Shown: piece by piece, positions 1-64,000 of the stretch | Layout of the letters: every line of letters starts with the position of its first letter | Numbering within the stretch: position 1 is the first letter of the stretch | Source of the DNA: Xenococcus sp. PCC 7305 | GTDB lineage: Bacteria > Cyanobacteriota > Cyanobacteriia > Cyanobacteriales > Xenococcaceae | Assembly (NCBI RefSeq): GCF_000332055.1 | Contig: NZ_ALVZ01000230.1 | Span: 1 to 64,000 of the forward strand | DNA: 64,000 nt | Direction: 5' to 3' | The notes under the pieces: model-generated | The model's database searches: none | Seen by the model: the letters and a program-made list of their open reading frames with translations, nothing else | Told to the model about the DNA's origin: nothing | Program-made: the position numbers and the translations under genes

Positions 1-7
1 AAGTTCT

Positions 8-118
8 GGCGTTGCTGATTTAAAACATGAAAGAATTTTGGACTAATCTTCTTTGCTTCTTTCTTTGCGTCTTTGCGCCTTTGCGCGAAACGAATTCATA
101 TCTGGATTCAGCAACGCC
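8..118. repeat. 111-bp MITE-like element, copy 1
   Basis: Flanked by perfect 11-bp terminal inverted repeats, GGCGTTGCTGA at 8-18 and TCAGCAACGCC at 108-118. The interior has the TTTGCGTCTTTGCGCC-type stretch common between cyanobacterial genes. The same 111 bp recurs in opposite orientation at 36486-36596, nearly identical. It has no room for a transposase, so it is a non-autonomous element. The bases seen on either side do not show a convincing target duplication, and the left flank is cut by the window edge. Confidence 0.85.
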
Positions 119-651
119 CTTAGTTTAAGGCGATCGCATTAAAATGGTAAGAGAAAGTTAAATTTGATACAAAATTCCCTTTTATTGTTATCCTGGTGTT
201 GGAGATTAATCATTAGCTATTGCTAATCCAACCTGTAAGACAAAAGACAAAGACAGATTGAGTGCAATGACTGCTAATAGGGAACTAATCGCTATAGTTG
301 TCTTGAACATTGGTGTTGGCTAGTATTTTCATCAAGTAGGGTAAATACCAGGGCCTTGAAGAATAAATACTAACCCCCCATCATTAAAATACTCACTACC
401 CATACCCGTCAAAAAAATCTTCTCTTCATTCTCCAACAGTTCTAGGGTTTGAGTACGTCCTAAGGAATTCAATGAAACTAATCGAGTGCAGGTTTTCCCT
501 CCAGCAAAAATCCGGATGGTATAACTTTCATAACGTCATCAAACAGCTAGATTTTACTCAAGTTCAATCGGAGAAATTTAGAGTTTGATTATCACAGTAT
601 TTTTTCAATTTCTGTCTCAGTCAACATCTATCATTTGCGGAATTCAATTAA
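119..651 (+). promoter_or_regulatory. Gene-free upstream region of nifB with candidate operator and -10
   Basis: No convincing gene is seen here. A TTGAGTAC box lies at 449-456 and an extended -10-like TGGTATAA at 517-524, 68 bp apart start to start. The same two elements occur 60 bp apart before the pnt operon and the NafY operon, so this is a candidate nif promoter, less exact in spacing. A reverse-oriented TACTCAA follows at 555-561. HIP1-like GCGATCGC occurs near 131. No perfect NtcA consensus (GTA-N8-TAC) was found by eye. Confidence 0.45.
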
Positions 652-2091
652 ATGTCACCATCTACCAGCACCGTCTTGGCACCAGAATCTAAGACCAAAG
701 CGAAAAAGTCTTCTAAAGGATGCGGTTGTAGTTCTACTTCTGCTAAGACCCAAACGATCGATCCTAAAATTCAAGAAAGAATTGAAAAACATCCTTGTTA
801 TAGTGAGGAAGCACATCATCATTATGCACGGATGCATGTAGCAGTAGCCCCAGCTTGTAATATTCAGTGTAATTTCTGCAATCGCAAGTATGACTGCGCT
901 AACGAAAGTCGTCCTGGAGTAGTTAGCGAACTACTAACTCCTGAAGAAGCAGCGCATAAAGTTTTAGTCATTGCAGGTAAAATTCCTCAAATGACGGTTC
1001 TCGGTATTGCTGGCCCTGGAGATCCTTTAGCAAATCCCAAACAAACCTTCCGTACCTTTGAATTAATTGCCGACAAAGCACCAGACATTAAGTTGTGCTT
1101 ATCGACTAATGGGTTAATGCTTCCGGATCACGTGCAAAAAATCAAAGATCTAAATGTAGATCACGTCACCATGACCATTAATATGGTTGACCCTGAAGTA
1201 GGCACTAAAATCTATCCTTGGGTACGTTATAATCGCAAACGTTGGAAAGGACTAGAAGCAGCTCAGATCCTCCACGAACGTCAAATGGAAGGTATCCAAG
1301 CACTACAAGAAGCTGATATCCTCTGTAAGGTCAACTCGGTAATGATTCCAGGGATTAATGACGAACATTTGGTAGAAGTGGATGAAGTGATTCGTTCTAA
1401 GGGTGCATTCTTACATAATATTATGCCCCTAATTTCTGCCCCCGAGCATGGTACTTACTTTGGTTTAACTGGACAAAGAGGCCCCACCCCGAAAGAGCTC
1501 AAAGCTTTGCAAGATAACTGTTCAGGCAATATGAAAATGATGCGTCACTGTCGTCAATGTCGCGCTGATGCAGTGGGTTTGTTGGGAGAGGATCGTTCTC
1601 AAGAATTTACCAAAGAGAAATTCCTAGAGATGACTCCCGAATATGATCTCGGAAAACGCCAAGAAGTTCATGCAGGTATCAAACAGATTAAAGATGCTAT
1701 GCAAGCGGCCAAAGCAGAGCGAGCAGCTAAAAAGCAAAAACAAGCTGGCAAGAAGATCTTAGTTGCCGTAGCAACCAAAGGTGGTGGTGTAGTTAATCAA
1801 CATTTTGGTCATGCCAAAGAGTTCCAAATCTTTGAAGTTGATGGGGTAGAAGCCAAATTTGTGGGACACCGCAAAGTAGATCATTACTGTCAGGGTGGTT
1901 ACGGTGAAGAAGCAACCTTAGACAATATTATTGGTGCTATCAAAGATTGCAAAGCTGTACTTGCTTCGAAGATTGGGGATTGTCCTCAAGGGATGCTGCG
2001 AGAAGCTGGCGTAGAACCAGTTCAAGGTTACGACACAATTGACAAGATTGCCTTGGATTACTACGAACAACAGTTTGCAGTTAGCGTTTAA
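652..2091 (+). CDS. nifB: Nitrogenase cofactor biosynthesis protein NifB
   Basis: Radical SAM enzyme that builds the NifB-co precursor (8Fe-9S-C) of FeMo-co from [4Fe-4S] clusters and SAM. The 479-aa product has a low-complexity Lys/Cys-rich N-terminus and the radical-SAM cluster motif CNIQCNFC (Cys69, Cys73, Cys76). A C-terminal NifX/NafY-like cofactor-binding domain follows from about residue 365 ([11 protein letters not shown], then HFGHAKEF), joined by a Lys/Ala-rich linker. This two-domain form is the usual cyanobacterial and proteobacterial type. It is the first gene of the main nif cluster, followed by a small ORF and fdxN. No strong Shine-Dalgarno precedes the ATG, but the N-terminal CGC motif region suits this start. 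Confidence 0.97.
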
Positions 2092-2105
2092 CTGATCAAG
2101 ATATT

Positions 2106-2145
2106 AGCTATTAGTTGTTGGTCACTAGATACAAAACTAATAGCT
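2106..2145 (+). other. Stem-loop between nifB and the 69-aa ORF
   Basis: AGCTATTAG at 2106-2114 and CTAATAGCT at 2137-2145 form a perfect 9-bp stem with a 22-nt loop. There is no T-run, so it is more likely an mRNA-processing or attenuation hairpin than an intrinsic terminator. Confidence 0.4.
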
Positions 2146-2178
2146 GGCAACCAAGGACAAACAACAAGGGATAAAATT

Positions 2179-2388
2179 ATGATTAATACTTTCGAGACAA
2201 GATCACAAGGCGATCGCTATAATTTTAAAGATTACCAAGAAGTCATAAAGCAAGAATATAGCACTATTTCCCCCACTCACAGTCTTTGTACTAATTGTTC
2301 CGACTATTACCCGGAACCTCCCTGTCAAAATGATTTAAATTCCCATAGTGGTTGTTTTCCCAGCCTCATTAGCCCAGACCTAAATTAA
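2179..2388 (+). CDS. Small Cys-containing protein of unknown function
   Basis: A 69-aa ORF lies between nifB and fdxN, 14 bp before the fdxN start and in the same direction, preceded by AAGGGAT as a plausible ribosome-binding site. The N-half is charged. The C-half holds four cysteines in a CTNC motif and two further Cys (near PPCQ and SGCF) with several prolines, suggesting a metal- or cluster-binding peptide, which is inference. I do not recognise a family. Its place in the nifB-fdxN interval makes an accessory role in cluster delivery possible. Composition resembles the neighbours, so it is probably a real gene, not a chance ORF. Confidence 0.55.
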   Translation: MINTFETRSQGDRYNFKDYQEVIKQEYSTISPTHSLCTNCSDYYPEPPCQNDLNSHSGCFPSLISPDLN

Positions 2389-2402
2389 GCAGGAACAAGA
2401 CC

Positions 2403-2765
2403 ATGAATTATAATATTTCTTCTCAATGTATCGCTTGTGAGAATTGTGTGCCTTCTTGTCCTACCGGGGCAATTACCAAGAACGATTACGGCAAATTCTC
2501 CATTGATTCTAATCTCTGCAACGGTTGTGTCGGCTCTTATGCAGTCGCTCAATGCGTAGCCAGCTGTCCTACCGCTAATGGTTGCACCCCTAGCATTTCT
2601 AGTTTGATTCAATCGGCTCAAACAGCTAAAGCCAACTATTGGGATAACTGGTATTCAACTCATAATAAACTAAAATCTCGACTTAAAGCCAAAAGAGAAA
2701 CTCAATATTGGCAGCATTGGTTTAATACTTATTCTCAAAAGTTAGATCTTTTGCTAAATACCTAA
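2403..2765 (+). CDS. fdxN: Ferredoxin FdxN, 2[4Fe-4S] type
   Basis: A 120-aa bacterial-type ferredoxin. The first cluster motif is CIACENCVPSCP near residues 8-19. The second, CNGC followed by CVASCP, lies near residues 39-59, with the enlarged spacing seen in nif-linked FdxN proteins. The tail is basic and aromatic. In cyanobacteria fdxN sits between nifB and nifS, as here, and is thought to supply electrons to NifB-dependent cofactor synthesis. In Anabaena fdxN is split by an excisable element; here the reading frame is uninterrupted. Confidence 0.93.
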   Translation: MNYNISSQCIACENCVPSCPTGAITKNDYGKFSIDSNLCNGCVGSYAVAQCVASCPTANGCTPSISSLIQSAQTAKANYWDNWYSTHNKLKSRLKAKRETQYWQHWFNTYSQKLDLLLNT

Positions 2766-2816
2766 AAACCCCGAATTGATCATAAAAGTTACGGAATATT
2801 TAATGAGAAAAGAGCA

Positions 2817-4019
2817 ATGAACGACTGCATTTATCTCGATAACAACGCCACAACCAAAATAGATGATGATGTTTTAGCAGCAATGCTACCCTATCTCAGT
2901 ATCTATTACGGCAATCCTTCTAGCATGCATACTTTTGGCGGACAAGTTGGTCGCGCTGTTCGCCAAGCTAGATCCCAAGTTGCTTCTCTTTTAGGAGCAG
3001 AAGATTCAGAAATTATCTTTACCAGTTGCGGAACCGAAGGAGATAATGCAGCTATTCTTGCTGCGCTGAAGGCTCAACCCAAGAGAAAACATATTATCAC
3101 TACAGAAGTTGAGCACCCAGCTATTTTGAATCTGTGCCGTAAACTAGAACGAGATGGTTACACGGTCACTTATCTCTCGGTTAATGAGCAAGGACAACTA
3201 GATTTAGATGAGTTGGAAGCTTCGCTAACCGGCAATACCGCAGTAGTTTCGGTAATGTATGCCAACAACGAAACAGGTGTGATTTTCCCTATCGAGCAGA
3301 TTGGGCAAATAGTCAAGGAATATGGGGCTCTGTTTCATGTTGACGCGGTACAAGCTGTGGGTAAAATTCCCCTGGATATGAAAACTAGCACTATCGATAT
3401 GCTGACTCTTTCTGGACATAAGATTCATGCTCCTAAAGGAATTGGTGCTTTATATGTGCGTAAAGGTGTCAGATTCCGTCCCCTACTCGTTGGTGGCCAT
3501 CAAGAAAGAGGACGCCGAGGTGGCACAGAAAATGTTGCAGGGATAGTTGCGTTGGGGGAAGCCGCCAAGCTAGCAGAGCAGCATTTGGCAGGAGTAGCCT
3601 GGGAACAACAGTTACGAGACAAATTGGAGCGAGGTATTCTCAGCAGCATTCCCAATACTGTCATTAATGGCGACCCAGTTAATCGTCTGCCTAATACGAC
3701 TAATATTGGCTTCAAATATATCGAGGGTGAGGCAATCTTACTTTCTCTTGACCAATATGATATCTGCGCTTCTTCCGGTTCTGCTTGTACCTCTGGTTCT
3801 CTAGAACCTTCTCATGTCCTAAGAGCTTTAGGACTGCCCTATAGCGTACTGCACGGTTCAATTCGCTTTAGTCTATCTCGCTATACTACCGAAGCAGAGA
3901 TAGATCGCGTTTTAGAAGTTTTACCTAGTATAATCAATCGTCTCCGCGAACTTTCTCCCTTCAACAGTGATGATGCAGATTGGCTCAAGGAACAGGAAGA
4001 AGCCGTGCTCGCTAGATAA
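2817..4019 (+). CDS. nifS: Cysteine desulfurase NifS
   Basis: PLP-dependent enzyme that takes sulfur from L-cysteine as a persulfide for Fe-S cluster assembly on NifU. The 400-aa length is normal. PLP Schiff-base lysine is in SGHKIHAPKG (Lys202), the ring-stacking histidine is in TTEVEHPAI (His100), and the catalytic persulfide cysteine is in SGSACTSGS (Cys324). These mark a group I (NifS/IscS) desulfurase. It follows fdxN by 51 bp and precedes nifU, its scaffold partner. The stop codon directly abuts a dispersed repeat at 4020. Confidence 0.97.
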   Translation: MNDCIYLDNNATTKIDDDVLAAMLPYLSIYYGNPSSMHTFGGQVGRAVRQARSQVASLLGAEDSEIIFTSCGTEGDNAAILAALKAQPKRKHIITTEVEHPAILNLCRKLERDGYTVTYLSVNEQGQLDLDELEASLTGNTAVVSVMYANNETGVIFPIEQIGQIVKEYGALFHVDAVQAVGKIPLDMKTSTIDMLTLSGHKIHAPKGIGALYVRKGVRFRPLLVGGHQERGRRGGTENVAGIVALGEAAKLAEQHLAGVAWEQQLRDKLERGILSSIPNTVINGDPVNRLPNTTNIGFKYIEGEAILLSLDQYDICASSGSACTSGSLEPSHVLRALGLPYSVLHGSIRFSLSRYTTEAEIDRVLEVLPSIINRLRELSPFNSDDADWLKEQEEAVLAR

Positions 4020-4086
4020 GCGGTGAGACCCCGCGCCGCCGAAAGGCGCAAGGGAATGTCTACCAAGAGACGCTCACCAAGAGAGA
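4020..4086. repeat. Dispersed GC-rich repeat, copy A
   Basis: Starts GCGGTGAGACCCCGCGCC and ends CGCTCACCAAGAGAGA. A close copy lies inverted at 36919-36971. Copy A carries an extra TGTCTACCAAGAGA-like insert that looks like a partial internal duplication. It begins at the base after the nifS stop codon and fills most of the nifS-nifU gap. The GGTGAG and CTCACC ends could pair. Confidence 0.7.
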
Positions 4087-4133
4087 AAAACTGATAACTG
4101 TTCACTGTTAACTGATTAAGGTGGTAACTACAA

Positions 4134-5030
4134 ATGTGGGACTATACAGATAAGGTAATGGAACATTTCCATAATCCTCGCAATCAAGGCAAGATTACGG
4201 AAAAGCAGGAAGGAGAAGAAATTGTCACAGGAGAAGTCGGCAGTATCGCCTGTGGGGATGCCCTTAAACTTCACCTCAAAATAGACGAAGACACTCAAAC
4301 CATTAAGGATGCTACTTTTCAAACCTTTGGTTGTGCCAGCGCGATCGCCTCTTCTTCGGCCCTCACTGAATTACTTAAAGGGAGAAATGTCGAAGATGCG
4401 CTAAAGTTGACCAACAAGGAAATTGCCGAGTCTCTCGGCGGCCTACCCGAAGAGAAAATGCATTGTTCAGTCATGGGACAAGAAGCTTTAGAAGCTGCTA
4501 TTTATAGCTACAAAGGTATTCCCCTCGACACTCACGAAGAAGATGAAGGAAATCTTATATGTCGTTGTTTTGGCGTCTCTGATACAAAAATCCGCAGGAT
4601 TATTCGCGAGAATAACCTTAATACCGCAGAACAAGTAACTAACTATGTCAAGGCTGGTGGCGGATGCAGCTCTTGTTTACCCGATATCGACGATCTTATC
4701 TATGAAGTCACCCTAGAAAAAGAGAAAAGTGTCGAGGTAGCAGCAGCAATTGCCACGGCTAGTCAACCTGCCCCTAGCCCAACAGCCAAATCCCTAACTA
4801 ATCTGCAAAAAATTACCTTAATCCAAAGGGTAATCGACGAAGAAATCAGACCAATCCTAGCCGAAGACGGCGGAGACATGGAACTATTTGACGTAGAAGG
4901 AGATATTGTTAAAGTCGTTCTCAAAGGCGCTTGTAGCGGTTGTGCCTCTTCTACCGAAACTTTGAAGCTCGCGATCGAAGCCACGCTCAAAGACAGAGTC
5001 TTACCTAGTTTAATTGTTGAATCAGTCTAG
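4134..5030 (+). CDS. nifU: Fe-S cluster scaffold protein NifU
   Basis: Modular scaffold for assembling [2Fe-2S] and [4Fe-4S] clusters for nitrogenase. All three modules are present in 298 aa. The IscU-like N-terminal domain has Cys40, Cys67 and Cys111. The central permanent [2Fe-2S] domain has Cys143, Cys145, Cys178 and Cys181 (CRC ... GGGCSSC). The C-terminal Nfu domain has the CSGC motif at Cys267 and Cys270. An Ala/Pro-rich linker near 200-220 separates the last two. It works with NifS, encoded 115 bp upstream. Confidence 0.97.
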   Translation: MWDYTDKVMEHFHNPRNQGKITEKQEGEEIVTGEVGSIACGDALKLHLKIDEDTQTIKDATFQTFGCASAIASSSALTELLKGRNVEDALKLTNKEIAESLGGLPEEKMHCSVMGQEALEAAIYSYKGIPLDTHEEDEGNLICRCFGVSDTKIRRIIRENNLNTAEQVTNYVKAGGGCSSCLPDIDDLIYEVTLEKEKSVEVAAAIATASQPAPSPTAKSLTNLQKITLIQRVIDEEIRPILAEDGGDMELFDVEGDIVKVVLKGACSGCASSTETLKLAIEATLKDRVLPSLIVESV

Positions 5031-6208
<1,178 letters not shown>

Positions 6209-6219
6209 TTTCAGGAGAT

Positions 6220-6249
6220 AGTGACCAGTTACGACAAAAGCTGGTCACT
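6220..6249 (+). other. Stem-loop after nifH
   Basis: AGTGACCAG at 6220-6228 pairs perfectly with CTGGTCACT at 6241-6249 (9 bp, 12-nt loop). Direct repeats of the CTGATAACTG type follow to about 6280. No T-run is present. The position between nifH and nifD suggests transcript processing or partial termination that favours nifH, which is inference. Confidence 0.55.
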
Positions 6250-6293
6250 GATAACTGGTCACTGATAACTGATAACTGAAAAAGGGGAATATC

Positions 6294-7739
6294 ATGACAA
6301 CTGTAGAACAGAACAAAGAACTGATCAAAGAGGTACTAGAAGCCTATCCAGAGAAGGCTGCTAAAAAGCGCTCCAAACACCTCGATGTATATGAAGAAGG
6401 GAATTCTGATTGCGGAGTAAAATCTAACAAAAAATCCGTTCCTGGAGTAATGACCACTCGTGGTTGTGCCTATGCAGGAGCCAAAGGGGTAGTCTGGGGT
6501 CCTGTTAAGGATATGATTCATATCTCTCACGGTCCTGTAGGTTGCGGTTATTATTCCTGGTCGGGTCGTCGTAATTACTACATTGGGACAACTGGAGTAG
6601 ATACCTTTGGTACTATGCAGTTCACTTCCGATTTCCAAGAAAGAGATATCGTATTTGGTGGTGATAAAAAATTAGCCAAACTAATTGATGAATTAGAAGT
6701 TCTGTTCCCTCTAAGCAATGGAACGACTATTGAATCTGAATGCCCCATCGGTTTAATTGGGGATGATATTGAAGCGGTTGCCAGAAAAAAAGCTAAAGAA
6801 ACTAACAAACCAGTAGTTCCCGTGCGCTGCGAAGGTTTTAGAGGAGTTTCCCAATCTTTGGGGCACCATATTGCTAACGATACAGTTCGTGACTGGGTAT
6901 TACCCAAAGCTGATGAATATCGTAAACTTCCTGAAGGATTTGAATCTAGTCCTTATGATGTAAATATCATCGGTGACTATAATATTGGTGGTGATGCTTG
7001 GCCTAGTCGTATGTTACTTGAAGCGATCGGCTTAAGAGTAATCAGTCAATTCTCTGGGGATGGTACATTTAACGAAACGGTAATGACGCCCCTAGCCAAG
7101 CTAAATCTAATCCACTGTTATCGGTCGATGAACTATATCTGCCGTCACATGGAAGAAAAATATGGCATTCGCTGGTTAGAATATAACTTCTTTGGCCCCA
7201 CTCAAATTGCCAAATCTCTTCGTAAGATTGCGGCTCAGTTTGACGAAACTATTCAAGAAAATGCCGAACGCGTAATTGCTCAATATCAAGCTGATATGGA
7301 TGCAGTTATCGAGCAATATCGTCCCCGCTTAGCAGGCAAAACTGTCATGATGATGGTTGGTGGACTACGTCCGCGCCACGTAATTCCAGCATTCGAAGAC
7401 TTAGGTATGAAAGTAATCGGTACTGGTTATGAATTTGGTCACGGTGATGACTATAAACGTACCGCAGATTACGTCAAAGATGGCACAGTTATTTACGATG
7501 ATGTGAGCGGTCATGAATTTGAAGAATTTGCCAAACAGCTCAATCCTGACTTAATTGCTGCGGGGATTAAAGAAAAATACGTCTTCCAGAAAATGGCTCT
7601 ACCCTTCCGTCAGATGCACTCCTGGGATTACTCAGGTCCTTATCACGGCTATCATGGCTTTGCTGTTTTCGCTCGCGATATGGATTTAGCAATCAACAAC
7701 CCAACTTGGGGTTTAATTGAAAATCCTTGGGATAAATAA
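6294..7739 (+). CDS. nifD: Nitrogenase molybdenum-iron protein alpha chain
   Basis: Alpha subunit of the MoFe protein, carrying FeMo-co and half of the P-cluster. In the 481-aa product the P-cluster ligands are Cys58, Cys84 and Cys150, with the same spacing as Azotobacter Cys62, Cys88 and Cys154. FeMo-co ligands are recognisable in IHCYRSMNY (Cys) and [14 protein letters not shown] (His). All ligands point to a Mo-dependent enzyme. The gene is contiguous: no nifD excision element like that of heterocyst formers interrupts it. Confidence 0.99.
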
Positions 7740-7750
7740 AATAGTCATTG

Positions 7751-7820
7751 GTCATTAGTCAACGGTCACATTGATTATCACTCTTTATCGATAAACAACA
7801 AAAGACATCAGACTAATGAC
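7751..7820 (+). other. Inverted repeat between nifD and nifK
   Basis: GTCATTAGTC at 7751-7760 and GACTAATGAC at 7811-7820 form a perfect 10-bp stem with a 50-nt loop. This GTCATTAGTC-type sequence is common between cyanobacterial genes. A good ribosome-binding site (AAAGGTAAAG) follows just before nifK. Confidence 0.4.
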
Positions 7821-7858
7821 AAACCAGAGAAGACAAATAATATAAAAGGTAAAGTGTC

Positions 7859-9448
7859 ATGACTCAGAACAATCAACAAAATCCTACCCTTCCTGAAAAT
7901 TTAACACCCCCTGTAATTTCAGAGCCTGGTAAAATTCAAGACCATTTCGATTTATTTCAAACTGACCCCTACCAAGAAACTTTTGAATTTAAGCGTCAGT
8001 TTGAAGGAGCCCACAGCAAAGAAGAAGTAGCAAGAATTGCTGAATGGACAAAAACTTGGGATTATCGCGAGAAAAACTTTGCTCGTGAAGCCTTAACGGT
8101 TAATCCAGCTAAAGCCTGTCAACCCTTGGGTTCTCTCTTTGTTGCCGCTGGTTTTGAAGGAACCTTACCCTATTCTCACGGTTCTCAAGGTTGTGTCGCT
8201 TACTTCCGTACTCACCTCACTCGGAACTTTAAAGAACCTTTCCAAGCGGTTTCTTCTTCGATGACTGAGGATGCAGCAGTATTTGGCGGACTCAATAATA
8301 TGGTAGATGGGTTAGCAAACTCCTATCAACTATATAAACCCAAAATGATTGCCCTCTGTACTACCTGTATGGCTGAGGTAATCGGAGATGACTTGGGTGC
8401 ATTTATCCAAACTTCGAAAAACAAAGGTTCGATTCCCGAAGATTTCCCCGTCCCCTATGCCCATACTCCTAGCTTTGTCGGTTCTCACATCACTGGCTAT
8501 GACAATATGCTCAAGGGTATTCTAGAATGCTTAACAGCTGATAAGAAAACCGAAACTACCAATGGCAAGTATAACTTTAACTTAGGCTTTGATGCTTATA
8601 TTGGTAATATTCGCGAACTAAAACGCATTCTCCAATTATTCGACATTGATTACACTGTGCTTTCTGATAATGCCGATGCTTTTGATTCTCCCAACACTGG
8701 TGAATTCAAAATGTACAATGGGCTGACTACATTAGAAGACGCTGCTGATTCGATTAATGCCGAAGGCACTTTCTTCTTCCAGAAATACACTACTCCTAAA
8801 ACTCAGGACTGGATCGAAAAAGAATGGGGACAATCAACCTATAATTTCCGTCCCTTTGGTATCAAAGGTACTGATGAGTTTTTGAGCAAGTTATCAGAAA
8901 TCACTGGTAAGCCGGTTCCCGAAGAATTAGTGGCAGAAAGAGGTCGTGCTGTGGATGCTATGACTGATTCTCAAGCTTGGATCCATGGTAAACGTATTGC
9001 TCTTTACGGTGATCCCGACCATGTATTTGGTCTCGTTAATTTCTTGCTCGAATTAGGTGCAGAGCCAGTTCACATCGTCGTTACTAACAGTAACGCTGAT
9101 TTTGAAGCAGAGCTACAAGCTGTATTGGATGCTAGTCCCTATGGTAAAAATTCCACTATCTGGGGCAAAAAAGACCTTTGGCATTTACGGAGTTTAATGT
9201 TTACTGAACCTGTAGACCTCTTGATTGGTAACTCCTACGGTAAATATCTCTGGCGTGATACTCATACCCCAATAGTTCGCATTGGCTATCCTATCTTTGA
9301 TCGCCATCACATGCATCGCTATGAAACATTGGGTTATAAAGGTGCGCTTAACCTTCATAACTGGATTATCAACACTATCCTTGACGAACTCGATCGCCAG
9401 ACTATCATTCCCGCGAAAACTGATATTTCTTTCGACTTGATTCGTTAA
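7859..9448 (+). CDS. nifK: Nitrogenase molybdenum-iron protein beta chain
   Basis: Beta subunit of the MoFe protein. The 529-aa product carries the P-cluster ligands Cys87, Cys112 and Cys170 (KACQPLG, GCVAYF, CTTCMAEV). Their spacing of 25 and 58 residues equals that of Azotobacter NifK. The extra N-terminal length is an Asn/Pro/Gln-rich tail of about 25 residues that looks flexible. The C-terminal half has the normal GKDLWHLRSL and GYPIFDRHHMHR blocks. It is the third gene of nifHDK, followed by a hairpin and nifZ. Confidence 0.99.
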   Translation: MTQNNQQNPTLPENLTPPVISEPGKIQDHFDLFQTDPYQETFEFKRQFEGAHSKEEVARIAEWTKTWDYREKNFAREALTVNPAKACQPLGSLFVAAGFEGTLPYSHGSQGCVAYFRTHLTRNFKEPFQAVSSSMTEDAAVFGGLNNMVDGLANSYQLYKPKMIALCTTCMAEVIGDDLGAFIQTSKNKGSIPEDFPVPYAHTPSFVGSHITGYDNMLKGILECLTADKKTETTNGKYNFNLGFDAYIGNIRELKRILQLFDIDYTVLSDNADAFDSPNTGEFKMYNGLTTLEDAADSINAEGTFFFQKYTTPKTQDWIEKEWGQSTYNFRPFGIKGTDEFLSKLSEITGKPVPEELVAERGRAVDAMTDSQAWIHGKRIALYGDPDHVFGLVNFLLELGAEPVHIVVTNSNADFEAELQAVLDASPYGKNSTIWGKKDLWHLRSLMFTEPVDLLIGNSYGKYLWRDTHTPIVRIGYPIFDRHHMHRYETLGYKGALNLHNWIINTILDELDRQTIIPAKTDISFDLIR

Positions 9449-9470
9449 TTGATGACTTATCCCTTGTCAG

Positions 9471-9502
9471 GGCGATTCGTCCTCAAAAAACCGCGAATCG
9501 CC
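9471..9502 (+). terminator. Hairpin after nifK
   Basis: GGCGATTCG at 9471-9479 pairs perfectly with CGAATCGCC at 9494-9502 (9 bp, 14-nt loop). There is no T-run downstream, so it may only attenuate read-through from nifHDK into nifZ or mark an mRNA 3' end. Confidence 0.5.
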
Positions 9503-9534
9503 TCTACCTGCCTAATTAACTAACAAGAAAAGCT

Positions 9535-9798
9535 ATGAAACTAGGAGATGTAGAACTCGATCAAGAACCAACTTTCGAGCTCGATCGCAAAGTTAGAGTT
9601 CGCAAAAAAATCCGCAATGACGGCACTTTCCCTGGCAAGCAAATTGGGGAAACCCTAGCAAACAAAGGCGATGAAGGATATATCATTTCCATTGGAACCT
9701 ATCTACAAACTGCATATATCTATTCGGTTCATTTTTTAGAAACTGGTAATGTCGTAGGTTGTCTGGGAAAAGAACTCGAACTAGTTGCAGAAAACTAA
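9535..9798 (+). CDS. nifZ: Nitrogen fixation protein NifZ
   Basis: Small accessory protein needed in Azotobacter for forming the second P-cluster of the MoFe protein. The 87-aa product has the conserved core RKKIRNDGTFPGKQIG, then GDEGYIISIGTYLQ and IYSVHFLETG, the SH3-like NifZ signature. It lies immediately after nifK, which suits a role in MoFe maturation. Its last codons are followed 7 bp later by the ATG of the next gene. In many cyanobacteria nifZ lies beside nifV and nifT; neither is in this window. Confidence 0.9.
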   Translation: MKLGDVELDQEPTFELDRKVRVRKKIRNDGTFPGKQIGETLANKGDEGYIISIGTYLQTAYIYSVHFLETGNVVGCLGKELELVAEN

Positions 9799-9805
9799 GA
9801 AAATT

Positions 9806-10120
9806 ATGGCTACCCAAACTCACAACCACAGACCTTCCCTGTTTCCCCCCAAAAAATTCTCTTTCGATCTTTTCTATCCCCTACGTCGCTGGGTAGATAG
9901 CATCGAAGTTAAGAACGAAAGATTCGCTCATTTTCTTTGTAATCTCATTCCCTGTAGTTGCCCCTTTGAACGAGATCTGACCATCTTCGGGCGGACTTTC
10001 CATATTCCTGCTTTATGTAAACTAAATCCTTTATATAACGAAACTGTCGGTTTACGTCTTCGCGCTCTTATCTATTTAGAAGGGGACTGTGAAAAGGATA
10101 TTACTAAATATATTTGTTAA
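9806..10120 (+). CDS. Mo-dependent nitrogenase C-terminal-type protein
   Basis: A 104-aa protein resembling the Mo-nitro_C family (PF06967). This small cyanobacterial domain, of unknown function, was named from its association with nitrogenase. Recognisable stretches are NLIPCSCPFERD, FHIPALCKLNPLYNE and VGLRLRALIYL, ending in a Cys. Five cysteines are present. I chose ATG 9806 (MATQTHNHRP) over an in-frame TTG at 9785 that would overlap nifZ. Its position between nifZ and nifE suggests a nitrogenase-linked role, but none is established. Paralogues in cyanobacteria also occur away from nif genes. Confidence 0.75.
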   Translation: MATQTHNHRPSLFPPKKFSFDLFYPLRRWVDSIEVKNERFAHFLCNLIPCSCPFERDLTIFGRTFHIPALCKLNPLYNETVGLRLRALIYLEGDCEKDITKYIC

Positions 10121-10155
10121 AAGACGAAAGACGAAGAACGAAGGATGAACTACCC

Positions 10156-11532
10156 ATGACAAAAGCAAAAATCGCTGACCTCCTTAACGAGCCAGGTTGC
10201 GAACACAATCACAAAAAAGGACAACAAGGCAAAAATAAAGCTTGTACCCAACAGGCGAAACCTGGAGCAGCTCAAGGGGGTTGTGCCTTTGATGGAGCTT
10301 CGATCGCCCTAGTGCCGATCACTGATGCCGCTCATTTAGTTCACGGACCGATCGCCTGTGCCGGCAATTCCTGGGGTAGTCGCGGTAGTCTTTCTTCGGG
10401 TGCTACTACCTATAAAATGGGTTTTACGACCGATATTAGTGAAAATGATATTATTTTTGGTGGGGAAAAAAAACTATATAAAGCGATCTCCCAAGTCATC
10501 AAGCGGTATGATCCTCCTGCTGTCTTTGTTTATTCTACCTGCGTTACTGCTCTTATTGGAGACGACTTGGATGCAGTGTGCGAAGCAGCTACTGATAAGT
10601 TTGCTACCCCGATTATTCCCGTTAATTCTCCTGGTTTTGTGGGCAGTAAAAATTTAGGGAACAGATTGGCTGGAGAATCCTTATTAGATTATGTTGTCGG
10701 CACTGCCGAACCTGAATATACCACTCCCTATGATATCAATCTGATTGGAGAATATAACATTGCCGGGGAACTTTGGGGCGTATTACCTCTATTTGAAAAA
10801 GTGGGCATTCGTGTTCTCTCCAAGATTACCGGAGATGCTACTTTTGAAGAGCTTCGCTACGCTCATCGGGCAAAACTCAATGTGATGATCTGCTCCAAAG
10901 CCTTGATCAATATGGGGCGCAAAATGGAGGAACGTTACGGCATTCCCTATATCGAAGAATCTTTCTATGGCGTTGCCGATATGAACCGCTGTTTGCGCAA
11001 TATTGCCCAGAAAATAGGAGATGAAGCCCTACAGCAACGGGTGGAAACTGTAATTGCCGAAGAAACTGTCAAGCTTGATCTGACCCTGGCTCCTTATCGC
11101 GATCGCCTTAAAGACAAACGCATGGTCCTTTATACAGGAGGGGTCAAAAGTTGGTCGGTAGTATCAGCGGCTCAGGATTTGGGAATGAAAGTAGTTGCCA
11201 CTAGTACCAAGAAGAGCACAGAAGAAGATAAAGCCAAAATCAGGAAATTATTAGGCAAAGACGGCATAGAACTAGCCAAAGGTAACGCTAAAGAGCTATT
11301 ACAAGTGATTAAAAAAACTAAGGCCGATATGCTCGTGGCTGGAGGACGGAACCAATATACTGCCCTCAAAGCCCGCATTCCCTTCCTCGATATCAACCAA
11401 GAACGGCATAAACCCTATGCCGGGTATGTCGGGTTAATCGAAATGGCCAAAGAATTTGATCGCGCGCTCCAAAGCCCGATCTGGCAACAGGTTCGCCAAC
11501 CAGCTCCTTGGGAGAAAGTAATGAGCAAATAA
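10156..11532 (+). CDS. nifE: Nitrogenase FeMo-cofactor scaffold NifE
   Basis: Alpha subunit of the NifEN scaffold on which NifB-co matures into FeMo-co. The product is 458 aa from ATG 10156 (MTKAKIADLL). An in-frame TTG at 10114 would add 14 residues encoded by a decayed heptamer repeat (AAAGACG-like units, about 10121-10148) and is rejected. The conserved Cys positions are in GGCAFDGA, IACAGNSWG and STCVTALIGDD, paralogous to NifD. The stop codon lies inside the first unit of an AATAAGT tandem repeat. Confidence 0.96.
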   Translation: MTKAKIADLLNEPGCEHNHKKGQQGKNKACTQQAKPGAAQGGCAFDGASIALVPITDAAHLVHGPIACAGNSWGSRGSLSSGATTYKMGFTTDISENDIIFGGEKKLYKAISQVIKRYDPPAVFVYSTCVTALIGDDLDAVCEAATDKFATPIIPVNSPGFVGSKNLGNRLAGESLLDYVVGTAEPEYTTPYDINLIGEYNIAGELWGVLPLFEKVGIRVLSKITGDATFEELRYAHRAKLNVMICSKALINMGRKMEERYGIPYIEESFYGVADMNRCLRNIAQKIGDEALQQRVETVIAEETVKLDLTLAPYRDRLKDKRMVLYTGGVKSWSVVSAAQDLGMKVVATSTKKSTEEDKAKIRKLLGKDGIELAKGNAKELLQVIKKTKADMLVAGGRNQYTALKARIPFLDINQERHKPYAGYVGLIEMAKEFDRALQSPIWQQVRQPAPWEKVMSK

Positions 11533-11601
11533 GTAATAAGTAATAAGTAATAAGTATTTATTTACTCTCGTTCCTCATCCCTCATCCTTCATCCCTCATC
11601 C
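11528..11601. repeat. Two heptamer tandem arrays between nifE and nifN
   Basis: Four perfect AATAAGT units (11528-11555) overlap the nifE stop codon. Four CTCATCC units (11574-11601, the third being TTCATCC) end 7 bp before the nifN ATG. The second array occupies the place of the nifN ribosome-binding site, and no purine-rich Shine-Dalgarno is visible there. Confidence 0.9.
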
Positions 11602-11608
11602 TTTTAAA

Positions 11609-12943
11609 ATGACTACTATTACCCGCAATAAAAAATCTGTAGCCGTCAATCCTCTTAAGCAGAGTCCCCCTTTGGGGGCAGCCTTGGCTTTCTTGGGATT
11701 AAAGGGTATTGTTCCTTTGTTTCATGGTTCTCAGGGTTGTACTGCTTTTGCCAAAGTGTTATTGGTTCGTCATTTTCGCGAGGCAATTCCCCTCGCAACT
11801 ACAGCGATGACGGAAGTTTCGACAATTTTGGGTGGAGAGGAAAATATCGAACAGGCGATTTTAACCTTAGTAGAAAAAGCAGAACCTGAATTACTCGGCT
11901 TATTAACTACGGGGTTAACCGAAACGCGAGGGGATGATATGGATGGCATCCTAAAATCAATCCGCAAACGTCATCCCGAACTAGATTATTTCCCAGTTAT
12001 CTATGTTTCCACTCCCGATTATAAGGGTGCGTTGCAAGATGGTTTTGCGGCTGCGGTTAATTCCATTGTCGCTAATGATTATGGTCAACCTGTGGGGGCG
12101 AACGATCCTTCTCCCCTACCCCAGGTAACGATTTTAGCGGGATCACTACTAGCACCTGGAGATGTCGAAGAAATCAAAGACATAGTTGAAACCTTTGGTC
12201 TCAAACCCTTAATTCTCCCGGATTTATCTGGTTCGGTAGATGGTCATCTAGATGATGATTACAATAGCAAAACCCCGGGGGGCACTTCTTTAGAAGAGTT
12301 ACAACAATTAGAGCGATCGCTTGTCACCATTGCGATCGGGGAAAGTATGCGCCCGGCGGCGGAAACTCTCAAACAAAAATTTGGCACTGATTATAAAGTA
12401 CTTCCTCGTTTAACTGGTTTAGAGGCAGTGGATAGCTTTATCTGGCAATTGGCTCAAATTTCCGAAGCCCAAAGCGACCCCCGTTTTTTAACCATTCGTC
12501 AAGTACCAGACAAATATAATCGTCAGCGTCGTCAACTTCAGGATGCGATCCTCGATACTCATTTTTATCTGGGGGGGAAAAAAGTTTCCCTAGCACTAGA
12601 GCCAGATTTGCTCTATCAGACTAGCTGGTTACTCAATGAAATGGGAGCAGAAATTCAAGCTGCGGTAACTACAACTAAGTCGCCACTACTCAAAGAACTA
12701 CCAATTGATGAGGTGATAATTGGTGATTTAGAAGATCTAGAAGATTTAGCTCCTGGTTCGGATTTAATTATTACTAATTCCCAAGGGAAAAGGTTGGCTG
12801 ACAAGCTGAATATTCCTCTGTATCGGATGGGTTATCCCATTTATGACCGCTTGGGTAATGGTTCTCGTTGTTTAGTCGGTTATCGAGGAACAATGCAGTT
12901 TTTATTTGATATCGGCAATATTTTTATTGACTTGGGCCATTAG
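11609..12943 (+). CDS. nifN: Nitrogenase FeMo-cofactor scaffold NifN
   Basis: Beta subunit of the NifEN scaffold, paralogous to NifK. The 444-aa product begins with the typical VNPLKQSPPLGAALAFLG and has HGSQGCTAF with the conserved Cys. GLTETRGDDM follows in the region where NifK has its third P-cluster Cys. It ends with the GYRGTMQFLFDIGN block. The upstream region is a pyrimidine-rich heptamer array without a clear Shine-Dalgarno, so initiation may be weak or coupled. Confidence 0.96.
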   Translation: MTTITRNKKSVAVNPLKQSPPLGAALAFLGLKGIVPLFHGSQGCTAFAKVLLVRHFREAIPLATTAMTEVSTILGGEENIEQAILTLVEKAEPELLGLLTTGLTETRGDDMDGILKSIRKRHPELDYFPVIYVSTPDYKGALQDGFAAAVNSIVANDYGQPVGANDPSPLPQVTILAGSLLAPGDVEEIKDIVETFGLKPLILPDLSGSVDGHLDDDYNSKTPGGTSLEELQQLERSLVTIAIGESMRPAAETLKQKFGTDYKVLPRLTGLEAVDSFIWQLAQISEAQSDPRFLTIRQVPDKYNRQRRQLQDAILDTHFYLGGKKVSLALEPDLLYQTSWLLNEMGAEIQAAVTTTKSPLLKELPIDEVIIGDLEDLEDLAPGSDLIITNSQGKRLADKLNIPLYRMGYPIYDRLGNGSRCLVGYRGTMQFLFDIGNIFIDLGH

Positions 12944-12992
12944 TTATTTATTATTTGTTATTTGTTTTTATGTAAGTAAGAGAGCAAGGAAG

Positions 12993-13466
12993 ATGAGTCA
13001 AGCCATAGCCCTGGAAAGCCCACCAAAGCTAAACAAATTACAAGATTCTTTTCTGCAAGAATTGATTCGACAAATTCGGTTGGCAGATAGTTTTGGTCAA
13101 TATAATAATTGGTCTGATGAACTACTGGTCGAGCAACTAATAACTACTCGGTATCACCATGAAACTGCTGCTAATAATTTTAATCTTGAAACTCTCAATC
13201 AAATTCTAACTAAGGCTTTTTACCAGGCAATTGGCGCAATTATTGAGAGAAGAACCGGGCATAGTACTGAAGTTTTTATTAATTTGAGAAGTAAAGAATT
13301 TAGTTCAGCAGTTATTTCTTGCGGCGGAGTTTTAGTTTTATATTCACTGATTTGGGGCTATCGAAAATTGAGTTTTCTTTCCTTGTCAGAATTAGTCGAA
13401 TCGGCTGAGACTAATATTCATAACGCAGTTTCCAAAGCTAGTCTTTACTTGAATTTTGTTTATTAG
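12993..13466 (+). CDS. Divergent DUF269 (NifX-associated) paralogue
   Basis: The 157-aa product aligns along its length with the canonical DUF269 protein encoded at 13981-14457 (158 aa). Compare FLQELIRQIRLADSFGQYNNW here with FLKELVLQIRAQDHYGVYRNW there, and GAIIERRTGHSTEVFINL with AVCIEKQTGKLCQVVMDL. The middle block between the two is divergent and lacks the EGDVD motif; the SRTLRDAQRFG block is replaced by an aromatic LIWGYRKLSFL. The start is set at ATG 12993, preceded by AAGGA. A longer in-frame version from 12906 would overlap nifN and add a spurious hydrophobic leader. Two DUF269 copies flanking nifX is unusual. Function unknown. Confidence 0.8.
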   Translation: MSQAIALESPPKLNKLQDSFLQELIRQIRLADSFGQYNNWSDELLVEQLITTRYHHETAANNFNLETLNQILTKAFYQAIGAIIERRTGHSTEVFINLRSKEFSSAVISCGGVLVLYSLIWGYRKLSFLSLSELVESAETNIHNAVSKASLYLNFVY

Positions 13467-13508
13467 TATTTACATAACTAATGACTAATATTTAGGAGAT
13501 TTTAAACT

Positions 13509-13904
13509 ATGAAAGTTGCTTTTGCTACTCAGGACAATGTCCATATCAATGCTCACTTTGGTTGGGCCAAAAAAGTTGATATTTATGATGTTTCGACCGA
13601 CGGTTATAACTTCCTTAACACTGTTGAATTTGGAGGAAACCTCAAAGAAGATGGCAATGAGGATAAATTAGTGCCCAAAATCAAGGCCGTTGCCGGTTGT
13701 ACGATCGTCTATGTTTCTGCGATCGGAGGCAGTGCGGCATCTCGTCTTCTAAAAAACAAAATTACTCCATTAAAAGCTGAGAATAAAGACGATGAAATTA
13801 CCGATGTGCTGAACATTTTGGTGAAAACATTGGGCAATCCGCCCCCTTGGTTGCGCAAAGCCTTAGGTAGCAATACTAAAAAATTCGATTTTGCCGATGA
13901 ATAA
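13509..13904 (+). CDS. nifX: FeMo-cofactor carrier/storage protein NifX
   Basis: Small protein that binds NifB-co or the VK-cluster on its way to or from NifEN. The 131-aa product begins KVAFATQDNVHINAHFGWAKK, the NifX/NafY cofactor-binding fold with the conserved His before FG. It continues with IVYVSAIGGSAASRLLKNKI and ends with the PPPWLRKAL motif shared with the NafY-like protein at 50370. An AGGAG ribosome-binding site lies upstream. It sits between the two DUF269 paralogues. Confidence 0.95.
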   Translation: MKVAFATQDNVHINAHFGWAKKVDIYDVSTDGYNFLNTVEFGGNLKEDGNEDKLVPKIKAVAGCTIVYVSAIGGSAASRLLKNKITPLKAENKDDEITDVLNILVKTLGNPPPWLRKALGSNTKKFDFADE

Positions 13905-13980
13905 TTATTGACTAATTATTGACCAGATTGACTATTTCACGAAGAACAAGCAAGCAGACTTATTTACTACTCACTAAATT

Positions 13981-14457
13981 ATGACTACTACAACTACTAA
14001 ATCAGAAACTACTACCAGCATTGTTGATGAGAGTACCTTTCTCAAAGAGCTAGTGCTCCAAATCCGCGCTCAAGATCATTATGGTGTTTATCGTAATTGG
14101 AAAGATGAATTAGTGCTGTCCAATTTCGTGGTTAGCAAAGAAAAGAAAAGCCAGATTTCCGTTGAAGGAGATGTTGATTCGGCGACTCAATTAAGAATTA
14201 TCTGTTTCTATCGCGCGATCGCAGTATGTATTGAAAAACAAACAGGTAAACTTTGCCAAGTCGTGATGGATCTTTCCCATGAAGGTTTTGGTTGGGCGAT
14301 CGTCTGGACTGGTCGCTTGATGGTATTATCACGTACTTTACGAGATGCCCAACGCTTTGGTTATCCTTCCCTTGAGAAATTGGCTGCCCAAGGAGAAAGA
14401 TTAGTCGATTCCGGCATTAAAGCGATCGCAAAATTTCCTGATGCTGCGGATGCTTAA
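13981..14457 (+). CDS. NifX-associated nitrogen fixation protein (DUF269)
   Basis: A 158-aa member of DUF269 (PF03270), a family found next to nifX in most diazotrophs and of unknown biochemical function. It has the full signature: QIRAQDHYGVYRNWKDELV, ISVEGDVDSATQLR, a VMDLSHEGFGWA block and SRTLRDAQRFGYPSLEKLA. It is the intact copy of the pair and 76 bp downstream of nifX. The Asp- and Glu-rich conserved blocks suggest metal or cofactor contact, which is inference. Confidence 0.92.
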   Translation: MTTTTTKSETTTSIVDESTFLKELVLQIRAQDHYGVYRNWKDELVLSNFVVSKEKKSQISVEGDVDSATQLRIICFYRAIAVCIEKQTGKLCQVVMDLSHEGFGWAIVWTGRLMVLSRTLRDAQRFGYPSLEKLAAQGERLVDSGIKAIAKFPDAADA

Positions 14458-14513
14458 ATCGGTAAATACCTCGCGATAAACATTAAACAATTGATTGATA
14501 GTCAATAAAGAAA

Positions 14514-14747
14514 ATGGTTCAAACTACAGTAAAACCACCAACCCCAGAAAACGTTGCGGATTTAAAAAAAACAATCAAACGTCTCAATAGTCGGGCGGGG
14601 CAAATGAAAATGGATCTCCATGATCTTGCCGAAGGTTTGCCTACAGATTACGAAACTCTAATTGAGGAAGCGACTAAAACCTATGATATTTATCGTCAAT
14701 TAGCTGAGCTGAAACAACAACTTAAAAACTGGGAAAAACTATTATGA
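14514..14747 (+). CDS. DUF683 (Rop-like, CCE_0567-type) protein
   Basis: A 77-aa, mostly helical protein of the DUF683/Rop-like family (PF05082), known from cyanobacterial and proteobacterial nif clusters. The Cyanothece homologue CCE_0567 was described as a small metal-associated helical protein. Heptad-like leucines run through LKKTIKRLNSRAGQMKMDLHD and a second helix ends with AELKQQLKNWEKL, consistent with a helical hairpin. Its last four bases overlap the start of the next gene (ATGA), so the pair is translationally coupled. Confidence 0.85.
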   Translation: MVQTTVKPPTPENVADLKKTIKRLNSRAGQMKMDLHDLAEGLPTDYETLIEEATKTYDIYRQLAELKQQLKNWEKLL

Positions 14748-14980
14748 TAAGTACCCCAAAATTAAGCAATACTATTGCTAGTTGGCAGTATTTTGTCGAA
14801 CAAGAAAAAACTCAGCCAACGAATCGTGCCAATTTGTCCCGCATCTCGAAACAGATTTCCCGACTCAAGAAAGAACTAGATCAGAGTTTTCCCGAGTTTG
14901 GTGATCTAGAAGAAACTCTAGCTAACTATAATCTTTATCGAAAGTTAGACCGTTTACAAAAACAAATCTCTACATTATGA
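14744..14980 (+). CDS. Second DUF683-like protein
   Basis: A 78-aa helical protein whose C-terminal half parallels that of the upstream gene: LEETLANYNLYRKLDRLQKQI here against LIEEATKTYDIYRQLAELKQQL there. It is therefore a tandem, diverged duplicate. The N-terminus (SNTIASWQYFVEQEKT) differs. It starts inside the stop codon of the first copy (ATGA overlap) and is followed by nifW after 13 bp with GAGGAG upstream of nifW. The two could form a heterodimeric helical bundle, which is inference. Confidence 0.75.
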   Translation: MISTPKLSNTIASWQYFVEQEKTQPTNRANLSRISKQISRLKKELDQSFPEFGDLEETLANYNLYRKLDRLQKQISTL

Positions 14981-14993
14981 GGAGTAATTTTCA

Positions 14994-15332
14994 ATGACCG
15001 CAACTGAAACAACCAAAACTATAGAGCAATTCCAAAAACTAACTGATGCAGAAGATTATCTACAATTTTTTGACATCGAATATGATCGCGATTTTGTGAA
15101 TATTAATCGCCTCCATATTTTAAAACAGTTTTCCCTACTAATTAAGGAAGTAGACAAAGTTTTTTCCGATGTTACTGAATCCGAAAAATTGGAGAAGTAT
15201 AAACTTGCCTTAGACGAAGCCTATCAGGTTTTCCTAAGTTCGAGTCCTTTGGAAACCAAGTTGTTTAAAGTTTTTCAAAGCAAACCAAAAAACTTTGTTT
15301 CCTTAGATGATTTGACTAAAAAAGCTAATTAA
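14994..15332 (+). CDS. nifW: Nitrogenase-stabilizing/protective protein NifW
   Basis: A 112-aa homologue of NifW, which associates with the MoFe protein and has been linked to oxygen protection or to late MoFe maturation. Conserved features are the DAEDYLQFFDIEYD start, NRLHILKQFSLLI, and the tail with VFLSSSPLETKLFKVFQ. The position between DUF683 and hesA matches other cyanobacterial nif clusters. Confidence 0.92.
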   Translation: MTATETTKTIEQFQKLTDAEDYLQFFDIEYDRDFVNINRLHILKQFSLLIKEVDKVFSDVTESEKLEKYKLALDEAYQVFLSSSPLETKLFKVFQSKPKNFVSLDDLTKKAN

Positions 15333-15346
15333 TAGACAAAGGAAAA

Positions 15347-16141
15347 ATGACTACTTTGACACCGAAGGAACTAGAACGTTATAGCCGACAAATTCAGCTT
15401 CCTGATTTGGGAGCGCAAGGACAACAAGCTCTGAAAAATACAACTGCTCTAGTTTCTGGAGTTGGTGGTTTAGGTGGGACTGTGGCTCTTTACCTGGCGG
15501 TTGCAGGTATTGGCAAGTTAATTTTGGTTCGAGGTGGTGGGTTACGCCTCGACGATATGAACCGTCAAATTTTAATGACTGATGACTGGGTGGGAAAATC
15601 GAGGGTTGCGAAAGCTAAAGAAACCCTCTCTCAAATTAATCCTGATGTGGAAGTAGAGGCGATCGCCGAATATATCACAGCCGATAACGTCGATGCTCTA
15701 GTTCAACGTTCTGATATTGCCCTCAGTTGCGCTCATAATTTTCCCGAACGAGATTTGCTTAATGCTGCCTGTGTCCGTTGGCACAAGCCAATGGTAGAAG
15801 CTGCCATGAATAGTATGGAGGCTTATCTAACAACTATTGTTCCCGGCCAAACCCCTTGTCTATCTTGTATATTTCCTGAAAAACCTGACTGGGATCGCCG
15901 CGCTTTTGGCGTACTGGGTGCAGTTTCTGGCACTCTTGCCTGTTTGGCTGCCTTAGAAGCGATCAAGCTCATTACAGGATTGGGCAAACCTCTTTTGGGT
16001 CAGTTACTCAATATGGATTTGGCCAATGTAGAGTTCAACAAATTTCACCTCTACAAAGACCCTGATTGTCCCGTTTGTGGCAATCAATCAACAAAAGCAG
16101 AGAGTGTAATTAATCATCAACTATTAACTGTTAATCACTAA
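15347..16141 (+). CDS. hesA: HesA, ThiF/MoeB-type adenylyltransferase
   Basis: E1-like ATP-dependent adenylyltransferase fold. The 264-aa product has the nucleotide-binding GVGGLGGTVALYLAVAG at about 38-54. It then has MNRQILMTDDWVGKSRVAKA, with the Arg/Asn/Gln typical of the ThiF active site. Zinc-binding CxxC pairs lie in TPCLSCIFP and CPVCGN. HesA is linked to nif and hesB in cyanobacteria and, in a few cases, to molybdenum or sulfur transfer to nitrogenase; its exact substrate is not settled. hesB follows in the same operon. Confidence 0.93.
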   Translation: MTTLTPKELERYSRQIQLPDLGAQGQQALKNTTALVSGVGGLGGTVALYLAVAGIGKLILVRGGGLRLDDMNRQILMTDDWVGKSRVAKAKETLSQINPDVEVEAIAEYITADNVDALVQRSDIALSCAHNFPERDLLNAACVRWHKPMVEAAMNSMEAYLTTIVPGQTPCLSCIFPEKPDWDRRAFGVLGAVSGTLACLAALEAIKLITGLGKPLLGQLLNMDLANVEFNKFHLYKDPDCPVCGNQSTKAESVINHQLLTVNH

Positions 16142-16167
16142 TTATTTAAAACCAAAGGAGAATCTTC

Positions 16168-16536
16168 ATGACCGTTCACTTAACTGAAAAAGCAGCTTTC
16201 AGACTTCGTAGTTTCATTCGTGCTAATTCCGATGCCACCACCACGGAAAAAGGTGTTCGTGTAGCAGCAGTTGATGGTGGCTGTAGTGGCTTTGAATATG
16301 CCCTAGATATTGTCGATCGCCCTGAAGCAGATGATCTAATTTACGAACAAGATAAATTAAATATCTACCTCGATCGCAAAAGCGCACCTTTTTTGAATGG
16401 CATTGTCGTTGATTTTGTAGAAAGCCTAACTCAAGCAGGATTTACCTTTGAAAATCCCAATGCTACTGGTGGCTGCGGCTGTGGCAAGTCTTTCTCTGTG
16501 GCCGATGGGACTCCTGAAGCTGTGCCTTGTAGTTAA
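16168..16536 (+). CDS. hesB: HesB, A-type Fe-S carrier
   Basis: A 122-aa A-type iron-sulfur carrier (IscA/HesB family). The three conserved cysteines are in VDGGCSGFEYAL and GGCGCGKSF. It can accept clusters from NifU and deliver them to apo-proteins, by analogy with Nif-IscA. An AAAGGAGA ribosome-binding site precedes the ATG. It sits between hesA and fdxH, the usual cyanobacterial order. Confidence 0.95.
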   Translation: MTVHLTEKAAFRLRSFIRANSDATTTEKGVRVAAVDGGCSGFEYALDIVDRPEADDLIYEQDKLNIYLDRKSAPFLNGIVVDFVESLTQAGFTFENPNATGGCGCGKSFSVADGTPEAVPCS

Positions 16537-16548
16537 TAAAGTATCTAA

Positions 16549-16881
<333 letters not shown>

Positions 16882-17004
16882 GGAAATAGTCATTGGTTGC
16901 TCGTTTTTGTGCTTTTTTGTTCGTGATTTAACTAAAAAAGTACAAGATAAGACCAATGACTAATTCAGCAATTGATTCTAGTTTATATCTCACTTAAATT
17001 GATA

Positions 17005-17349
17005 ATGCTTAGTCGAGAACAATTGGCACAGGAATATATCAATATCATTAATCAATATTATCCTATGGCGGGTAGGTTATTAAGTCATTGTTTAGTGAAA
17101 ATTATCAAGTTAAATTCTACATATAATCGTACCTATTATTATAATTTGGGTATTTATTATCCAGATAGGATTGGTAGGCATTTATTAGAGCAACAAGATG
17201 TTTTTAGAGATGCCGCAGAAAATATCGGTTTGAAGGAAGTTATTTTTTTTAATGCCAATTCTTTAATTCGGAATCCCAACTCAACGATTAAGCAGCAAGA
17301 CTTTCGTTTTTGGTTGGATTTATGTTGGATCGCACAGCAGAAAGATTAA
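17005..17349 (+). CDS. Unknown protein downstream of fdxH
   Basis: A 114-aa product starting at ATG 17005 (MLSREQLAQEY); an in-frame TTG at 16972 would add 11 residues. It is rich in Tyr, Asn and Ile, with YYPMAGRLLSHCLVKII and FRFWLDLCWIAQQKD. I see no signal peptide or metal motif. It lies between fdxH and the Feo genes in the same direction and is followed 19 bp later by a small membrane protein. Base composition is more AT-rich than nif genes. Possibly an accessory of the fdxH-feo interval; function unknown. Confidence 0.6.
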   Translation: MLSREQLAQEYINIINQYYPMAGRLLSHCLVKIIKLNSTYNRTYYYNLGIYYPDRIGRHLLEQQDVFRDAAENIGLKEVIFFNANSLIRNPNSTIKQQDFRFWLDLCWIAQQKD

Positions 17350-17368
17350 TTCTTTTGAGGAAAGATCA

Positions 17369-17590
17369 ATGTTTTTGACTAGTTTGCTTATTTTATCGAT
17401 ATCTATCGGGGCAATTGTCTCAGTAATTCATGGCCAGGACGAAATTCATCAGCTAGTTGCTTTTTTATCAGCATTAATTGCTATGATTTGTGCTTTTATT
17501 TTATCTCCTCTTTTGGTCAAGGGTTTATTATGTTTAGTATTTTTATCTGTTGGTCATAAAATCTTTCCTGTTCATCGCTGCTTCAAGTAA
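17369..17590 (+). CDS. Small predicted membrane protein
   Basis: A 73-aa product with two strongly hydrophobic segments (about residues 1-17 and 28-62, the latter long enough for one or two spans), a short HGQDEIHQ loop between, and a basic tail. A GAGGAAAGATC ribosome-binding site precedes the ATG. It lies 142 bp before feoB. A role with the FeoAB iron transporter is suggested by position only. Confidence 0.55.
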   Translation: MFLTSLLILSISIGAIVSVIHGQDEIHQLVAFLSALIAMICAFILSPLLVKGLLCLVFLSVGHKIFPVHRCFK

Positions 17591-17732
17591 TAGCCTCTTG
17601 GTCGCTATATTATTATCCTGACAAATATCAAAAAAAATATTACTAAATATTATTAAAACATCGATTTGTATCTGGTTTTACGGTTAATCAGATTCTTTTT
17701 TATTATTCTAAAATTAGTAATAAAAAAGGAAA

Positions 17733-18359
17733 ATGGATTGCCACGATTGTCATCAAAGTTGCCAGCCCAAGAGAGCAAAACTGAGTAAGAAAATATTTGG
17801 TTTTGGCTCTAGAAAGTCGGCAAACAATACCCTATCTCGCGAGTCTCAAGCTACTATTGCCTTAGTCGGCTCACCCAATGTAGGGAAGAGTTTATTATTT
17901 AATCTTTTAACGGGTACATATGTTACGGTTTCTAATTATCCAGGAACTACAGTCGAAGTTGCCCAGGGCCAAAGAACCATTGCTGGAGAGAATGTAACTT
18001 TTTATGATACTCCTGGGATGTATTCTCTAATTCCAATTACCGAAGAAGAGCGTGTTGCCAGGAATTTAATCCTCAAAGAGAGCATGGATCTGGTGATTCA
18101 TGTGGTCGATGCCAAGCATTTAGGAAGAATGTTGAATCTCACTTTGCAATTAATTGAGGCTCAATTGCCCCTGTTATTGGTCGTCAATATGATAGATGAA
18201 GCAGAAAAATTGGGTATTTGGGTAGATGAAAATCAATTAGCTTCCAAACTAAATATTCCTGTTGTCACGATGGTCGCAGCCCAAAAAGTGGGACTGAAAA
18301 AATTAATCGCTAAGGTGGCCGAGCATGTCCAATCAACTCCTCTATCCCTCACCTATTGA
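17733..18359 (+). CDS. feoB: FeoB N-terminal half: G-protein domain
   Basis: GTPase half of the ferrous iron transporter FeoB, 208 aa. A Cys-rich N-terminus (CHDCHQSC) precedes the G domain: G1 GSPNVGKS, the switch NYPGTTVE, G3 DTPGMYSL and G4 NMID. The frame ends just after VQSTPLSLTY, exactly at the linker where an intact FeoB continues into PSPIE and the membrane part. The membrane part is encoded in the +1 frame from 18325, overlapping by 35 nt. AAAGGAAA precedes this start. Gene split, frameshift or recoding are all possible. Confidence 0.85.
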   Translation: MDCHDCHQSCQPKRAKLSKKIFGFGSRKSANNTLSRESQATIALVGSPNVGKSLLFNLLTGTYVTVSNYPGTTVEVAQGQRTIAGENVTFYDTPGMYSLIPITEEERVARNLILKESMDLVIHVVDAKHLGRMLNLTLQLIEAQLPLLLVVNMIDEAEKLGIWVDENQLASKLNIPVVTMVAAQKVGLKKLIAKVAEHVQSTPLSLTY

Positions 18360-19764
18360 AGCGGCGCTCCGTCGCATCGAATCCTTACTCGGTGATGCAA
18401 ACAATCAGATTTCGCGACGTGCTTTGGCTTTATTGTTATTGCAACAAGATCCGATAACGCGATCGCAATTGGAGAAAGAAACATTTTTTCCAGAGATTGA
18501 GAGAATTATTACCGAGACTCAGGCGAGTATGTCTGAGTCATTGACCTTTGAGATAGCTCAATCTAGGCATCAGCTAGCAATGGCAATTGAACAAGATGTG
18601 ACCATTCAACACCCAAGGCAAAGAACTCTTAAATATGAATGGCTACATCGATTGACTGTGCATCCTGTTACTGGAATCCCGATTCTGGCTCTAGTTCTCT
18701 ATTTTGGGATCTATCAGTTTGTCGGGGTATTTGGTGGCGGAACTTTAGTTGATGGGATTGAAGGTTTTTTTGAATCTCAAATTAATCCGATTGTCAATAA
18801 TCTGGTTGCGGCAATCTTTCCTTGGCAAGTCATTCAGGATTTATTGGCTAATGATTACGGCATTATTACTTTGGGGATTCGTTACGCTGTGGCGATCGTT
18901 TTGCCCATTGTTGCAACTTTCTTCCTCATGTTTTCCCTCTTAGAAGATAGTGGTTACCTACCTCGTCTATCTTTATTAGTAGATAGATTGTTTAAAACTA
19001 TTGGACTTTCTGGAAGATCGATTATCCCCTTAATTTTGGGTTTAGGCTGCGGTACGATGGCAACTCTGGTTACTCGCACCCTAGAAAGTAAACGAGAAAG
19101 AATTATTGCGACTTTGCTATTGGCGTTAACTATTCCCTGCTCCGCACAACTAGGTGTGATTTTAGGTTTACTTTCCCAAGAACCCACAGCTTTGTTTGTC
19201 TGGGCCACTGTAATGGTAATAATTTTCCTGGGTATTGGATTTTTAGCGGGAAAAGTTGTTCCAGGAAATGCTTCTTGTTTCTATATGGAAATTCCTCCGC
19301 TGAGATTACCGCGACCTCAAGCGATCCTGACTAAGACCTATGTTCGTCTTAAATGGTATTTTGGCGAAATTCTACCTTTATTTATTTTGGCTTCAGTCTT
19401 AATTTGGTTAGGCAAACTTACAGGATTATTCGATTTATTGGTCAGGGCATTAGAGCCAATAATGCTCTGGTTGGGATTACCCAAAGAAGCAGCACCGACT
19501 TTTCTCTATGGATTTTTCCGTCGGGATTATGGGGCAGCGGGAATGTTCGATTTACATTCTTCGGGAATTTTAGCTGGGCAGCAATTGGTTGTTGCAGCAG
19601 TTACTTTAACCTTATTTATTCCCTGTATCGCGCAACTGCAATTTATGTTTAAAGAACGAGGCATCAAAAACACAATTTTGATTGCTATTTTTGTGGTTTT
19701 CTTTGCCTTTGGCTTAGGCTATATACTCAATCAATTATTAACAATTATGGAGGTTGGTTTTTAA
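18325..19764 (+). CDS. feoB: FeoB C-terminal half: membrane permease domain
   Basis: Membrane half of FeoB, 479 aa. It begins with a helical segment (YPSPIEAALRRIESLL) and then has about eight hydrophobic spans. These include the two Gate-type motifs with conserved Cys: LILGLGCGTMATLV followed by TIPCSAQLG, and later LFIPCIAQLQ. Its ATG is preceded at good distance by AAGGTGG inside the upstream gene, so it can be translated on its own. Together the halves give 687 aa, close to a normal FeoB. feoA follows directly. Confidence 0.88.
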   Translation: MSNQLLYPSPIEAALRRIESLLGDANNQISRRALALLLLQQDPITRSQLEKETFFPEIERIITETQASMSESLTFEIAQSRHQLAMAIEQDVTIQHPRQRTLKYEWLHRLTVHPVTGIPILALVLYFGIYQFVGVFGGGTLVDGIEGFFESQINPIVNNLVAAIFPWQVIQDLLANDYGIITLGIRYAVAIVLPIVATFFLMFSLLEDSGYLPRLSLLVDRLFKTIGLSGRSIIPLILGLGCGTMATLVTRTLESKRERIIATLLLALTIPCSAQLGVILGLLSQEPTALFVWATVMVIIFLGIGFLAGKVVPGNASCFYMEIPPLRLPRPQAILTKTYVRLKWYFGEILPLFILASVLIWLGKLTGLFDLLVRALEPIMLWLGLPKEAAPTFLYGFFRRDYGAAGMFDLHSSGILAGQQLVVAAVTLTLFIPCIAQLQFMFKERGIKNTILIAIFVVFFAFGLGYILNQLLTIMEVGF

Positions 19765-19765
19765 A

Positions 19766-20020
19766 ATGCTTACTCAAGGTTTTACGGTTCAGTATTCTCC
19801 CTTAGATTTTTTAGCAACTAAAACTCAGGGCGTGATTATGGCAATTAGAAATAAAGATGAGCGAGTTGTCAAGAAATTGCTAGCGATGGGGGTTCATAAG
19901 GGAATGCATATTACTTTAGAACAAAGATTTCCTTCTTTTTTGATTAAAGTAGGTCGAACTAGAATCGCGATTGATCGCGATATTGCTCGTTCAATTAAGG
20001 TTAGGGTAATTGGTAAGTAG
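19766..20020 (+). CDS. feoA: FeoA, ferrous iron transport accessory protein
   Basis: An 84-aa SH3-like FeoA protein. It has LAMGVHKGMHITLEQRFP followed by FLIKVGRTRIAIDRDIARSIKV, matching the FeoA core. I take ATG 19766, directly after the feoB stop; an in-frame TTG upstream overlaps feoB. In this operon feoA follows feoB, whereas in enterobacteria it precedes it. It probably modulates FeoB activity. Confidence 0.88.
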   Translation: MLTQGFTVQYSPLDFLATKTQGVIMAIRNKDERVVKKLLAMGVHKGMHITLEQRFPSFLIKVGRTRIAIDRDIARSIKVRVIGK

Positions 20021-20030
20021 AAACGTTGCG

Positions 20031-20074
20031 TTGCACGGACGCGAAACTAATCCTTTAGGGCAATGTCTGTGCAA
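20031..20074 (+). other. Inverted repeat between feoA and modA
   Basis: TTGCACGGAC at 20031-20040 and GTCTGTGCAA at 20065-20074 pair at 9 of 10 positions. There is no T-run. It may be a mild attenuator between the iron and molybdate genes. Confidence 0.4.
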
Positions 20075-20079
20075 AATTT

Positions 20080-20928
20080 ATGGTATTGGGGTTTAAAGTG
20101 ATTATTAAGCAAAAAATATTGGGATTTTTAAGTATTAGTGTTTTGTCGTTGCTATTAGTGCTTAGTAGCGATCGCATACAGAATGTTCAACTGGGAAATC
20201 CCAGTCAAGCTAATTCTTCAACTCAATTAACTGTCTCAGCAGCAGCAAGTCTCAAGAATGTCATAGAAGCAATTGAGCCTTTATACGAGCAAAAATATCC
20301 AGAGACTAAAATCATTTATAATTTTGCTTCTTCTGGCTCTTTGCAACGCCAAATCGAACAGGGCGCACCAGTAGATATCTTTATTTCTGCTGCTGTCGAT
20401 AAGATGGACAGTTTGGAAAAAAAAGATTTGTTGTTAACCCAAACACGCCAAGATTTATTAAAGAATCAAGTCGTTTTGGTTGCTCCTAAGGAAAATAGAA
20501 ATAATAGTCTTCAGCTTGAGAGTTTTGCTGATTTAACTACTAATGACATAACGACAATCGCCCTAGGAGAACCAAACAGCGTTCCTGCGGGTCAGTATGC
20601 CCAGGAAGTATTAACCTCTTTTGAAATTGCCGATCAAGTAAATACGAAAGCTGTTTATGCCAAGGATGTTCGCCAGGTTCTCAATTACGTTGCCACAGGT
20701 AATGTAGATGCGGGGATTGTTTATCGCACCGATGCCCAAGATTCTGAGCAGGTACAAATAGTTGCCACGGCTCCTGAAATTAGCCATTCTCCTGTGGTTT
20801 ATCCCGTTGCTGTGCTCAAGGACAGCGATCGCCCGGAGGCGGCAACTGAACTGATAGAGTTTTTCACTACTCCTGAGGCACAGGCAATATTTGAAAAGTA
20901 TGGGTTTGATGTGGTCATTAATCATTAA
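20080..20928 (+). CDS. modA: Molybdate ABC transporter substrate-binding protein
   Basis: Periplasmic molybdate-binding protein, 282 aa. A hydrophobic signal segment lies at about residues 9-28 (ILGFLSISVLSLLLVLSS). Ligand-contact regions typical of ModA follow: TVSAAASLKNV, FNFASSGSLQRQIEQGAP-like block with ASSGSL, PVDIFISA, GEPNSVPAGQYA and the TGNVDAGIVYRTDA block. It precedes the fused modBC gene and supplies Mo for FeMo-co. An alternative GTG start lies at 20098. Confidence 0.95.
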   Translation: MVLGFKVIIKQKILGFLSISVLSLLLVLSSDRIQNVQLGNPSQANSSTQLTVSAAASLKNVIEAIEPLYEQKYPETKIIYNFASSGSLQRQIEQGAPVDIFISAAVDKMDSLEKKDLLLTQTRQDLLKNQVVLVAPKENRNNSLQLESFADLTTNDITTIALGEPNSVPAGQYAQEVLTSFEIADQVNTKAVYAKDVRQVLNYVATGNVDAGIVYRTDAQDSEQVQIVATAPEISHSPVVYPVAVLKDSDRPEAATELIEFFTTPEAQAIFEKYGFDVVINH

Positions 20929-20954
20929 TCATTAACCATTGACTAAAAAAAACT

Positions 20955-20986
20955 CCCCAATTCCCCAATTCCCCAATTCCCCAAAA
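20955..20986. repeat. CCCCAATT tandem repeat
   Basis: Three perfect CCCCAATT units from 20955 and a fourth partial unit (CCCCAA), in the 86-bp gap between modA and modBC. Confidence 0.85.
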
Positions 20987-21014
20987 TATATTTAAAGCTG
21001 CCCTCTGCCTTCAA

Positions 21015-22898
21015 ATGACTAACCTAATTCCAATTTGGATATCTCTTAAAACAGCCACTACTGCCACGATAATTACTTTTTTCTTCGGGATTATTGCCGC
21101 TTGGTGGATGTTGAATTATCAGGGTAAATCTAAAGGATTAATTGAGGGTGCATTGACGGCTCCTTTGGTACTTCCCCCCACAGTAGTGGGTTTTTTATTA
21201 TTACTAATATTGGGTAAAAACGGCTTTATTGGTCAATTATTAGATAATTTTGGTATTACCGTTATTTTCTCCTGGTATGCTACTGTTATCGCCTCTACAG
21301 TAGTTGCCTTTCCCCTCATGTATAAAACTGCCTTGGGAGCATTCCGGCAAATTGATTCTAATCTGCTGGCCTGCGCGAGAACTCTGGGAGCTTCAGAATG
21401 GACAGTTTTTTGGCGAATTATTTTACCTTTAGCCAAACCGGGCCTGATTGCTGGGACTTTGCTCGCTTTTGCTCGTGCTTTGGGTGAATTTGGTGCAACT
21501 TTAATGCTAGCCGGTTCAATTCCTGGGAGGACTGAAACAATTCCGATCGCAATTTTCTTTGCTGTTGAAGGAGGGGAAATGGATCGGGCGCTATTATTGG
21601 TCATTATTATGCTGGCAATTTCCTTAGGCGTAATTATGGCAACCTACCATTGGACAGAAGGGAGTAGAGGAAGCAGAGGAAGCAGGGGTCATTTTGGTTT
21701 TATAGACAAAGTCATTACTGATTTAGATCAGAGAAAACCGATTTCCCATCAACAAAAATCCTTAGATTATCCTGTGCCTAAAGCCAAAATTGAATTAACT
21801 GTTGATATCCAAAAACAACTACCGGGATTTCTCTTAGATGTTAGCTTCAAGACAGATCAAACTCCTTTAGGTTTGCTAGGTGGTTCTGGCGCGGGGAAGA
21901 GTCTTATTTTGCGTTGTATTGCCGGATTGGAGCAACCTGATCGAGGGCGTATTGTATTAAATGGTCGGGTCTTATTTGATTCAGCGCGAGGTATTAATCT
22001 CCCGCCACGCGATCGCGGATGCGGCTTTTTATTCCAAAATTATGCCCTATTTCCCCATCTCACTATTGCGGAGAATATTGCCTTTGGCCTGCCGAGAAGC
22101 CAATCTCCCAGAGCTATCAAACAAGAAGTAGAGCAGCAATTGATCGCCGTCGATTTACCAGGAATCAGCGATCGCTACCCCACGGAACTTTCAGGGGGAC
22201 AGCAACAAAGAGTAGCTCTAGCCAGAGCAAAAGCAAGCAAACCAGGAATAATGCTTCTCGATGAGCCTTTTTCTGCTTTAGATACTTATTTGCGAGATAA
22301 ACAGGAAAAACTGCTGAGAAATAATCTTATTACCTATCAAGGAGTAACTTTATTTATTACCCATAATCTAGAAGAAGCCTATCGAGTATGTCCCAATTTA
22401 TTGGTGATAGATCGGGGTCAAGCGATCGCTCAAGGCACAAAGCAGGATATTTTTGAGCATCCTCGCAATTTTAAGACCGCGCAGCTAACCGGCTGCAAAA
22501 ACTTTTCTCGTGCTGTTGCAATCTCAGACCGACAGGTGAAAGCGATCGACTGGGGTTGTATTTTCGAGGTAATCGAACCATTACCAACATCTTTGGAATA
22601 TGTGGGAATTCGGGCTCATCAGTTAATCCTGACGAAATTCGAGGAAGCACCCTTATTTCAAGATGGAGTTTCGCTAACTGATTCAGAAAACGAGATCAAT
22701 AATTTTCCTTGTTGGCTAGCAACTATTAGTGAGACCCAACACCGCATGACTTTATATCTTAAGTTAAACCAACCAGCTAATCATCCTGAAGATTATCATC
22801 TACAAGCAGAGGTTTTTAAAGACAAATGGGTGGAGTTGAAAGATCATCCTCTGCCCTGGAAAATTCAATTTAATCCTCTGAAAATTATTGTTATTTGA
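21015..22898 (+). CDS. modBC: Fused molybdate ABC permease and ATPase ModBC
   Basis: A 627-aa fusion. Residues 1-215 are the ModB permease, with about five spans and the EAA loop GASEWTVFWRIILPLAKPG. The C-terminal part, from about 255, is the ModC ATPase: Walker A GGSGAGKS near 290, signature LSGGQQQR, Walker B IMLLDEP and the switch His in FITHNLEEA. It ends in a TOBE-like molybdate-sensing tail. The two are joined by a linker containing GSRGSRGSRG, encoded by 9-bp repeats (GAAGCAGAG-like, about 21660-21690), so a simple repeat lies in frame at the fusion joint. ModBC fusions are known in cyanobacteria. Confidence 0.93.
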   Translation: MTNLIPIWISLKTATTATIITFFFGIIAAWWMLNYQGKSKGLIEGALTAPLVLPPTVVGFLLLLILGKNGFIGQLLDNFGITVIFSWYATVIASTVVAFPLMYKTALGAFRQIDSNLLACARTLGASEWTVFWRIILPLAKPGLIAGTLLAFARALGEFGATLMLAGSIPGRTETIPIAIFFAVEGGEMDRALLLVIIMLAISLGVIMATYHWTEGSRGSRGSRGHFGFIDKVITDLDQRKPISHQQKSLDYPVPKAKIELTVDIQKQLPGFLLDVSFKTDQTPLGLLGGSGAGKSLILRCIAGLEQPDRGRIVLNGRVLFDSARGINLPPRDRGCGFLFQNYALFPHLTIAENIAFGLPRSQSPRAIKQEVEQQLIAVDLPGISDRYPTELSGGQQQRVALARAKASKPGIMLLDEPFSALDTYLRDKQEKLLRNNLITYQGVTLFITHNLEEAYRVCPNLLVIDRGQAIAQGTKQDIFEHPRNFKTAQLTGCKNFSRAVAISDRQVKAIDWGCIFEVIEPLPTSLEYVGIRAHQLILTKFEEAPLFQDGVSLTDSENEINNFPCWLATISETQHRMTLYLKLNQPANHPEDYHLQAEVFKDKWVELKDHPLPWKIQFNPLKIIVI

Positions 22899-23346
22899 CC
22901 AGGACTTCGTCTTTGAAGGCAGAAGGCAGAAGGCAGAAGGAGCAAGTATTAGGTTTTAGGTTGGAAAGAGTATTAACTAAATATTAATTTATGAGCTATT
23001 CTCAGCAAATGGTAGCCTCTATTGCTTTTAAGTTTGGCTTTTGTTTGTTCAATTTAGGTATGTGTATCTGAAGTGGAAACAAACATAGTGAAGATATGAA
23101 GCTTCACATATTCAATATGGGAATAAAAAGCTTGTAGCCAACTACCGAGAGAGTTTATCGGCATTAAATCCCCTTATAAGCAAGTAAGACTTCTACCTCT
23201 GCCCTTGCGCAGCTCTACCCGAAGAGTCTCTGCCCTCTGCCCTCTGCCCTCTGCCCTCTGCCCTCTGCCCTCTGCCCTCTGCCCTCTGCCCTCTGCCCTC
23301 TGCCTTCATTAGATTTTAGAAACTTCTCAACAGACAAGAAAATTTT
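22899..23346. other. Gene-free stretch with heptamer repeats
   Basis: It contains about three GGCAGAA units near 22917-22939 and eleven perfect CTCTGCC units at 23228-23304 (77 bp). Between them is AT-rich sequence without a convincing ORF. It separates modBC from glgX and should hold the glgX promoter, which I cannot place. Confidence 0.8.
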
Positions 23347-25479
23347 ATGTTTACAACAAGCAATGCTAGTAACTCAGCATTAAAAGAATTTCTTGCTCCC
23401 ACCAATGATACTCAGCCGGGAAAAAGTTTTCCCCTAGGCGCGACTATCTATCCTGATGGAGTAAACTTTTGTATTTTTTCCCATGCTCAAGGAATTGAAT
23501 TACTATTATTCGACGATCCCGAAGCACCTCAGCCTTCGAGAGTAATTGTTTTAGACCCGAAGGTCAATTGCAGTTGCAACTACTGGCATATTTTTATCCC
23601 AGGACTAAAATCAGGACAAGTATATGCCTATCGCGCCTATGGTCCATATCTACCAGAAAAAGGCTTACGTTTTGATGGGTCGAAAGTTCTGCTAGATCCT
23701 TATGCTAAGGCGATCGCTGGTGAGGGAATTTATGATCGCCAGATAGCTAGCCAACCAATTGATAATTGCGCTCAATCATTAAGAGGCATTGTCGTCGATA
23801 CTAGTACTTACGATTGGCAAGGGGATCGCCATCCCCGCACTCCCTATGCTTCTAGCATTATCTATGAAATGCATGTCGGAGCCTTTACTAATCACCCCAA
23901 TTCTGGCATCAGTCAGCAAAAACGAGGTACTTTTGCTGGATTAATCGAAAAAATCCCCTATTTACAAGAATTGGGCATTACGGCAGTAGAATTGCTGCCT
24001 ATTCAATCCTTTGATGCCAATGATGCGCCCAAGGGACTAAAAAATTATTGGGGTTACAGTACCATCAACTTTTTTTCTCTGCATAATAGCTACAGTTCTC
24101 GTGCCGATCCTTTAGGAGCTCTAGATGAATTTCGCGATCTGGTTAAAGCTTTACATCAAGCAGGGATTGAAGTGATTCTGGATGTTGTATTTAACCATAC
24201 TGCCGAAGGCAACCATCAAGGGCCCACAATTTCCTGGCGTGGTTTAGATAATCAAACCTACTATATCCTGTCAGAAGATGCGGCTAACTACCATAACTAT
24301 AGTGGGTGCGGGAATAGTCTTAAGGCTAATCACCCAGTGGTCGGCCGCTTTATTATTGATTGCTTGCGCTATTGGGTGACGCAAATGCATGTCGATGGTT
24401 TTCGTTTCGATTTGGCTTCAGTTTTAGCCAGAGACGCCGCAGGAGCTTCTCTGTGGCACACTTCCATTATTACCGCTAATATTTTATGGGCGATCGAATC
24501 TGATCCTGTATTGGCGGGAACGAAGTTAATTGCTGAGCCTTGGGATGCTTCTGGACTCTATGGAGTAGGACGTTTTGTCGATTTAGGAGATTGGTTCTCC
24601 GAATGGAATGGGCCTTTTCGCGATGATGTCCGTCGTTTCATCAAAGGCGACTCGGGAATGGTGAGTTCCTTGGCTGCGAGGATTTTAGCTAGTCCTGATA
24701 TCTATTCTCGCTCTGATACGGATATTAACCGCAGTATTAATTTTGTGACCTGTCACGACGGCTTTACTCTCAATGATTTAGTTTCCTATAATCAAAAACA
24801 TAATCAAGCCAATAGAGAAGATAGTCGCGATGGGGCAAATGATAACTATAGCTGGAATTGTGGGATAGAAGGAGCAACCGAAGATCCTGAAATAGCCAAG
24901 CTCAGGCTAAAGCAGATTAAAAACTTTTTTACCGTGCTGCTGATGTCTCAAGGGACACCAATGATTTTGATGGGAGACGAAGTCAGAAGGACTCAGCAAG
25001 GAAATAACAATACCTATTGTCAAAATAACGAACTGGCTTGGTTTGATTGGAGTTTGACGGAGAAAAATCAAGGTTTATTTCGTTTTGTCAACAGTACCAT
25101 CGCTTTGATTCAAGGATTGGAAGTTTTTCGTCTAGAAACACCATTAGCCACCGAACGAGGAAGTGAACCCTACTTAATTTGGCATGGGGTGAAGCTAAAT
25201 CAGCCAGATGATTGCGAAGATTCTCATTATGTGGGCTTTACCTTAGCCTATCCCAAATTTGGCGAATGTCTCCAGGTTATGTTTAATGCCTATTGGGAAT
25301 CTCTAACTTACGAGTTACCTCAATTACTTCCAGAACATAATTGGTATCGCATTATTGATACTTCCTTAACTGCACCAGAGGATTTTTGCGACCTGAAAAC
25401 AGCACCTCTAGTAGCAGATCCCTATTATCAAGTTGCCCCTCGAAGTTCAGTAGTTTTGATGGCAAAATATGATACTTAA
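23347..25479 (+). CDS. glgX: Glycogen debranching enzyme GlgX
   Basis: GH13 isoamylase-type debranching enzyme that hydrolyses alpha-1,6 links of glycogen after phosphorylase action. The 710-aa product has an N-terminal CBM48-like domain ([17 protein letters not shown]). The catalytic barrel follows: [22 protein letters not shown] (nucleophile Asp), AEPWD (acid Glu) and the [14 protein letters not shown] motif (third acidic residue). Length and motifs are normal. Placed before the fermentation genes, it would release stored carbon for dark metabolism and nitrogen fixation. Confidence 0.93.
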
Positions 25480-25536
25480 TCAAATTGATCTAGGGGCGCG
25501 TTGCGATGCGCTCTGTAGGTTAGTAATGAAAAAGTT

Positions 25537-25570
25537 GATCTGCGATCTTATTGAACAGAGATCGCAGATC
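25537..25570. terminator. Hairpin between convergent glgX and acyl-CoA synthetase genes
   Basis: GATCTGCGATCT at 25537-25548 pairs perfectly with AGATCGCAGATC at 25559-25570 (12 bp, 10-nt loop). It lies between two converging genes, so a bidirectional terminator is likely, although the T-run is poor. Confidence 0.65.
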
Positions 25571-25588
25571 AGCTAACTAATAACTTAA

Positions 25589-28345
25589 CTAAGAACCTAG
25601 ATCGAAATTTACGTGAACCATATTCATCTCGCTTTTTAGGATAAAACCTAGTTTCCGGCATAAATGCTGCATGGTATAGTTTTCGGGCAGGATTTCTGCC
25701 TTAATACAGCTGAGTTTTTCCTGGCGACCAATATCAAGCAAAAAGTATAGTAACTCCGTACCCAGACCTACTCCCTGGTGGCGATCGCTAACTAACATGC
25801 CAAATTTCGCCTCATTAGTTCCATGGATTTTGCTCAAACGACCCACGCCCAGAATTTCTCGCTTTTGAGTATCGGGATCAAGGGACTCTGCCACTAAAGC
25901 TAACTCCCGCTCATAATCGATAAAACAAATACTGGTTAGTCTTTCATGGGAAATTCTGGTTTGAAACTTTATTAAATGAAAATACCTTAAATAAATACTT
26001 TCCTCCGAAACTGTTTGGTGAAACTCAACAATCAGGGGCTCGTCTTCAGGGCGAATAGGACGAATTGTGACCTTTTTACCATCTCTTAATGTCCAATGTT
26101 TGATATATTGGCTCGGATAGGGTCGGATAGCTAAATTGGGAAGACTATTACTATTGTCTTCTGCCTCAATGTCCTGGCTATCATGGAGCAATACCCGAGC
26201 ATCCAATGCTAATAGGGATTCGCTCGATGCTAGTAGCGGATTAATATCAATTTCTTTAATCCAGGGATTTTCGACCACTAGCTGACTAAAACGCACCATC
26301 AACTTAGCTAGGGCCGTCAAATCTACAGCTTCCCGACCTCTAACTCCTTGGAGAGCCTCATAGATGCGAGTTTGTTTGATCATCCTCCGGGCTAAGGTTG
26401 TATTTAGAGGTGGTAATGCCAAGGCACGATCCTTGAAGACTTCTACTAATTGTCCTCCGGTGCCAAATAGTAAAACGGGCCCAAATTGCTCATCGATACT
26501 ACTCCCAATAATGAGTTCGTAGCCATCTAGTTTGACCATTGGCTGCACTGTAACGCCCAGGAAAGAGGATGGGGCGATATTTTCCACAGAATCTTTAATC
26601 AAGTTATAGGCATTGCTAACAGCAGCTGCGTTACTTAAATTAAGCTGCACTCCGCCGACGTCAGTTTTGTGGGTGATAGTTTCGGAGTGGAGCTTGAGAA
26701 CTACTGGATAACCAATTTCTGAAGCTATTGCTACCGCTTGTTCTGGTGAGGTTGCGATCTCTGTCGTTACGGTCGGAATACCATAAGCAGATAATAACTT
26801 TTTCGATTCATATTCTGTTAATAGAGTGCGCCCGGCATCTTTGGCTCCATCGATAATACCTGTTGCGGTAGTCCGACAAATTTTGCGATCTTCTTCTTCT
26901 GCTAGGATCGGAGTCTCATATAATCCTTTGAGATTATAACTATAGTGCCACATCAAGTTAAACAGATGAGCCGCAGTATCCGGATAGGGAATAGTATAGA
27001 TTCCTGCCCGCTTGAGAATATGATCTCCATCGGCAACTTTTTCTCCTCCCATCCAGCTAGCGAGTAAGGGTTTACCCTTTAATTCTTTGGCCGTTTCCTG
27101 TAGTTGAAAGGCTATTTTGGTAGCATCAGTCATAGCCTGAGGAGTCAGGATCACAAGTAAGCCATCACTATTTTGATCTTCTGCTAAGATCTTGAGGGTT
27201 TTTGTATAACGTTCTGCTGTAGCATCCCCCAAAATATCGACAGGATTGTCGCGACTCCAATGATTGGGCAATACTTGATCCAATTTAGCAATCGTCTCGC
27301 TCGATAGTTGGGCTAAGGTTCCTTGATTTTTGATCACCGAATCAGTTGCTAAGACTCCTGGCCCCCCAGCATTAGTCAAAATAGTTAACCTATTACCCTT
27401 CGGACGAGGTTGTTTGGCGAGAAGTTCGGTCATATTAAAGAGGTCTTCAATCGTATCCACTCGTAATACCCCGCAACGACGGAAAGCTGCGTCTAAAACC
27501 TCATCACTCCCAGCTAAGGTCCCTGTGTGGGATGCGGCTGCTTTAGCTGCTGCTCCAGTACGACCCCCTTTAATGACAATAATTGGTTTGGACAGGGCGA
27601 CTTCTCTAGCGGCGGAGAGAAAAGAGCGGGCATCTCCAATCGACTCCATGTAAATTGCAATGCTTTTTGTGGCAGGATCATCACCAAGATGATAAATCAA
27701 ATCACCCCAACTCACATCTAACATCGAACCAATAGAGACAAAAGCACTAAACCCAACGTTCTCCTGGAAACTCCAGTCTAAAATTGCACTACATAAGGCT
27801 CCACTTTGACTTATAAACCCAACGTTTCCTGGCAGTGCCATGGCTCCAGCAAAGGTCGCATTTAAACCATAGCGAGGACTCATCAATCCCAGACAATTAG
27901 GTCCGATAATTCTTATTTGGCTACGACGAGCTATTGTCAAGATTTCTTGTTCTAGTTCAATGCCGATGGAGCCAATTTCTTTAAATCCAGCCGAAAGAAT
28001 AATTACGCCCTTAACTCCAGCCATCGCACATTGCTCGATGATTTTAGGCACTGTAGCGGCGGGGGTCGCAATGATCGCTAAATCGACTAGTTCAGGAATG
28101 GCGGTTATATCCCTATAAGCTTTGATCCCCAAAACATTATTCCTTTTCGGATTGATGGGGAAGACCGTACCACCAAAAGGACTACTAATGAGGTTCCAAA
28201 GTAATGTTCTCCCTACACTTCCAGGACGATCTGTCGCCCCAATAACAGCTACAGTTCTCGGAGCGAAAAACGCATCTAGGGGGCGTCTCCGAGCATGGAT
28301 GACATCTTGAGCTGTTGTAATAGCTAAATTCATAGAGTTAGTCAT
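25589..28345 (-). CDS. ADP-forming acyl-CoA synthetase / GNAT acetyltransferase fusion
   Basis: A 918-aa protein with four parts. First is a CoA-binding domain ([16 protein letters not shown], about 29-45). A succinyl-CoA-ligase-like domain follows, with [10 protein letters not shown] and the SHTGTLAG phospho-His motif (His273). Next is an ATP-grasp domain (about 500-720) and last a C-terminal GNAT domain (about 745-918, with [20 protein letters not shown]). It resembles the Pat/YfiQ protein acetyltransferases. His273 is kept, so ATP-yielding acetyl-CoA to acetate conversion is possible, as in archaeal ACD. The GNAT domain may acetylate proteins. It lies beside pflB, whose product gives acetyl-CoA. 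Confidence 0.88.
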
Positions 28346-28827
28346 AAAAATTGCTTCAGGATTTTATAAAATAATACCCAATTTTTCCAATTAATTATAG
28401 ATAATAAATCTGCTGCAAAATGCTGGGAATCAGCTTTTAATTTTTACTTAATATTTGTAATTTACCATTAGTTATGCAAGATACTAAAAATAGAATATTA
28501 TCTTGTATAATGATTGTGGAGGGCGGTGAATGTCTTGTTTGTTAAGTGAAAACACCGACGGCTCAAGATAAATGGTATCTAAATATATTTTACTGTAATA
28601 GACTTTTCTGAATACCTTGTCTTGAGAAAGTTGAATGAATTAATTGTACTCAAATGTACTCATAAATTATAATTTAAGGTACTCAAGAATTTTACTTTCT
28701 CCAAATTACAATTACTATCTAAAACCTCGTTTTATTTCTCTAGAATCTAATTGATTGAACAAGTAAATCACATAATTCATTGGAAAATGAAAACAGGTAA
28801 ATATAACAGCATAGGAGGTAGATCCCA
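28346..28827 (+). promoter_or_regulatory. Divergent intergenic region with three GTACTCA boxes before pflB
   Basis: A 482-bp gene-free region between the divergently transcribed acyl-CoA synthetase gene and pflB. GTACTCAA at 28646-28653, GTACTCAT at 28656-28663 and GTACTCAA at 28679-28686 are the reverse complement of the TTGAGTAC box seen before nifB, pnt and the NafY operon. A strong ribosome-binding site AGGAGGT lies just before the pflB ATG. The promoter itself was not located. Confidence 0.55.
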
Positions 28828-31056
28828 ATGATGCAACAATGGAAAGATTTCGTTTCAGGAAAATGGACAGAAGAAATCAATCTTCGCGACTTTATCCAGC
28901 AGAACTATACTCCCTATGAAGGAGATGATTCCTTCCTCGCCAGCACGACAGAAGTTACCCATAAACTATGGTCAAAAGTCAAAGATTTAATGGCCATAGA
29001 ACAGGAAAAAGGCATTTTGGACTCAGATGTCAAAGTTCCTTCGACTATTACAGCTCATGCACCTGGCTATATTGATCAGAGCTTAGAAAAAATTGTCGGT
29101 TTGCAGACCGATAAACCATTAAAAAGAGCAATTATGCCCTTAGGGGGTATTCGAGTCGTTAAAAGTTCTCTAGAAGCTTATGGCTATGAGTTGGATGGGC
29201 AAACTAAAGAGATTTTCACTAAGTATCGTAAGACTCATAACGATGGAGTTTTTGATGCCTATACTCGTGAAATGAAGCTAGCAAGACATTCGGGAATTAT
29301 TACTGGCCTGCCCGATGCCTATGGTAGAGGCAGAATTATTGGAGATTATCGACGAGTTGCTCTCTATGGCTGCGATCGCCTAATTGCCGATAAAAAATCA
29401 CAATTAACCTCTCTAGAAATAGATACTATCGACGAAGAGATCATTCGCCTCAGAGAAGAAATTTCTGAGCAAATTCGCGCCCTCAAAGAATTAGTTCAGA
29501 TGGCAGCCAATTATGGTTGCGATATCTCCCAGCCAGCAAGCAATGCCAAAGAAGCAATTCAATGGACATATTTTGGCTATTTAGGAGCGGTTAAGGAACA
29601 AAATGGCGCCGCCATGTCCTTAGGTCGAGTTTCTACTTTCCTTGATATCTATTGCCAACGAGATTTGGAAAATGGTGATGTCACAGAAACAGAAATCCAA
29701 GAGATCATCGATCATTTCGTAATGAAGTTGCGTATGGTACGATTCCTGCGTCATCCTGCTTACAATGAATTATTCTCTGGCGATCCCACTTGGGTAACCG
29801 AATCCATTGGTGGCATGGGAGAAGATGGCAGAACTTTAGTTACCAAAAATAGCTTCCGCTTCCTACACACTTTATATAACCTCGGCCCCGCTCCTGAGCC
29901 AAATTTAACTGTGCTCTGGTCGGAAAGATTACCGAAGGGCTTCAAAAATTTCTGCGCCAAGGTTTCTGCTGATACTAGCTCTATTCAGTATGAAAATGAC
30001 GATTTGATGCGCGGTTACTACGGCGATGATTATGGAATCGCCTGCTGTGTCTCGGGAATGCGGATTGGCAAACAGATGCAATTTTTTGGGGCGCGGGTAA
30101 ATTTAGCCAAGGCGCTACTCTATGCCATTAATGGCGGTAAAGATGAAAAAGCTGGAGACCAAATTGCTCCCATGTTTGCTCCCATAACTTCTGAGTATTT
30201 AAATTATGAGGAAGTAACAGCGAAGTTTGATCTGATGATGGGCTGGCTAGCAAAACTTTATGTCAATACCCTGAATGTGATTCATTATATGCATGATAAA
30301 TATTGCTACGAAAAGCTAGAAATGGCTCTTCACGATCGCGATGTTTATCGAACTATGGCCTGTGGGATTGCTGGCTTGTCAGTTGTGGGAGACGCTTTAT
30401 CGGCCATTAAATATGCCGAGGTAAAGGTCATTCGCAATGAAGACGGATTAGCGGTCGATTACGAAATCACTGGTGATTATCCCAAATTTGGCAATAATGA
30501 CGATCGCGTTGATCAGATTACGGCTCAGGTTGTAGAGGATTTTATGAACAAAGTCCGTCAACATAAAACCTATCGGGGTGCTGTTGCTACTCAATCAGTT
30601 CTAACAATTACTTCCAACGTAGTTTACGGTAAAAAAACTGGTAATACTCCCGATGGGCGCAAAGCTGGACAACCTTTTGCTCCTGGAGCTAATCCGATGC
30701 ATGGTCGCGACACTAAAGGTGCGATCGCAGCCCTCGAATCCGTTGCTAAATTGCCCTATGAACATGCCCAGGATGGTATCTCCTATACCTTCTCCATCGT
30801 TCCTGAAGCTTTAGGTAAAACTGAAAGCGATAAGGTCAATAATTTAGCGGGCATGCTTGATGGTTATTTCCACGATACGGGTCACCATATCAACATCAAT
30901 GTTTTAAATCGCGAAACCTTACTTGATGCGATGGAACATCCTGAGCTTTATCCTCAGCTAACCATTCGAGTATCTGGATATGCGGTTAACTTTATCAAAC
31001 TCACTCGTGAACAACAATTAGACGTAATTAATCGCACCTTCCACGAACGAGTTTAG
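28828..31056 (+). CDS. pflB: Pyruvate formate-lyase PflB
   Basis: Glycyl-radical enzyme cleaving pyruvate with CoA to acetyl-CoA and formate under anoxia. The 742-aa product has the adjacent catalytic cysteines Cys406-Cys407 (GIACCVSGM) and the radical glycine Gly717 in RVSGYAV near the C-terminus. Also conserved is the [23 protein letters not shown] block. An AGGAGGT ribosome-binding site precedes ATG 28828; the next codon is also ATG. Its activase is encoded at 32873. Oxygen sensitivity implies use in dark anoxic or micro-oxic conditions, the same conditions nitrogenase needs. Confidence 0.97.
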
Positions 31057-31069
31057 ATTGCTTTTTTGG

Positions 31070-31100
31070 ATAGTAAGGTAGCCCATGCTTACCTTACTAT
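31070..31100. terminator. Bidirectional terminator between pflB and the MFS gene
   Basis: ATAGTAAGGTA at 31070-31080 pairs perfectly with TACCTTACTAT at 31090-31100 (11 bp, 9-nt loop). T-rich sequence lies on both sides (CTTTTTTGG before it). It sits exactly between the convergent stop codons. Confidence 0.75.
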
Positions 31101-32369
31101 TTAGGATAATTTGACGTTTTCTGCCATAAGTGATTCCCGTTTTAAGGTTGAAAGCGCGACAAAAATCCCAATTATTGCCAGCAAAGCCATCGGGTAAAAC
31201 ACATATTGGTAAGAACCAAAGACATCTCTAATCCGACCTGTTGCCAGAGTGCCGAGCAAAGCACCTGCCCCATAGGCAGTAAAGACAATGCCATAATTTC
31301 GGGCATAGTTTTCAGGGTTAAACAAAGTTAAAGTTGCAGTGGGGGCTAGTGCTAGCCAACCTCCCAAACAAAACCAAAAAATACAAAAGGCTGTTAAATA
31401 GATTAATATTTGACCTTCCTGAGCGTTCATCATCAAAATTGTGGCAATCAAAATCAGAGTATAAGAAGCAACAGCAAGATAGCGAGGTGGAAAGCGATCC
31501 GTTAACCAGCCAAATAGGGGACGGCTGAGGCCATTAAACAAAGCAAACAGAGAAACGCTACTAGCCGCTAGAGTTGGGTCCATTTTAATTATTTCTTGGG
31601 CTACGGAACTGGAGATTCCGATAGCACTCAAACCAACTAAAGTGCCGATAGCGTAGCAGAGCCATAAACCATAAAAAGAGCGAGTACGAAATATATGAGA
31701 AGGAAGATAGTTCTGATTAGTAGCATTTTGACGAATAATCTTGCCGCCTTGGGGTTGCCATCCCTGAGGAGGTAGCTTCAACGTAGTTGCGATCACTAAA
31801 ATAATTACAGCAAAGCCAATACCCAAAATAAAGAGAGTTTGTTGTACTCCATAAATATCAATTAAAGCTTTAGCCAGCGGAGCTGTTACCACAGGAGATA
31901 GTCCAAAGCCAATAATTGTCATGCCAACAGCTAATCCTTTCTTTTCGGGAAACCAACTAGCCGCAACCACCATGGGAATGCCATAAACTATGCCAACTCC
32001 TGTTCCGACCAAAACCCCATAGGTAATAATTAGTACAGAAATATTGGTCGCAAAACTAGAAAGTATATAACCAAGACCCACAATCACCCCGCCGCAAATC
32101 GTAACGCGACGAGTGCCTAGGCGATCGAGAAACAATCCGGTAATGGGCATTAAAGCCGAATAAAACAGGAGCACGAAAGTATAAGGTAATAAGCTCTCAG
32201 TTGCGCCAATATCTAACAATATTTCTAAGGGTTTTCTGAAAATACTCCAAGAATAAACTGTTCCCAAACAGAGTAATAGGAGTATTCCCAAAACCAGAAG
32301 CAACCATCTTCCCTGTTCGGCGGGTAGTCCGAATAATTTTAAATTATCACTGTTATCTTTCAAATTCAT
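31101..32369 (-). CDS. MFS transporter, oxalate/formate antiporter (OFA) family
   Basis: A 422-aa, 12-span major facilitator. OFA-like features are the start GRWLLLVLGILLLLCLGTVYSWS and GLFLDRLGTRRVTICGG between spans 2 and 3. The repeat motif SRPLFGWLTDRFPPRYLA lies in the second half. The family includes the oxalate/formate exchanger OxlT, but many members carry other monocarboxylates. Lying between pflB and pflA, formate export or exchange is the obvious suggestion. It is convergent with pflB, so regulated separately. Confidence 0.8.
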   Translation of the reverse strand: MNLKDNSDNLKLFGLPAEQGRWLLLVLGILLLLCLGTVYSWSIFRKPLEILLDIGATESLLPYTFVLLFYSALMPITGLFLDRLGTRRVTICGGVIVGLGYILSSFATNISVLIITYGVLVGTGVGIVYGIPMVVAASWFPEKKGLAVGMTIIGFGLSPVVTAPLAKALIDIYGVQQTLFILGIGFAVIILVIATTLKLPPQGWQPQGGKIIRQNATNQNYLPSHIFRTRSFYGLWLCYAIGTLVGLSAIGISSSVAQEIIKMDPTLAASSVSLFALFNGLSRPLFGWLTDRFPPRYLAVASYTLILIATILMMNAQEGQILIYLTAFCIFWFCLGGWLALAPTATLTLFNPENYARNYGIVFTAYGAGALLGTLATGRIRDVFGSYQYVFYPMALLAIIGIFVALSTLKRESLMAENVKLS

Positions 32370-32872
32370 TGTCCAACAATTTGCTTAATGTTAATTTTCT
32401 TTAACACAATATTTTGGCTTTTACCAAATTATCAATACTGACTAAAATTTAGTTAGGAGAAACATATTTTTTGAAGCTAGTTCTGGGGTGAATTTCTTTG
32501 ACAATATCTGAAGGCTTATTATGGTACTAACGGTAAAAATAAGCTATAAAAACTTCAGAATTATTTCAGTTATTTAATTATTTACCACAATAAGCTAGTC
32601 TAGAAAAAATATTAAAAATCCCCAATATTTCTTCAAGTTTCGACTAGCTATTAAGAACATAAATTGACTCGTATAGGATCATTAAAAAAATCTTAAAAAA
32701 TCTTCAAGCGTTGGCAGTTATGAAAATATTTTCTATAATTTATGAAACATCTTAAACCAATAAGTATTAAGAATTTTGTCAAGCTGGTAACAGAAAAAAT
32801 TGTTTTATTTTTACATATAGAAACCCCTATTTTTACCATTGATGAATCTCATTTTTTCACCCTATATTATTT
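32370..32872. other. Gene-free AT-rich region upstream of pflA
   Basis: About 500 bp, very AT-rich, between the divergent MFS gene and pflA. I see no ORF, no heptamer array and no TTGAGTAC box. It presumably holds both promoters. Confidence 0.6.
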
Positions 32873-33628
32873 ATGGCAATAAAAGCTGTTCGATCTAGTA
32901 TCAGAGGAAGAATTCATTCAACAGAAACCTGTGGAGCAGTTGATGGCCCTGGGATTCGTTATGTAATTTTTACTCAAGGATGTCCCCTCAGATGTCTTTA
33001 CTGTCATAATCCTGACTGTCGAGATCCTCAGGAGGGGCAAGAAGTTACCGTTGATGAGTTGATTTTGGATATCCAAAAATATCATTCTTATATGGAATTT
33101 TCTGGAGGAGGGGTAACCGTAACTGGAGGCGAACCTTTGATGCAGCCAGAGTTTGTGTCAGAGATTTTTTGTCGTTGTCAAGAGTTAGGAATTCATACTG
33201 CTTTGGACACTTCTGGTTATGTAGGGTTAACCACAGCAAAGCCCCTACTAAAACATGTGGATTTAGTGTTGTTAGACATCAAATCTATTGATCCCAAAAT
33301 TTATCATCAGGTGACAAATGTTTCCCTAGAACCAACCCTTGAATTTGCTCGTTATTTAAGTGAGATTGATAAACCAGCTTGGATTAGATTTGTCTTAGTT
33401 CCAGGTCTTACCGATCCGACTCATAATATTCGCAACTTGGCCAAATTTGTCGCAAGTTTAACTAATGTAAAAAGACTGGAAATTTTACCTTTTCATAAAA
33501 TGGGAGAGTATAAATGGGAACAACTAGGGTATAAATATGCGCTAAAAAATACTCCAGAAGCATCTCCCGAATTAGTTGCCACAGCGAAAAAGATTTTTCA
33601 AGAATATGGCATTTCTGCCATTAGTTAA
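32873..33628 (+). CDS. pflA: Pyruvate formate-lyase activating enzyme PflA
   Basis: Radical SAM enzyme that installs the glycyl radical on PflB. The 251-aa product has the cluster motif CPLRCLYCHNPDC (CxxxCxxC), the SAM-binding GGGVTVTGGEPLMQ, and the start GRIHSTETCGAVDGPGIRYV typical of PflA. It lacks the extra ferredoxin-like insert found in activases of B12-independent glycerol dehydratase, which supports PFL as substrate. adhE follows by 30 bp, so the two are probably one operon. Confidence 0.96.
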   Translation: MAIKAVRSSIRGRIHSTETCGAVDGPGIRYVIFTQGCPLRCLYCHNPDCRDPQEGQEVTVDELILDIQKYHSYMEFSGGGVTVTGGEPLMQPEFVSEIFCRCQELGIHTALDTSGYVGLTTAKPLLKHVDLVLLDIKSIDPKIYHQVTNVSLEPTLEFARYLSEIDKPAWIRFVLVPGLTDPTHNIRNLAKFVASLTNVKRLEILPFHKMGEYKWEQLGYKYALKNTPEASPELVATAKKIFQEYGISAIS

Positions 33629-33658
33629 ATATCCACAACTAACATCCAACATACAGTT

Positions 33659-36301
33659 ATGAAAGTAACCAATATCGAAGAACTCAATACTCTAATTCAG
33701 AAAGTCAAAGCTGCCCAAAGTAACTATGCTAGTTTTACCCAAAAACAGGTAGATATCATCTTTAAGCAAGCCGCCTTAGCCGCTAACGAGCAACGCATTC
33801 CTTTGGCAAAATTGGCTGTGAAGGAAACTGGCATGGGAGTTATTGAAGATAAGGTAATTAAAAATCATTTTGCCTCCGAATTTATCTATAACAAGTACAA
33901 GCACCAGCCAACCTGTGGTGTTATTGAATCTGATGTCCATTACGGAATTCAAAAAATTGCCGAACCAGTAGGAATTTTAGCAGGGATTGTCCCCACCACT
34001 AACCCAACTTCTACAGCAATTTTTAAAGCCTTAATTGCCCTTAAGACCCGTAATGCAATTATTTTTTCACCCCACCCTAGAGCCAAAGAATGTACTATTA
34101 CAGCGGCTAAAACAGTTCTCGATGCTGCTGTGGCTGCGGGGGCTCCAGAAGATATTGTGGGCTGGATTGATGAGCCATCGGTAGAACTGTCTAAAGCTTT
34201 GATGCAACATCCGAGCATCAATTTAATCCTAGCAACCGGCGGCCCTGGTATGGTAAAAGCGGCCTATTCCTCAGGAAAACCATCTTTAGGGGTTGGTGCG
34301 GGGAATACACCTGCGGTCATTGATGAAACTGCTGAGATCAAACTAGCTGTCAGCTCAATTTTGCTGAGTAAAACCTTTGACAATGGCATGATCTGTGCTT
34401 CTGAACAATCAGTTATTGTCGTCGATGAAATCTACGATCGCGTCAAACAGGAGTTTGCTCTCCGAGGGGCTTATTTCTTAAATCCAGAAGAACAAACAAA
34501 AGTCAGTCATGTCTTAGTTAAAGACGGACATATTAATCCGGGAATCGTCGGACAACCTGTAGTGAAGATTGCTGAGTTGGCGGGAATTGAAGTTCCTCCC
34601 GGTAGCAAGGTTTTAATTGGCGAAATCGAGGGAGTTGGCGCTCAAGAACCATTTTCTATTGAAAAACTGTCCCCTGTTTTGGCAATGTATCGGGCTACTA
34701 ATTTTACTGCCGCGACAGAAACGGCAGAAGCTTTGATTTTATTGGGTGGACGAGGACATACCTCTGTCTTGTATACTGCACCAAGCAATCATGAGCGTAT
34801 TGACTATTTTGATTCCCATATATCCACTGGAAGGGTCTTAATTAATACACCTTCTTCCCAAGGGGCGATCGGCGATTTGTATAACTTCAAATTAGATCCT
34901 TCTTTGACTTTAGGTTGTGGAACCTGGGGTGGCAACTCTGTTAGTGAAAACGTTAGTGTTTGCCATCTGCTGAATATCAAAACCGTTTCTGAGAGACGGG
35001 AAAATATGCTCTGGTTCCGTGTGCCTCCCAAAGTATTTTTTAAATATGGCTGTTTGCCTGTTGCCTTAAGAGATTTAGCAGGCAAAAAACGGGCTTTTGT
35101 GATCACCGACAAATCTTTGTTTGATCTCGGAATGATTAAGGAAGTTACTGATGTTTTAGAGGAGATGAATATCGAACATCAGGTCTTTTATGATGTGCAA
35201 CCTGATCCTAATCTTTCTACTATTGAAATGGGATTAGCTAGGGTCAATAGCTTTAATCCTGATGTTATTATTGCTTTTGGTGGCGGTTCGCCAATGGATG
35301 CGGCCAAGGTAATTTGGTTGATGTATGAGCATCCTGAGGTTGAGTTTGATGGGATTGCCACTCGGTTTATGGATATTCGCAAGCGGGTGTATGAATTACC
35401 GGCTTTAGGGAAAAAAGCTCAGATGGTAGCAATTCCTACGACTTCGGGAACCGGCTCAGAGGTGACTCCTTTTGCCGTGGTCACAGACGATCGCACAGGA
35501 ATTAAATATCCTCTTGCTGATTATGCCCTCACTCCTAATATGGCGATCGTTGATCCTGAATTAGTGCTGCATATGCCGAAATCTCTAACCGCTTTCGGTG
35601 GTGTTGATGCATTAACTCATGCCCTAGAAGCTTATGTATCGGTTTTGGCAACTGACTTTACCAGTGGATTATCTCTAGAGGCGATCGCCCTACTGATTAA
35701 ATATTTGCCTCGTGCTTATAATCTGGGGGCTAACGATCCTGAGGCTAGAGAGAAAGTGCATTATGCAGCGACCATTGCGGGGATGGCATTTGCCAATGCT
35801 TTCCTTGGAATTTGTCATTCCATGGCTCATAAACTGGGGTCAACCTTTCACATCCCCCATGGTTTGGCTAATGCTTTGATGATCACTCATGTCATTCGTT
35901 ATAATGCCACCGATGCACCGTTTAAGCAGGCGATATTCCCCCAATATGAATATCCCCATGCAAAAGAGCGTTATGCGGAAATTGCCGATTATTTACATTT
36001 AGGTGGTCATACTGCTGAGGAAAAAGTAGAAAAATTAATTGAGGCCATCAATAATCTCAAGATTGCAGTTGATATTCCCCTAACGATTAAAGAAGTTTTC
36101 CAGGGAACAGAACAAGAGTTTTTCGACCAAGTCGAAGAATTAGCTGAGCAGGCCTTTGATGATCAATGTACAGGTTCTAATCCTCGCTATCCTCTGATTA
36201 AGGATTTACAAGAACTCTACACTGTGGCCTATCATGGTTACCAAGGAGATATCCCAGAGGATAATTCGGAAGGGAAAGCTCTAGAAGAAATTATCTTGTA
36301 G
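33659..36301 (+). CDS. adhE: Bifunctional aldehyde-alcohol dehydrogenase AdhE
   Basis: Converts acetyl-CoA to acetaldehyde and then ethanol, regenerating two NAD+. The 880-aa protein has an N-terminal CoA-acylating aldehyde dehydrogenase domain with catalytic Cys246 in GMICASEQS, the same residue number as in E. coli AdhE. The C-terminal Fe-dependent alcohol dehydrogenase domain (from about 450) has GGGSPMDAAK and the metal-binding GICHSMAHKLGSTFHIPHG histidines. It forms an operon with pflA. The likely intrinsic terminator lies 423 bp downstream, pushed away by nested repeats. Confidence 0.97.
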   Translation: MKVTNIEELNTLIQKVKAAQSNYASFTQKQVDIIFKQAALAANEQRIPLAKLAVKETGMGVIEDKVIKNHFASEFIYNKYKHQPTCGVIESDVHYGIQKIAEPVGILAGIVPTTNPTSTAIFKALIALKTRNAIIFSPHPRAKECTITAAKTVLDAAVAAGAPEDIVGWIDEPSVELSKALMQHPSINLILATGGPGMVKAAYSSGKPSLGVGAGNTPAVIDETAEIKLAVSSILLSKTFDNGMICASEQSVIVVDEIYDRVKQEFALRGAYFLNPEEQTKVSHVLVKDGHINPGIVGQPVVKIAELAGIEVPPGSKVLIGEIEGVGAQEPFSIEKLSPVLAMYRATNFTAATETAEALILLGGRGHTSVLYTAPSNHERIDYFDSHISTGRVLINTPSSQGAIGDLYNFKLDPSLTLGCGTWGGNSVSENVSVCHLLNIKTVSERRENMLWFRVPPKVFFKYGCLPVALRDLAGKKRAFVITDKSLFDLGMIKEVTDVLEEMNIEHQVFYDVQPDPNLSTIEMGLARVNSFNPDVIIAFGGGSPMDAAKVIWLMYEHPEVEFDGIATRFMDIRKRVYELPALGKKAQMVAIPTTSGTGSEVTPFAVVTDDRTGIKYPLADYALTPNMAIVDPELVLHMPKSLTAFGGVDALTHALEAYVSVLATDFTSGLSLEAIALLIKYLPRAYNLGANDPEAREKVHYAATIAGMAFANAFLGICHSMAHKLGSTFHIPHGLANALMITHVIRYNATDAPFKQAIFPQYEYPHAKERYAEIADYLHLGGHTAEEKVEKLIEAINNLKIAVDIPLTIKEVFQGTEQEFFDQVEELAEQAFDDQCTGSNPRYPLIKDLQELYTVAYHGYQGDIPEDNSEGKALEEIIL

Positions 36302-36366
36302 CAAATATCTGTGCAATCGAACATAGCTGAAACTTTTGCTCTTTAAAGTTCAGATAATATTTTTTA

Positions 36367-36710
36367 CACGACTTGGCAATTTTACGGTCTAGTCAGGACT
36401 GGTGTTAGGTTTTAGGTAGTAGGTTTTAGGTAAAAAAGTCATATTTTGATTTAGGTCGCAGAATATTTTAGATATAAAGAGTTTTGGCGTTGCTGAATCC
36501 AGATATGAATTTGTTTCGCGCAAAGGCGCAAAGACGCAAAGAAAGAAGCAAAGAAGATTAGTCCAAAATTCTTTCATGTTTTAAATCAGCAACGCCAGAG
36601 TTTTTATGTCTATCATTGCTAGATTCACCGTTTTTCGGGATTTCCCTAACACCTAACACCCAACACCTAAAACCTTTTACTCGCAACTAACTTAATTTTG
36701 CCAAGTCGTG
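36367..36710. repeat. 225-bp inverted-repeat element, copy A, interrupted by a MITE
   Basis: Ends CACGACTTGGCAA (36367-36379) and TTGCCAAGTCGTG (36698-36710) are perfect inverted repeats. Total length is 344 bp. Removing the 111-bp MITE and one 8-bp target copy leaves 225 bp, the exact length of the inverted sister copy at 40551-40775, to which it is very similar. The interior has GTTAGGTTTTAGG-like heptamer-rich arms. Confidence 0.9.
36478..36604. mobile_element. 111-bp MITE copy 2 with 8-bp target duplication
   Basis: The element proper is 36486-36596, with ends GGCGTTGCTGA and TCAGCAACGCC, inverted relative to copy 1 at 8-118. It is bracketed by AGAGTTTT at 36478-36485 and 36597-36604, a perfect 8-bp direct repeat. 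The sister 225-bp element at 40551 shows the corresponding site unoccupied, with a single target-like sequence. Confidence 0.92.
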
Positions 36711-36723
36711 TTTGTTAGAAACT

Positions 36724-36770
36724 AAAACCAGTTTTGTCGTCGTTTATTAGCTTGCGAAACTGGTTTTTTT
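36724..36770 (+). terminator. Intrinsic terminator, probably of pflA-adhE
   Basis: AAACCAGTTT at 36725-36734 pairs perfectly with AAACTGGTTT at 36757-36766 and is followed by a T-run. It is the first strong terminator after adhE. Without the repeat elements it would lie about 80 bp from the adhE stop. Confidence 0.8.
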
Positions 36771-36918
36771 ATTTGTCTTCTTTTAAATCGAAGGTAGAAG
36801 GCAGAAGGTAACTGGCATAGTGGTGAGTCTAATTCTCCCACTATGCCCTGTTCCACTTAAAGAAGTGGAGGAATTCAACCTAAAGGGATAAGTTAGAAGT
36901 AGTTTTATCCTTCTGCTC

Positions 36919-36971
36919 TCTCTCTTGGTGAGCGTTCCCTTGCGCCTGACGGCGGCGCGGGGTCTCACCGC
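36919..36971. repeat. Dispersed GC-rich repeat, copy B
   Basis: Inverted copy of the repeat at 4020-4086 (reads GCGGTGAGACCCCGCGCC on the minus strand), without the internal duplication. It is flanked by GAAGGCAGAAGG-type heptamers. Confidence 0.7.
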
Positions 36972-37490
36972 TGCCTTCTGCCTTCAAGGGCGAAGCCCCG
37001 TTAAATTCAGTGGCTCGAAAAGAAATTCTATTTCGTAATTATTTATACTAAATTATCTTATAAAGTATAATTTTTATCTATAAACATAGATTGTTATTGA
37101 TGCATAAATATCCGAGAATGGAGTCATAAAGCTCTTGCATTGGTAAAGTTAAAAATTCTTCTAAAAACTTAATTTTTTCTTAGCTTTTTGCTATGTTAAA
37201 CCTACTCAAAATACCAGTGCTTTAGGTTAAAAATACCCATGTCTTAACCCATATGGAAGTGAGATTGCCTTTGCTATAGGGGTTTTGCTAATTTGAGTAC
37301 ACCCTTAATCAGTTTAATCCAAGCCTCAAAAATTCTTTTATTAATAATAATCTGGTATAAGTTTCTTAGGCTAGCCCAACAGTATTATCAATAGTCTTTT
37401 ACGTTGCTCTTTGTTCTTTGTCTATCCTCAAATCATTTATTAACAAAAGACAAAAGACCAAATTACTAATAATCAAATTAGGAGAATTTT
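36972..37490 (+). promoter_or_regulatory. Upstream region of the pnt operon with operator-like box and extended -10
   Basis: No gene is seen. TTGAGTAC at 37293-37300 lies 60 bp (start to start) before TGGTATAA at 37353-37360, an extended -10 (TG-N-TATAA form) within TCTGGTATAA. The same two elements with the same 60-bp spacing precede the NafY operon at 50261 and 50321. TAGGAGA before the pnt ATG is the ribosome-binding site. AAAAGAC-type heptamers lie near 37441. Confidence 0.6.
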
Positions 37491-38642
37491 ATGAAAATAG
37501 CAGTTTCCAAAGAACAGGAGCTAGGAGAGCTTCGCGTAGCCCAAGTCCCCAATACTGTATCTCGTCTAGTCAAACAAGGCTTTGAGGTTTGGGTAGAAGC
37601 AGGAGCTGGTGTTGGAGCCGGCTATGATGATGCTGCCTATGAAACAGCAGGAGCCAAGATCATTGACAACCCCGTTGTTCTATGGGAAGAAGCAGATATC
37701 CTGCTTAAAGTTCAGCCTCCTGGCAGGCGGGATGGTTGGGCGGAGATCGACATGCTGCGACCCGGGGCAACTCTGATTAGTTTTCTCGATCCTTTAAGCG
37801 ATCCTTTGATAATACAACAGCTTGCCCAGCGACAGGTTACAGCCTTCAGCATGGAATTGATTCCTCGTACAACCCGTGCTCAAACCATGGATGCCTTGTC
37901 TTCGCAGGCGAACATTGCCGGTTACAAATCTGTGTTGCTAGCAGCCGCTAGTTTACCGCGAATTTTCCCTATGATGACTACCGCAGCAGGAACAATTCCT
38001 CCGGCTAAAGTTCTAGTTTTGGGTGCAGGGGTTGCCGGGTTACAGGCGATCGCAACTGCTCGAAGATTGGGTGCAGTCGTAGAAGCTTTTGATATTCGTC
38101 CGACAGTGAAAGAACAAGTTCAAAGTGTTGGTGGCAATTTTATTGAGATCGCCCTTGAAGAACCAACTGAAGCGGAAGGAGGTTATGCCCAACAAGTTGG
38201 GATGGATACCCAAGAGCTAATTTGTCAGGGTTTGAGCTCCTATGTTGCCAAGGCCGATGTGGTTATTACTACAGCTCAAGTACCAGGGAAGCCCGCACCT
38301 TTATTAATTACGGAAGAGACAGTTTCTCAAATGAAACCCGGCTCAGTAATTATCGATCTTGCCGCAGAAAGCGGTGGGAACTGCTCTTGTAGTGAAGCAG
38401 GCAAAGATGTTAACTATCAAGGGGTTAATATTCTTAGTCCGACGAATTTGCCGAGTACAGTACCAGTTAATACCAGCCAGATGTATGCCAAAAATCTTTT
38501 AAACCTGGTGGGCTATTTAGCCAAGGATGGCGAATTGCAGCTCGATTTTGATGATGACATCACTAGTAGTGCTTGCGTTACCCATGGTGGAGAAATTCTC
38601 AATCAAAGAATTAGAGAAGCATTATTAGTTATTAGTCATTAG
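37491..38642 (+). CDS. pntAA: NAD(P) transhydrogenase alpha subunit, part 1
   Basis: NAD(H)-binding domain I of proton-translocating transhydrogenase, 383 aa, resembling alanine dehydrogenase. It begins KIAVSKEQELGELRVAQVP and has the NAD-binding VLVLGAGVAGLQAIATARRLGA near 177-198. TIDLAAESGGNCS-like VIIDLAAESGGNCSCSEAG follows. The three-gene layout (pntAA, pntAB, pntB) is the cyanobacterial and Rhodospirillum form. The complex uses the proton gradient to make NADPH from NADH, useful for reductant supply to nitrogenase. Confidence 0.95.
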   Translation: MKIAVSKEQELGELRVAQVPNTVSRLVKQGFEVWVEAGAGVGAGYDDAAYETAGAKIIDNPVVLWEEADILLKVQPPGRRDGWAEIDMLRPGATLISFLDPLSDPLIIQQLAQRQVTAFSMELIPRTTRAQTMDALSSQANIAGYKSVLLAAASLPRIFPMMTTAAGTIPPAKVLVLGAGVAGLQAIATARRLGAVVEAFDIRPTVKEQVQSVGGNFIEIALEEPTEAEGGYAQQVGMDTQELICQGLSSYVAKADVVITTAQVPGKPAPLLITEETVSQMKPGSVIIDLAAESGGNCSCSEAGKDVNYQGVNILSPTNLPSTVPVNTSQMYAKNLLNLVGYLAKDGELQLDFDDDITSSACVTHGGEILNQRIREALLVISH

Positions 38643-38684
38643 TTATGTTGCGGGTTTTTGGTTATTTATTTAGGAGTGGGTCTT

Positions 38685-38975
38685 ATGGAAGCAGGATTAC
38701 TTACTGGCTTAGTCGTTTTTGTCTTAGCATCATTTGTGGGGTTTGAGGTGATTAATAAAGTCCCTCCCACATTGCATACGCCCTTAATGTCTGGTGCTAA
38801 TGCTATTTCTGGTATTTCCGTGGTTGGGGCCTTACTAATTGCTGGAGTACCGGAGTGGAATCTAACAACTATTTTGGGTTTAATTGCGATCGTGTTAGCG
38901 ACTGTCAATGTTGTGGGCGGTTTTTTGGTAACGGATCGCATGCTGCAAATGTTTAAGAAGAAGGAAATAGCCTAG
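38685..38975 (+). CDS. pntAB: NAD(P) transhydrogenase alpha subunit, part 2 (membrane)
   Basis: A 96-aa membrane subunit with three hydrophobic spans. It has FVGFEVINKVPPTLHTPLMSG, the conserved Pro/His segment of transhydrogenase domain II, and ends with LVTDRMLQMFKKK. ATG 38685, preceded by AGGAG, is preferred to an in-frame TTG at 38658. It lies between pntAA and pntB. Confidence 0.93.
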   Translation: MEAGLLTGLVVFVLASFVGFEVINKVPPTLHTPLMSGANAISGISVVGALLIAGVPEWNLTTILGLIAIVLATVNVVGGFLVTDRMLQMFKKKEIA

Positions 38976-38984
38976 GGGAATAGC

Positions 38985-40391
38985 ATGATGAATACATATT
39001 TGAACACGGGAATTGAAATTGCTTATTTAGTTGCAGCATCTTTGTTTATTCTCGGATTGAAAAAATTAGGTTCCCCTGCCACAGCTCGTCAGGGAAATTT
39101 CCTGGCAGCAGGAGGGATGCTAGTTGCAATTATTGCCACTTTATTAAATCAGTCCGTACTCAATTATGAATTGATTTTAGTTGGGATTATTGCTGGCTCG
39201 TTGATCGGCGCGATCGCAGCTCAAAAGGTAGCCATGACGGATATGCCGCAAATGGTTGGTATCTTCAACGGGGTCGGTGGTGCGGCTTCTGCTTTAGTAG
39301 CAGTGGCTGAGTTTTGGCGCATACTTAACGCTGAGGGCACTGTTTCTTTAGATGCGACATTTATTGCAATCTTGGGTGTTTTAATCGGTGGGGTGACTCT
39401 CACCGGCAGTTTACTAGCCTTTGCTAAACTACAAGGCTTAGTTTCAGGGTCTCCTGTTACTTTTCCATTCCAACAACCTTTCAATGCTTTGCTCTTAGCG
39501 AGCTTCTTGGCTGGCAGCGTTTACTTATTAATCCAACCAGAAAACCCCGCAATTTTTCTAGCTTTAACCGCCATATCTTTACTTTTTGGTGTTTTATTTG
39601 TGCTGCCTATTGGTGGTGGAGATATGCCCGTAGTAGTTTCTTTGTTAAACTCATTTTCGGGTTTAGCTGCTAGTGCTGTAGGGTTTATTCTCTACAATAA
39701 TATGCTGATCGTCGCAGGGGCTTTGGTTGGGGCTTCGGGGTTAATTTTGACCCAAATCATGTGTAAAGCCATGAATCGACCATTAACTAATGTATTGTTT
39801 GGCGCATTTGGTGGCGATAGTACTGCTGTTGGTGATGCAGGTGGTGCGGAAATCGAGAAGACCTACCGTTCTATTGACAGCGAAGAGGGAGCGATGATGT
39901 TAGGTTATGCCCGCTCGGTAGTAATTGTTCCTGGTTATGGTATGGCAGTAGCTCAAGCTCAACATGGGGTCAGAGAATTAGCCGCCCAACTGGAAAAAAT
40001 GGGTGTGGATGTTAAATATGCAATCCATCCTGTCGCCGGGAGAATGCCAGGACATATGAACGTACTCTTAGCTGAAGCCAACGTTCCTTATGATCGCCTG
40101 TACGATATGGACGATATTAACACTGAATTTGATCGCGTTGATGTCGCTCTGGTAATCGGAGCTAACGATGTGGTTAATCCCGCAGCCCGTAATGACAATA
40201 GTAGCCCCATTTATGGGATGCCCATTATTGATGTGGATAAAGCCCAACATGCCATTGTAATTAAGCGTAGTATGAGAACTGGTTTTGCAGGGGTAGATAA
40301 CGAACTATTTTACAAGGACAAAACCACCATGCTCTTCGGCAGCGCACAGGATGTTGTCTCGAAATTGGTGGGAGAAGTTAAACAATTGTAG
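38985..40391 (+). CDS. pntB: NAD(P) transhydrogenase beta subunit
   Basis: A 468-aa subunit with about eight to nine N-terminal spans (domain II) and a C-terminal NADP(H)-binding domain III. The latter has VVIVPGYGMAVAQAQH, HPVAGRMPGHMNVLLAEA, VGDAGGAEIEKTYRSID and VINPAARND-like IGANDVVNPAARNDNSS. Two consecutive ATGs (38985 and 38988) are possible starts. It completes the transhydrogenase operon. Confidence 0.96.
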   Translation: MMNTYLNTGIEIAYLVAASLFILGLKKLGSPATARQGNFLAAGGMLVAIIATLLNQSVLNYELILVGIIAGSLIGAIAAQKVAMTDMPQMVGIFNGVGGAASALVAVAEFWRILNAEGTVSLDATFIAILGVLIGGVTLTGSLLAFAKLQGLVSGSPVTFPFQQPFNALLLASFLAGSVYLLIQPENPAIFLALTAISLLFGVLFVLPIGGGDMPVVVSLLNSFSGLAASAVGFILYNNMLIVAGALVGASGLILTQIMCKAMNRPLTNVLFGAFGGDSTAVGDAGGAEIEKTYRSIDSEEGAMMLGYARSVVIVPGYGMAVAQAQHGVRELAAQLEKMGVDVKYAIHPVAGRMPGHMNVLLAEANVPYDRLYDMDDINTEFDRVDVALVIGANDVVNPAARNDNSSPIYGMPIIDVDKAQHAIVIKRSMRTGFAGVDNELFYKDKTTMLFGSAQDVVSKLVGEVKQL

Positions 40392-40550
40392 TAATTGGTT
40401 ATTCTTGACTAAGTTGGGGCGATCGAGAAGGAAGTCCCATTAATCCTAATTCAACAAAAGCAATAGGGCACATTTATTCTTAGGGGCAAGCATTTGTTTG
40501 CTCCTATTTTTTCGATAAAAATAATGGGTTGGCAGAACAAAATCACTAAA

Positions 40551-40775
40551 CACGACTTGGCAAAATTAAGTTAATTGCGAGTAAAAGGTTTTAGGTGTTG
40601 GGTGTTAGGTGTTAGGTTAATCCCGAACAACGATTAATCCAGCAATTATAGACATAAAAGTTCTTTAGATCTAAAATATTCTCCGACCTAAATCAAAATA
40701 TGACTTTTTTACCTAAAACCTACTACCTAATACCTAACACCTGTCCTGACTAGACCATAAAATTGCCAAGTTGTG
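40551..40775. repeat. 225-bp inverted-repeat element, copy B (no MITE)
   Basis: Ends CACGACTTGGCAA (40551-40563) and TTGCCAAGTTGTG (40763-40775). It is inverted relative to copy A at 36367 and equals it in length once the MITE and one target copy are removed. Arms carry TTAGGTG/CACCTAA heptamers that can pair with each other, so the whole element could fold as one long hairpin. It occupies much of the 615-bp gap between pntB and the GNAT gene. CCCTGTT-like heptamers follow near 40890-40917. Confidence 0.9.
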
Positions 40776-41006
40776 CTCTAAAAAGTTTTTGATACAATTT
40801 CATATGGCTCAAATATACGGAAAGTTTCTGCTTTTTGTTTTACTTATGGCGGTTCTCAAAGTCATGAGGCACACTTTCTTGTTCCCTCATTCCCTGTTCC
40901 CCGTTCCCTGTTCCCGAAAGCTTAGATTTACTGTACCTCACGAGTATAAGAATTGCTATAGGGTAAATATCAAGCAAGTTTCCATCTAATAAGTAGTGAG
41001 TAACTG

Positions 41007-41534
41007 ATGCAAATTCGAGAAGCAAATATCAAAGATTCCGAAGGAATTAAAAGTCTTCATCTTCAAGCATTCGATGATTCAGAAGCTAAATTGGTCTCGG
41101 ATCTGGCTGTGAATTTATTACACGAAAAATCAACAATTAAGATAATCTCATTAGTTGCGATATATAAGGATACTGTAATCGGCCACGTAACCTTTAGCCC
41201 AGTCTTCTTGGATAGTACTGGTAAACATTTTGGTTATATATTAGCCCCATTAGCAGTATTACCAGCTCACCAAAATCAAGGAGCTGGTTCCAAAATTGTC
41301 AAACATGGCTTAGATACTATTTCTTCATTAGGTGCATTTATTGTTTTTGTTTATGGCGACCCCCAGTATTATTCTAGGTTCGGCTTTAAGAAAGAACCTG
41401 CTCAAAATTTCACTCCCCCCTATGTGCTTGAGTACCCCGAAGGTTGGCAGGCAATGAAATTGAATTCTGCTGTTTTTCCTGAGGGTAGTAGGTTAACCTG
41501 TGTTAATTCTCTCAATGATCCTCAACTATGGTGA
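41007..41534 (+). CDS. GNAT family N-acetyltransferase
   Basis: A 175-aa single-domain acetyltransferase of the YhbS-like type. It has VIGHVTFSPVFLDS, the acetyl-CoA-binding loop VLPAHQNQGAGSKIVKHGL and the tail YGDPQYYSRFGFKKEPAQNF. The substrate cannot be told from sequence. It lies alone between the transhydrogenase operon and gcvT, with no strong link to either. Confidence 0.8.
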   Translation: MQIREANIKDSEGIKSLHLQAFDDSEAKLVSDLAVNLLHEKSTIKIISLVAIYKDTVIGHVTFSPVFLDSTGKHFGYILAPLAVLPAHQNQGAGSKIVKHGLDTISSLGAFIVFVYGDPQYYSRFGFKKEPAQNFTPPYVLEYPEGWQAMKLNSAVFPEGSRLTCVNSLNDPQLW

Positions 41535-41676
41535 AGTTTGCTAACTCAGTGTTTGAATTAATGCAATAGGCATGAAATGTCGAAAATCAAATAGGTGGTA
41601 TAGAGAAGGGGCATCTTCTCTTGGATTAGGTGATGTAAGTCACTCTTTGAGCGCTATTGCTGTTTGATCCCAGAAT

Positions 41677-41707
41677 CCCCATACCTTTAGGTCGAGGAGT
41701 ATGTCAA
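41677..41707 (+). mobile_element. Possible right-end hairpin remnant of an IS200/IS605-family element
   Basis: CCCCATACC, TTTA, GGTCGAGG and AGTATGTCAA in order resemble the terminal hairpin and tail found just after tnpB in many cyanobacterial IS200/IS605 elements. The in-frame residues before it (RIPIPLGRG) lie in the upstream extension of the gcvT frame. No transposase is present, so it is only a relic, and a chance match is not excluded. Confidence 0.4.
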
Positions 41708-41746
41708 AATGTGACTTGTTCAACTACCTTCGTTAAAGCAGATTTC

Positions 41747-42847
41747 ATGTCTAGCAACCTACTAAGAACTCCTCTCTACGATGTACTCAAAGAGCAAAAG
41801 GCTCGCTTTGTTCCTTTCTCTGGCTGGGAGATGCCAGTTCAATTTACAGGATTAAAAAAAGAACATCAGGCCGTGCGCTCTACAGTAGGAATGTTCGATA
41901 TTTCCCATATGGGGAAATTTACCCTAGTCGGCAAAGATTTAATTGCGGAACTGCAAGCTCTAGTTCCTTCCGATTTATCGAGATTAAAAACTGGGCAGGC
42001 TCAATATACTGTATTACTTAATGAGCAAGGCGGAATTATTGACGATATTATCTTTTACGATCAAGGTGAAACGGAGACAGGTGAACAAAAGGGTGTCTTG
42101 ATAGTTAATGCAGGGACTAAAGATAAAGACAAAGATTGGATCTTGTCTCATCTCAAGACGAGTACCTTAGAAGATTTATCTAGCGATCGCGTTTTGATTG
42201 CCGTTCAAGGAAAAGAAGCCACCAAAACCCTACAAACTCTAGTAACAGAGGATCTTTCTGCTATTAAAAGATTTGGACATCAAGATGTAACTATTTCTGG
42301 CAAACCCGCTTTTGTGGCAAGAACTGGTTACACGGGTGAAGATGGTTTTGAGTTGATGATTGAACCCGAAGCTGGTCAAGAATTATGGCGATCGCTAGAA
42401 GCTGCGGGAGTGACGCCCTGTGGGTTAGGTGCTCGCGATACTTTGCGGTTGGAAGCGGCTATGTGTCTTTATGGACAGGATATTAATGAAAAAACTACTC
42501 CTCTAGAGGCCGGATTGGGTTGGTTAGTTCATCTTGATAGCAAAGGAGATTTTATTGGGCGATCGGTTTTAGAAGAACAAAAAGCTTCGGGCTTAAAGCG
42601 TCGTTTAGTAGGACTTGCCATGCAGGGCAAACATATTGCTCGCCACGATTACCCAGTGATTTTTGAACAAGAGCAAGTGGGAATTGTTACAAGTGGCACA
42701 TCATCGCCTACTTTGGGTCAAGCGATCGCGCTAGCCTATGTACCCAAATCTCTAAGTAAAGTAGGACAGGAATTGGAAGTAGAAATTCGGGGTAAAAATT
42801 ATCCGGCAACAGTTGTAAAAAAGCCCTTTTATCGTTCTGGAAACTAA
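41747..42847 (+). CDS. gcvT: Glycine cleavage system T protein (aminomethyltransferase)
   Basis: Tetrahydrofolate-dependent aminomethyltransferase, 366 aa. It begins LLRTPLYDVLKEQKARFVPFSGWEMPVQF and has GMFDISHMGKF, the folate-contact DIIFYDQG and the ARTGYTGEDGFELM block, and ends VVKKPFYR. I start at ATG 41747. An in-frame TTG at 41657 would add 30 residues derived from an IS-like hairpin region. It acts with GcvP and GcvH, which are not in this window. Confidence 0.95.
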   Translation: MSSNLLRTPLYDVLKEQKARFVPFSGWEMPVQFTGLKKEHQAVRSTVGMFDISHMGKFTLVGKDLIAELQALVPSDLSRLKTGQAQYTVLLNEQGGIIDDIIFYDQGETETGEQKGVLIVNAGTKDKDKDWILSHLKTSTLEDLSSDRVLIAVQGKEATKTLQTLVTEDLSAIKRFGHQDVTISGKPAFVARTGYTGEDGFELMIEPEAGQELWRSLEAAGVTPCGLGARDTLRLEAAMCLYGQDINEKTTPLEAGLGWLVHLDSKGDFIGRSVLEEQKASGLKRRLVGLAMQGKHIARHDYPVIFEQEQVGIVTSGTSSPTLGQAIALAYVPKSLSKVGQELEVEIRGKNYPATVVKKPFYRSGN

Positions 42848-42861
42848 AAAAACTTCTCTGG

Positions 42862-42892
42862 AAAAATCAATGTTTCTCTACATTGGTTTTTT
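42862..42892 (+). terminator. Intrinsic terminator of gcvT
   Basis: AAAAATCAATGT at 42862-42873 pairs with ACATTGGTTTTT at 42880-42891 (one G-U pair), with a 6-nt loop and a T-run in the 3' arm. Confidence 0.8.
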
Positions 42893-43083
42893 CTCTTAGG
42901 AAATCATACTAAGGGATTTTAATCTTTTTTGAAAGCAAATTTGTAGGTTGTAATCGCATATTAATATATTCTTTCTCTAGTTAATCGTAACTTTATAAAA
43001 ATCAGATTTTATTGGCAATTAATTTATCTTCCATTATTAAAATGACAGATAAAATACAGTGATAAATATACTGAATTTTTTAT

Positions 43084-44154
43084 ATGAATACAACTTTAGC
43101 TAAACCATCACCTTCTCTGGGTGTTTCCTGTTCTCGGAGTTTTTTAAGTTGGTTGCGATCGCAAAATATTTCCCTAGGTTTTACAACCTATCAATCTTCT
43201 CGTTTGATGCTAGTTGGCACCGATGACAAAGGGAAATTTTCGGGTTTTGAAAGATTATTTAATCGTGCCATGGGCATGTATGCAGTCAATAAAAATCGGC
43301 TGTATCTGGCGACTCGTTATCAAATCTGGCAAATGGATAATGCTCTAGAGCCTGGTCAGATTTATGATGGTTATGACAAGCTTTATATTCCTCGGATTGG
43401 TTATACCACAGGAGATCTCGATGTTCATGATTTGACAGTTGATAGCCAAGGACAAATTATTTTCGTGGCGACTCGTCTCAATTGTTTAGCCACAGTCAGC
43501 GATCGCAATAGCTGTACTCCGCTGTGGCATCCGCGTTTTATTTCTAAAATTATCAATGAAGATCGTTGTCATCTTAATGGTTTAGCAATGGTGAATGGGA
43601 AGCCAGGATATGTCACGGCTTGTAGCCGCACGGATATTTTTGATGGTTGGCGCGAAAAACGTCGCAAAGGCGGTTGTGTAATTGATGTCGCTTCCAAGGA
43701 GCCGATCACTACGGGATTATCGATGCCCCATTCTCCTCGTTGGTATCAAGAAAAGTTATGGTTGCTGAATTCTGGGACAGGAGAATTTGGTTTTATTGAT
43801 TTGGCATCAGGGGAATTTGAGGCGATCGCCTTTTGTCCTGGTTATATGCGAGGTTTAGCTTTTTGGAAGAATTGGGCAATTATTGGTTTATCGAAACCGA
43901 GAGATCAAACTTTTTCCGGTTTGGCTTTACAGGAAAGATTGCAGAAAGAGGATGTGGAAGCTCGTTGTGGGTTGATGGTGATTGATCTGGGGACTGGCGC
44001 GATCGTTGATTGGTTAAGGTTGGAGGGGATCATTAGTGAGCTTTATGATGTACAGGTTTTGCCTGAAGTCACCAGGCCAATGGCGATCGGGTTTCAGAAT
44101 GATGAGATTAGTCGTTTGTTAACTCTAGATCCTTTGAAGGGTTTAGAAGGGTAG
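43084..44154 (+). CDS. DUF4915 / TIGR03032-type protein
   Basis: A 356-aa protein of the DUF4915 (TIGR03032) type, a beta-propeller-like family of unknown function. Features include SWLRSQNISLGFTTYQSSRL near the start, GMYAVNKNRLYLATRYQIW and DLDVHDLTVDSQG. Further along come HLNGLAMVNGKPGYVTACS, LSMPHSPRWYQEKLWLLNSG and YMRGLAFWKNWAIIGLSKPR. It faces the NRPS-TPR gene tail to tail, 58 bp apart. Such proteins often lie near TPR or glycan-related genes, so a shared pathway is possible. Confidence 0.8.
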   Translation: MNTTLAKPSPSLGVSCSRSFLSWLRSQNISLGFTTYQSSRLMLVGTDDKGKFSGFERLFNRAMGMYAVNKNRLYLATRYQIWQMDNALEPGQIYDGYDKLYIPRIGYTTGDLDVHDLTVDSQGQIIFVATRLNCLATVSDRNSCTPLWHPRFISKIINEDRCHLNGLAMVNGKPGYVTACSRTDIFDGWREKRRKGGCVIDVASKEPITTGLSMPHSPRWYQEKLWLLNSGTGEFGFIDLASGEFEAIAFCPGYMRGLAFWKNWAIIGLSKPRDQTFSGLALQERLQKEDVEARCGLMVIDLGTGAIVDWLRLEGIISELYDVQVLPEVTRPMAIGFQNDEISRLLTLDPLKGLEG

Positions 44155-44212
44155 AAAAATATGCGATCGCCTTTGGTAACTAGAGCGATTTCTCTGGAAA
44201 TCCTCACTTTGC

Positions 44213-47200
44213 CTAAGTTGCATGGTGTTTTAGGCTAGCTAAACTTTGCTGGACAGCCTTATGATTTGGTTGTAACCTAAGAGCGCTTTGGTAAGCGGTT
44301 ATCGCTTCTGCTACTTTCCCTTCTTTGCTCAACGCGTCTCCCAAGTTTTTATAGATTCCAAATGGGTGCTTAGGATTTAAGACAATTGCTTTTTGATAAC
44401 TAGATATAGCTGCCAGTAAATCACCATTTTTGCGCTGAGCATCACCTAATAAAGAATAAATATCGGGCTGATTGGGCCCCAAGGTAACTGCCTCTTGAGA
44501 TATGGCTATCGCTTCTGGGAAACGATCTAATTGATTTAGTATAGTAGTCAGAACTTTATAGACATTAAACTGCTGAGGATTCAATTTTAAAGAGCGATAA
44601 TAAGAATTTATTGAGCTCTCTAGGTCGCCCTGCTTACGTTGCGCATTGCCCAAGCTGTTATAAGCTTTATCGGATTTGGGGTCTAGCTCTAGAGCTTGCT
44701 GAAAAAAGGCGATCGCTTCTTCTGGCTGCTCCATTCTAGATAAAGTGTTTCCCAGAGCCATACATACTGGGTATTGTCGGGGATTGATGGCTAAAGAATC
44801 AAGATAAGCTTGTCTGGCCGCCGGAAAATTCTGCTGCTGACTATGATCATTGCCCAGTTTTTTATAATAATTTGCCGATTGATTGACATTTAATGCGATC
44901 GCCATATCGTAACTTTGAACTCCGGCTTCTGTCTGACCACTCCTGATCTGAGCAGAGCCTAATTGGCAATGAAGCTCAGGGTTATGGGGATCTAACTTGA
45001 TAGCTTCAAGACAAATTTTGATAACTTCTTCTGTCTGATTCAATCTATTTAGTGCCAATGCCAAATCTTGGTAAAACCAAAAATTTGCTGGTTCGAGTGC
45101 GATCGCTTTTTGATAGTTGGTTACTGCTTCAGCAAAATTATTCTGTTTCGTCTGGGCTTTTCCTAGCAAAAAATAAAGTTCACCATTACTCGTCTCCAAC
45201 TCTAGAGCTTTTTTGTACGCAACTATCGCTGCGGATAAATTTTCCTGATCAGCCAAGGCAATCCCCAGGTTTTGATAGAGGGCAGCAGATTGTTGAGGAT
45301 CAACTGCGATCGCTTTTTGATAGCTAATAATAGCTCTTGCCATATCTCCTTTCTCAAACTGAGAGTTACCCCGGCCAAGATAAACAGCAGCATTTTCTGG
45401 TTGCGATCTAATAGCGTTAACCACCTCGACTGGGACAATTGTTGTGGTAGAACCCTTCTGCTTAAACCAGGTTACTCCTTCTTCGACCAGATCCAGTTCT
45501 AACAAGTAACGACCCTCTGTTAACGGTGCGGTTACAGTCAAAGATAGTTCAATTTCCTCTCCTGGAGGCAAATCCTGGGATAAGTCTACTCTCCCATCAG
45601 ACCATTGAATGAGATTCCCCTTCTCATCTAGCCAATGATTACCTAGAGTGATGCCACTAATTTGAGTTTCTTGCCATAAAACTGGGCTAATATTCTTGAC
45701 TGTTACGGGAATGGCAACTGATTTTCCAGTTGCAAAATTGGTCAATTTAGGGAAAATCATCTGTGCTTGATATGCTCTCCTTGGTAAAAACTGCGGGGTA
45801 GCCGCCAATGATGCTTCCTCAATATAGGAATGTAATTTTTTGGTAAGCAATTGAATATTGGGTTCACTGAAATACTGCCCATGACTGCAAGGAAGCAAGT
45901 CAACGGATAATTCTCCTGTATAAAATTTGTGCCAGCCGAGTTCTGGCTTTTGGAAATATTTATAAGGGTTGAGATGGCTGTCGCGACCAAAAAATAGAGA
46001 CACTCTGCCTGTATAGATTTGGGGGATAAACCTTTCTAGTAAACATAATAGAGTTATCTGTTTTCCTTGGCGTTGGAGTTGCTGGGCAATTTCAAAGATA
46101 ATCAAGGTACTTTGACAGTTGCCGCCCAAGAGATAGGGCCCATTAGGGTCTATAGTTAAAATCTCTGCAACATAGTGACTTGCCAAAGCTTTGATGTTAT
46201 CTGGAGTATATTTCATCAAGAGATGACCCGATCTCATCCCATAGGTCGGTCGGTCTGCTCCTAAATACTTTGCCAGTTGGGATAATTCTCGAAAACCCTG
46301 TAGGCACCAAAAAAGAGGTTGGGCTTGACCCTTAGTGTTCAGACCGATGATCAAAGAGTTTGGCTGGACTCTTTTGCCCTGCCATCCAGCAGTGTAGGCT
46401 AGTAATTGATGATAAAGTTCCTCACTCAGTTCTGGATGTTTTTCTACTTGTGTAGATGTTAGTGATTTTTTAGCGGTTGTTACTATTTCTTGATCGAGTA
46501 TCTTAGCAAGCTCGGCAATCGTACCCAATTGAAAGAGTGCAGCCAGAGGTACTTTTCTCTTAAATACCTGTTCAATTTCTGCTATCAGACGCACAGATAA
46601 GAGGGAATGTCCCCCAAGGTCGAAGAAGTTATCATAGATGCCGACTTCATGATCTAACCATAATATTTTTGCCCAAATTTCTGCTAGTTTTTGTTCTGTA
46701 GAGTTGCGAGGTGCGACATAAGTTTCTGCCGCTGTTTGCCTGACTAGGTTAACTTTGGCTAGTGCACGACGATCTACTTTGCCACTAGGGGTTAAAGGCA
46801 TTGCTTCTAGAGGAACTAGAGCAGAGGGAATCATATAATTGGGGAGCTTCTGCCTCAAGAAACCCCGTAGTTCTTCTAGAGAAGGAACCTGTTCTTGGGT
46901 GGGGATAATATAGGCGATTAGGCGTTTATCTCCGGGGCAATCTTCGCGGACTAATACGATACTTTCCTCTATATGGGAATGTTGTGTCAGGATGGTTTCG
47001 ATTTCTCCTGGTTCGATACGATAGCCGCGAATTTTCACTTGATTATCGATTCTACCCAAGAATTCAATGTTGCCATCTCGCAAATAACGAGCCAAGTCCC
47101 CAGTTTTGTAAAGTCGTACCGAATTATCGAAGGGATTGACAATAAATTTCTCTTGATTTGAGTCTGGACGGTTGAGATAACCTCTGGCTAAACTAGATCC

Positions 47201-49807
47201 TCCGATGTAAAGTTCTCCAGAAACTCCTATGGGAACTGGTTGAAGCTGCGGGTCTAAGATGTAAATCTGGGTATTCGCGATCGCCCGCCCAATTGGTGGT
47301 AGATTCGACCAACTGGTTACCGGATCACCCAAAGTATATGCTGTTGCTACATGGGTTTCTGATGGGCCGTAATGATTACTGAGGCGGCAATGGGATAGAC
47401 GAGTAAATAATTTAGCGATCGCAGAGGTGATCTGGAGCTGTTCTCCGGCAGTAATAACTTCTTGCAGATTTGTCGGGATAATAGGAGATCGCGCACTGAC
47501 TTCTGCTAGTTGCTGTAGGGCAATAAAAGGCAAAAATATTCTTTCGATCGCCTCTTCTACAAGTATCTGCCACAAAGCATCTGGATCTTTGCGAATGGAT
47601 TCGGTTGTCAATACCAAAGTCCCTCCAGAACAGAGGCTAGCAAAGATTTCCTGTAGGGAAACATCGAAACTTATGGGGGCAAATTGTAAAGTTTTGCGAG
47701 GTAATGGTTGCCGATGATTTTGCCAGTAAATGAGATTGCTTAGGCTGCGATGTTCCATCGCGACACCTTTGGGCTTTCCTGTCGAACCAGAGGTATAGAT
47801 GATATAGGCTAAGTTGGTTAGGGTTGCTATATTTTTTGGGTTATCTGCACTTTCTCGGTCTATACTTTCCCAATGACTATCTAAAAAGACTAGATTGCTC
47901 TTATGGCATGGCAAATCTGCGGATAATTTTTCTTGAGTTAAAAGAACTTCTACCTCAGCATCGAATAACATAAACTCTAAGCGATCGCGAGGGTAGGTGG
48001 AATCTAAGGGGACATAAGTTCCTCCCCCTTTGAGGATCGCTAATAAGCCGACTATGAGCAATGGCGATCGCTCTAAAAAAATGCCAACCTTGCTTTCGGG
48101 CTGGACTCCGAGTTTTTTTAGGTAATGTGCGAGTTTATTAGCCCGATTATTGAGTTCTAAATAAGTTATTTCTCTGCGATCGCCATTGATGGCTATCGAC
48201 TTAGGCCATTGTAAAGCGATCTCGTTGGGAGTTTTGGCAACTTGAGCTTCCCATAACTTATGGACGCAAAGCTCTTGAGGTAAAGTTTCTACGGTTTGGT
48301 TCCACCCTGTCAGTAATTGCTGGCGTTCGGAGGGGGTGACAAGAGGCAAATCAACTAGGCGTTGTTCGGGGTTGGCCACTATTGCTTGCAATAAAGTTTG
48401 AAAATGACCCAGCATTCTAGTAATTGTCGCAGCGTCAAAGAGATCACTACTATATTGAAATAGGCAATTAAGTCCTTGGGCTGTTTCGGATATCGATAGG
48501 GTGAGATCGAATTTGGCAATCTTCGGCAGGTTTCCCAATCCAGAAACGACAAACTTTGCTTCCTCTGCGCTTAATGTGGCGGCTAAATTAGGAGTATTGA
48601 CCAGGTTGAACATCACATCAAACAAAGGGTTACGGTTGAGGTTCCGTTCTATGCGAAGTTCCTCTATCAGTTTTTCAAAAGGGAGATCTTGATAGGTATA
48701 GGCTTCTTGGGCTATTTGACGTACTTTTCTCAGTAATTGTCTAAAGGTGATCTCCCCTGTAAATTTGGTGCGTAATGCTAAGGTGTTAGCAAAAAAACCA
48801 ATGATTCCTTGAATTTCCTTGCGGTTGCGGTTGGCAATAGGAGTGCCGACTATAATATCCTGAGCTCCCGTGTAGCGATAGAGAAGAGTTTTAAAGACTG
48901 CTAGCAAGGTCATGAACAAGGTTGCGCCTTCTTGTTTCCCTAGAGCTTTGATTGCTTTACTTAGTTCGGTCGCTATCGTGAAACGTTTCACCGCACCTTG
49001 ATAGGTTGCAATAGCAGGACGAGGGCGATCGCTTGGGAGTTGGAGAATCGGGATTTCCCCGCCTAGTTGTTTTTTCCAGTAAGTAAGATGGGATTCAATA
49101 ACTTTTCCTTTCAGCCAGTTTCTTTGCCAATAAGCAACATCGGCATATTGGATGGTCAGAGGTGTGAGAGGGGGAGGTTGTTTGCTAACACAGGCTTGGT
49201 AAAGTTTATTGAGCTCCTGCATAAAGATCGGACGCGACCAACCATCATAGATAATGTGATGCATAGCTAGGAGCATGACATATTCTGTCTCGCTGAGATG
49301 CAGAAGTTTGACTCGCCAGGATATTTCTTTGGTGAGGTCGAAAGGTTGGGTCTCTTCCGCTTTTATATATTCTCCTATTTGAGCTTTTCTTGCGGCTTCG
49401 TCTAGTTGAGAGAGATCGATAATTGGCAACTTGAACGCCTGATGGGTTGCGATCGCTTGAATTGGTGAGCCATCGACAATGGGAAAGGTTGTACGTAGGG
49501 TTTCGTGACGTTTTGCTAGTTGATTAAAACTTTGTTCTAAGGCAGATATGTTGAGTGAGCTGATAAGTTTTGAGGATACTAAGCTTTGGTAGGCGATGCA
49601 TTGAGGATCTAACTGTTGAATGAACCACAGTCTTTCTTGGGCAAAAGAGAGGGGAATTTTTTGTTCTCTAGAGATTGGTTTAATTGGAGGTGCTTGACGT
49701 TGAGACTTAATAACAGAGTGAATAGTTGACCAGAATTCTTGTTGTGATGTTTGGGAAGAGCGTTTGTTTTCTTTTGACTTAAGTCTTGCTGAAGAAGGTA
49801 ACTCCAT
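44213..49807 (-). CDS. Single-module NRPS with thioesterase-like, Ig-like and TPR regions
   Basis: A 1864-aa protein. The condensation domain (about 45-470) has intact HHIIYDG (His183-Gly189). The adenylation domain (about 500-1030) has YTSGSTGKPKG near 672, FDVSLQEIF and LYKTGDLARY. A carrier domain has FDLGGHSLL with its Ser near 1067. A thioesterase-like alpha/beta-hydrolase follows (about 1140-1330), with nucleophile elbow GGNCQS, so Cys not Ser, and a CSHGQYF histidine. An Ig-like beta segment spans about 1345-1455, and roughly eleven TPRs run from about 1470 to the end. Asp of FDVS is the conserved amino-acid-binding position, so an amino-acid substrate is likely. No other NRPS gene, transporter or phosphopantetheinyl transferase is nearby. 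Confidence 0.88.
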   Translation of the reverse strand: MELPSSARLKSKENKRSSQTSQQEFWSTIHSVIKSQRQAPPIKPISREQKIPLSFAQERLWFIQQLDPQCIAYQSLVSSKLISSLNISALEQSFNQLAKRHETLRTTFPIVDGSPIQAIATHQAFKLPIIDLSQLDEAARKAQIGEYIKAEETQPFDLTKEISWRVKLLHLSETEYVMLLAMHHIIYDGWSRPIFMQELNKLYQACVSKQPPPLTPLTIQYADVAYWQRNWLKGKVIESHLTYWKKQLGGEIPILQLPSDRPRPAIATYQGAVKRFTIATELSKAIKALGKQEGATLFMTLLAVFKTLLYRYTGAQDIIVGTPIANRNRKEIQGIIGFFANTLALRTKFTGEITFRQLLRKVRQIAQEAYTYQDLPFEKLIEELRIERNLNRNPLFDVMFNLVNTPNLAATLSAEEAKFVVSGLGNLPKIAKFDLTLSISETAQGLNCLFQYSSDLFDAATITRMLGHFQTLLQAIVANPEQRLVDLPLVTPSERQQLLTGWNQTVETLPQELCVHKLWEAQVAKTPNEIALQWPKSIAINGDRREITYLELNNRANKLAHYLKKLGVQPESKVGIFLERSPLLIVGLLAILKGGGTYVPLDSTYPRDRLEFMLFDAEVEVLLTQEKLSADLPCHKSNLVFLDSHWESIDRESADNPKNIATLTNLAYIIYTSGSTGKPKGVAMEHRSLSNLIYWQNHRQPLPRKTLQFAPISFDVSLQEIFASLCSGGTLVLTTESIRKDPDALWQILVEEAIERIFLPFIALQQLAEVSARSPIIPTNLQEVITAGEQLQITSAIAKLFTRLSHCRLSNHYGPSETHVATAYTLGDPVTSWSNLPPIGRAIANTQIYILDPQLQPVPIGVSGELYIGGSSLARGYLNRPDSNQEKFIVNPFDNSVRLYKTGDLARYLRDGNIEFLGRIDNQVKIRGYRIEPGEIETILTQHSHIEESIVLVREDCPGDKRLIAYIIPTQEQVPSLEELRGFLRQKLPNYMIPSALVPLEAMPLTPSGKVDRRALAKVNLVRQTAAETYVAPRNSTEQKLAEIWAKILWLDHEVGIYDNFFDLGGHSLLSVRLIAEIEQVFKRKVPLAALFQLGTIAELAKILDQEIVTTAKKSLTSTQVEKHPELSEELYHQLLAYTAGWQGKRVQPNSLIIGLNTKGQAQPLFWCLQGFRELSQLAKYLGADRPTYGMRSGHLLMKYTPDNIKALASHYVAEILTIDPNGPYLLGGNCQSTLIIFEIAQQLQRQGKQITLLCLLERFIPQIYTGRVSLFFGRDSHLNPYKYFQKPELGWHKFYTGELSVDLLPCSHGQYFSEPNIQLLTKKLHSYIEEASLAATPQFLPRRAYQAQMIFPKLTNFATGKSVAIPVTVKNISPVLWQETQISGITLGNHWLDEKGNLIQWSDGRVDLSQDLPPGEEIELSLTVTAPLTEGRYLLELDLVEEGVTWFKQKGSTTTIVPVEVVNAIRSQPENAAVYLGRGNSQFEKGDMARAIISYQKAIAVDPQQSAALYQNLGIALADQENLSAAIVAYKKALELETSNGELYFLLGKAQTKQNNFAEAVTNYQKAIALEPANFWFYQDLALALNRLNQTEEVIKICLEAIKLDPHNPELHCQLGSAQIRSGQTEAGVQSYDMAIALNVNQSANYYKKLGNDHSQQQNFPAARQAYLDSLAINPRQYPVCMALGNTLSRMEQPEEAIAFFQQALELDPKSDKAYNSLGNAQRKQGDLESSINSYYRSLKLNPQQFNVYKVLTTILNQLDRFPEAIAISQEAVTLGPNQPDIYSLLGDAQRKNGDLLAAISSYQKAIVLNPKHPFGIYKNLGDALSKEGKVAEAITAYQSALRLQPNHKAVQQSLASLKHHAT

Positions 49808-50369
49808 AGGTCAATTGGTTGATAATATTATTATTTTTAATTTTTTTATCTTAAATAAAATAAATTTATTTGAGATCGAAGTTTTTAGATATCGATTTTA
49901 TCCAGAAAAATATTCCATGTCAAAGAATAACAAAGGAGCTTTAAAATATTGAAAATAGCTTAAAATTCATTAGATAAGTTTGACAATGCAAAAAATAAAG
50001 ATTAGCTTGTAACTTTACCGAGCAGGGAAATAAATAAAATAAACAATCTCTTGACACAACAAATAAAGAATAGGTAATGCTAAACAAGTAATAATGCATT
50101 GTGGTAGTCAATAAGATACCAAATCAAACCTATGTGATTTTCGACTCTAGATCTAAAACTCGAAAACCACCTTATTAAATACCTGCACCCTAATTAAAAA
50201 TACTCGTATCCCGATCCCAATTAAATCCCTCAAGACCTTTAAATTATTGGGCTGAAGACTTTGAGTACAAGCCTAATAATATTAATGCAAATGGCTCAAA
50301 CTCTTATTTTTCAAGCGGTCTGGTATAAATCAATGATTGGTAATTGATAACAAACCCAGATAGAATATT
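49808..50369 (+). promoter_or_regulatory. Region between the NRPS and NafY genes, with TTGAGTAC box and extended -10
   Basis: A 562-bp divergent intergenic region without a credible gene. TTGAGTAC at 50261-50268 is 60 bp (start to start) before TGGTATAA at 50321-50328, predicting transcription from about 50335 towards the NafY-like gene. Element order and spacing equal those at 37293 and 37353 before the pnt operon. The AT-rich part near 49810-50050 should contain the NRPS promoter. Confidence 0.6.
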
Positions 50370-51101
50370 ATGAGTGCACAGCCTATTTCTAATGAAGTCG
50401 CGCTGAGGATTGCCTTAGCCGCTAAGGTATTGCCTAATACATCCGTCAAAGATTTAATCGAAGCTCTACAAACCAATCTTGACTATGAAATTACCGAAGA
50501 AACTCTTGGTAATCTTACAGTCACCCAATTAAAAAGGTCTTTTGGCAATATTTATGAAGTTGATAGCGAATGGGAAGGCGAAGATGCCGACAATAGCGAT
50601 ATAGCAAATTTTAAAGAAGCAGTAAGAATATTGTGGGGAGAAAAAGGTCAATGCGAGCAAGAATTGCCGATCAAACCATATCAAGAAGGAGATATGCCCA
50701 ACTCGATTAGAATTGCCGTGGCATCTAATACGGGGGAACAGTTGGACGGGCATTTTGGTTCTTGTCATCGCTACCTAATTTATCAGCTATCAGTAGATGA
50801 AATTAGATTGATCGCTGTCCGCTCGGCAATAGAGGCCGATCTTAGTGAAGATAAAAATCAATTCCGAGTCAATTTAATTAAGGATTGTCCAATTCTCTAT
50901 GTTTCATCCATCGGTGGCCCGGCTGCGGCGAAAGTTATTCAAGCCTATATCTATCCTATGAAAATAGAAAAAGGTGGTGCGATCAGAGAAATATTGGCAG
51001 ACTTACAAAATGCGATCGCGACTTCTCCTCCACCCTGGTTAGCCAAGATTCTAGGAGTCGGTACAGGTAAAAGGGTGAAAAATTATACGGCTGTTAGTTA
51101 G
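50370..51101 (+). CDS. NafY-like / NifX-family cofactor-binding protein
   Basis: A 243-aa two-domain protein. An N-terminal helical domain (about 1-100, ALRIALAAKVLPNTSVKDLIEAL) resembles the sterile-alpha-like domain of NafY. The C-terminal NifX/NafY domain (about 112-230) has IRIAVASNTGEQLDGHFGSC, with the His of the cofactor-binding loop, YVSSIGGPAAAKVIQ and PPPWLAKILG, the last also present in NifX at 13509. NafY binds apo-MoFe protein and FeMo-co. It is the first gene of a second nif-linked operon, 33 kb from the end of the main cluster. Confidence 0.85.
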   Translation: MSAQPISNEVALRIALAAKVLPNTSVKDLIEALQTNLDYEITEETLGNLTVTQLKRSFGNIYEVDSEWEGEDADNSDIANFKEAVRILWGEKGQCEQELPIKPYQEGDMPNSIRIAVASNTGEQLDGHFGSCHRYLIYQLSVDEIRLIAVRSAIEADLSEDKNQFRVNLIKDCPILYVSSIGGPAAAKVIQAYIYPMKIEKGGAIREILADLQNAIATSPPPWLAKILGVGTGKRVKNYTAVS

Positions 51102-51142
51102 TTAGCTATGAGCCATTGGTTACTCAAGACAAAGAACGCATT

Positions 51143-51487
51143 ATGACCATCAAACAAAATAAAGAGCGTATCCTCGAAATTCAGCGGATAACTGGGCTAA
51201 GACCAACCCATTTTGCGGATTTGGTTCGTGTTGCTCAACTGATTTACGATCCTAGTGGGGGAGTATCAGGGAAGATAGTTGAGGTTGATTGGTTAAGTTT
51301 TGGTATTCCGAGAAAGGTTGCCAGCAATTTGCGATCGCTAGGGGAGAAATATCAATATGAATCTCCTCATGTCGAAATTGACCTAGTTTGGGATGAATTA
51401 ACTCCAGAAACTCGTAGTTGGTTTATCGCGCACAAAAGTGTTTTATGGGAGATTGAAGAATCATTTCCTGCCTTGGATGAAGATTAA
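51143..51487 (+). CDS. Unknown protein of the NafY operon
   Basis: A 114-aa soluble protein from ATG 51143 (MTIKQNKERILEIQ); an in-frame TTG at 51116 would add 9 residues. It is acidic, with ITGLRPTHFADLVRVAQLIYD and a Trp-rich C-half (VDWLSFGIP, VWDELTPETRSWFIAHKSVLW). I recall similar small proteins among cyanobacterial nif genes but cannot name a family. No metal motif. It is 41 bp after the NafY-like gene and 28 bp before the next. Confidence 0.65.
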   Translation: MTIKQNKERILEIQRITGLRPTHFADLVRVAQLIYDPSGGVSGKIVEVDWLSFGIPRKVASNLRSLGEKYQYESPHVEIDLVWDELTPETRSWFIAHKSVLWEIEESFPALDED

Positions 51488-51515
51488 AACTACTAACCAC
51501 TAACAATTAAAAATT

Positions 51516-52157
51516 ATGCAAGTCTTAGGAGCGATTAATAAATTTGAGCAATGCGTCCTCAACATCTCTTTGATCAATATTTGCAATCAAGAGAGTCATG
51601 TTGGTCAGGAAATGCGCCAAAAATATAACCAATGGCAGGGAGAAAGAGACGAAACGGTTTATAATCCTTGGTTGGATCTCCATCAGTTTACGATCTATTT
51701 ACCGCACCCCGATCAAGAGTACGAAAACATTACTTTAGAAGCAGGTTTAACCAAAGGTTACAACGTCGAAGTACAGCCAGTTCAGAATCCTAGTCAATTA
51801 CCCTATAAAATTCCCCGAGGTGCACATTTTGTTGTGGTACTGCAACAGCAAAAGTTGGCATCCGACTTTAAAATTGTCGCCACAGGGATGTTTATTCGTC
51901 CCCTAGGAGTTCTAAGTCTCGATCTGATTGTGGATTCTGAGCTTGGGGAATATCAATCGATTATGATCAAACATCCCATTATTCGGGAATATCCCGAAGG
52001 TTTGGAAGACAAGCTGAATTTATTTCTTGCAGGAGAGCTTCCCAGTGAAGAACTGCCCCAAATAGTTAGATATGTCGACCAAGCTTTTAATCAAGACTAT
52101 AGACAGCCTTCTTGGCATAACATCTATTTAGCGGCTACAGGATTTGCCGGATGTTAA
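51516..52157 (+). CDS. Unknown 213-aa protein of the NafY operon
   Basis: A 213-aa soluble protein. It has FTIYLPHPDQEYENITLEAG, PYKIPRGAHFVVVLQQQK and MFIRPLGVLSLDLIVDSELG, and ends GFAGC. No signal peptide or membrane span. The sequence reads as a conserved globular fold, with four Cys at most, two near the N-terminus and one at the very end. Not recognised. Co-transcription with the NafY-like gene and the ferredoxin 49 bp downstream suggests a nitrogenase accessory role. Confidence 0.65.
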   Translation: MQVLGAINKFEQCVLNISLINICNQESHVGQEMRQKYNQWQGERDETVYNPWLDLHQFTIYLPHPDQEYENITLEAGLTKGYNVEVQPVQNPSQLPYKIPRGAHFVVVLQQQKLASDFKIVATGMFIRPLGVLSLDLIVDSELGEYQSIMIKHPIIREYPEGLEDKLNLFLAGELPSEELPQIVRYVDQAFNQDYRQPSWHNIYLAATGFAGC

Positions 52158-52206
52158 TGGTTGTTCATCTTTACAATTTATGAATGCTTTTTATTAGGAA
52201 TCAGGC

Positions 52207-52503
52207 ATGGCTACTCATAATGTGACTTTAATTAATTACAGTAAAAATTTTCAGCAAACTATTGCAGTTCCCGATGATGAGTATATTCTTGGGGAAGCTG
52301 CGGAGGCCGGGATCAAAGTTCCCTTTGAATGCGTGGTCGGTGCTTGCGCTACTTGTCAGGGCAAGATTGTCTCTGGCACAGTGGATCAATCAGAACAAAT
52401 GTTTTTAAGTGATAAACAAATTGCTGAAGGGTATATTTTAACTTGTGTGGCTAAACCCACTTCTGATTGCACTATTGAGGTCGATCTAGATTCTTACCTA
52501 TAA
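52207..52503 (+). CDS. Second FdxH-like [2Fe-2S] ferredoxin
   Basis: A 98-aa plant-type ferredoxin with CVVGACATC plus a distal Cys in ILTCVAKP. It resembles FdxH at 16567 (EQMFLSDKQIAEGYILTCVAKPTSDCTI against [23 protein letters not shown]; compared in pieces) but lacks the basic KGKRKK N-terminal patch and the SR of the cluster loop. It may serve a different partner or redox potential. AGGAATCAGGC precedes the ATG. Confidence 0.88.
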   Translation: MATHNVTLINYSKNFQQTIAVPDDEYILGEAAEAGIKVPFECVVGACATCQGKIVSGTVDQSEQMFLSDKQIAEGYILTCVAKPTSDCTIEVDLDSYL

Positions 52504-52545
52504 AATGTGAGTTCGATGAGTATAAAATTTACTAGTTGTGAATAA

Positions 52546-52569
52546 GGATTTGGGGATTTGGGGATTTGG
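52546..52569. repeat. GGATTTGG octamer repeat
   Basis: Three perfect GGATTTGG units in the 142-bp gap between the ferredoxin and the DUF364 gene. Confidence 0.85.
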
Positions 52570-52645
52570 GAAAAAGCCTATTACTTTGTTGTTCAACTTG
52601 GGAAATTTAATCCAAAAAAAATTCGTCGAACTGACTTTATAGAAG

Positions 52646-53419
52646 ATGATTAGCCCCAGAGAAATCTACAATCTTTTGTTAGATTCTAGTCACACAGAAA
52701 CTAAAATCAGAGAAATCATTATTGGTTTAACTTGGACCTTATGTAATGCAGAAGGAGTTGGTTTATGTATGAGTCCAGCTATTCCCACCCGCACCTTGCC
52801 TTGGTCAGGAACTTTAGTGGATCGCCCATGTAATGAATTGTCGCTGTGGATTCGTTCTTGGGACAATTATCAAGCCACAGTAGGCATGGCAGTGATTAAT
52901 GCGGCGATTAATTCTAGTTCTGATTTACCTGCTAAAGCAGAGCCGATATCTCTTCCAGGTTCCTCCAATTTAGCAGTTTTTGAGCATTTTCTGCCGTTGA
53001 TTCGGGGGCAAAAGGTGGCGGTTATTGGTCGCTATCCTGGGTTATCTCGTTACGAACAAGAAGTCTCAATGACTGTCATTGAACGCAAACCAAATTTTCA
53101 AGATTTGCCCGATCCGGCTGCGGAATACATCTTACCCGAAGCCGATTGGGTTTTTCTTACAGCGACTTCCATTCCCAATAAAACTTTTCCTCGTTTGGTG
53201 GAACTGTCCCAAAATGCCAAATTGGTCTTGATGGGCCCGACTGTTCCTTGGTTACCCGATTTGGCAGACATGGGAATCGATTATTTAGCAGGAGTTGCAG
53301 TAACTAATTCCTCTGCCTTGAGACAAACTGTTGCCGAAGGTGGTGGGGTGAGGATTTTTGAAACGGGCATTCAGTATCGAGTTTTGGAACTGTCGAAAGA
53401 AGTAATAAGTAATAAGTAA
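52646..53419 (+). CDS. DUF364 / DUF4213 Rossmann-like protein
   Basis: A 257-aa protein. An N-terminal DUF4213-type part has IREIIIGLTWTLCNAEGVGLCMSP and TLPWSGTLVDRP. A C-terminal DUF364 Rossmann-like part has GQKVAVIGRYPGLSRYE, the acidic EADWVFLTATSIPNKTFPRL and VLMGPTVPWLP. The family is linked to metal or molybdenum handling and occurs with some alternative nitrogenase genes. The last five residues (VISNK) and the stop codon are encoded by an AATAAGT tandem repeat, so the C-terminus has been rewritten by the repeat. Confidence 0.8.
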   Translation: MISPREIYNLLLDSSHTETKIREIIIGLTWTLCNAEGVGLCMSPAIPTRTLPWSGTLVDRPCNELSLWIRSWDNYQATVGMAVINAAINSSSDLPAKAEPISLPGSSNLAVFEHFLPLIRGQKVAVIGRYPGLSRYEQEVSMTVIERKPNFQDLPDPAAEYILPEADWVFLTATSIPNKTFPRLVELSQNAKLVLMGPTVPWLPDLADMGIDYLAGVAVTNSSALRQTVAEGGGVRIFETGIQYRVLELSKEVISNK

Positions 53420-53459
53420 TAAGTAATAAGTAATAAGTAATAAGTAATAAGTAATAAGT
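53404..53459. repeat. AATAAGT tandem repeat, eight units
   Basis: Eight perfect AATAAGT heptamers in 56 bp, covering the stop codon (53417-53419) of the DUF364 gene. The same heptamer covers the nifE stop at 11528. Confidence 0.95.
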
Positions 53460-53484
53460 ATTACTATCAACAGAGGTCAAGATT

Positions 53485-53901
53485 TTGGATAACAAACGCT
53501 TAATTATCTATCACAAGCAAGCTGCCAGTGCACGTATTCTATTTTTTGCCTTAAATGGTTCGGTTTGTCATTGTAATGGTTTACCTGCTGAGTCAAAAAT
53601 AGTTGACAGCTGTATTGAAGGAGATCGAGTTATTGACTATCCAGAAACCTTAATTCCCAGTCTTAAGGAACGATGGAAACTATCTAGCGATATTCTAGAG
53701 ATGGAAAAAACATTTATGGCGATCGCAGAGAGTGGAGATTTAGCGATCAATATCTATTTGGCTCGTTTCACGACGGTCGATCCTCCTCGCGAACAACTAA
53801 AACATCTAGGCGGCAAGTTTATTCCTATTGTTGATGCTCGCACCTTTCCCCCAGTCGAATTAAAATTATTGGGCTTGGTTTATTCATTTTTGATGGACTA
53901 A
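53485..53901 (+). CDS. Unknown protein downstream of DUF364
   Basis: A 138-aa protein with a TTG start (53485), preceded by AGAGGT at a suitable distance; no in-frame ATG gives a better start. It has IIYHKQAASARILFFALNG, two close cysteines in VCHCNG, and a C-half FTTVDPPREQLKHLGGKFIPI. It is not recognised. It is the last gene of the detached nif-linked operon, and the AATAAGT array lies before it. Confidence 0.6.
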   Translation: MDNKRLIIYHKQAASARILFFALNGSVCHCNGLPAESKIVDSCIEGDRVIDYPETLIPSLKERWKLSSDILEMEKTFMAIAESGDLAINIYLARFTTVDPPREQLKHLGGKFIPIVDARTFPPVELKLLGLVYSFLMD

Positions 53902-53969
53902 TCAAAGTTGTTTCTGGGAAAGAACAAACCATTGACTTAGGGGCGCATCGCGATACACCCCCACAGTAA

Positions 53970-54584
53970 TTAAACCTTAGATATTTCTACATCTGCTGAA
54001 GTTACGAACCATGTATCAAGATTTTGGGGACTAATTGGTTCTTTTAAGACCACTATATAGAGGTCATCTTTTTTTTCATGAGAAATCAAGTAATAAGTTT
54101 GCTTTTCCTCTACTTGATACCAAGCTGTGCCATTCCCCTCAGGATCTTGTTCCTTTAAAACATCTATTCCATCCTCACTAACCATAAAGGCCGTACCAGA
54201 AGAACTAGTAACCTGCAACTTTCGGTTGATCTGCCAACGTTTTTCAAAGCCATCTTTTAAATTTTGCGGAATCGCTTCGTGGACAAAAGCTAGAGCTTCT
54301 TCTTGGTGGGGACTTATTGAATTTGAGCCTTTATAGGAACCAGGTAAATTTTTAAATTCAATGGGGGATTCTTGGGGATTGTTTAATCCCTGCCATCCCG
54401 GACGCCATTTGCTCGTGAACTGTTCGATAATTGCTGTTCCATCATCAATATTTGATTCAATATTATTTTGCAGCCATTGCAAAGCATCCTGTTGGATTGC
54501 TTGTTCTTTTGGAGAATTATATTTGGCATAAGATACAAACGCATCTCTTAGGAAACTGGGATTTAATGTCTTGGAAGTAACCAT
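53970..54584 (-). CDS. Unknown 204-aa protein
   Basis: A 204-aa soluble protein on the minus strand, convergent with the nif-linked operon. It has SFLRDAFVSYAKYNSPKEQA near the start and a Trp-rich middle (KWRPGWQGLNNPQ). A second half has alternating beta-type sequence (LQVTSSSGTAFMVSEDG, TYYLISHEKKDDLYIVVLKE). No signal peptide, span or metal motif. I do not recognise it. Composition is coding-like throughout. Confidence 0.6.
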   Translation of the reverse strand: MVTSKTLNPSFLRDAFVSYAKYNSPKEQAIQQDALQWLQNNIESNIDDGTAIIEQFTSKWRPGWQGLNNPQESPIEFKNLPGSYKGSNSISPHQEEALAFVHEAIPQNLKDGFEKRWQINRKLQVTSSSGTAFMVSEDGIDVLKEQDPEGNGTAWYQVEEKQTYYLISHEKKDDLYIVVLKEPISPQNLDTWFVTSADVEISKV

Positions 54585-55171
54585 GATAAGTTGTCCTCGG
54601 ATTTAGGTTAAAGGTTGACAGCTTGACTATGACTAATTGTCATTAGCCAAAAATAGATAGCATTAATACCTTTCTAAATTTGAAACTCAATTTTACCCGT
54701 GAATCGAGGTGTTTTTGACACGATTTATAAGAGAGAAGAAAAAGCGAAGAGCATAAAAAAAAGAGCTTAGTGTTACCAAACTTAAGCCCTTAATAACTTA
54801 GACTTTTTTTTAAGTTATAAAAAACAATCTTTCCATATCAATCTCATATTCTGCCAGAGTTAGGAGATTGCAACCCTTGCCAGAAAATATGGCAAATTAA
54901 TTAGATAGAAGTCTTTTTTTTTCAAAATCTTAACCGTTTCTTTCTATCACAAGTATTAAGGTAATACTCAAGGATAAGAAATAGAAACTATTTAGGAGAA
55001 TATTTGTGTTCTCTACAATTTAACAATACTAATAATAGAAAAGCGAAACAGCCAATTACAATACAAATTAATTTTTATTTAACTAAAAACAAGTTGTATA
55101 AAAGCCATAAAGAACACAGTTTTACGTCTCTCGCTAATTTAAGAAAGTCTATAGTTACAACTCAGAAATAT
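54585..55171. other. Gene-poor AT-rich region
   Basis: No reliable gene. A 64-codon frame at 55004-55198 has low-complexity, Asn/Lys-rich composition and overlaps the end of a better coding remnant on the other strand. TACTCAA at 54965-54971 resembles half of the TTGAGTAC box. Confidence 0.5.
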
Positions 55172-55491
55172 TTATACCTTAATTTCTTCCCAAATTAGTT
55201 CCACAACAGCAAAATTACCATCAATCTTTCTCGTTTCTGCTTCGGAGCGAGTGTAGTACAAAGGAGCGTAATGAACTTGCTGACGTTTCAACAAATATTT
55301 AGGGATAATTGAAAACCAACAACCTTTAATCCTTTCATTGAGATTATATTCAAAGTAAAAACGCTCTTTCGATTGAGATGATGTTGAAAAAATCCAATAG
55401 ATTTCTGGATGATCTCGATCTATATAAGTTTAAAAGATGATTGAATAATGCTTTCAGTAGGCTGTTGCACATCTGTTGTTTTCTGGTTCAT
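55172..55491 (-). pseudogene. Frameshifted small gene of unknown function
   Basis: Reading down from ATG at 55491 gives MNQKTTDVQQPTESIIQSSF, then a TAG. In the other frame coding continues without a stop for about 85 codons: DRDHPEIYWIFSTSSQSKER, FYFEYNLNERIKGCWFSIIP, LLKRQQVHYAPLYYTRSEAE and FAVVELIWEEIKV, then TAA at 55172. The span is 320 nt, one short of a multiple of three, so a single-base deletion near TTTAAACTTATATAG (about 55420-55434) explains the break. The sequence reads as a true globular protein; no family recognised. Confidence 0.6.
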
Positions 55492-55544
55492 CTTGGTTTT
55501 CCTCAAATTTTCAATTATTTGGGTGATTGAGCAGATGGTGCGAT

Positions 55545-55910
55545 CACGCAGTGCCAGCGAAGCTGATCCCTTGACCAATTAGTTTCCTCGTCTGCTCGAT
55601 AGTTAGTTTTGGCTCAGCCCAAACTACTTCCCATACACTCCCTGAGCCAAGCAGCTCAAGATAGTTATCAATTCCCGGTTTTACTAAACTATCAATTATG
55701 AGTCTTGATAGCACGCAGGGTCTGTTAACTTGATGGAGGGTTACTATATTACTATAGTTAAAATCGTTTTCGTACCGTCAATCAACTCTTGCTCGATAGA
55801 TTCGATTCTCATCGGCTTTGTACAACTTATCTTGAACTAACTCACAACTTATTTGCCCAAGGGAAATCTATAGAACAAGTTCTGGAGGTAATTATGCCCT
55901 CATAAATGTT
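55545..55910. other. Possible degraded coding sequence
   Basis: On the minus strand the frame reading RLIIDSLVKPGIDNYLELLG, then SVWEVVWAEPKLTIEQTRK, ends in TGA near 55566. A short ATG frame further upstream (MRIESIEQELIDGTKTI) is out of phase with it. On the plus strand a stretch ending IEQVLEVIMPS (stop near 55905) is also open. I cannot tell which strand was coding; no family recognised. Confidence 0.35.
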
Positions 55911-55954
55911 TTTTTCTGTTTTTACTTAGAAACCTTCCAAGTCGTATCACTAAA

Positions 55955-57001
55955 TCAACAAATTCTGGGTAATTGTTCTCCGCTTTGCATATCTACAATA
56001 CGCCTTGAACCAATTTTACTTTTGAGAACTACTAAAGAGTTGTTATCTCGAACAACTTGACCAATAATTTCTGCATTGTTATCGAAATGGGAGCGCATAA
56101 TATCCAAAGCGCGATCGCGATCTTTTTGGGGAATGAAAGCGACAAACCTACCTTCGTTGGCAACATAAAGAGGATCGAAACCCACTATTTCACAAGCTCC
56201 CTGCACATCTTCTCTCACAAGAATCGAATTCTCATCAATTTCGATGCCGACCTGAGCAGCAGCAGCAATTTCGTTTAAGACACTGGCTAAGCCACCGCGA
56301 GTCAAATCCCGCAGACAATGAATTTCAATGTCGGCTGCGAGTAACTCTAAAACTAAATCGGCTAAAGGTGCAGAGTCGCTTTCAATAGTGGTTTCAAATT
56401 CTAATCCTTCTCTGACTGCCATAATAGCGATCCCATGTCGTGCCAAATCCCCATTGAGTAGCAATAAATCTCCTGGTTGTACGGACTGAGGAGAGATCGC
56501 CTGATTATGTTCGATAATCCCGACTCCAGTAGTATTAATGAAAATACCATCACCTTTGCCTTTGTCCACTACTTTAGTATCTCCAGTCACAATCTGTACC
56601 TTAGCGATGACTGCTGCTTGCTGCATCGACTGTACTATTTGCCACAAAGTTTCTATTGATAATCCTTCTTCTAAGATAAAACTTGTGCTGAGATAAAGCG
56701 GACGTGCTCCCGACATTGCCAGATCATTTACCGTACCATTAACTGCTAAAGAACCAATGTCTCCACCAGGAAAAAACAAAGGATTAACCACATAAGAATC
56801 GGTGGTAAAAGCTATTTTGTTGCCTGCAAGCTGTAGCGTTGCTGCATCATGTTGAATTGTATTTGCTGTTCCAAAAGCCGTTAAAAACATTTGGATCAAT
56901 TGCTGCATCAACCGGCCCCCACCACCATGGGCTAGCAGAATATGAGGATATTTTTGCAAAGAAATCGGACAAGTGAGATTAAAATTTTGGTGATCGTTCA
57001 T
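55955..57001 (-). CDS. hypE: Hydrogenase maturation factor HypE
   Basis: Makes the cyanide ligands of the [NiFe] site by dehydrating a thiocarbamate on its C-terminal Cys. The 348-aa product has the glycine-rich [13 protein letters not shown] near the start, [30 protein letters not shown], and ends PRIC, the required terminal Cys. It is the last gene of the hox-hyp run and follows hypD by 13 bp. Confidence 0.96.
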
Positions 57002-57014
57002 AATATTGGCCTGT

Positions 57015-58112
57015 CTAATCTTTAGCTAACTGTCGATAACGATAGTAAGCAGCGCAAGCACCCTCAGAAGAAACCATGGGCGCACCCAAAGGCTTTTCAG
57101 GAGTACAATGTTTGCCAAAAGCTGAACATTGATGGGGTTTTTTAATTCCCTGAAGAATTAATCCACTGATACAATCTAAAGATTCTGATGTTGTTCCCTT
57201 TTCCAGCTTAAATTTGTTTAAGGCATCAAATTGACTGTATGATTCTTGCAATCTCAAGCCACTATGGGGAATAAGACCAATGCCACGCCATTGACGATGA
57301 GCAGTGGCAAATACTTCTGCAACTAATTTTTGTGCAGTCTTGTTCCCCTCAAAACTAACAGAACGACTATACTGATTTTCCACTTCTGTTGTATCTGCTT
57401 CTAATTGTTTAACGCACATATAAATTCCCTGAAGAATGTCTAGGGGTTCAAATCCAGTTACTACAATAGGTATCTGATATTTTTGGGCGATCTCATTGTA
57501 TTCTCTATATCCCGTTATCGTGCAAACATGACCAGCAGCTAAAAATCCTTGAACACAGTTATCAGGAGAAGATAAAATCAGTTCCATTCCTGGGGAAACG
57601 AGGACGTGAGCTACTAACAGAAAAAAGTTCTTAATTCCTAATTTCTCGGCTTGATATACTGCCATTGCTGTTGTGGGAACGGTCGTTTCAAACCCCACTG
57701 CGAAAAAAATAATCTGTCTGTCTGGGTTTTTGCCAGCAATCTTAACTGCATCTAAAGGAGAATAGACAATTCGGATATCTCCACCCATTGCTTTAACTGA
57801 TCGCAAATCTTGGCTTTGACTACCAGGAACTCTTAGCATATCTCCAAAGGAGCAAAAAATAACCTCCCGACGAGAGGCCAGAGCGATCGCCTTATCAATT
57901 AAATCTACGGGAGTAACGCAAACAGGACAACCAGGGCCATGAATTAAGGTGATGGACTGAGGTAATAATTCGTCGATGCCATATTTAACAATAGAATGAG
58001 TTTGTCCACCACAAATTTCCATAATTTGCCAAGGACGAGTGGTTATTTGTGCGATCGCTTTGACATATTGATCGGCTATCTTAGCATCGCGATATTCATC
58101 AACAAATTTCAT
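57015..58112 (-). CDS. hypD: Hydrogenase maturation factor HypD
   Basis: Fe-S scaffold that, with HypC, assembles the Fe(CN)2CO unit. The 365-aa product has the redox motif [20 protein letters not shown], and the C-terminal [4Fe-4S] Cys cluster ([31 protein letters not shown]). ftsH ends 6 bp upstream, so hypD is probably cotranscribed with it. Confidence 0.96.
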
Positions 58113-58118
58113 AAATCT

Positions 58119-60071
58119 TTAGTAATTGGTAAAAGTGTTACTATTACTATTTAAAGTCGGAACAAGAGAATGAGCGGGCGGTAATTTACCCGTTTGCAAC
58201 CATTGATTGATTATCGAAGTCTTCTTGGCTAATTTTAGTTGCGATCGCAGTTGTTCCCCTTCCAAAATTTCTTTATCTAACAGGATATTGGCTAATGTCG
58301 CCAATAGTTCGCGATTTTCTTGGAGAATTTCTAGAGCAACTTGATGCGCATCATCAATTACTGTTTTAACTTCGCGATCAATTTCTTCAGCAATGTGAGG
58401 ACTAACTTGACGACGCGGATTCGTAATGCCTTCGAGAAATTGTTGCTGGATTTTTTCAAAGGCTATGGGCCCTAAGCGATCGCTCATCCCATAGAGAGTA
58501 ACATACCGTTCTGCAAGATCGGTCGCTTTTTGAATATCATCACTAGCACCGGTAGATACTTTGCCAAAGATCAATTCTTCTGCGGCACGCCCTCCTAATA
58601 AAGTAGCAATACGACCACGAATTTCATCTTCTATCATTAAAAAACGATCTTCTTCTGGTAACTGTAGAGTATAGCCCAATGCTCCGATACCACGAGGAAC
58701 AATAGAGATTTTCTCTACCTTATCTGTACCAGGCATTAACGAAGCGACAATGGCATGACCAATTTCATGATGGGCTACAGTTTTCTTTTCAATTTCATTG
58801 AGTACTCGCGATTTTTTTTCTAATCCCGTGAGAATTCTTTCTGTAGCCTCATTAAAATCTGCCATTTTTACGGCAGTGCTATTGTGACGGGCTGCTAATA
58901 ATGCTGCTTCATTAATTAAATTGGCCAAATCTGCTCCTGCAAAACCAGGGGTACGAGCAGCTAGTTTATCTAAATCCACATCCTCAGCTAATTTTACATT
59001 GCGGGCGTGCACCTCCAAGATCGCTAATCTACCAGACTTATCAGGACGATCTACCACAATACGGCGATCAAAACGACCAGGACGGAGTAAAGCGGGATCG
59101 AGAACTTCAGGACGATTCGTTGCCGCTAACAGAATTACCCCCGCATTGGGTTCAAACCCATCCATTTCTGCGAGTAATTGATTAAGAGTCTGTTCCCGTT
59201 CATCATTTCCTCCCATTAAACTGCCAGAAGCGTTGCGAGACTTACCCAGAGCATCTAATTCGTCAATAAAGACAATCGCAGGAGCTTGTTTTTTAGCGCG
59301 ATCAAATAAATCTCGTACCCGCGAGGCACCAACCCCAACAAACATTTCAATAAATTCTGAACCAGAGATACTAAAAAAAGGAACTTTCGCTTCTCCTGCG
59401 ATCGCCTTTGCTAGTAAAGTTTTACCTGTACCTGGAGGCCCAACTAATAAAACTCCCTTAGGTATTTTTGCGCCTAAACGAATATATTTTGCTCCATGCT
59501 TAAGAAAATCAACAATTTCATAGAGTTCAGTCTTAGCTTCATCTACTCCCGCAACATCATCGAAGGTGACATCCATGCTCCCTTCTGAGTAAATACGAGC
59601 ATTGCTTTTGCCAATGGCAAACGGACTCGCTCCCATACCTCCATTTTGACCGCGACCGAAGAAAAAACCGCCTAAAGTAATAATTATAAACAAGAAAAAT
59701 AATAGCCCAATAAAGCTCCAAAATCCACCATTATTGTTTTCAGGGATAGCCGAAAACTCCACTTGATGCTGACGAAGAATTTTGGGCAATTCTGTATCCT
59801 GAACGATGGGGACTGTAGTAAAAACCTGATCTGATTCGGTGTCAACCAGTTTAGATTTGAGCCAATATTCAATCTTATTTGAACTAATAAGAACCCTTTC
59901 AACGCGATCAGCCTCTACTAAATCGATAAACTTGCTATAGGGCTGTGACTTGGGTACTTGTATTGGAGTCCAGAATAAACTCAATAAAATCAAGAATATC
60001 GAGGTCATAATCAAATACCAACCAAGTAGACTTGATTCCTGCTTACGATTTCGATCTTGCCGTTTGACCAT
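58119..60071 (-). CDS. ftsH: ATP-dependent zinc metalloprotease FtsH
   Basis: Membrane AAA+ protease, 650 aa from ATG 60071 ([10 protein letters not shown]); an in-frame GTG at 60095 would add 8. Spans lie at about 16-33 and 118-137, with a short periplasmic or lumenal domain between. The AAA domain has Walker A GPPGTGKT (211-218), Walker [12 protein letters not shown] and the second region of homology [21 protein letters not shown] in part. The zinc motif is HEIGH, where most FtsH have HEAGH. It lies between hoxH and hypD, an unusual neighbourhood. A divergent paralogue, separate from the photosystem FtsH set, is likely. Confidence 0.93.
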
Positions 60072-60137
60072 ATATTTACAACGCTCTCTAATCACAAAGA
60101 TAGATATTAAGTTTGAGGAAGTTGTGAGATTTTCTGG

Positions 60138-61592
60138 CTAGGATTGCTGCCAAGCATCATCAAGTAAGTTGCCCCCCTCATCAAATAGTTGAATATGCAA
60201 AGGCATTTTTCCCAGGGCATGAGTTGAACAACTCAAACAGGGATCAAAAGCCCGAATACCTGCTTCAACGCGGTTGAGCATTCCTTCAGGAATTGTCGTT
60301 CCGTGAATAAAATGTCTAGAAATTTGAGCGACTGTGCGATTCATTGCTAAGTTATTCTGACCTGTCGCAATAATTAAATTGACCTTTTGGATTAAGCCAT
60401 GCTCATCAACATGATAGTGATGAAAAAGAGTACCCCTGGGTGCTTCACTTACTCCGATCCCTTCTAGTTGATTGATACCTGCTTTGGCACGTAAATGATC
60501 AGAAGACAAGTCTGAATCTTCTAACATATTTTCGATATGTTCAATACAAGCTAGAATTTCAATCAAGCGGGCATAGTGGTAGAAGAAGGAAGAATTGACC
60601 GTACCTTGACCCCGATCTCTAAATTCTCTGAGTTCGCGATCGCCTAAAGCAGTACCAATGCGACTACAGATATTTAGTCTGGCTAAAGGGCCAACACGAT
60701 AAATCCCACTTTGTAGGTGGCAATAATCTTTTCTGGCAGGATAACCTAAAGGGCGGTAATAGGGAAATTTGAGATAAGACCAAGGTTCAACGGCTTCAGC
60801 AATAAATTCTTGGTAGCGAGTCGGCTCTAGTTGATCGGCAATGATATTCCCTCCACTGTCAACGAAGCGAATTTTCCCTCCGTAATGTTCCCATGATCCA
60901 TCTTCGCCGACTAATCCCATAAACAGGCTGGGAAAATTACCAAAAGTTTGCGCCTCTACTTCATAATCAGCTAGTAAACTTTTGAATTTATCTAGAGCCT
61001 TAAGTGTAGTTGTCTTGGCCTCAGTCAGGCGATCACTAATTTTTATTTTTCCCCCTTCAGATAAAGAGTTTCTGACTCCCCCCGGAACAGACCAAGCAGG
61101 ATGAATTTTCTGCCCCCCTAATGCTTCAATAATTTCTTGTCCAAATTGTCGTAAACGAATCCCATTCCGTGCCAATTCTGGTTCGGCAGCAATTAAGCCA
61201 AAAACATTGCGAGAAGCAGGATCGCTATCCATCCCCAACAGGAAATCAGGCGCGCTGAGATGGAAAAAACTCAGGGCATGAGACTGAATTATTTGTCCTA
61301 AATTCATCAGACGACGCAGTTTCTCCGCAGCAGGGGGAATATCCACCGCCAAAATGCGATCGCCTGCTTTGGCAGAAGCTAATAAATGACTAACAGGACA
61401 AATGCCACAAATTCGGGCTGTAATCCCCGGCATTTCCCATAAAGGGCGACCTTCACAGAATTTTTCAAAACCTCTAAATTCGGTAACGTGAAAACGGGCA
61501 TCTTCCACCTCTCCTGTCTCATCGAGATGGATGGTAATTTTTGCATGACCTTCAATTCGAGTTACGGGATCTATAGTAATTTTTTTTGGCAT
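60138..61592 (-). CDS. hoxH: Bidirectional [NiFe] hydrogenase large subunit HoxH
   Basis: Catalytic subunit carrying the Ni-Fe site. The 484-aa product begins [20 protein letters not shown]. The nickel ligands are in [10 protein letters not shown] (N-terminal CxxC) and DPCLSCSTH (C-terminal CxxC). After that His a C-terminal extension of about 26 residues (ending DDAWQQS) remains, which the HoxW protease would remove; hoxW is not in the window. It lies 35 bp after the CBS gene. Confidence 0.97.
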
Positions 61593-61627
61593 TTGATTTA
61601 ATTAGTCATTCCATTGTTTATAGATCT

Positions 61628-62128
61628 CTATCCACTACACCAATTTTCATAGATGCTCTCGGACCCAATTTCCCATTTATTTTCTGTTAATTCGCAGGGG
61701 TACAGTTCAGCTAATTCTTCTAGTTTTTGAGATGTTAATGTGGGTTTAATTGGAGTTAAACAATCGGTTCTTCCCAAAATATCAGTTAGAGAAACGATAC
61801 CAAGTAGCCTGTCTCTAATAACTGGTGCAGTGCGAATTTTGGCTCTGGCAAATAATTTAGGAATATGTTCTACTGCTAGATCGGGATTAACAACAATACA
61901 AGGCTTGGTCATCAATTCACAAACATAAGTTTCTTGGGGGTTTTTAGCGTTAGCAACTGCTTGCGAGATATCAGTTGCCGTGATGATTCCATATGCATCT
62001 TGATCTGAAGTGCGATCAACAATTAAAGCTTTGATATTATGTTGCTCCATCATTTTGGCTGCTTCGGCAATCGTCGCTAAGCTATCAATGGTAACTATAT
62101 TGGTGGTCATAATATCTGCTACTTTCAT
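61628..62128 (-). CDS. Two-CBS-domain protein within the hox operon
   Basis: A 166-aa protein made of a pair of CBS domains (VADIMTTNIVTIDSLATIAEA, then VCELMTKPCIVVNPDLAVEH) and a short acidic tail ending SIYENWCSG. CBS pairs bind adenosine nucleotides and sense energy charge. CBS genes between hox subunits are known in some cyanobacteria, with unknown purpose. Position between hoxY and hoxH suggests regulation of the hydrogenase by ATP or NADH status. GGAGGCATCTATG-type ribosome-binding site. Confidence 0.85.
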   Translation of the reverse strand: MKVADIMTTNIVTIDSLATIAEAAKMMEQHNIKALIVDRTSDQDAYGIITATDISQAVANAKNPQETYVCELMTKPCIVVNPDLAVEHIPKLFARAKIRTAPVIRDRLLGIVSLTDILGRTDCLTPIKPTLTSQKLEELAELYPCELTENKWEIGSESIYENWCSG

Positions 62129-62314
62129 AGATGCCTCCTATGGCCTTGACTGCTCTTTTGAGCTAATAGTTATCCTCTTAACTCATTGATAGACTTTATT
62201 CACACCCGCTTTCCCTTTTTCAAGATAAATAAATAAATTGAAGAACTTGTGAGGAAATTAGAGTGTAGCAACTATTAATAACAAATTAAAAACTATAGTT
62301 AAATTATTACTAAA

Positions 62315-62857
62315 TTAACCAAATCTAATTTGTTCTCCAGCTAAATTTGGCATTTCACCGACTAAGAATGGTTCCAAGGCTGCACGAATGCGATTAGCAT
62401 CGGGGGGACAACCTGGAAGATAGATTTCTACGGGAACAATGCTATGGACGGGCTGTACCTTCTCTAATAAAGTTGGGACTATTCCTGGTTCATTAGGTAT
62501 TTGATTCTGGATATCAGCAGCTTCGAGATAGCAGCGCTGAAGAACTGATTCAATATTTCCTAGAGGATTACGCATGGCCGTAAGATTACCAGTAACCGCG
62601 CAGTCACCAAAGGATACGAGAATCTTGGAGCGATCTCGTACTTTTTTAATCAATGCTAAGTTATCTTCATTAGCCACCGCACCTTCTACCAAAACTACAT
62701 CTACCCCTTGAGGGTATTCTTTGATATCTGCCAAGGGACTATAAACTAAGTCTACTTGCGCAGCCAAATCAAACAGCCATTCATCTAAATCTAAAAAAGA
62801 CATATGGCAGCCAGAACAGCCACCGAGCCATACTGTTGCGAGCTTTAGTTTAGGCAT
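62315..62857 (-). CDS. hoxY: Bidirectional hydrogenase small subunit HoxY
   Basis: Electron-transfer subunit of the [NiFe] hydrogenase, 180 aa. Ligands of its single proximal [4Fe-4S] cluster are visible in WLGGCSGCHMSFLDLDEWL, VSFGDCAVTGN and YLPGCPPDANRI. The short HoxY form lacks the C-terminal medial and distal cluster domain of larger uptake hydrogenase small subunits. It lies 43 bp after hoxU and 186 bp before the CBS gene. Confidence 0.96.
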   Translation of the reverse strand: MPKLKLATVWLGGCSGCHMSFLDLDEWLFDLAAQVDLVYSPLADIKEYPQGVDVVLVEGAVANEDNLALIKKVRDRSKILVSFGDCAVTGNLTAMRNPLGNIESVLQRCYLEAADIQNQIPNEPGIVPTLLEKVQPVHSIVPVEIYLPGCPPDANRIRAALEPFLVGEMPNLAGEQIRFG

Positions 62858-62900
62858 TTTTTTAATAGTTGGTAATCAGTATCTAGTTATATAATCTATA

Positions 62901-63617
62901 TTAAAATATCCATTTTCTTTCCTTTCTAGCTGTCGTAATAAATTCTAGTTTCGAGCGTTCTTTAGCCATTTCTCCTACTGTCGAACATTGAGAAAAAATG
63001 GCTCCTGTAGGACAGGCCATCAAACATTTCCCGCAAGAAGTACAGCTATCAGCCGTCCCCCAAGGTTGATTGAGATCGGTAATAACGCGAGAATTATGAC
63101 CTCTTCCTGCCATATCCCAAGTATGCGCACCTTCGATTTCATCACATACTCTAATGCAGCGCGTACAGAGAACACAGCGATTATGGTCGATACCAAAGCG
63201 CTCATGAGATAAATCTACATCCCGTTGAGGAAACTGATAGGCTAAACTAACATGATCCATCCCCATCTCTACTGCTAAATCTTGTAACTCACAACTACCA
63301 TTAGCAACACAAACTGAACAAATATGGTTCCCTTCAGCGAATAGCAGTTCTACGATCATCTTGCGATATTTCTGCAATTTTTCTGTGTTGGTCTGAATTT
63401 CCATCCCTTCAGCTACTTTGGTAACACAAGCAGGTTGGAGTTTATTACTACCAGCAATCTCAACTAAGCACAATCGACAAGCACCAATATCAGACACTCC
63501 TTCCAAATGACAGAGAGTGGGTATGTGAACCCCGACTTCTCGTGCCGCATCTAACAAGGTGTCTGATTCTCTAGCACTTATTAGGCGATTATTAATAGTT
63601 AAAGTTTTAACTGCCAC
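62901..63617 (-). CDS. hoxU: Bidirectional hydrogenase diaphorase subunit HoxU
   Basis: NuoG-like subunit linking the hydrogenase to the NAD(P)H diaphorase. The N-terminal [2Fe-2S] domain has [17 protein letters not shown] and ACVTKV. A His-Cys3 [4Fe-4S] site follows in [15 protein letters not shown]. Two further [4Fe-4S] motifs are [11 protein letters not shown] and [13 protein letters not shown] start at GTG 63617, giving 238 aa, the normal family length. ATG 63707 would add 30 residues that read like translated intergenic repeat and would overlap the upstream gene by 11 nt. hoxE and hoxF, usually just upstream, are absent here. Confidence 0.93.
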
Positions 63618-63696
63618 TATCTTTGTTTGATTATTATTTCTAAATTCATAGGCAAAAATATTGAGGAACTTGTGAAGTTGGTTAGTGATTAGTGGT

Positions 63697-64000
63697 TTAT
63701 TTATCATTTAAGGCTTCAAAGCCAGAAACAATATCGAGTAGTTCTTCTGTGATGGTGGTTTGACGCTGATGATTAAACTCTCTATTCAGTTCGCTTGAGC
63801 GTTCGGCAATATTTTTCTCTGCCATTTGCATTGCAGCTAAGCGACTGGTATGTTCACTCTTTAAAGATTCAGCACAGGCACGGTATAGAGAAACAAAGAA
63901 GTATTGGCGAAATAAAGCTACTGCCAACTCATGCCCCTTTATTGTAAAAGTAGGTAAGCTACGAGAATCCCATGGCTTATTTTTTAAGCGTTTGAGCCAT
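63697..64000 (-). CDS. atpG: ATP synthase gamma subunit, alternate (N-ATPase-like), partial
   Basis: The C-terminal 100 residues of an F1 gamma-type subunit, open to the window edge. [20 protein letters not shown] and [20 protein letters not shown] match the C-terminal helix of gamma. The sequence is divergent from the housekeeping cyanobacterial AtpC and more like the gamma of the alternate F1Fo (N-type) ATPase, whose operon usually ends with this gene. The rest of the operon would lie beyond 64000. It is followed by hoxU in the same direction. Confidence 0.75.

Follow-up and report, generated by a model that had tools for sequence, protein, structure and literature searches.

Gene content of the nafY locus

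In the window, by which we mean the whole 64,000-nt stretch of DNA that was analysed, all six open reading frames of a proposed same-direction gene group were found on the + strand at 50370-53901 (Table 1), with gaps of 41, 28, 49, 142 and 65 bases from gene 1 to gene 6. Because dN/dS against L137, one of 26 named loci compared here, indicates purifying selection (0.05-0.11 for five of the six genes, with the 138-aa protein weaker at 0.36), the six frames were taken as real genes. From the point where the hesAB-fdxH part of the nif genes ends, the distance to the group is 33.5 kb, in line with the roughly 33 kb given by an earlier sequence-only reading of this DNA; from modBC it is 27.5 kb. 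Scans of 50000-54000 for terminators and sigma-70 promoters returned nothing above shuffled sequence.

Table 1. Positions of the nafY operon, its promoter elements and the pnt genes in the window
Feature	Position	Strand	Remarks
NafY, 243 aa	50370..51101	+	Pfam DIMCO_N + Nitro_FeMo-Co
114-aa family, all-helical model	51143..51487	+	no Pfam; start = ATG at 51143
213-aa family, alpha/beta model (pLDDT 88), NafY's most constant neighbour	51516..52157	+	no Pfam
[2Fe-2S] ferredoxin of own clade (CVVGACATC), not FdxH	52207..52503	+	Pfam Fer2
DUF4213/DUF364 protein	52646..53419	+	Pfam DUF4213 + DUF364
138-aa family, TTG start	53485..53901	+	no Pfam above cut-off
nafY promoter element A, two AAATACYYGYA-like half-sites 21 bases apart	50177..50210	+	scored element 50197-50210
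nafY promoter element B, TTTGAGTACAAGCCTAAT then TTAAT	50260..50286	+	
nafY promoter element C, extended -10-like (TCTGGTATAAATC)	50319..50331	+	
pntA A-B-C block	37230..37363	+	A 37230, B 37292, C 37351
pntA / 4TM subunit / pntB transhydrogenase genes, apparently co-regulated with the nafY operon	37491..40391	+	

Judged by its domains and residues, the first gene, previously called NafY-like, is a genuine NafY, with a SAM-like domain (DIMCO_N, 94.9 bits) and a cofactor domain with a conserved His (59.1 bits), both over their cut-offs. The C-domain matches Azotobacter vinelandii NafY (1p90) at 1e-45 and NifX (9ian) at 6e-15, and the N-domain matches 2kic at 6e-12. The protein is nearer to NafY than to NifX (159 versus 59 bits) and falls below the NifX equivalog cut-off (105.6 versus 112). 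His128 and Cys132 are invariant in 11/11 sequences, His128 lying within a DGHFGSC stretch common to 1p90. While both domains and the conserved His are shared with A. vinelandii NafY, the gene is here accompanied by 114-, 213- and 138-aa partners, which match no Pfam or NCBIfam family. A NafY gene outside the nif cluster is already known from a non-heterocystous cyanobacterium, Leptolyngbya boryana (LBDG_23680), whose NafY has the same His/Cys pair and overlaps NifX in function (PMC6428710). That gene is reported as largely constitutive and the accessible part of its report describes no operon, whereas the gene studied here has nif-restricted partner genes and a promoter resembling the nifB/nifP promoter of a relative.

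The operon ferredoxin had been read as a second FdxH-like protein. This label is ruled out by the scores (124 bits with 1rfk, 88 bits with heterocyst-type 1frd) and by the tree, in which the protein belongs to a clade of its own (support 100/100) that does not include the ferredoxin encoded behind hesAB, at 16567 in the window.

The DUF364 label holds, with 134.6 bits for DUF364 and 68.3 bits for DUF4213, over cut-off. Both domains are shared with Dhaf4260 (3l5o; E 4e-30), and the association of DUF364 with metal transport genes noted for that protein (PMC2954201) has a counterpart here: in L122, L123 and L125 the gene lies beside modA, on a stretch that also carries nif genes, and in L123 and L125 it sits between modA and modBC. 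Among the pocket residues of Dhaf4260, six of the nine mapped by hand are kept and a tenth, Thr133, was not placed; the 14 aligned cyanobacterial sequences differ by Gly39 to Cys/Ala/Ser, Arg42 to Pro and Asp180 to Asn. Our literature search found no paper joining DUF364 with nitrogenase.

Structure models gave no PDB fold match at E 0.001 for either the 213-aa protein (pLDDT 88.3; best VIA Z 2.5) or the 114-aa protein (pLDDT 80.3; best VIA Z 2.2), although missing matches for predicted models do not prove new folds. Sequence searches of the PDB yielded nothing for the 213-aa family and three rows only, at chance level, for the 114-aa family. Remote kinship of the 114-aa or 213-aa protein with NafY, or of the 213-aa with the 138-aa protein, was rejected (probability <1%).

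A promoter shared with pnt

It was confirmed that the nafY operon and pnt have a common promoter architecture, in which an extended -10 follows two upstream elements and the spacings agree (A-B/B-C 63/59 before nafY, 62/59 before pntA). The A-B-C block occurs at no further place on either strand of the window. CnfR-activated nifB promoters, too, are described as having an extended -10 and conserved elements upstream of it (PMC8510180, PMC5943405), and the likeness to them is one of layout.

A matrix built from the nafY and pnt promoters only was applied to genomes outside this training set. Its background reached 15.5 in random sequence and 22.4 in the own genome outside the window (1.12 Mb), with peaks of 17.8-19.6 at unrelated places in L114, L142, L158 and L212. 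Scores were 43.7 for nifB and 37.9 for nifP in L082; 39.9 for nafY and 35.8 for a CnfR-like gene in L093; 36.0 for nafY and 30.5 for a facing CnfR-like gene in L090; 34.4 for the site facing a CnfR-like gene in L091; and 30.2 for nafY in L080. The value for a nifP-like gene in L154 (22.0) is within background. Of 16 nafY loci that did not go into the training set, three carry a clear element before nafY and two a weak one (15.7-15.8); in L137 and L157 pntA is preceded by the element and nafY is not, and in L138 and L142 an opposite-strand PBP-like gene stands between the element and nafY.

Upstream of the window's own nifB, the best score is 8.4 at 385, under threshold (random expectation 0.006, yet scores of this size are more frequent in the window than in random sequence), and the regions upstream of its nifH, nifE, hesA and modA score below zero. 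A search of 1.18 Mb of the own genome gave no CnfR-like gene, no NtcA-type GTA-N8-TAC occurs in the 400 bases before nafY, pntA, nifB, nifH or hesA, and a literature search found no paper joining CnfR with transhydrogenase. Since nifB, nifP and a CnfR-like gene have the element upstream in some relatives, it is probable that the nafY set forms a nif accessory operon under CnfR control, although the own nifB is without a clear copy of the element.

Restriction to nif-bearing genomes

Distribution was followed in an order sample of 195 genomes, 58 of them nif-bearing by a nifD or a NifX match; three (G017, G096, G156) were counted on NifX without nifD, and G005 (1.4e-4 only) was not counted. Genes were scored as intact after leaving out G061 and G089 (213-aa), G158 and G179 (DUF364) and G121 (NafY, in two pieces). 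Within the samples searched, the three unknown families are limited to genomes that bear nif: 16/16 intact 213-aa, 27/27 intact 114-aa and 7/7 intact 138-aa genes in the order sample, together with 31/31 for the 114-aa protein in a phylum sample of 263 genomes, some common to both samples, where 4/55 nifD matches less than 50% identical were not counted as nitrogenase. The families are thus not common in genomes without nif, the finding that was to speak against a nif role. Five nif-bearing genomes of the phylum sample from outside the order are without the 213-aa and 114-aa proteins.

Restriction is near-complete for the two remaining families analysed in the order sample, with 20/21 DUF364 genes (8 of the 21, in G007, G046, G055, G085, G112, G123, G146 and G156, having a stop in the matched stretch and open frames of 250-261 aa) and 16/17 NafY genes (p 1e-8, relatedness not corrected) in nif-bearing genomes. 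The exceptions are an apparently intact NafY in G158 (open frame 274 aa, no stop) and an apparently intact DUF364 in G169, both in genomes without nifD or NifX and of the same genus as G121. Apparent remnants without nif are the split nafY of G121, a DUF364 fragment in G158 and part-length 213-aa genes in G089 and G383.

Among nif genomes, NafY and the 213-aa protein also co-occur beyond nif itself (12 with both, 4 + 4 with one, 38 with neither; p 2.6e-6, relatedness not corrected). No such tie to NafY was seen for the 114-aa protein (p 0.11) or DUF364 (p 0.76). In family f30, taken as heterocystous because nifD is interrupted, NafY and the 213-aa protein are found in 0/12 nif-bearing genomes; the 213-aa protein is present in 16/46 nif-bearing genomes of other families (p 0.012, uncorrected).

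Gene order in relatives

In Xenococcus MO_188.B8, pntAB is followed by the full set together with a TPR gene that the window lacks. Outside the window, L137 is the only one of the 26 named loci with all six genes, and there the pnt genes lie directly upstream of nafY. The DUF364 and 138-aa genes are usually elsewhere in the genome and are looser partners. The accessory operon of the sequence-only reading stands as a nif-linked group, but a fixed six-gene system is rejected. The genes for NafY and the 213-aa protein are adjacent in 13/26 named loci, among them those of Elainella and of a Leptolyngbyaceae genome; L154 has the 114-aa and 213-aa genes side by side on the nifV contig.

Possible role of the operon

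On balance we favour, with modest confidence, a nif accessory operon around NafY, with a CnfR-type activated promoter shared with pnt transhydrogenase and proteins working as follows. When CnfR switches on nif, the nafY operon would be transcribed. NafY elsewhere binds FeMo-co via a conserved His and docks on apo-NifDK via its SAM-like domain, and NafY here would do the same. The 213-aa protein may act with NafY on immature MoFe protein, the 114-aa protein may be one more nif-specific factor for assembly or stability, electrons for a reductive step in completing the cofactor or the P-cluster would come from the dedicated ferredoxin, and the DUF364 protein would serve molybdenum handling. CnfR binding, physical contact and the step served are what we infer; by analogy with NafY's known role, our best guess for that step is late MoFe-protein maturation, and the repair, cofactor storage or late insertion suggested by the sequence-only reading are likewise conjectures drawn from that role. 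A sharper form of this proposal is offered tentatively: the 213-aa protein could be a new NafY partner that completes or guards MoFe protein in non-heterocystous fixers, with the ferredoxin clade as electron source, in one CnfR-controlled set with transhydrogenase.

A rather doubtful alternative is that the genes share CnfR control and a neighbourhood while meeting separate nif needs (a FeMo-co carrier, Mo supply, an electron donor, unrelated small proteins), with no common complex or pathway step. The rarity of the full set, the scatter of the DUF364 and 138-aa genes in most genomes, the lack of a specific tie of 114-aa and DUF364 to NafY and the same promoter before pnt, a metabolic operon, fit this explanation, but the adjacency of NafY and the 213-aa gene and their co-occurrence beyond nif argue against it. 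It is unlikely that the ferredoxin and the 213-aa protein form a redox or oxygen-protection module with flavin oxidoreductases, so that nitrogenase, or the sites where it is assembled, would stay reduced in non-heterocystous cells: an ankyrin gene and a SagB-like gene of the nitroreductase family do stand a few genes away from the 213-aa gene in 5/26 named loci, with the ferredoxin within a few genes in two of these, and the absence from f30 agrees, but in the window the operon contains neither SagB nor ankyrin genes, its lead gene encodes a cofactor carrier and the 213-aa protein has no recognisable domain or fold match.

Literature searches, including NafY, found no description of this operon among the matches listed, and the portions of PMC13128457 and PMC11070190 available hold nothing on its genes. 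The unstudied proteins are good candidates for new nitrogenase assembly helpers because of their NafY company, their near-restriction to nitrogen-fixing relatives and their nif-like start signal, and the likely nif regulon now includes pnt. Efforts to transfer nitrogen fixation to other organisms meet a bottleneck in the assembly of nitrogenase in cells that produce oxygen. Should the 213-aa and 114-aa proteins contribute to this assembly, they would be missing pieces that nif-cluster transfers leave out, since their genes are located elsewhere in the genome.

Operon genes and their products

The six genes read from the sequence as a same-direction operon proved to be real open reading frames on a single strand, with short gaps as far as the ferredoxin gene and dN/dS values against Xenococcus sp. 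MO_188.B8 (locus L137) of 0.05-0.11 in five genes and 0.36 in the last, which encodes the 138-aa protein. Their contig (C230) spans 110 kb of a cyanobacterial genome totalling 5.93 Mb, and the nearest named relatives, judged by the 213-aa protein, are Xenococcaceae. The first product, labelled NafY-like from the sequence, is NafY, as domains, best solved relative and cofactor histidine all agree. The 114-, 213- and 138-aa proteins have no family match in Pfam or NCBIfam. AlphaFold models are confident and alpha/beta for the 213-aa protein (pLDDT 88.3), fair and all-helical for the 114-aa protein (pLDDT 80.3), and fold searches with these two models found no match for either.

The ferredoxin had been taken for a second FdxH-like protein, a label that we withdraw: against solved structures PetF-type proteins score higher than heterocyst FdxH. 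In the tree it forms its own clade (support 100/100) with ferredoxins from four other loci (L137, L138, L144, L155), all carrying the 213-aa gene, and the window's ferredoxin behind hesAB falls outside. The DUF364 protein is similar to solved structure 3l5o, for which the structure paper proposes an enzyme tied to metal chelation and the transport of molybdate and other metals (PMC2954201). In three genomes (L122, L123, L125) the DUF364 gene is next to modA with nif genes nearby; in L123 and L125 it stands between modA and modBC.

Features in the window and at related loci
Feature	Coordinates (strand)	Description
Ferredoxin gene	16567	behind hesAB
pnt genes	37491-40391 (+)	pntA, 4TM gene, pntB
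pnt-nafY interval	40391-50369	GNAT, gcvT-like, DUF4915, 1864-aa NRPS-TPR gene
Six-gene operon	50370-53901 (+)	nafY, 114-aa, 213-aa, ferredoxin, DUF364, 138-aa
8-base repeat	52546-52570	ahead of DUF364 gene
7-base tandem repeat	53400-53460	perfect, 8.7 copies, at DUF364 gene end
204-aa protein	53970-54584 (-)	no clear domain; L137 counterpart 89% identical, same position
Hydrogenase genes	55955-63707 (-)	hypE-like, hypD; hox-like set (large, small, iron-sulfur subunits) with CBS-domain gene inside; FtsH-like protease gene separates hyp and hox-like groups
TPR gene	L137:10704-11252, L138:10726-11211	between 213-aa and ferredoxin genes, near relatives (Pfam)

Distribution across genomes

We searched an order sample of 195 genomes, 55 with nifD (E 1e-120) and 58 with nifD or a NifX match (nif genomes), and a phylum sample of 263 genomes; distribution p-values were computed ignoring kinship among genomes. 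The proposed co-occurrence with nif held in the order sample, where all intact 213-aa (16/16), 114-aa (27/27) and 138-aa (7/7) copies are in nif genomes, as are 20 of 21 DUF364 and 16 of 17 NafY copies. In the phylum sample nifD accompanies the 114-aa gene in 31/31 bearers and the full-length 213-aa gene in 5/5; G089 and G383, both without nifD, retain part-length 213-aa remnants. The exceptions come from one genus without nifD or NifX, in which nafY is split in two pieces (G121), a nafY open frame accompanies a DUF364 fragment (G158) or a DUF364 open frame persists (G169); here nif was likely lost, with accessory genes lingering. Two small genomes, G171 (2.8 Mb) and G181 (3.0 Mb), retain the 114-aa and DUF364 genes alongside nifD, sizes that would presumably fit diatom endosymbionts.

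Gene order in relatives

Some of the 26 named loci compared for the 213-aa gene reach contig ends, so neighbour counts are minima. In at least 13 of the 26, nafY precedes the 213-aa gene, either immediately or separated from it by the 114-aa gene; nearby genes include ferredoxin (at least 4), 138-aa (at least 2) and DUF364 (at least 1). At L137, pntA, the 4TM gene, pntB, nafY, 114-aa, 213-aa, TPR, ferredoxin, DUF364 and 138-aa genes run consecutively, with a 7-base gap between ferredoxin and DUF364 genes. In the window the TPR gene is absent and the 213-aa and ferredoxin genes are 49 bases apart, and a search of its genome for the TPR gene gave only a weak match elsewhere (E 1.5e-4). About 10 kb, including an NRPS-like gene, separates pnt from nafY in the window; this is likely an insertion or rearrangement, because nafY lies only ~220 bases behind pntB at L137.

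Near the 114-aa gene, six loci (L096-L099, L101, L136; five from presumed heterocystous genomes) carry a Lin0512-family gene, some with AbrB-like membrane and DUF1838 genes as well.

A shared promoter element

The promoter architecture common to the operon and pnt was confirmed. It comprises AAATACYCGTA-like half-sites (A), TTTGAGTAC..TTAAT (B) and an extended -10 (C), spaced 63/59 ahead of nafY and 62/59 ahead of pntA. Tsujimoto reportedly defined the CnfR element in 2016. An A+B matrix was trained on nafY/pnt promoters of the window and same-kind loci from six relatives (L137-L143, L157); the scores reported here are from genomes outside this set. They reach 43.7 at nifB and 37.9 at nifP, a cysE-type serine acetyltransferase gene (L082); 39.9 at nafY and 35.8 at a CnfR-like gene 706 bases away (L093); 36.0 at nafY and 30.5 at a site facing a CnfR-like gene ~950 bases off (L090); 34.4 at a site facing a CnfR-like gene ~930 bases off, with a weak 15.8 at nafY (L091); and 30.2 at nafY (L080). 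Maxima were 15.5 in random sequence and 22.4 in the window's own genome outside the window (1.12 Mb). Against this pattern, among 16 nafY loci outside the training set three have a clear and two a weak element; L137 and L157 have it ahead of pntA and none ahead of nafY, and the region upstream of the window's own nifB scores low.

CnfR-like genes are close to nafY at L084, L090, L091 and L093, divergently so in the last three. The 533-534-aa proteins match a 4Fe-4S stretch at the N-terminus and a helix-turn-helix at the C-terminus, both below curated cut-offs; this predicted layout fits CnfR as described in PMC8510180, which also gives nifB promoters an extended -10 and no -35.

Possible role of the operon

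That nafY can lie outside the nif cluster is already known. In the literature searched, which takes in few subscription papers, we found no description of this operon, of the confinement of the 114-, 213- and 138-aa families to nif genomes, of the separate ferredoxin clade, or of a promoter element common to nafY, pnt, nifB, nifP and a CnfR-like gene.

One rival explanation is mere co-regulation of the genes. Another, to which the SagB-linked 213-aa loci point, is a role in redox protection: ankyrin and SagB-like genes lie near the 213-aa gene in at least 5 of the 26 loci. At L144, L147, L150, L155 and L156 an ankyrin gene and a SagB-like nitroreductase-family gene lie beside it, in some of these loci with a conserved 83-89-aa and a 121-aa protein of unassigned function.

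The 213-aa protein is best read as a putative partner in MoFe-protein completion, because it is a frequent NafY neighbour and is confined to nif genomes. NafY brings FeMo-co to apo-NifDK in Azotobacter (PMC13128457), and an L. boryana nifX nafY double mutant does not grow on N2 (PMC6428710). Under the MoFe-completion reading, the ferredoxin would supply electrons, and the DUF364 protein may supply molybdenum, for MoFe-protein completion.
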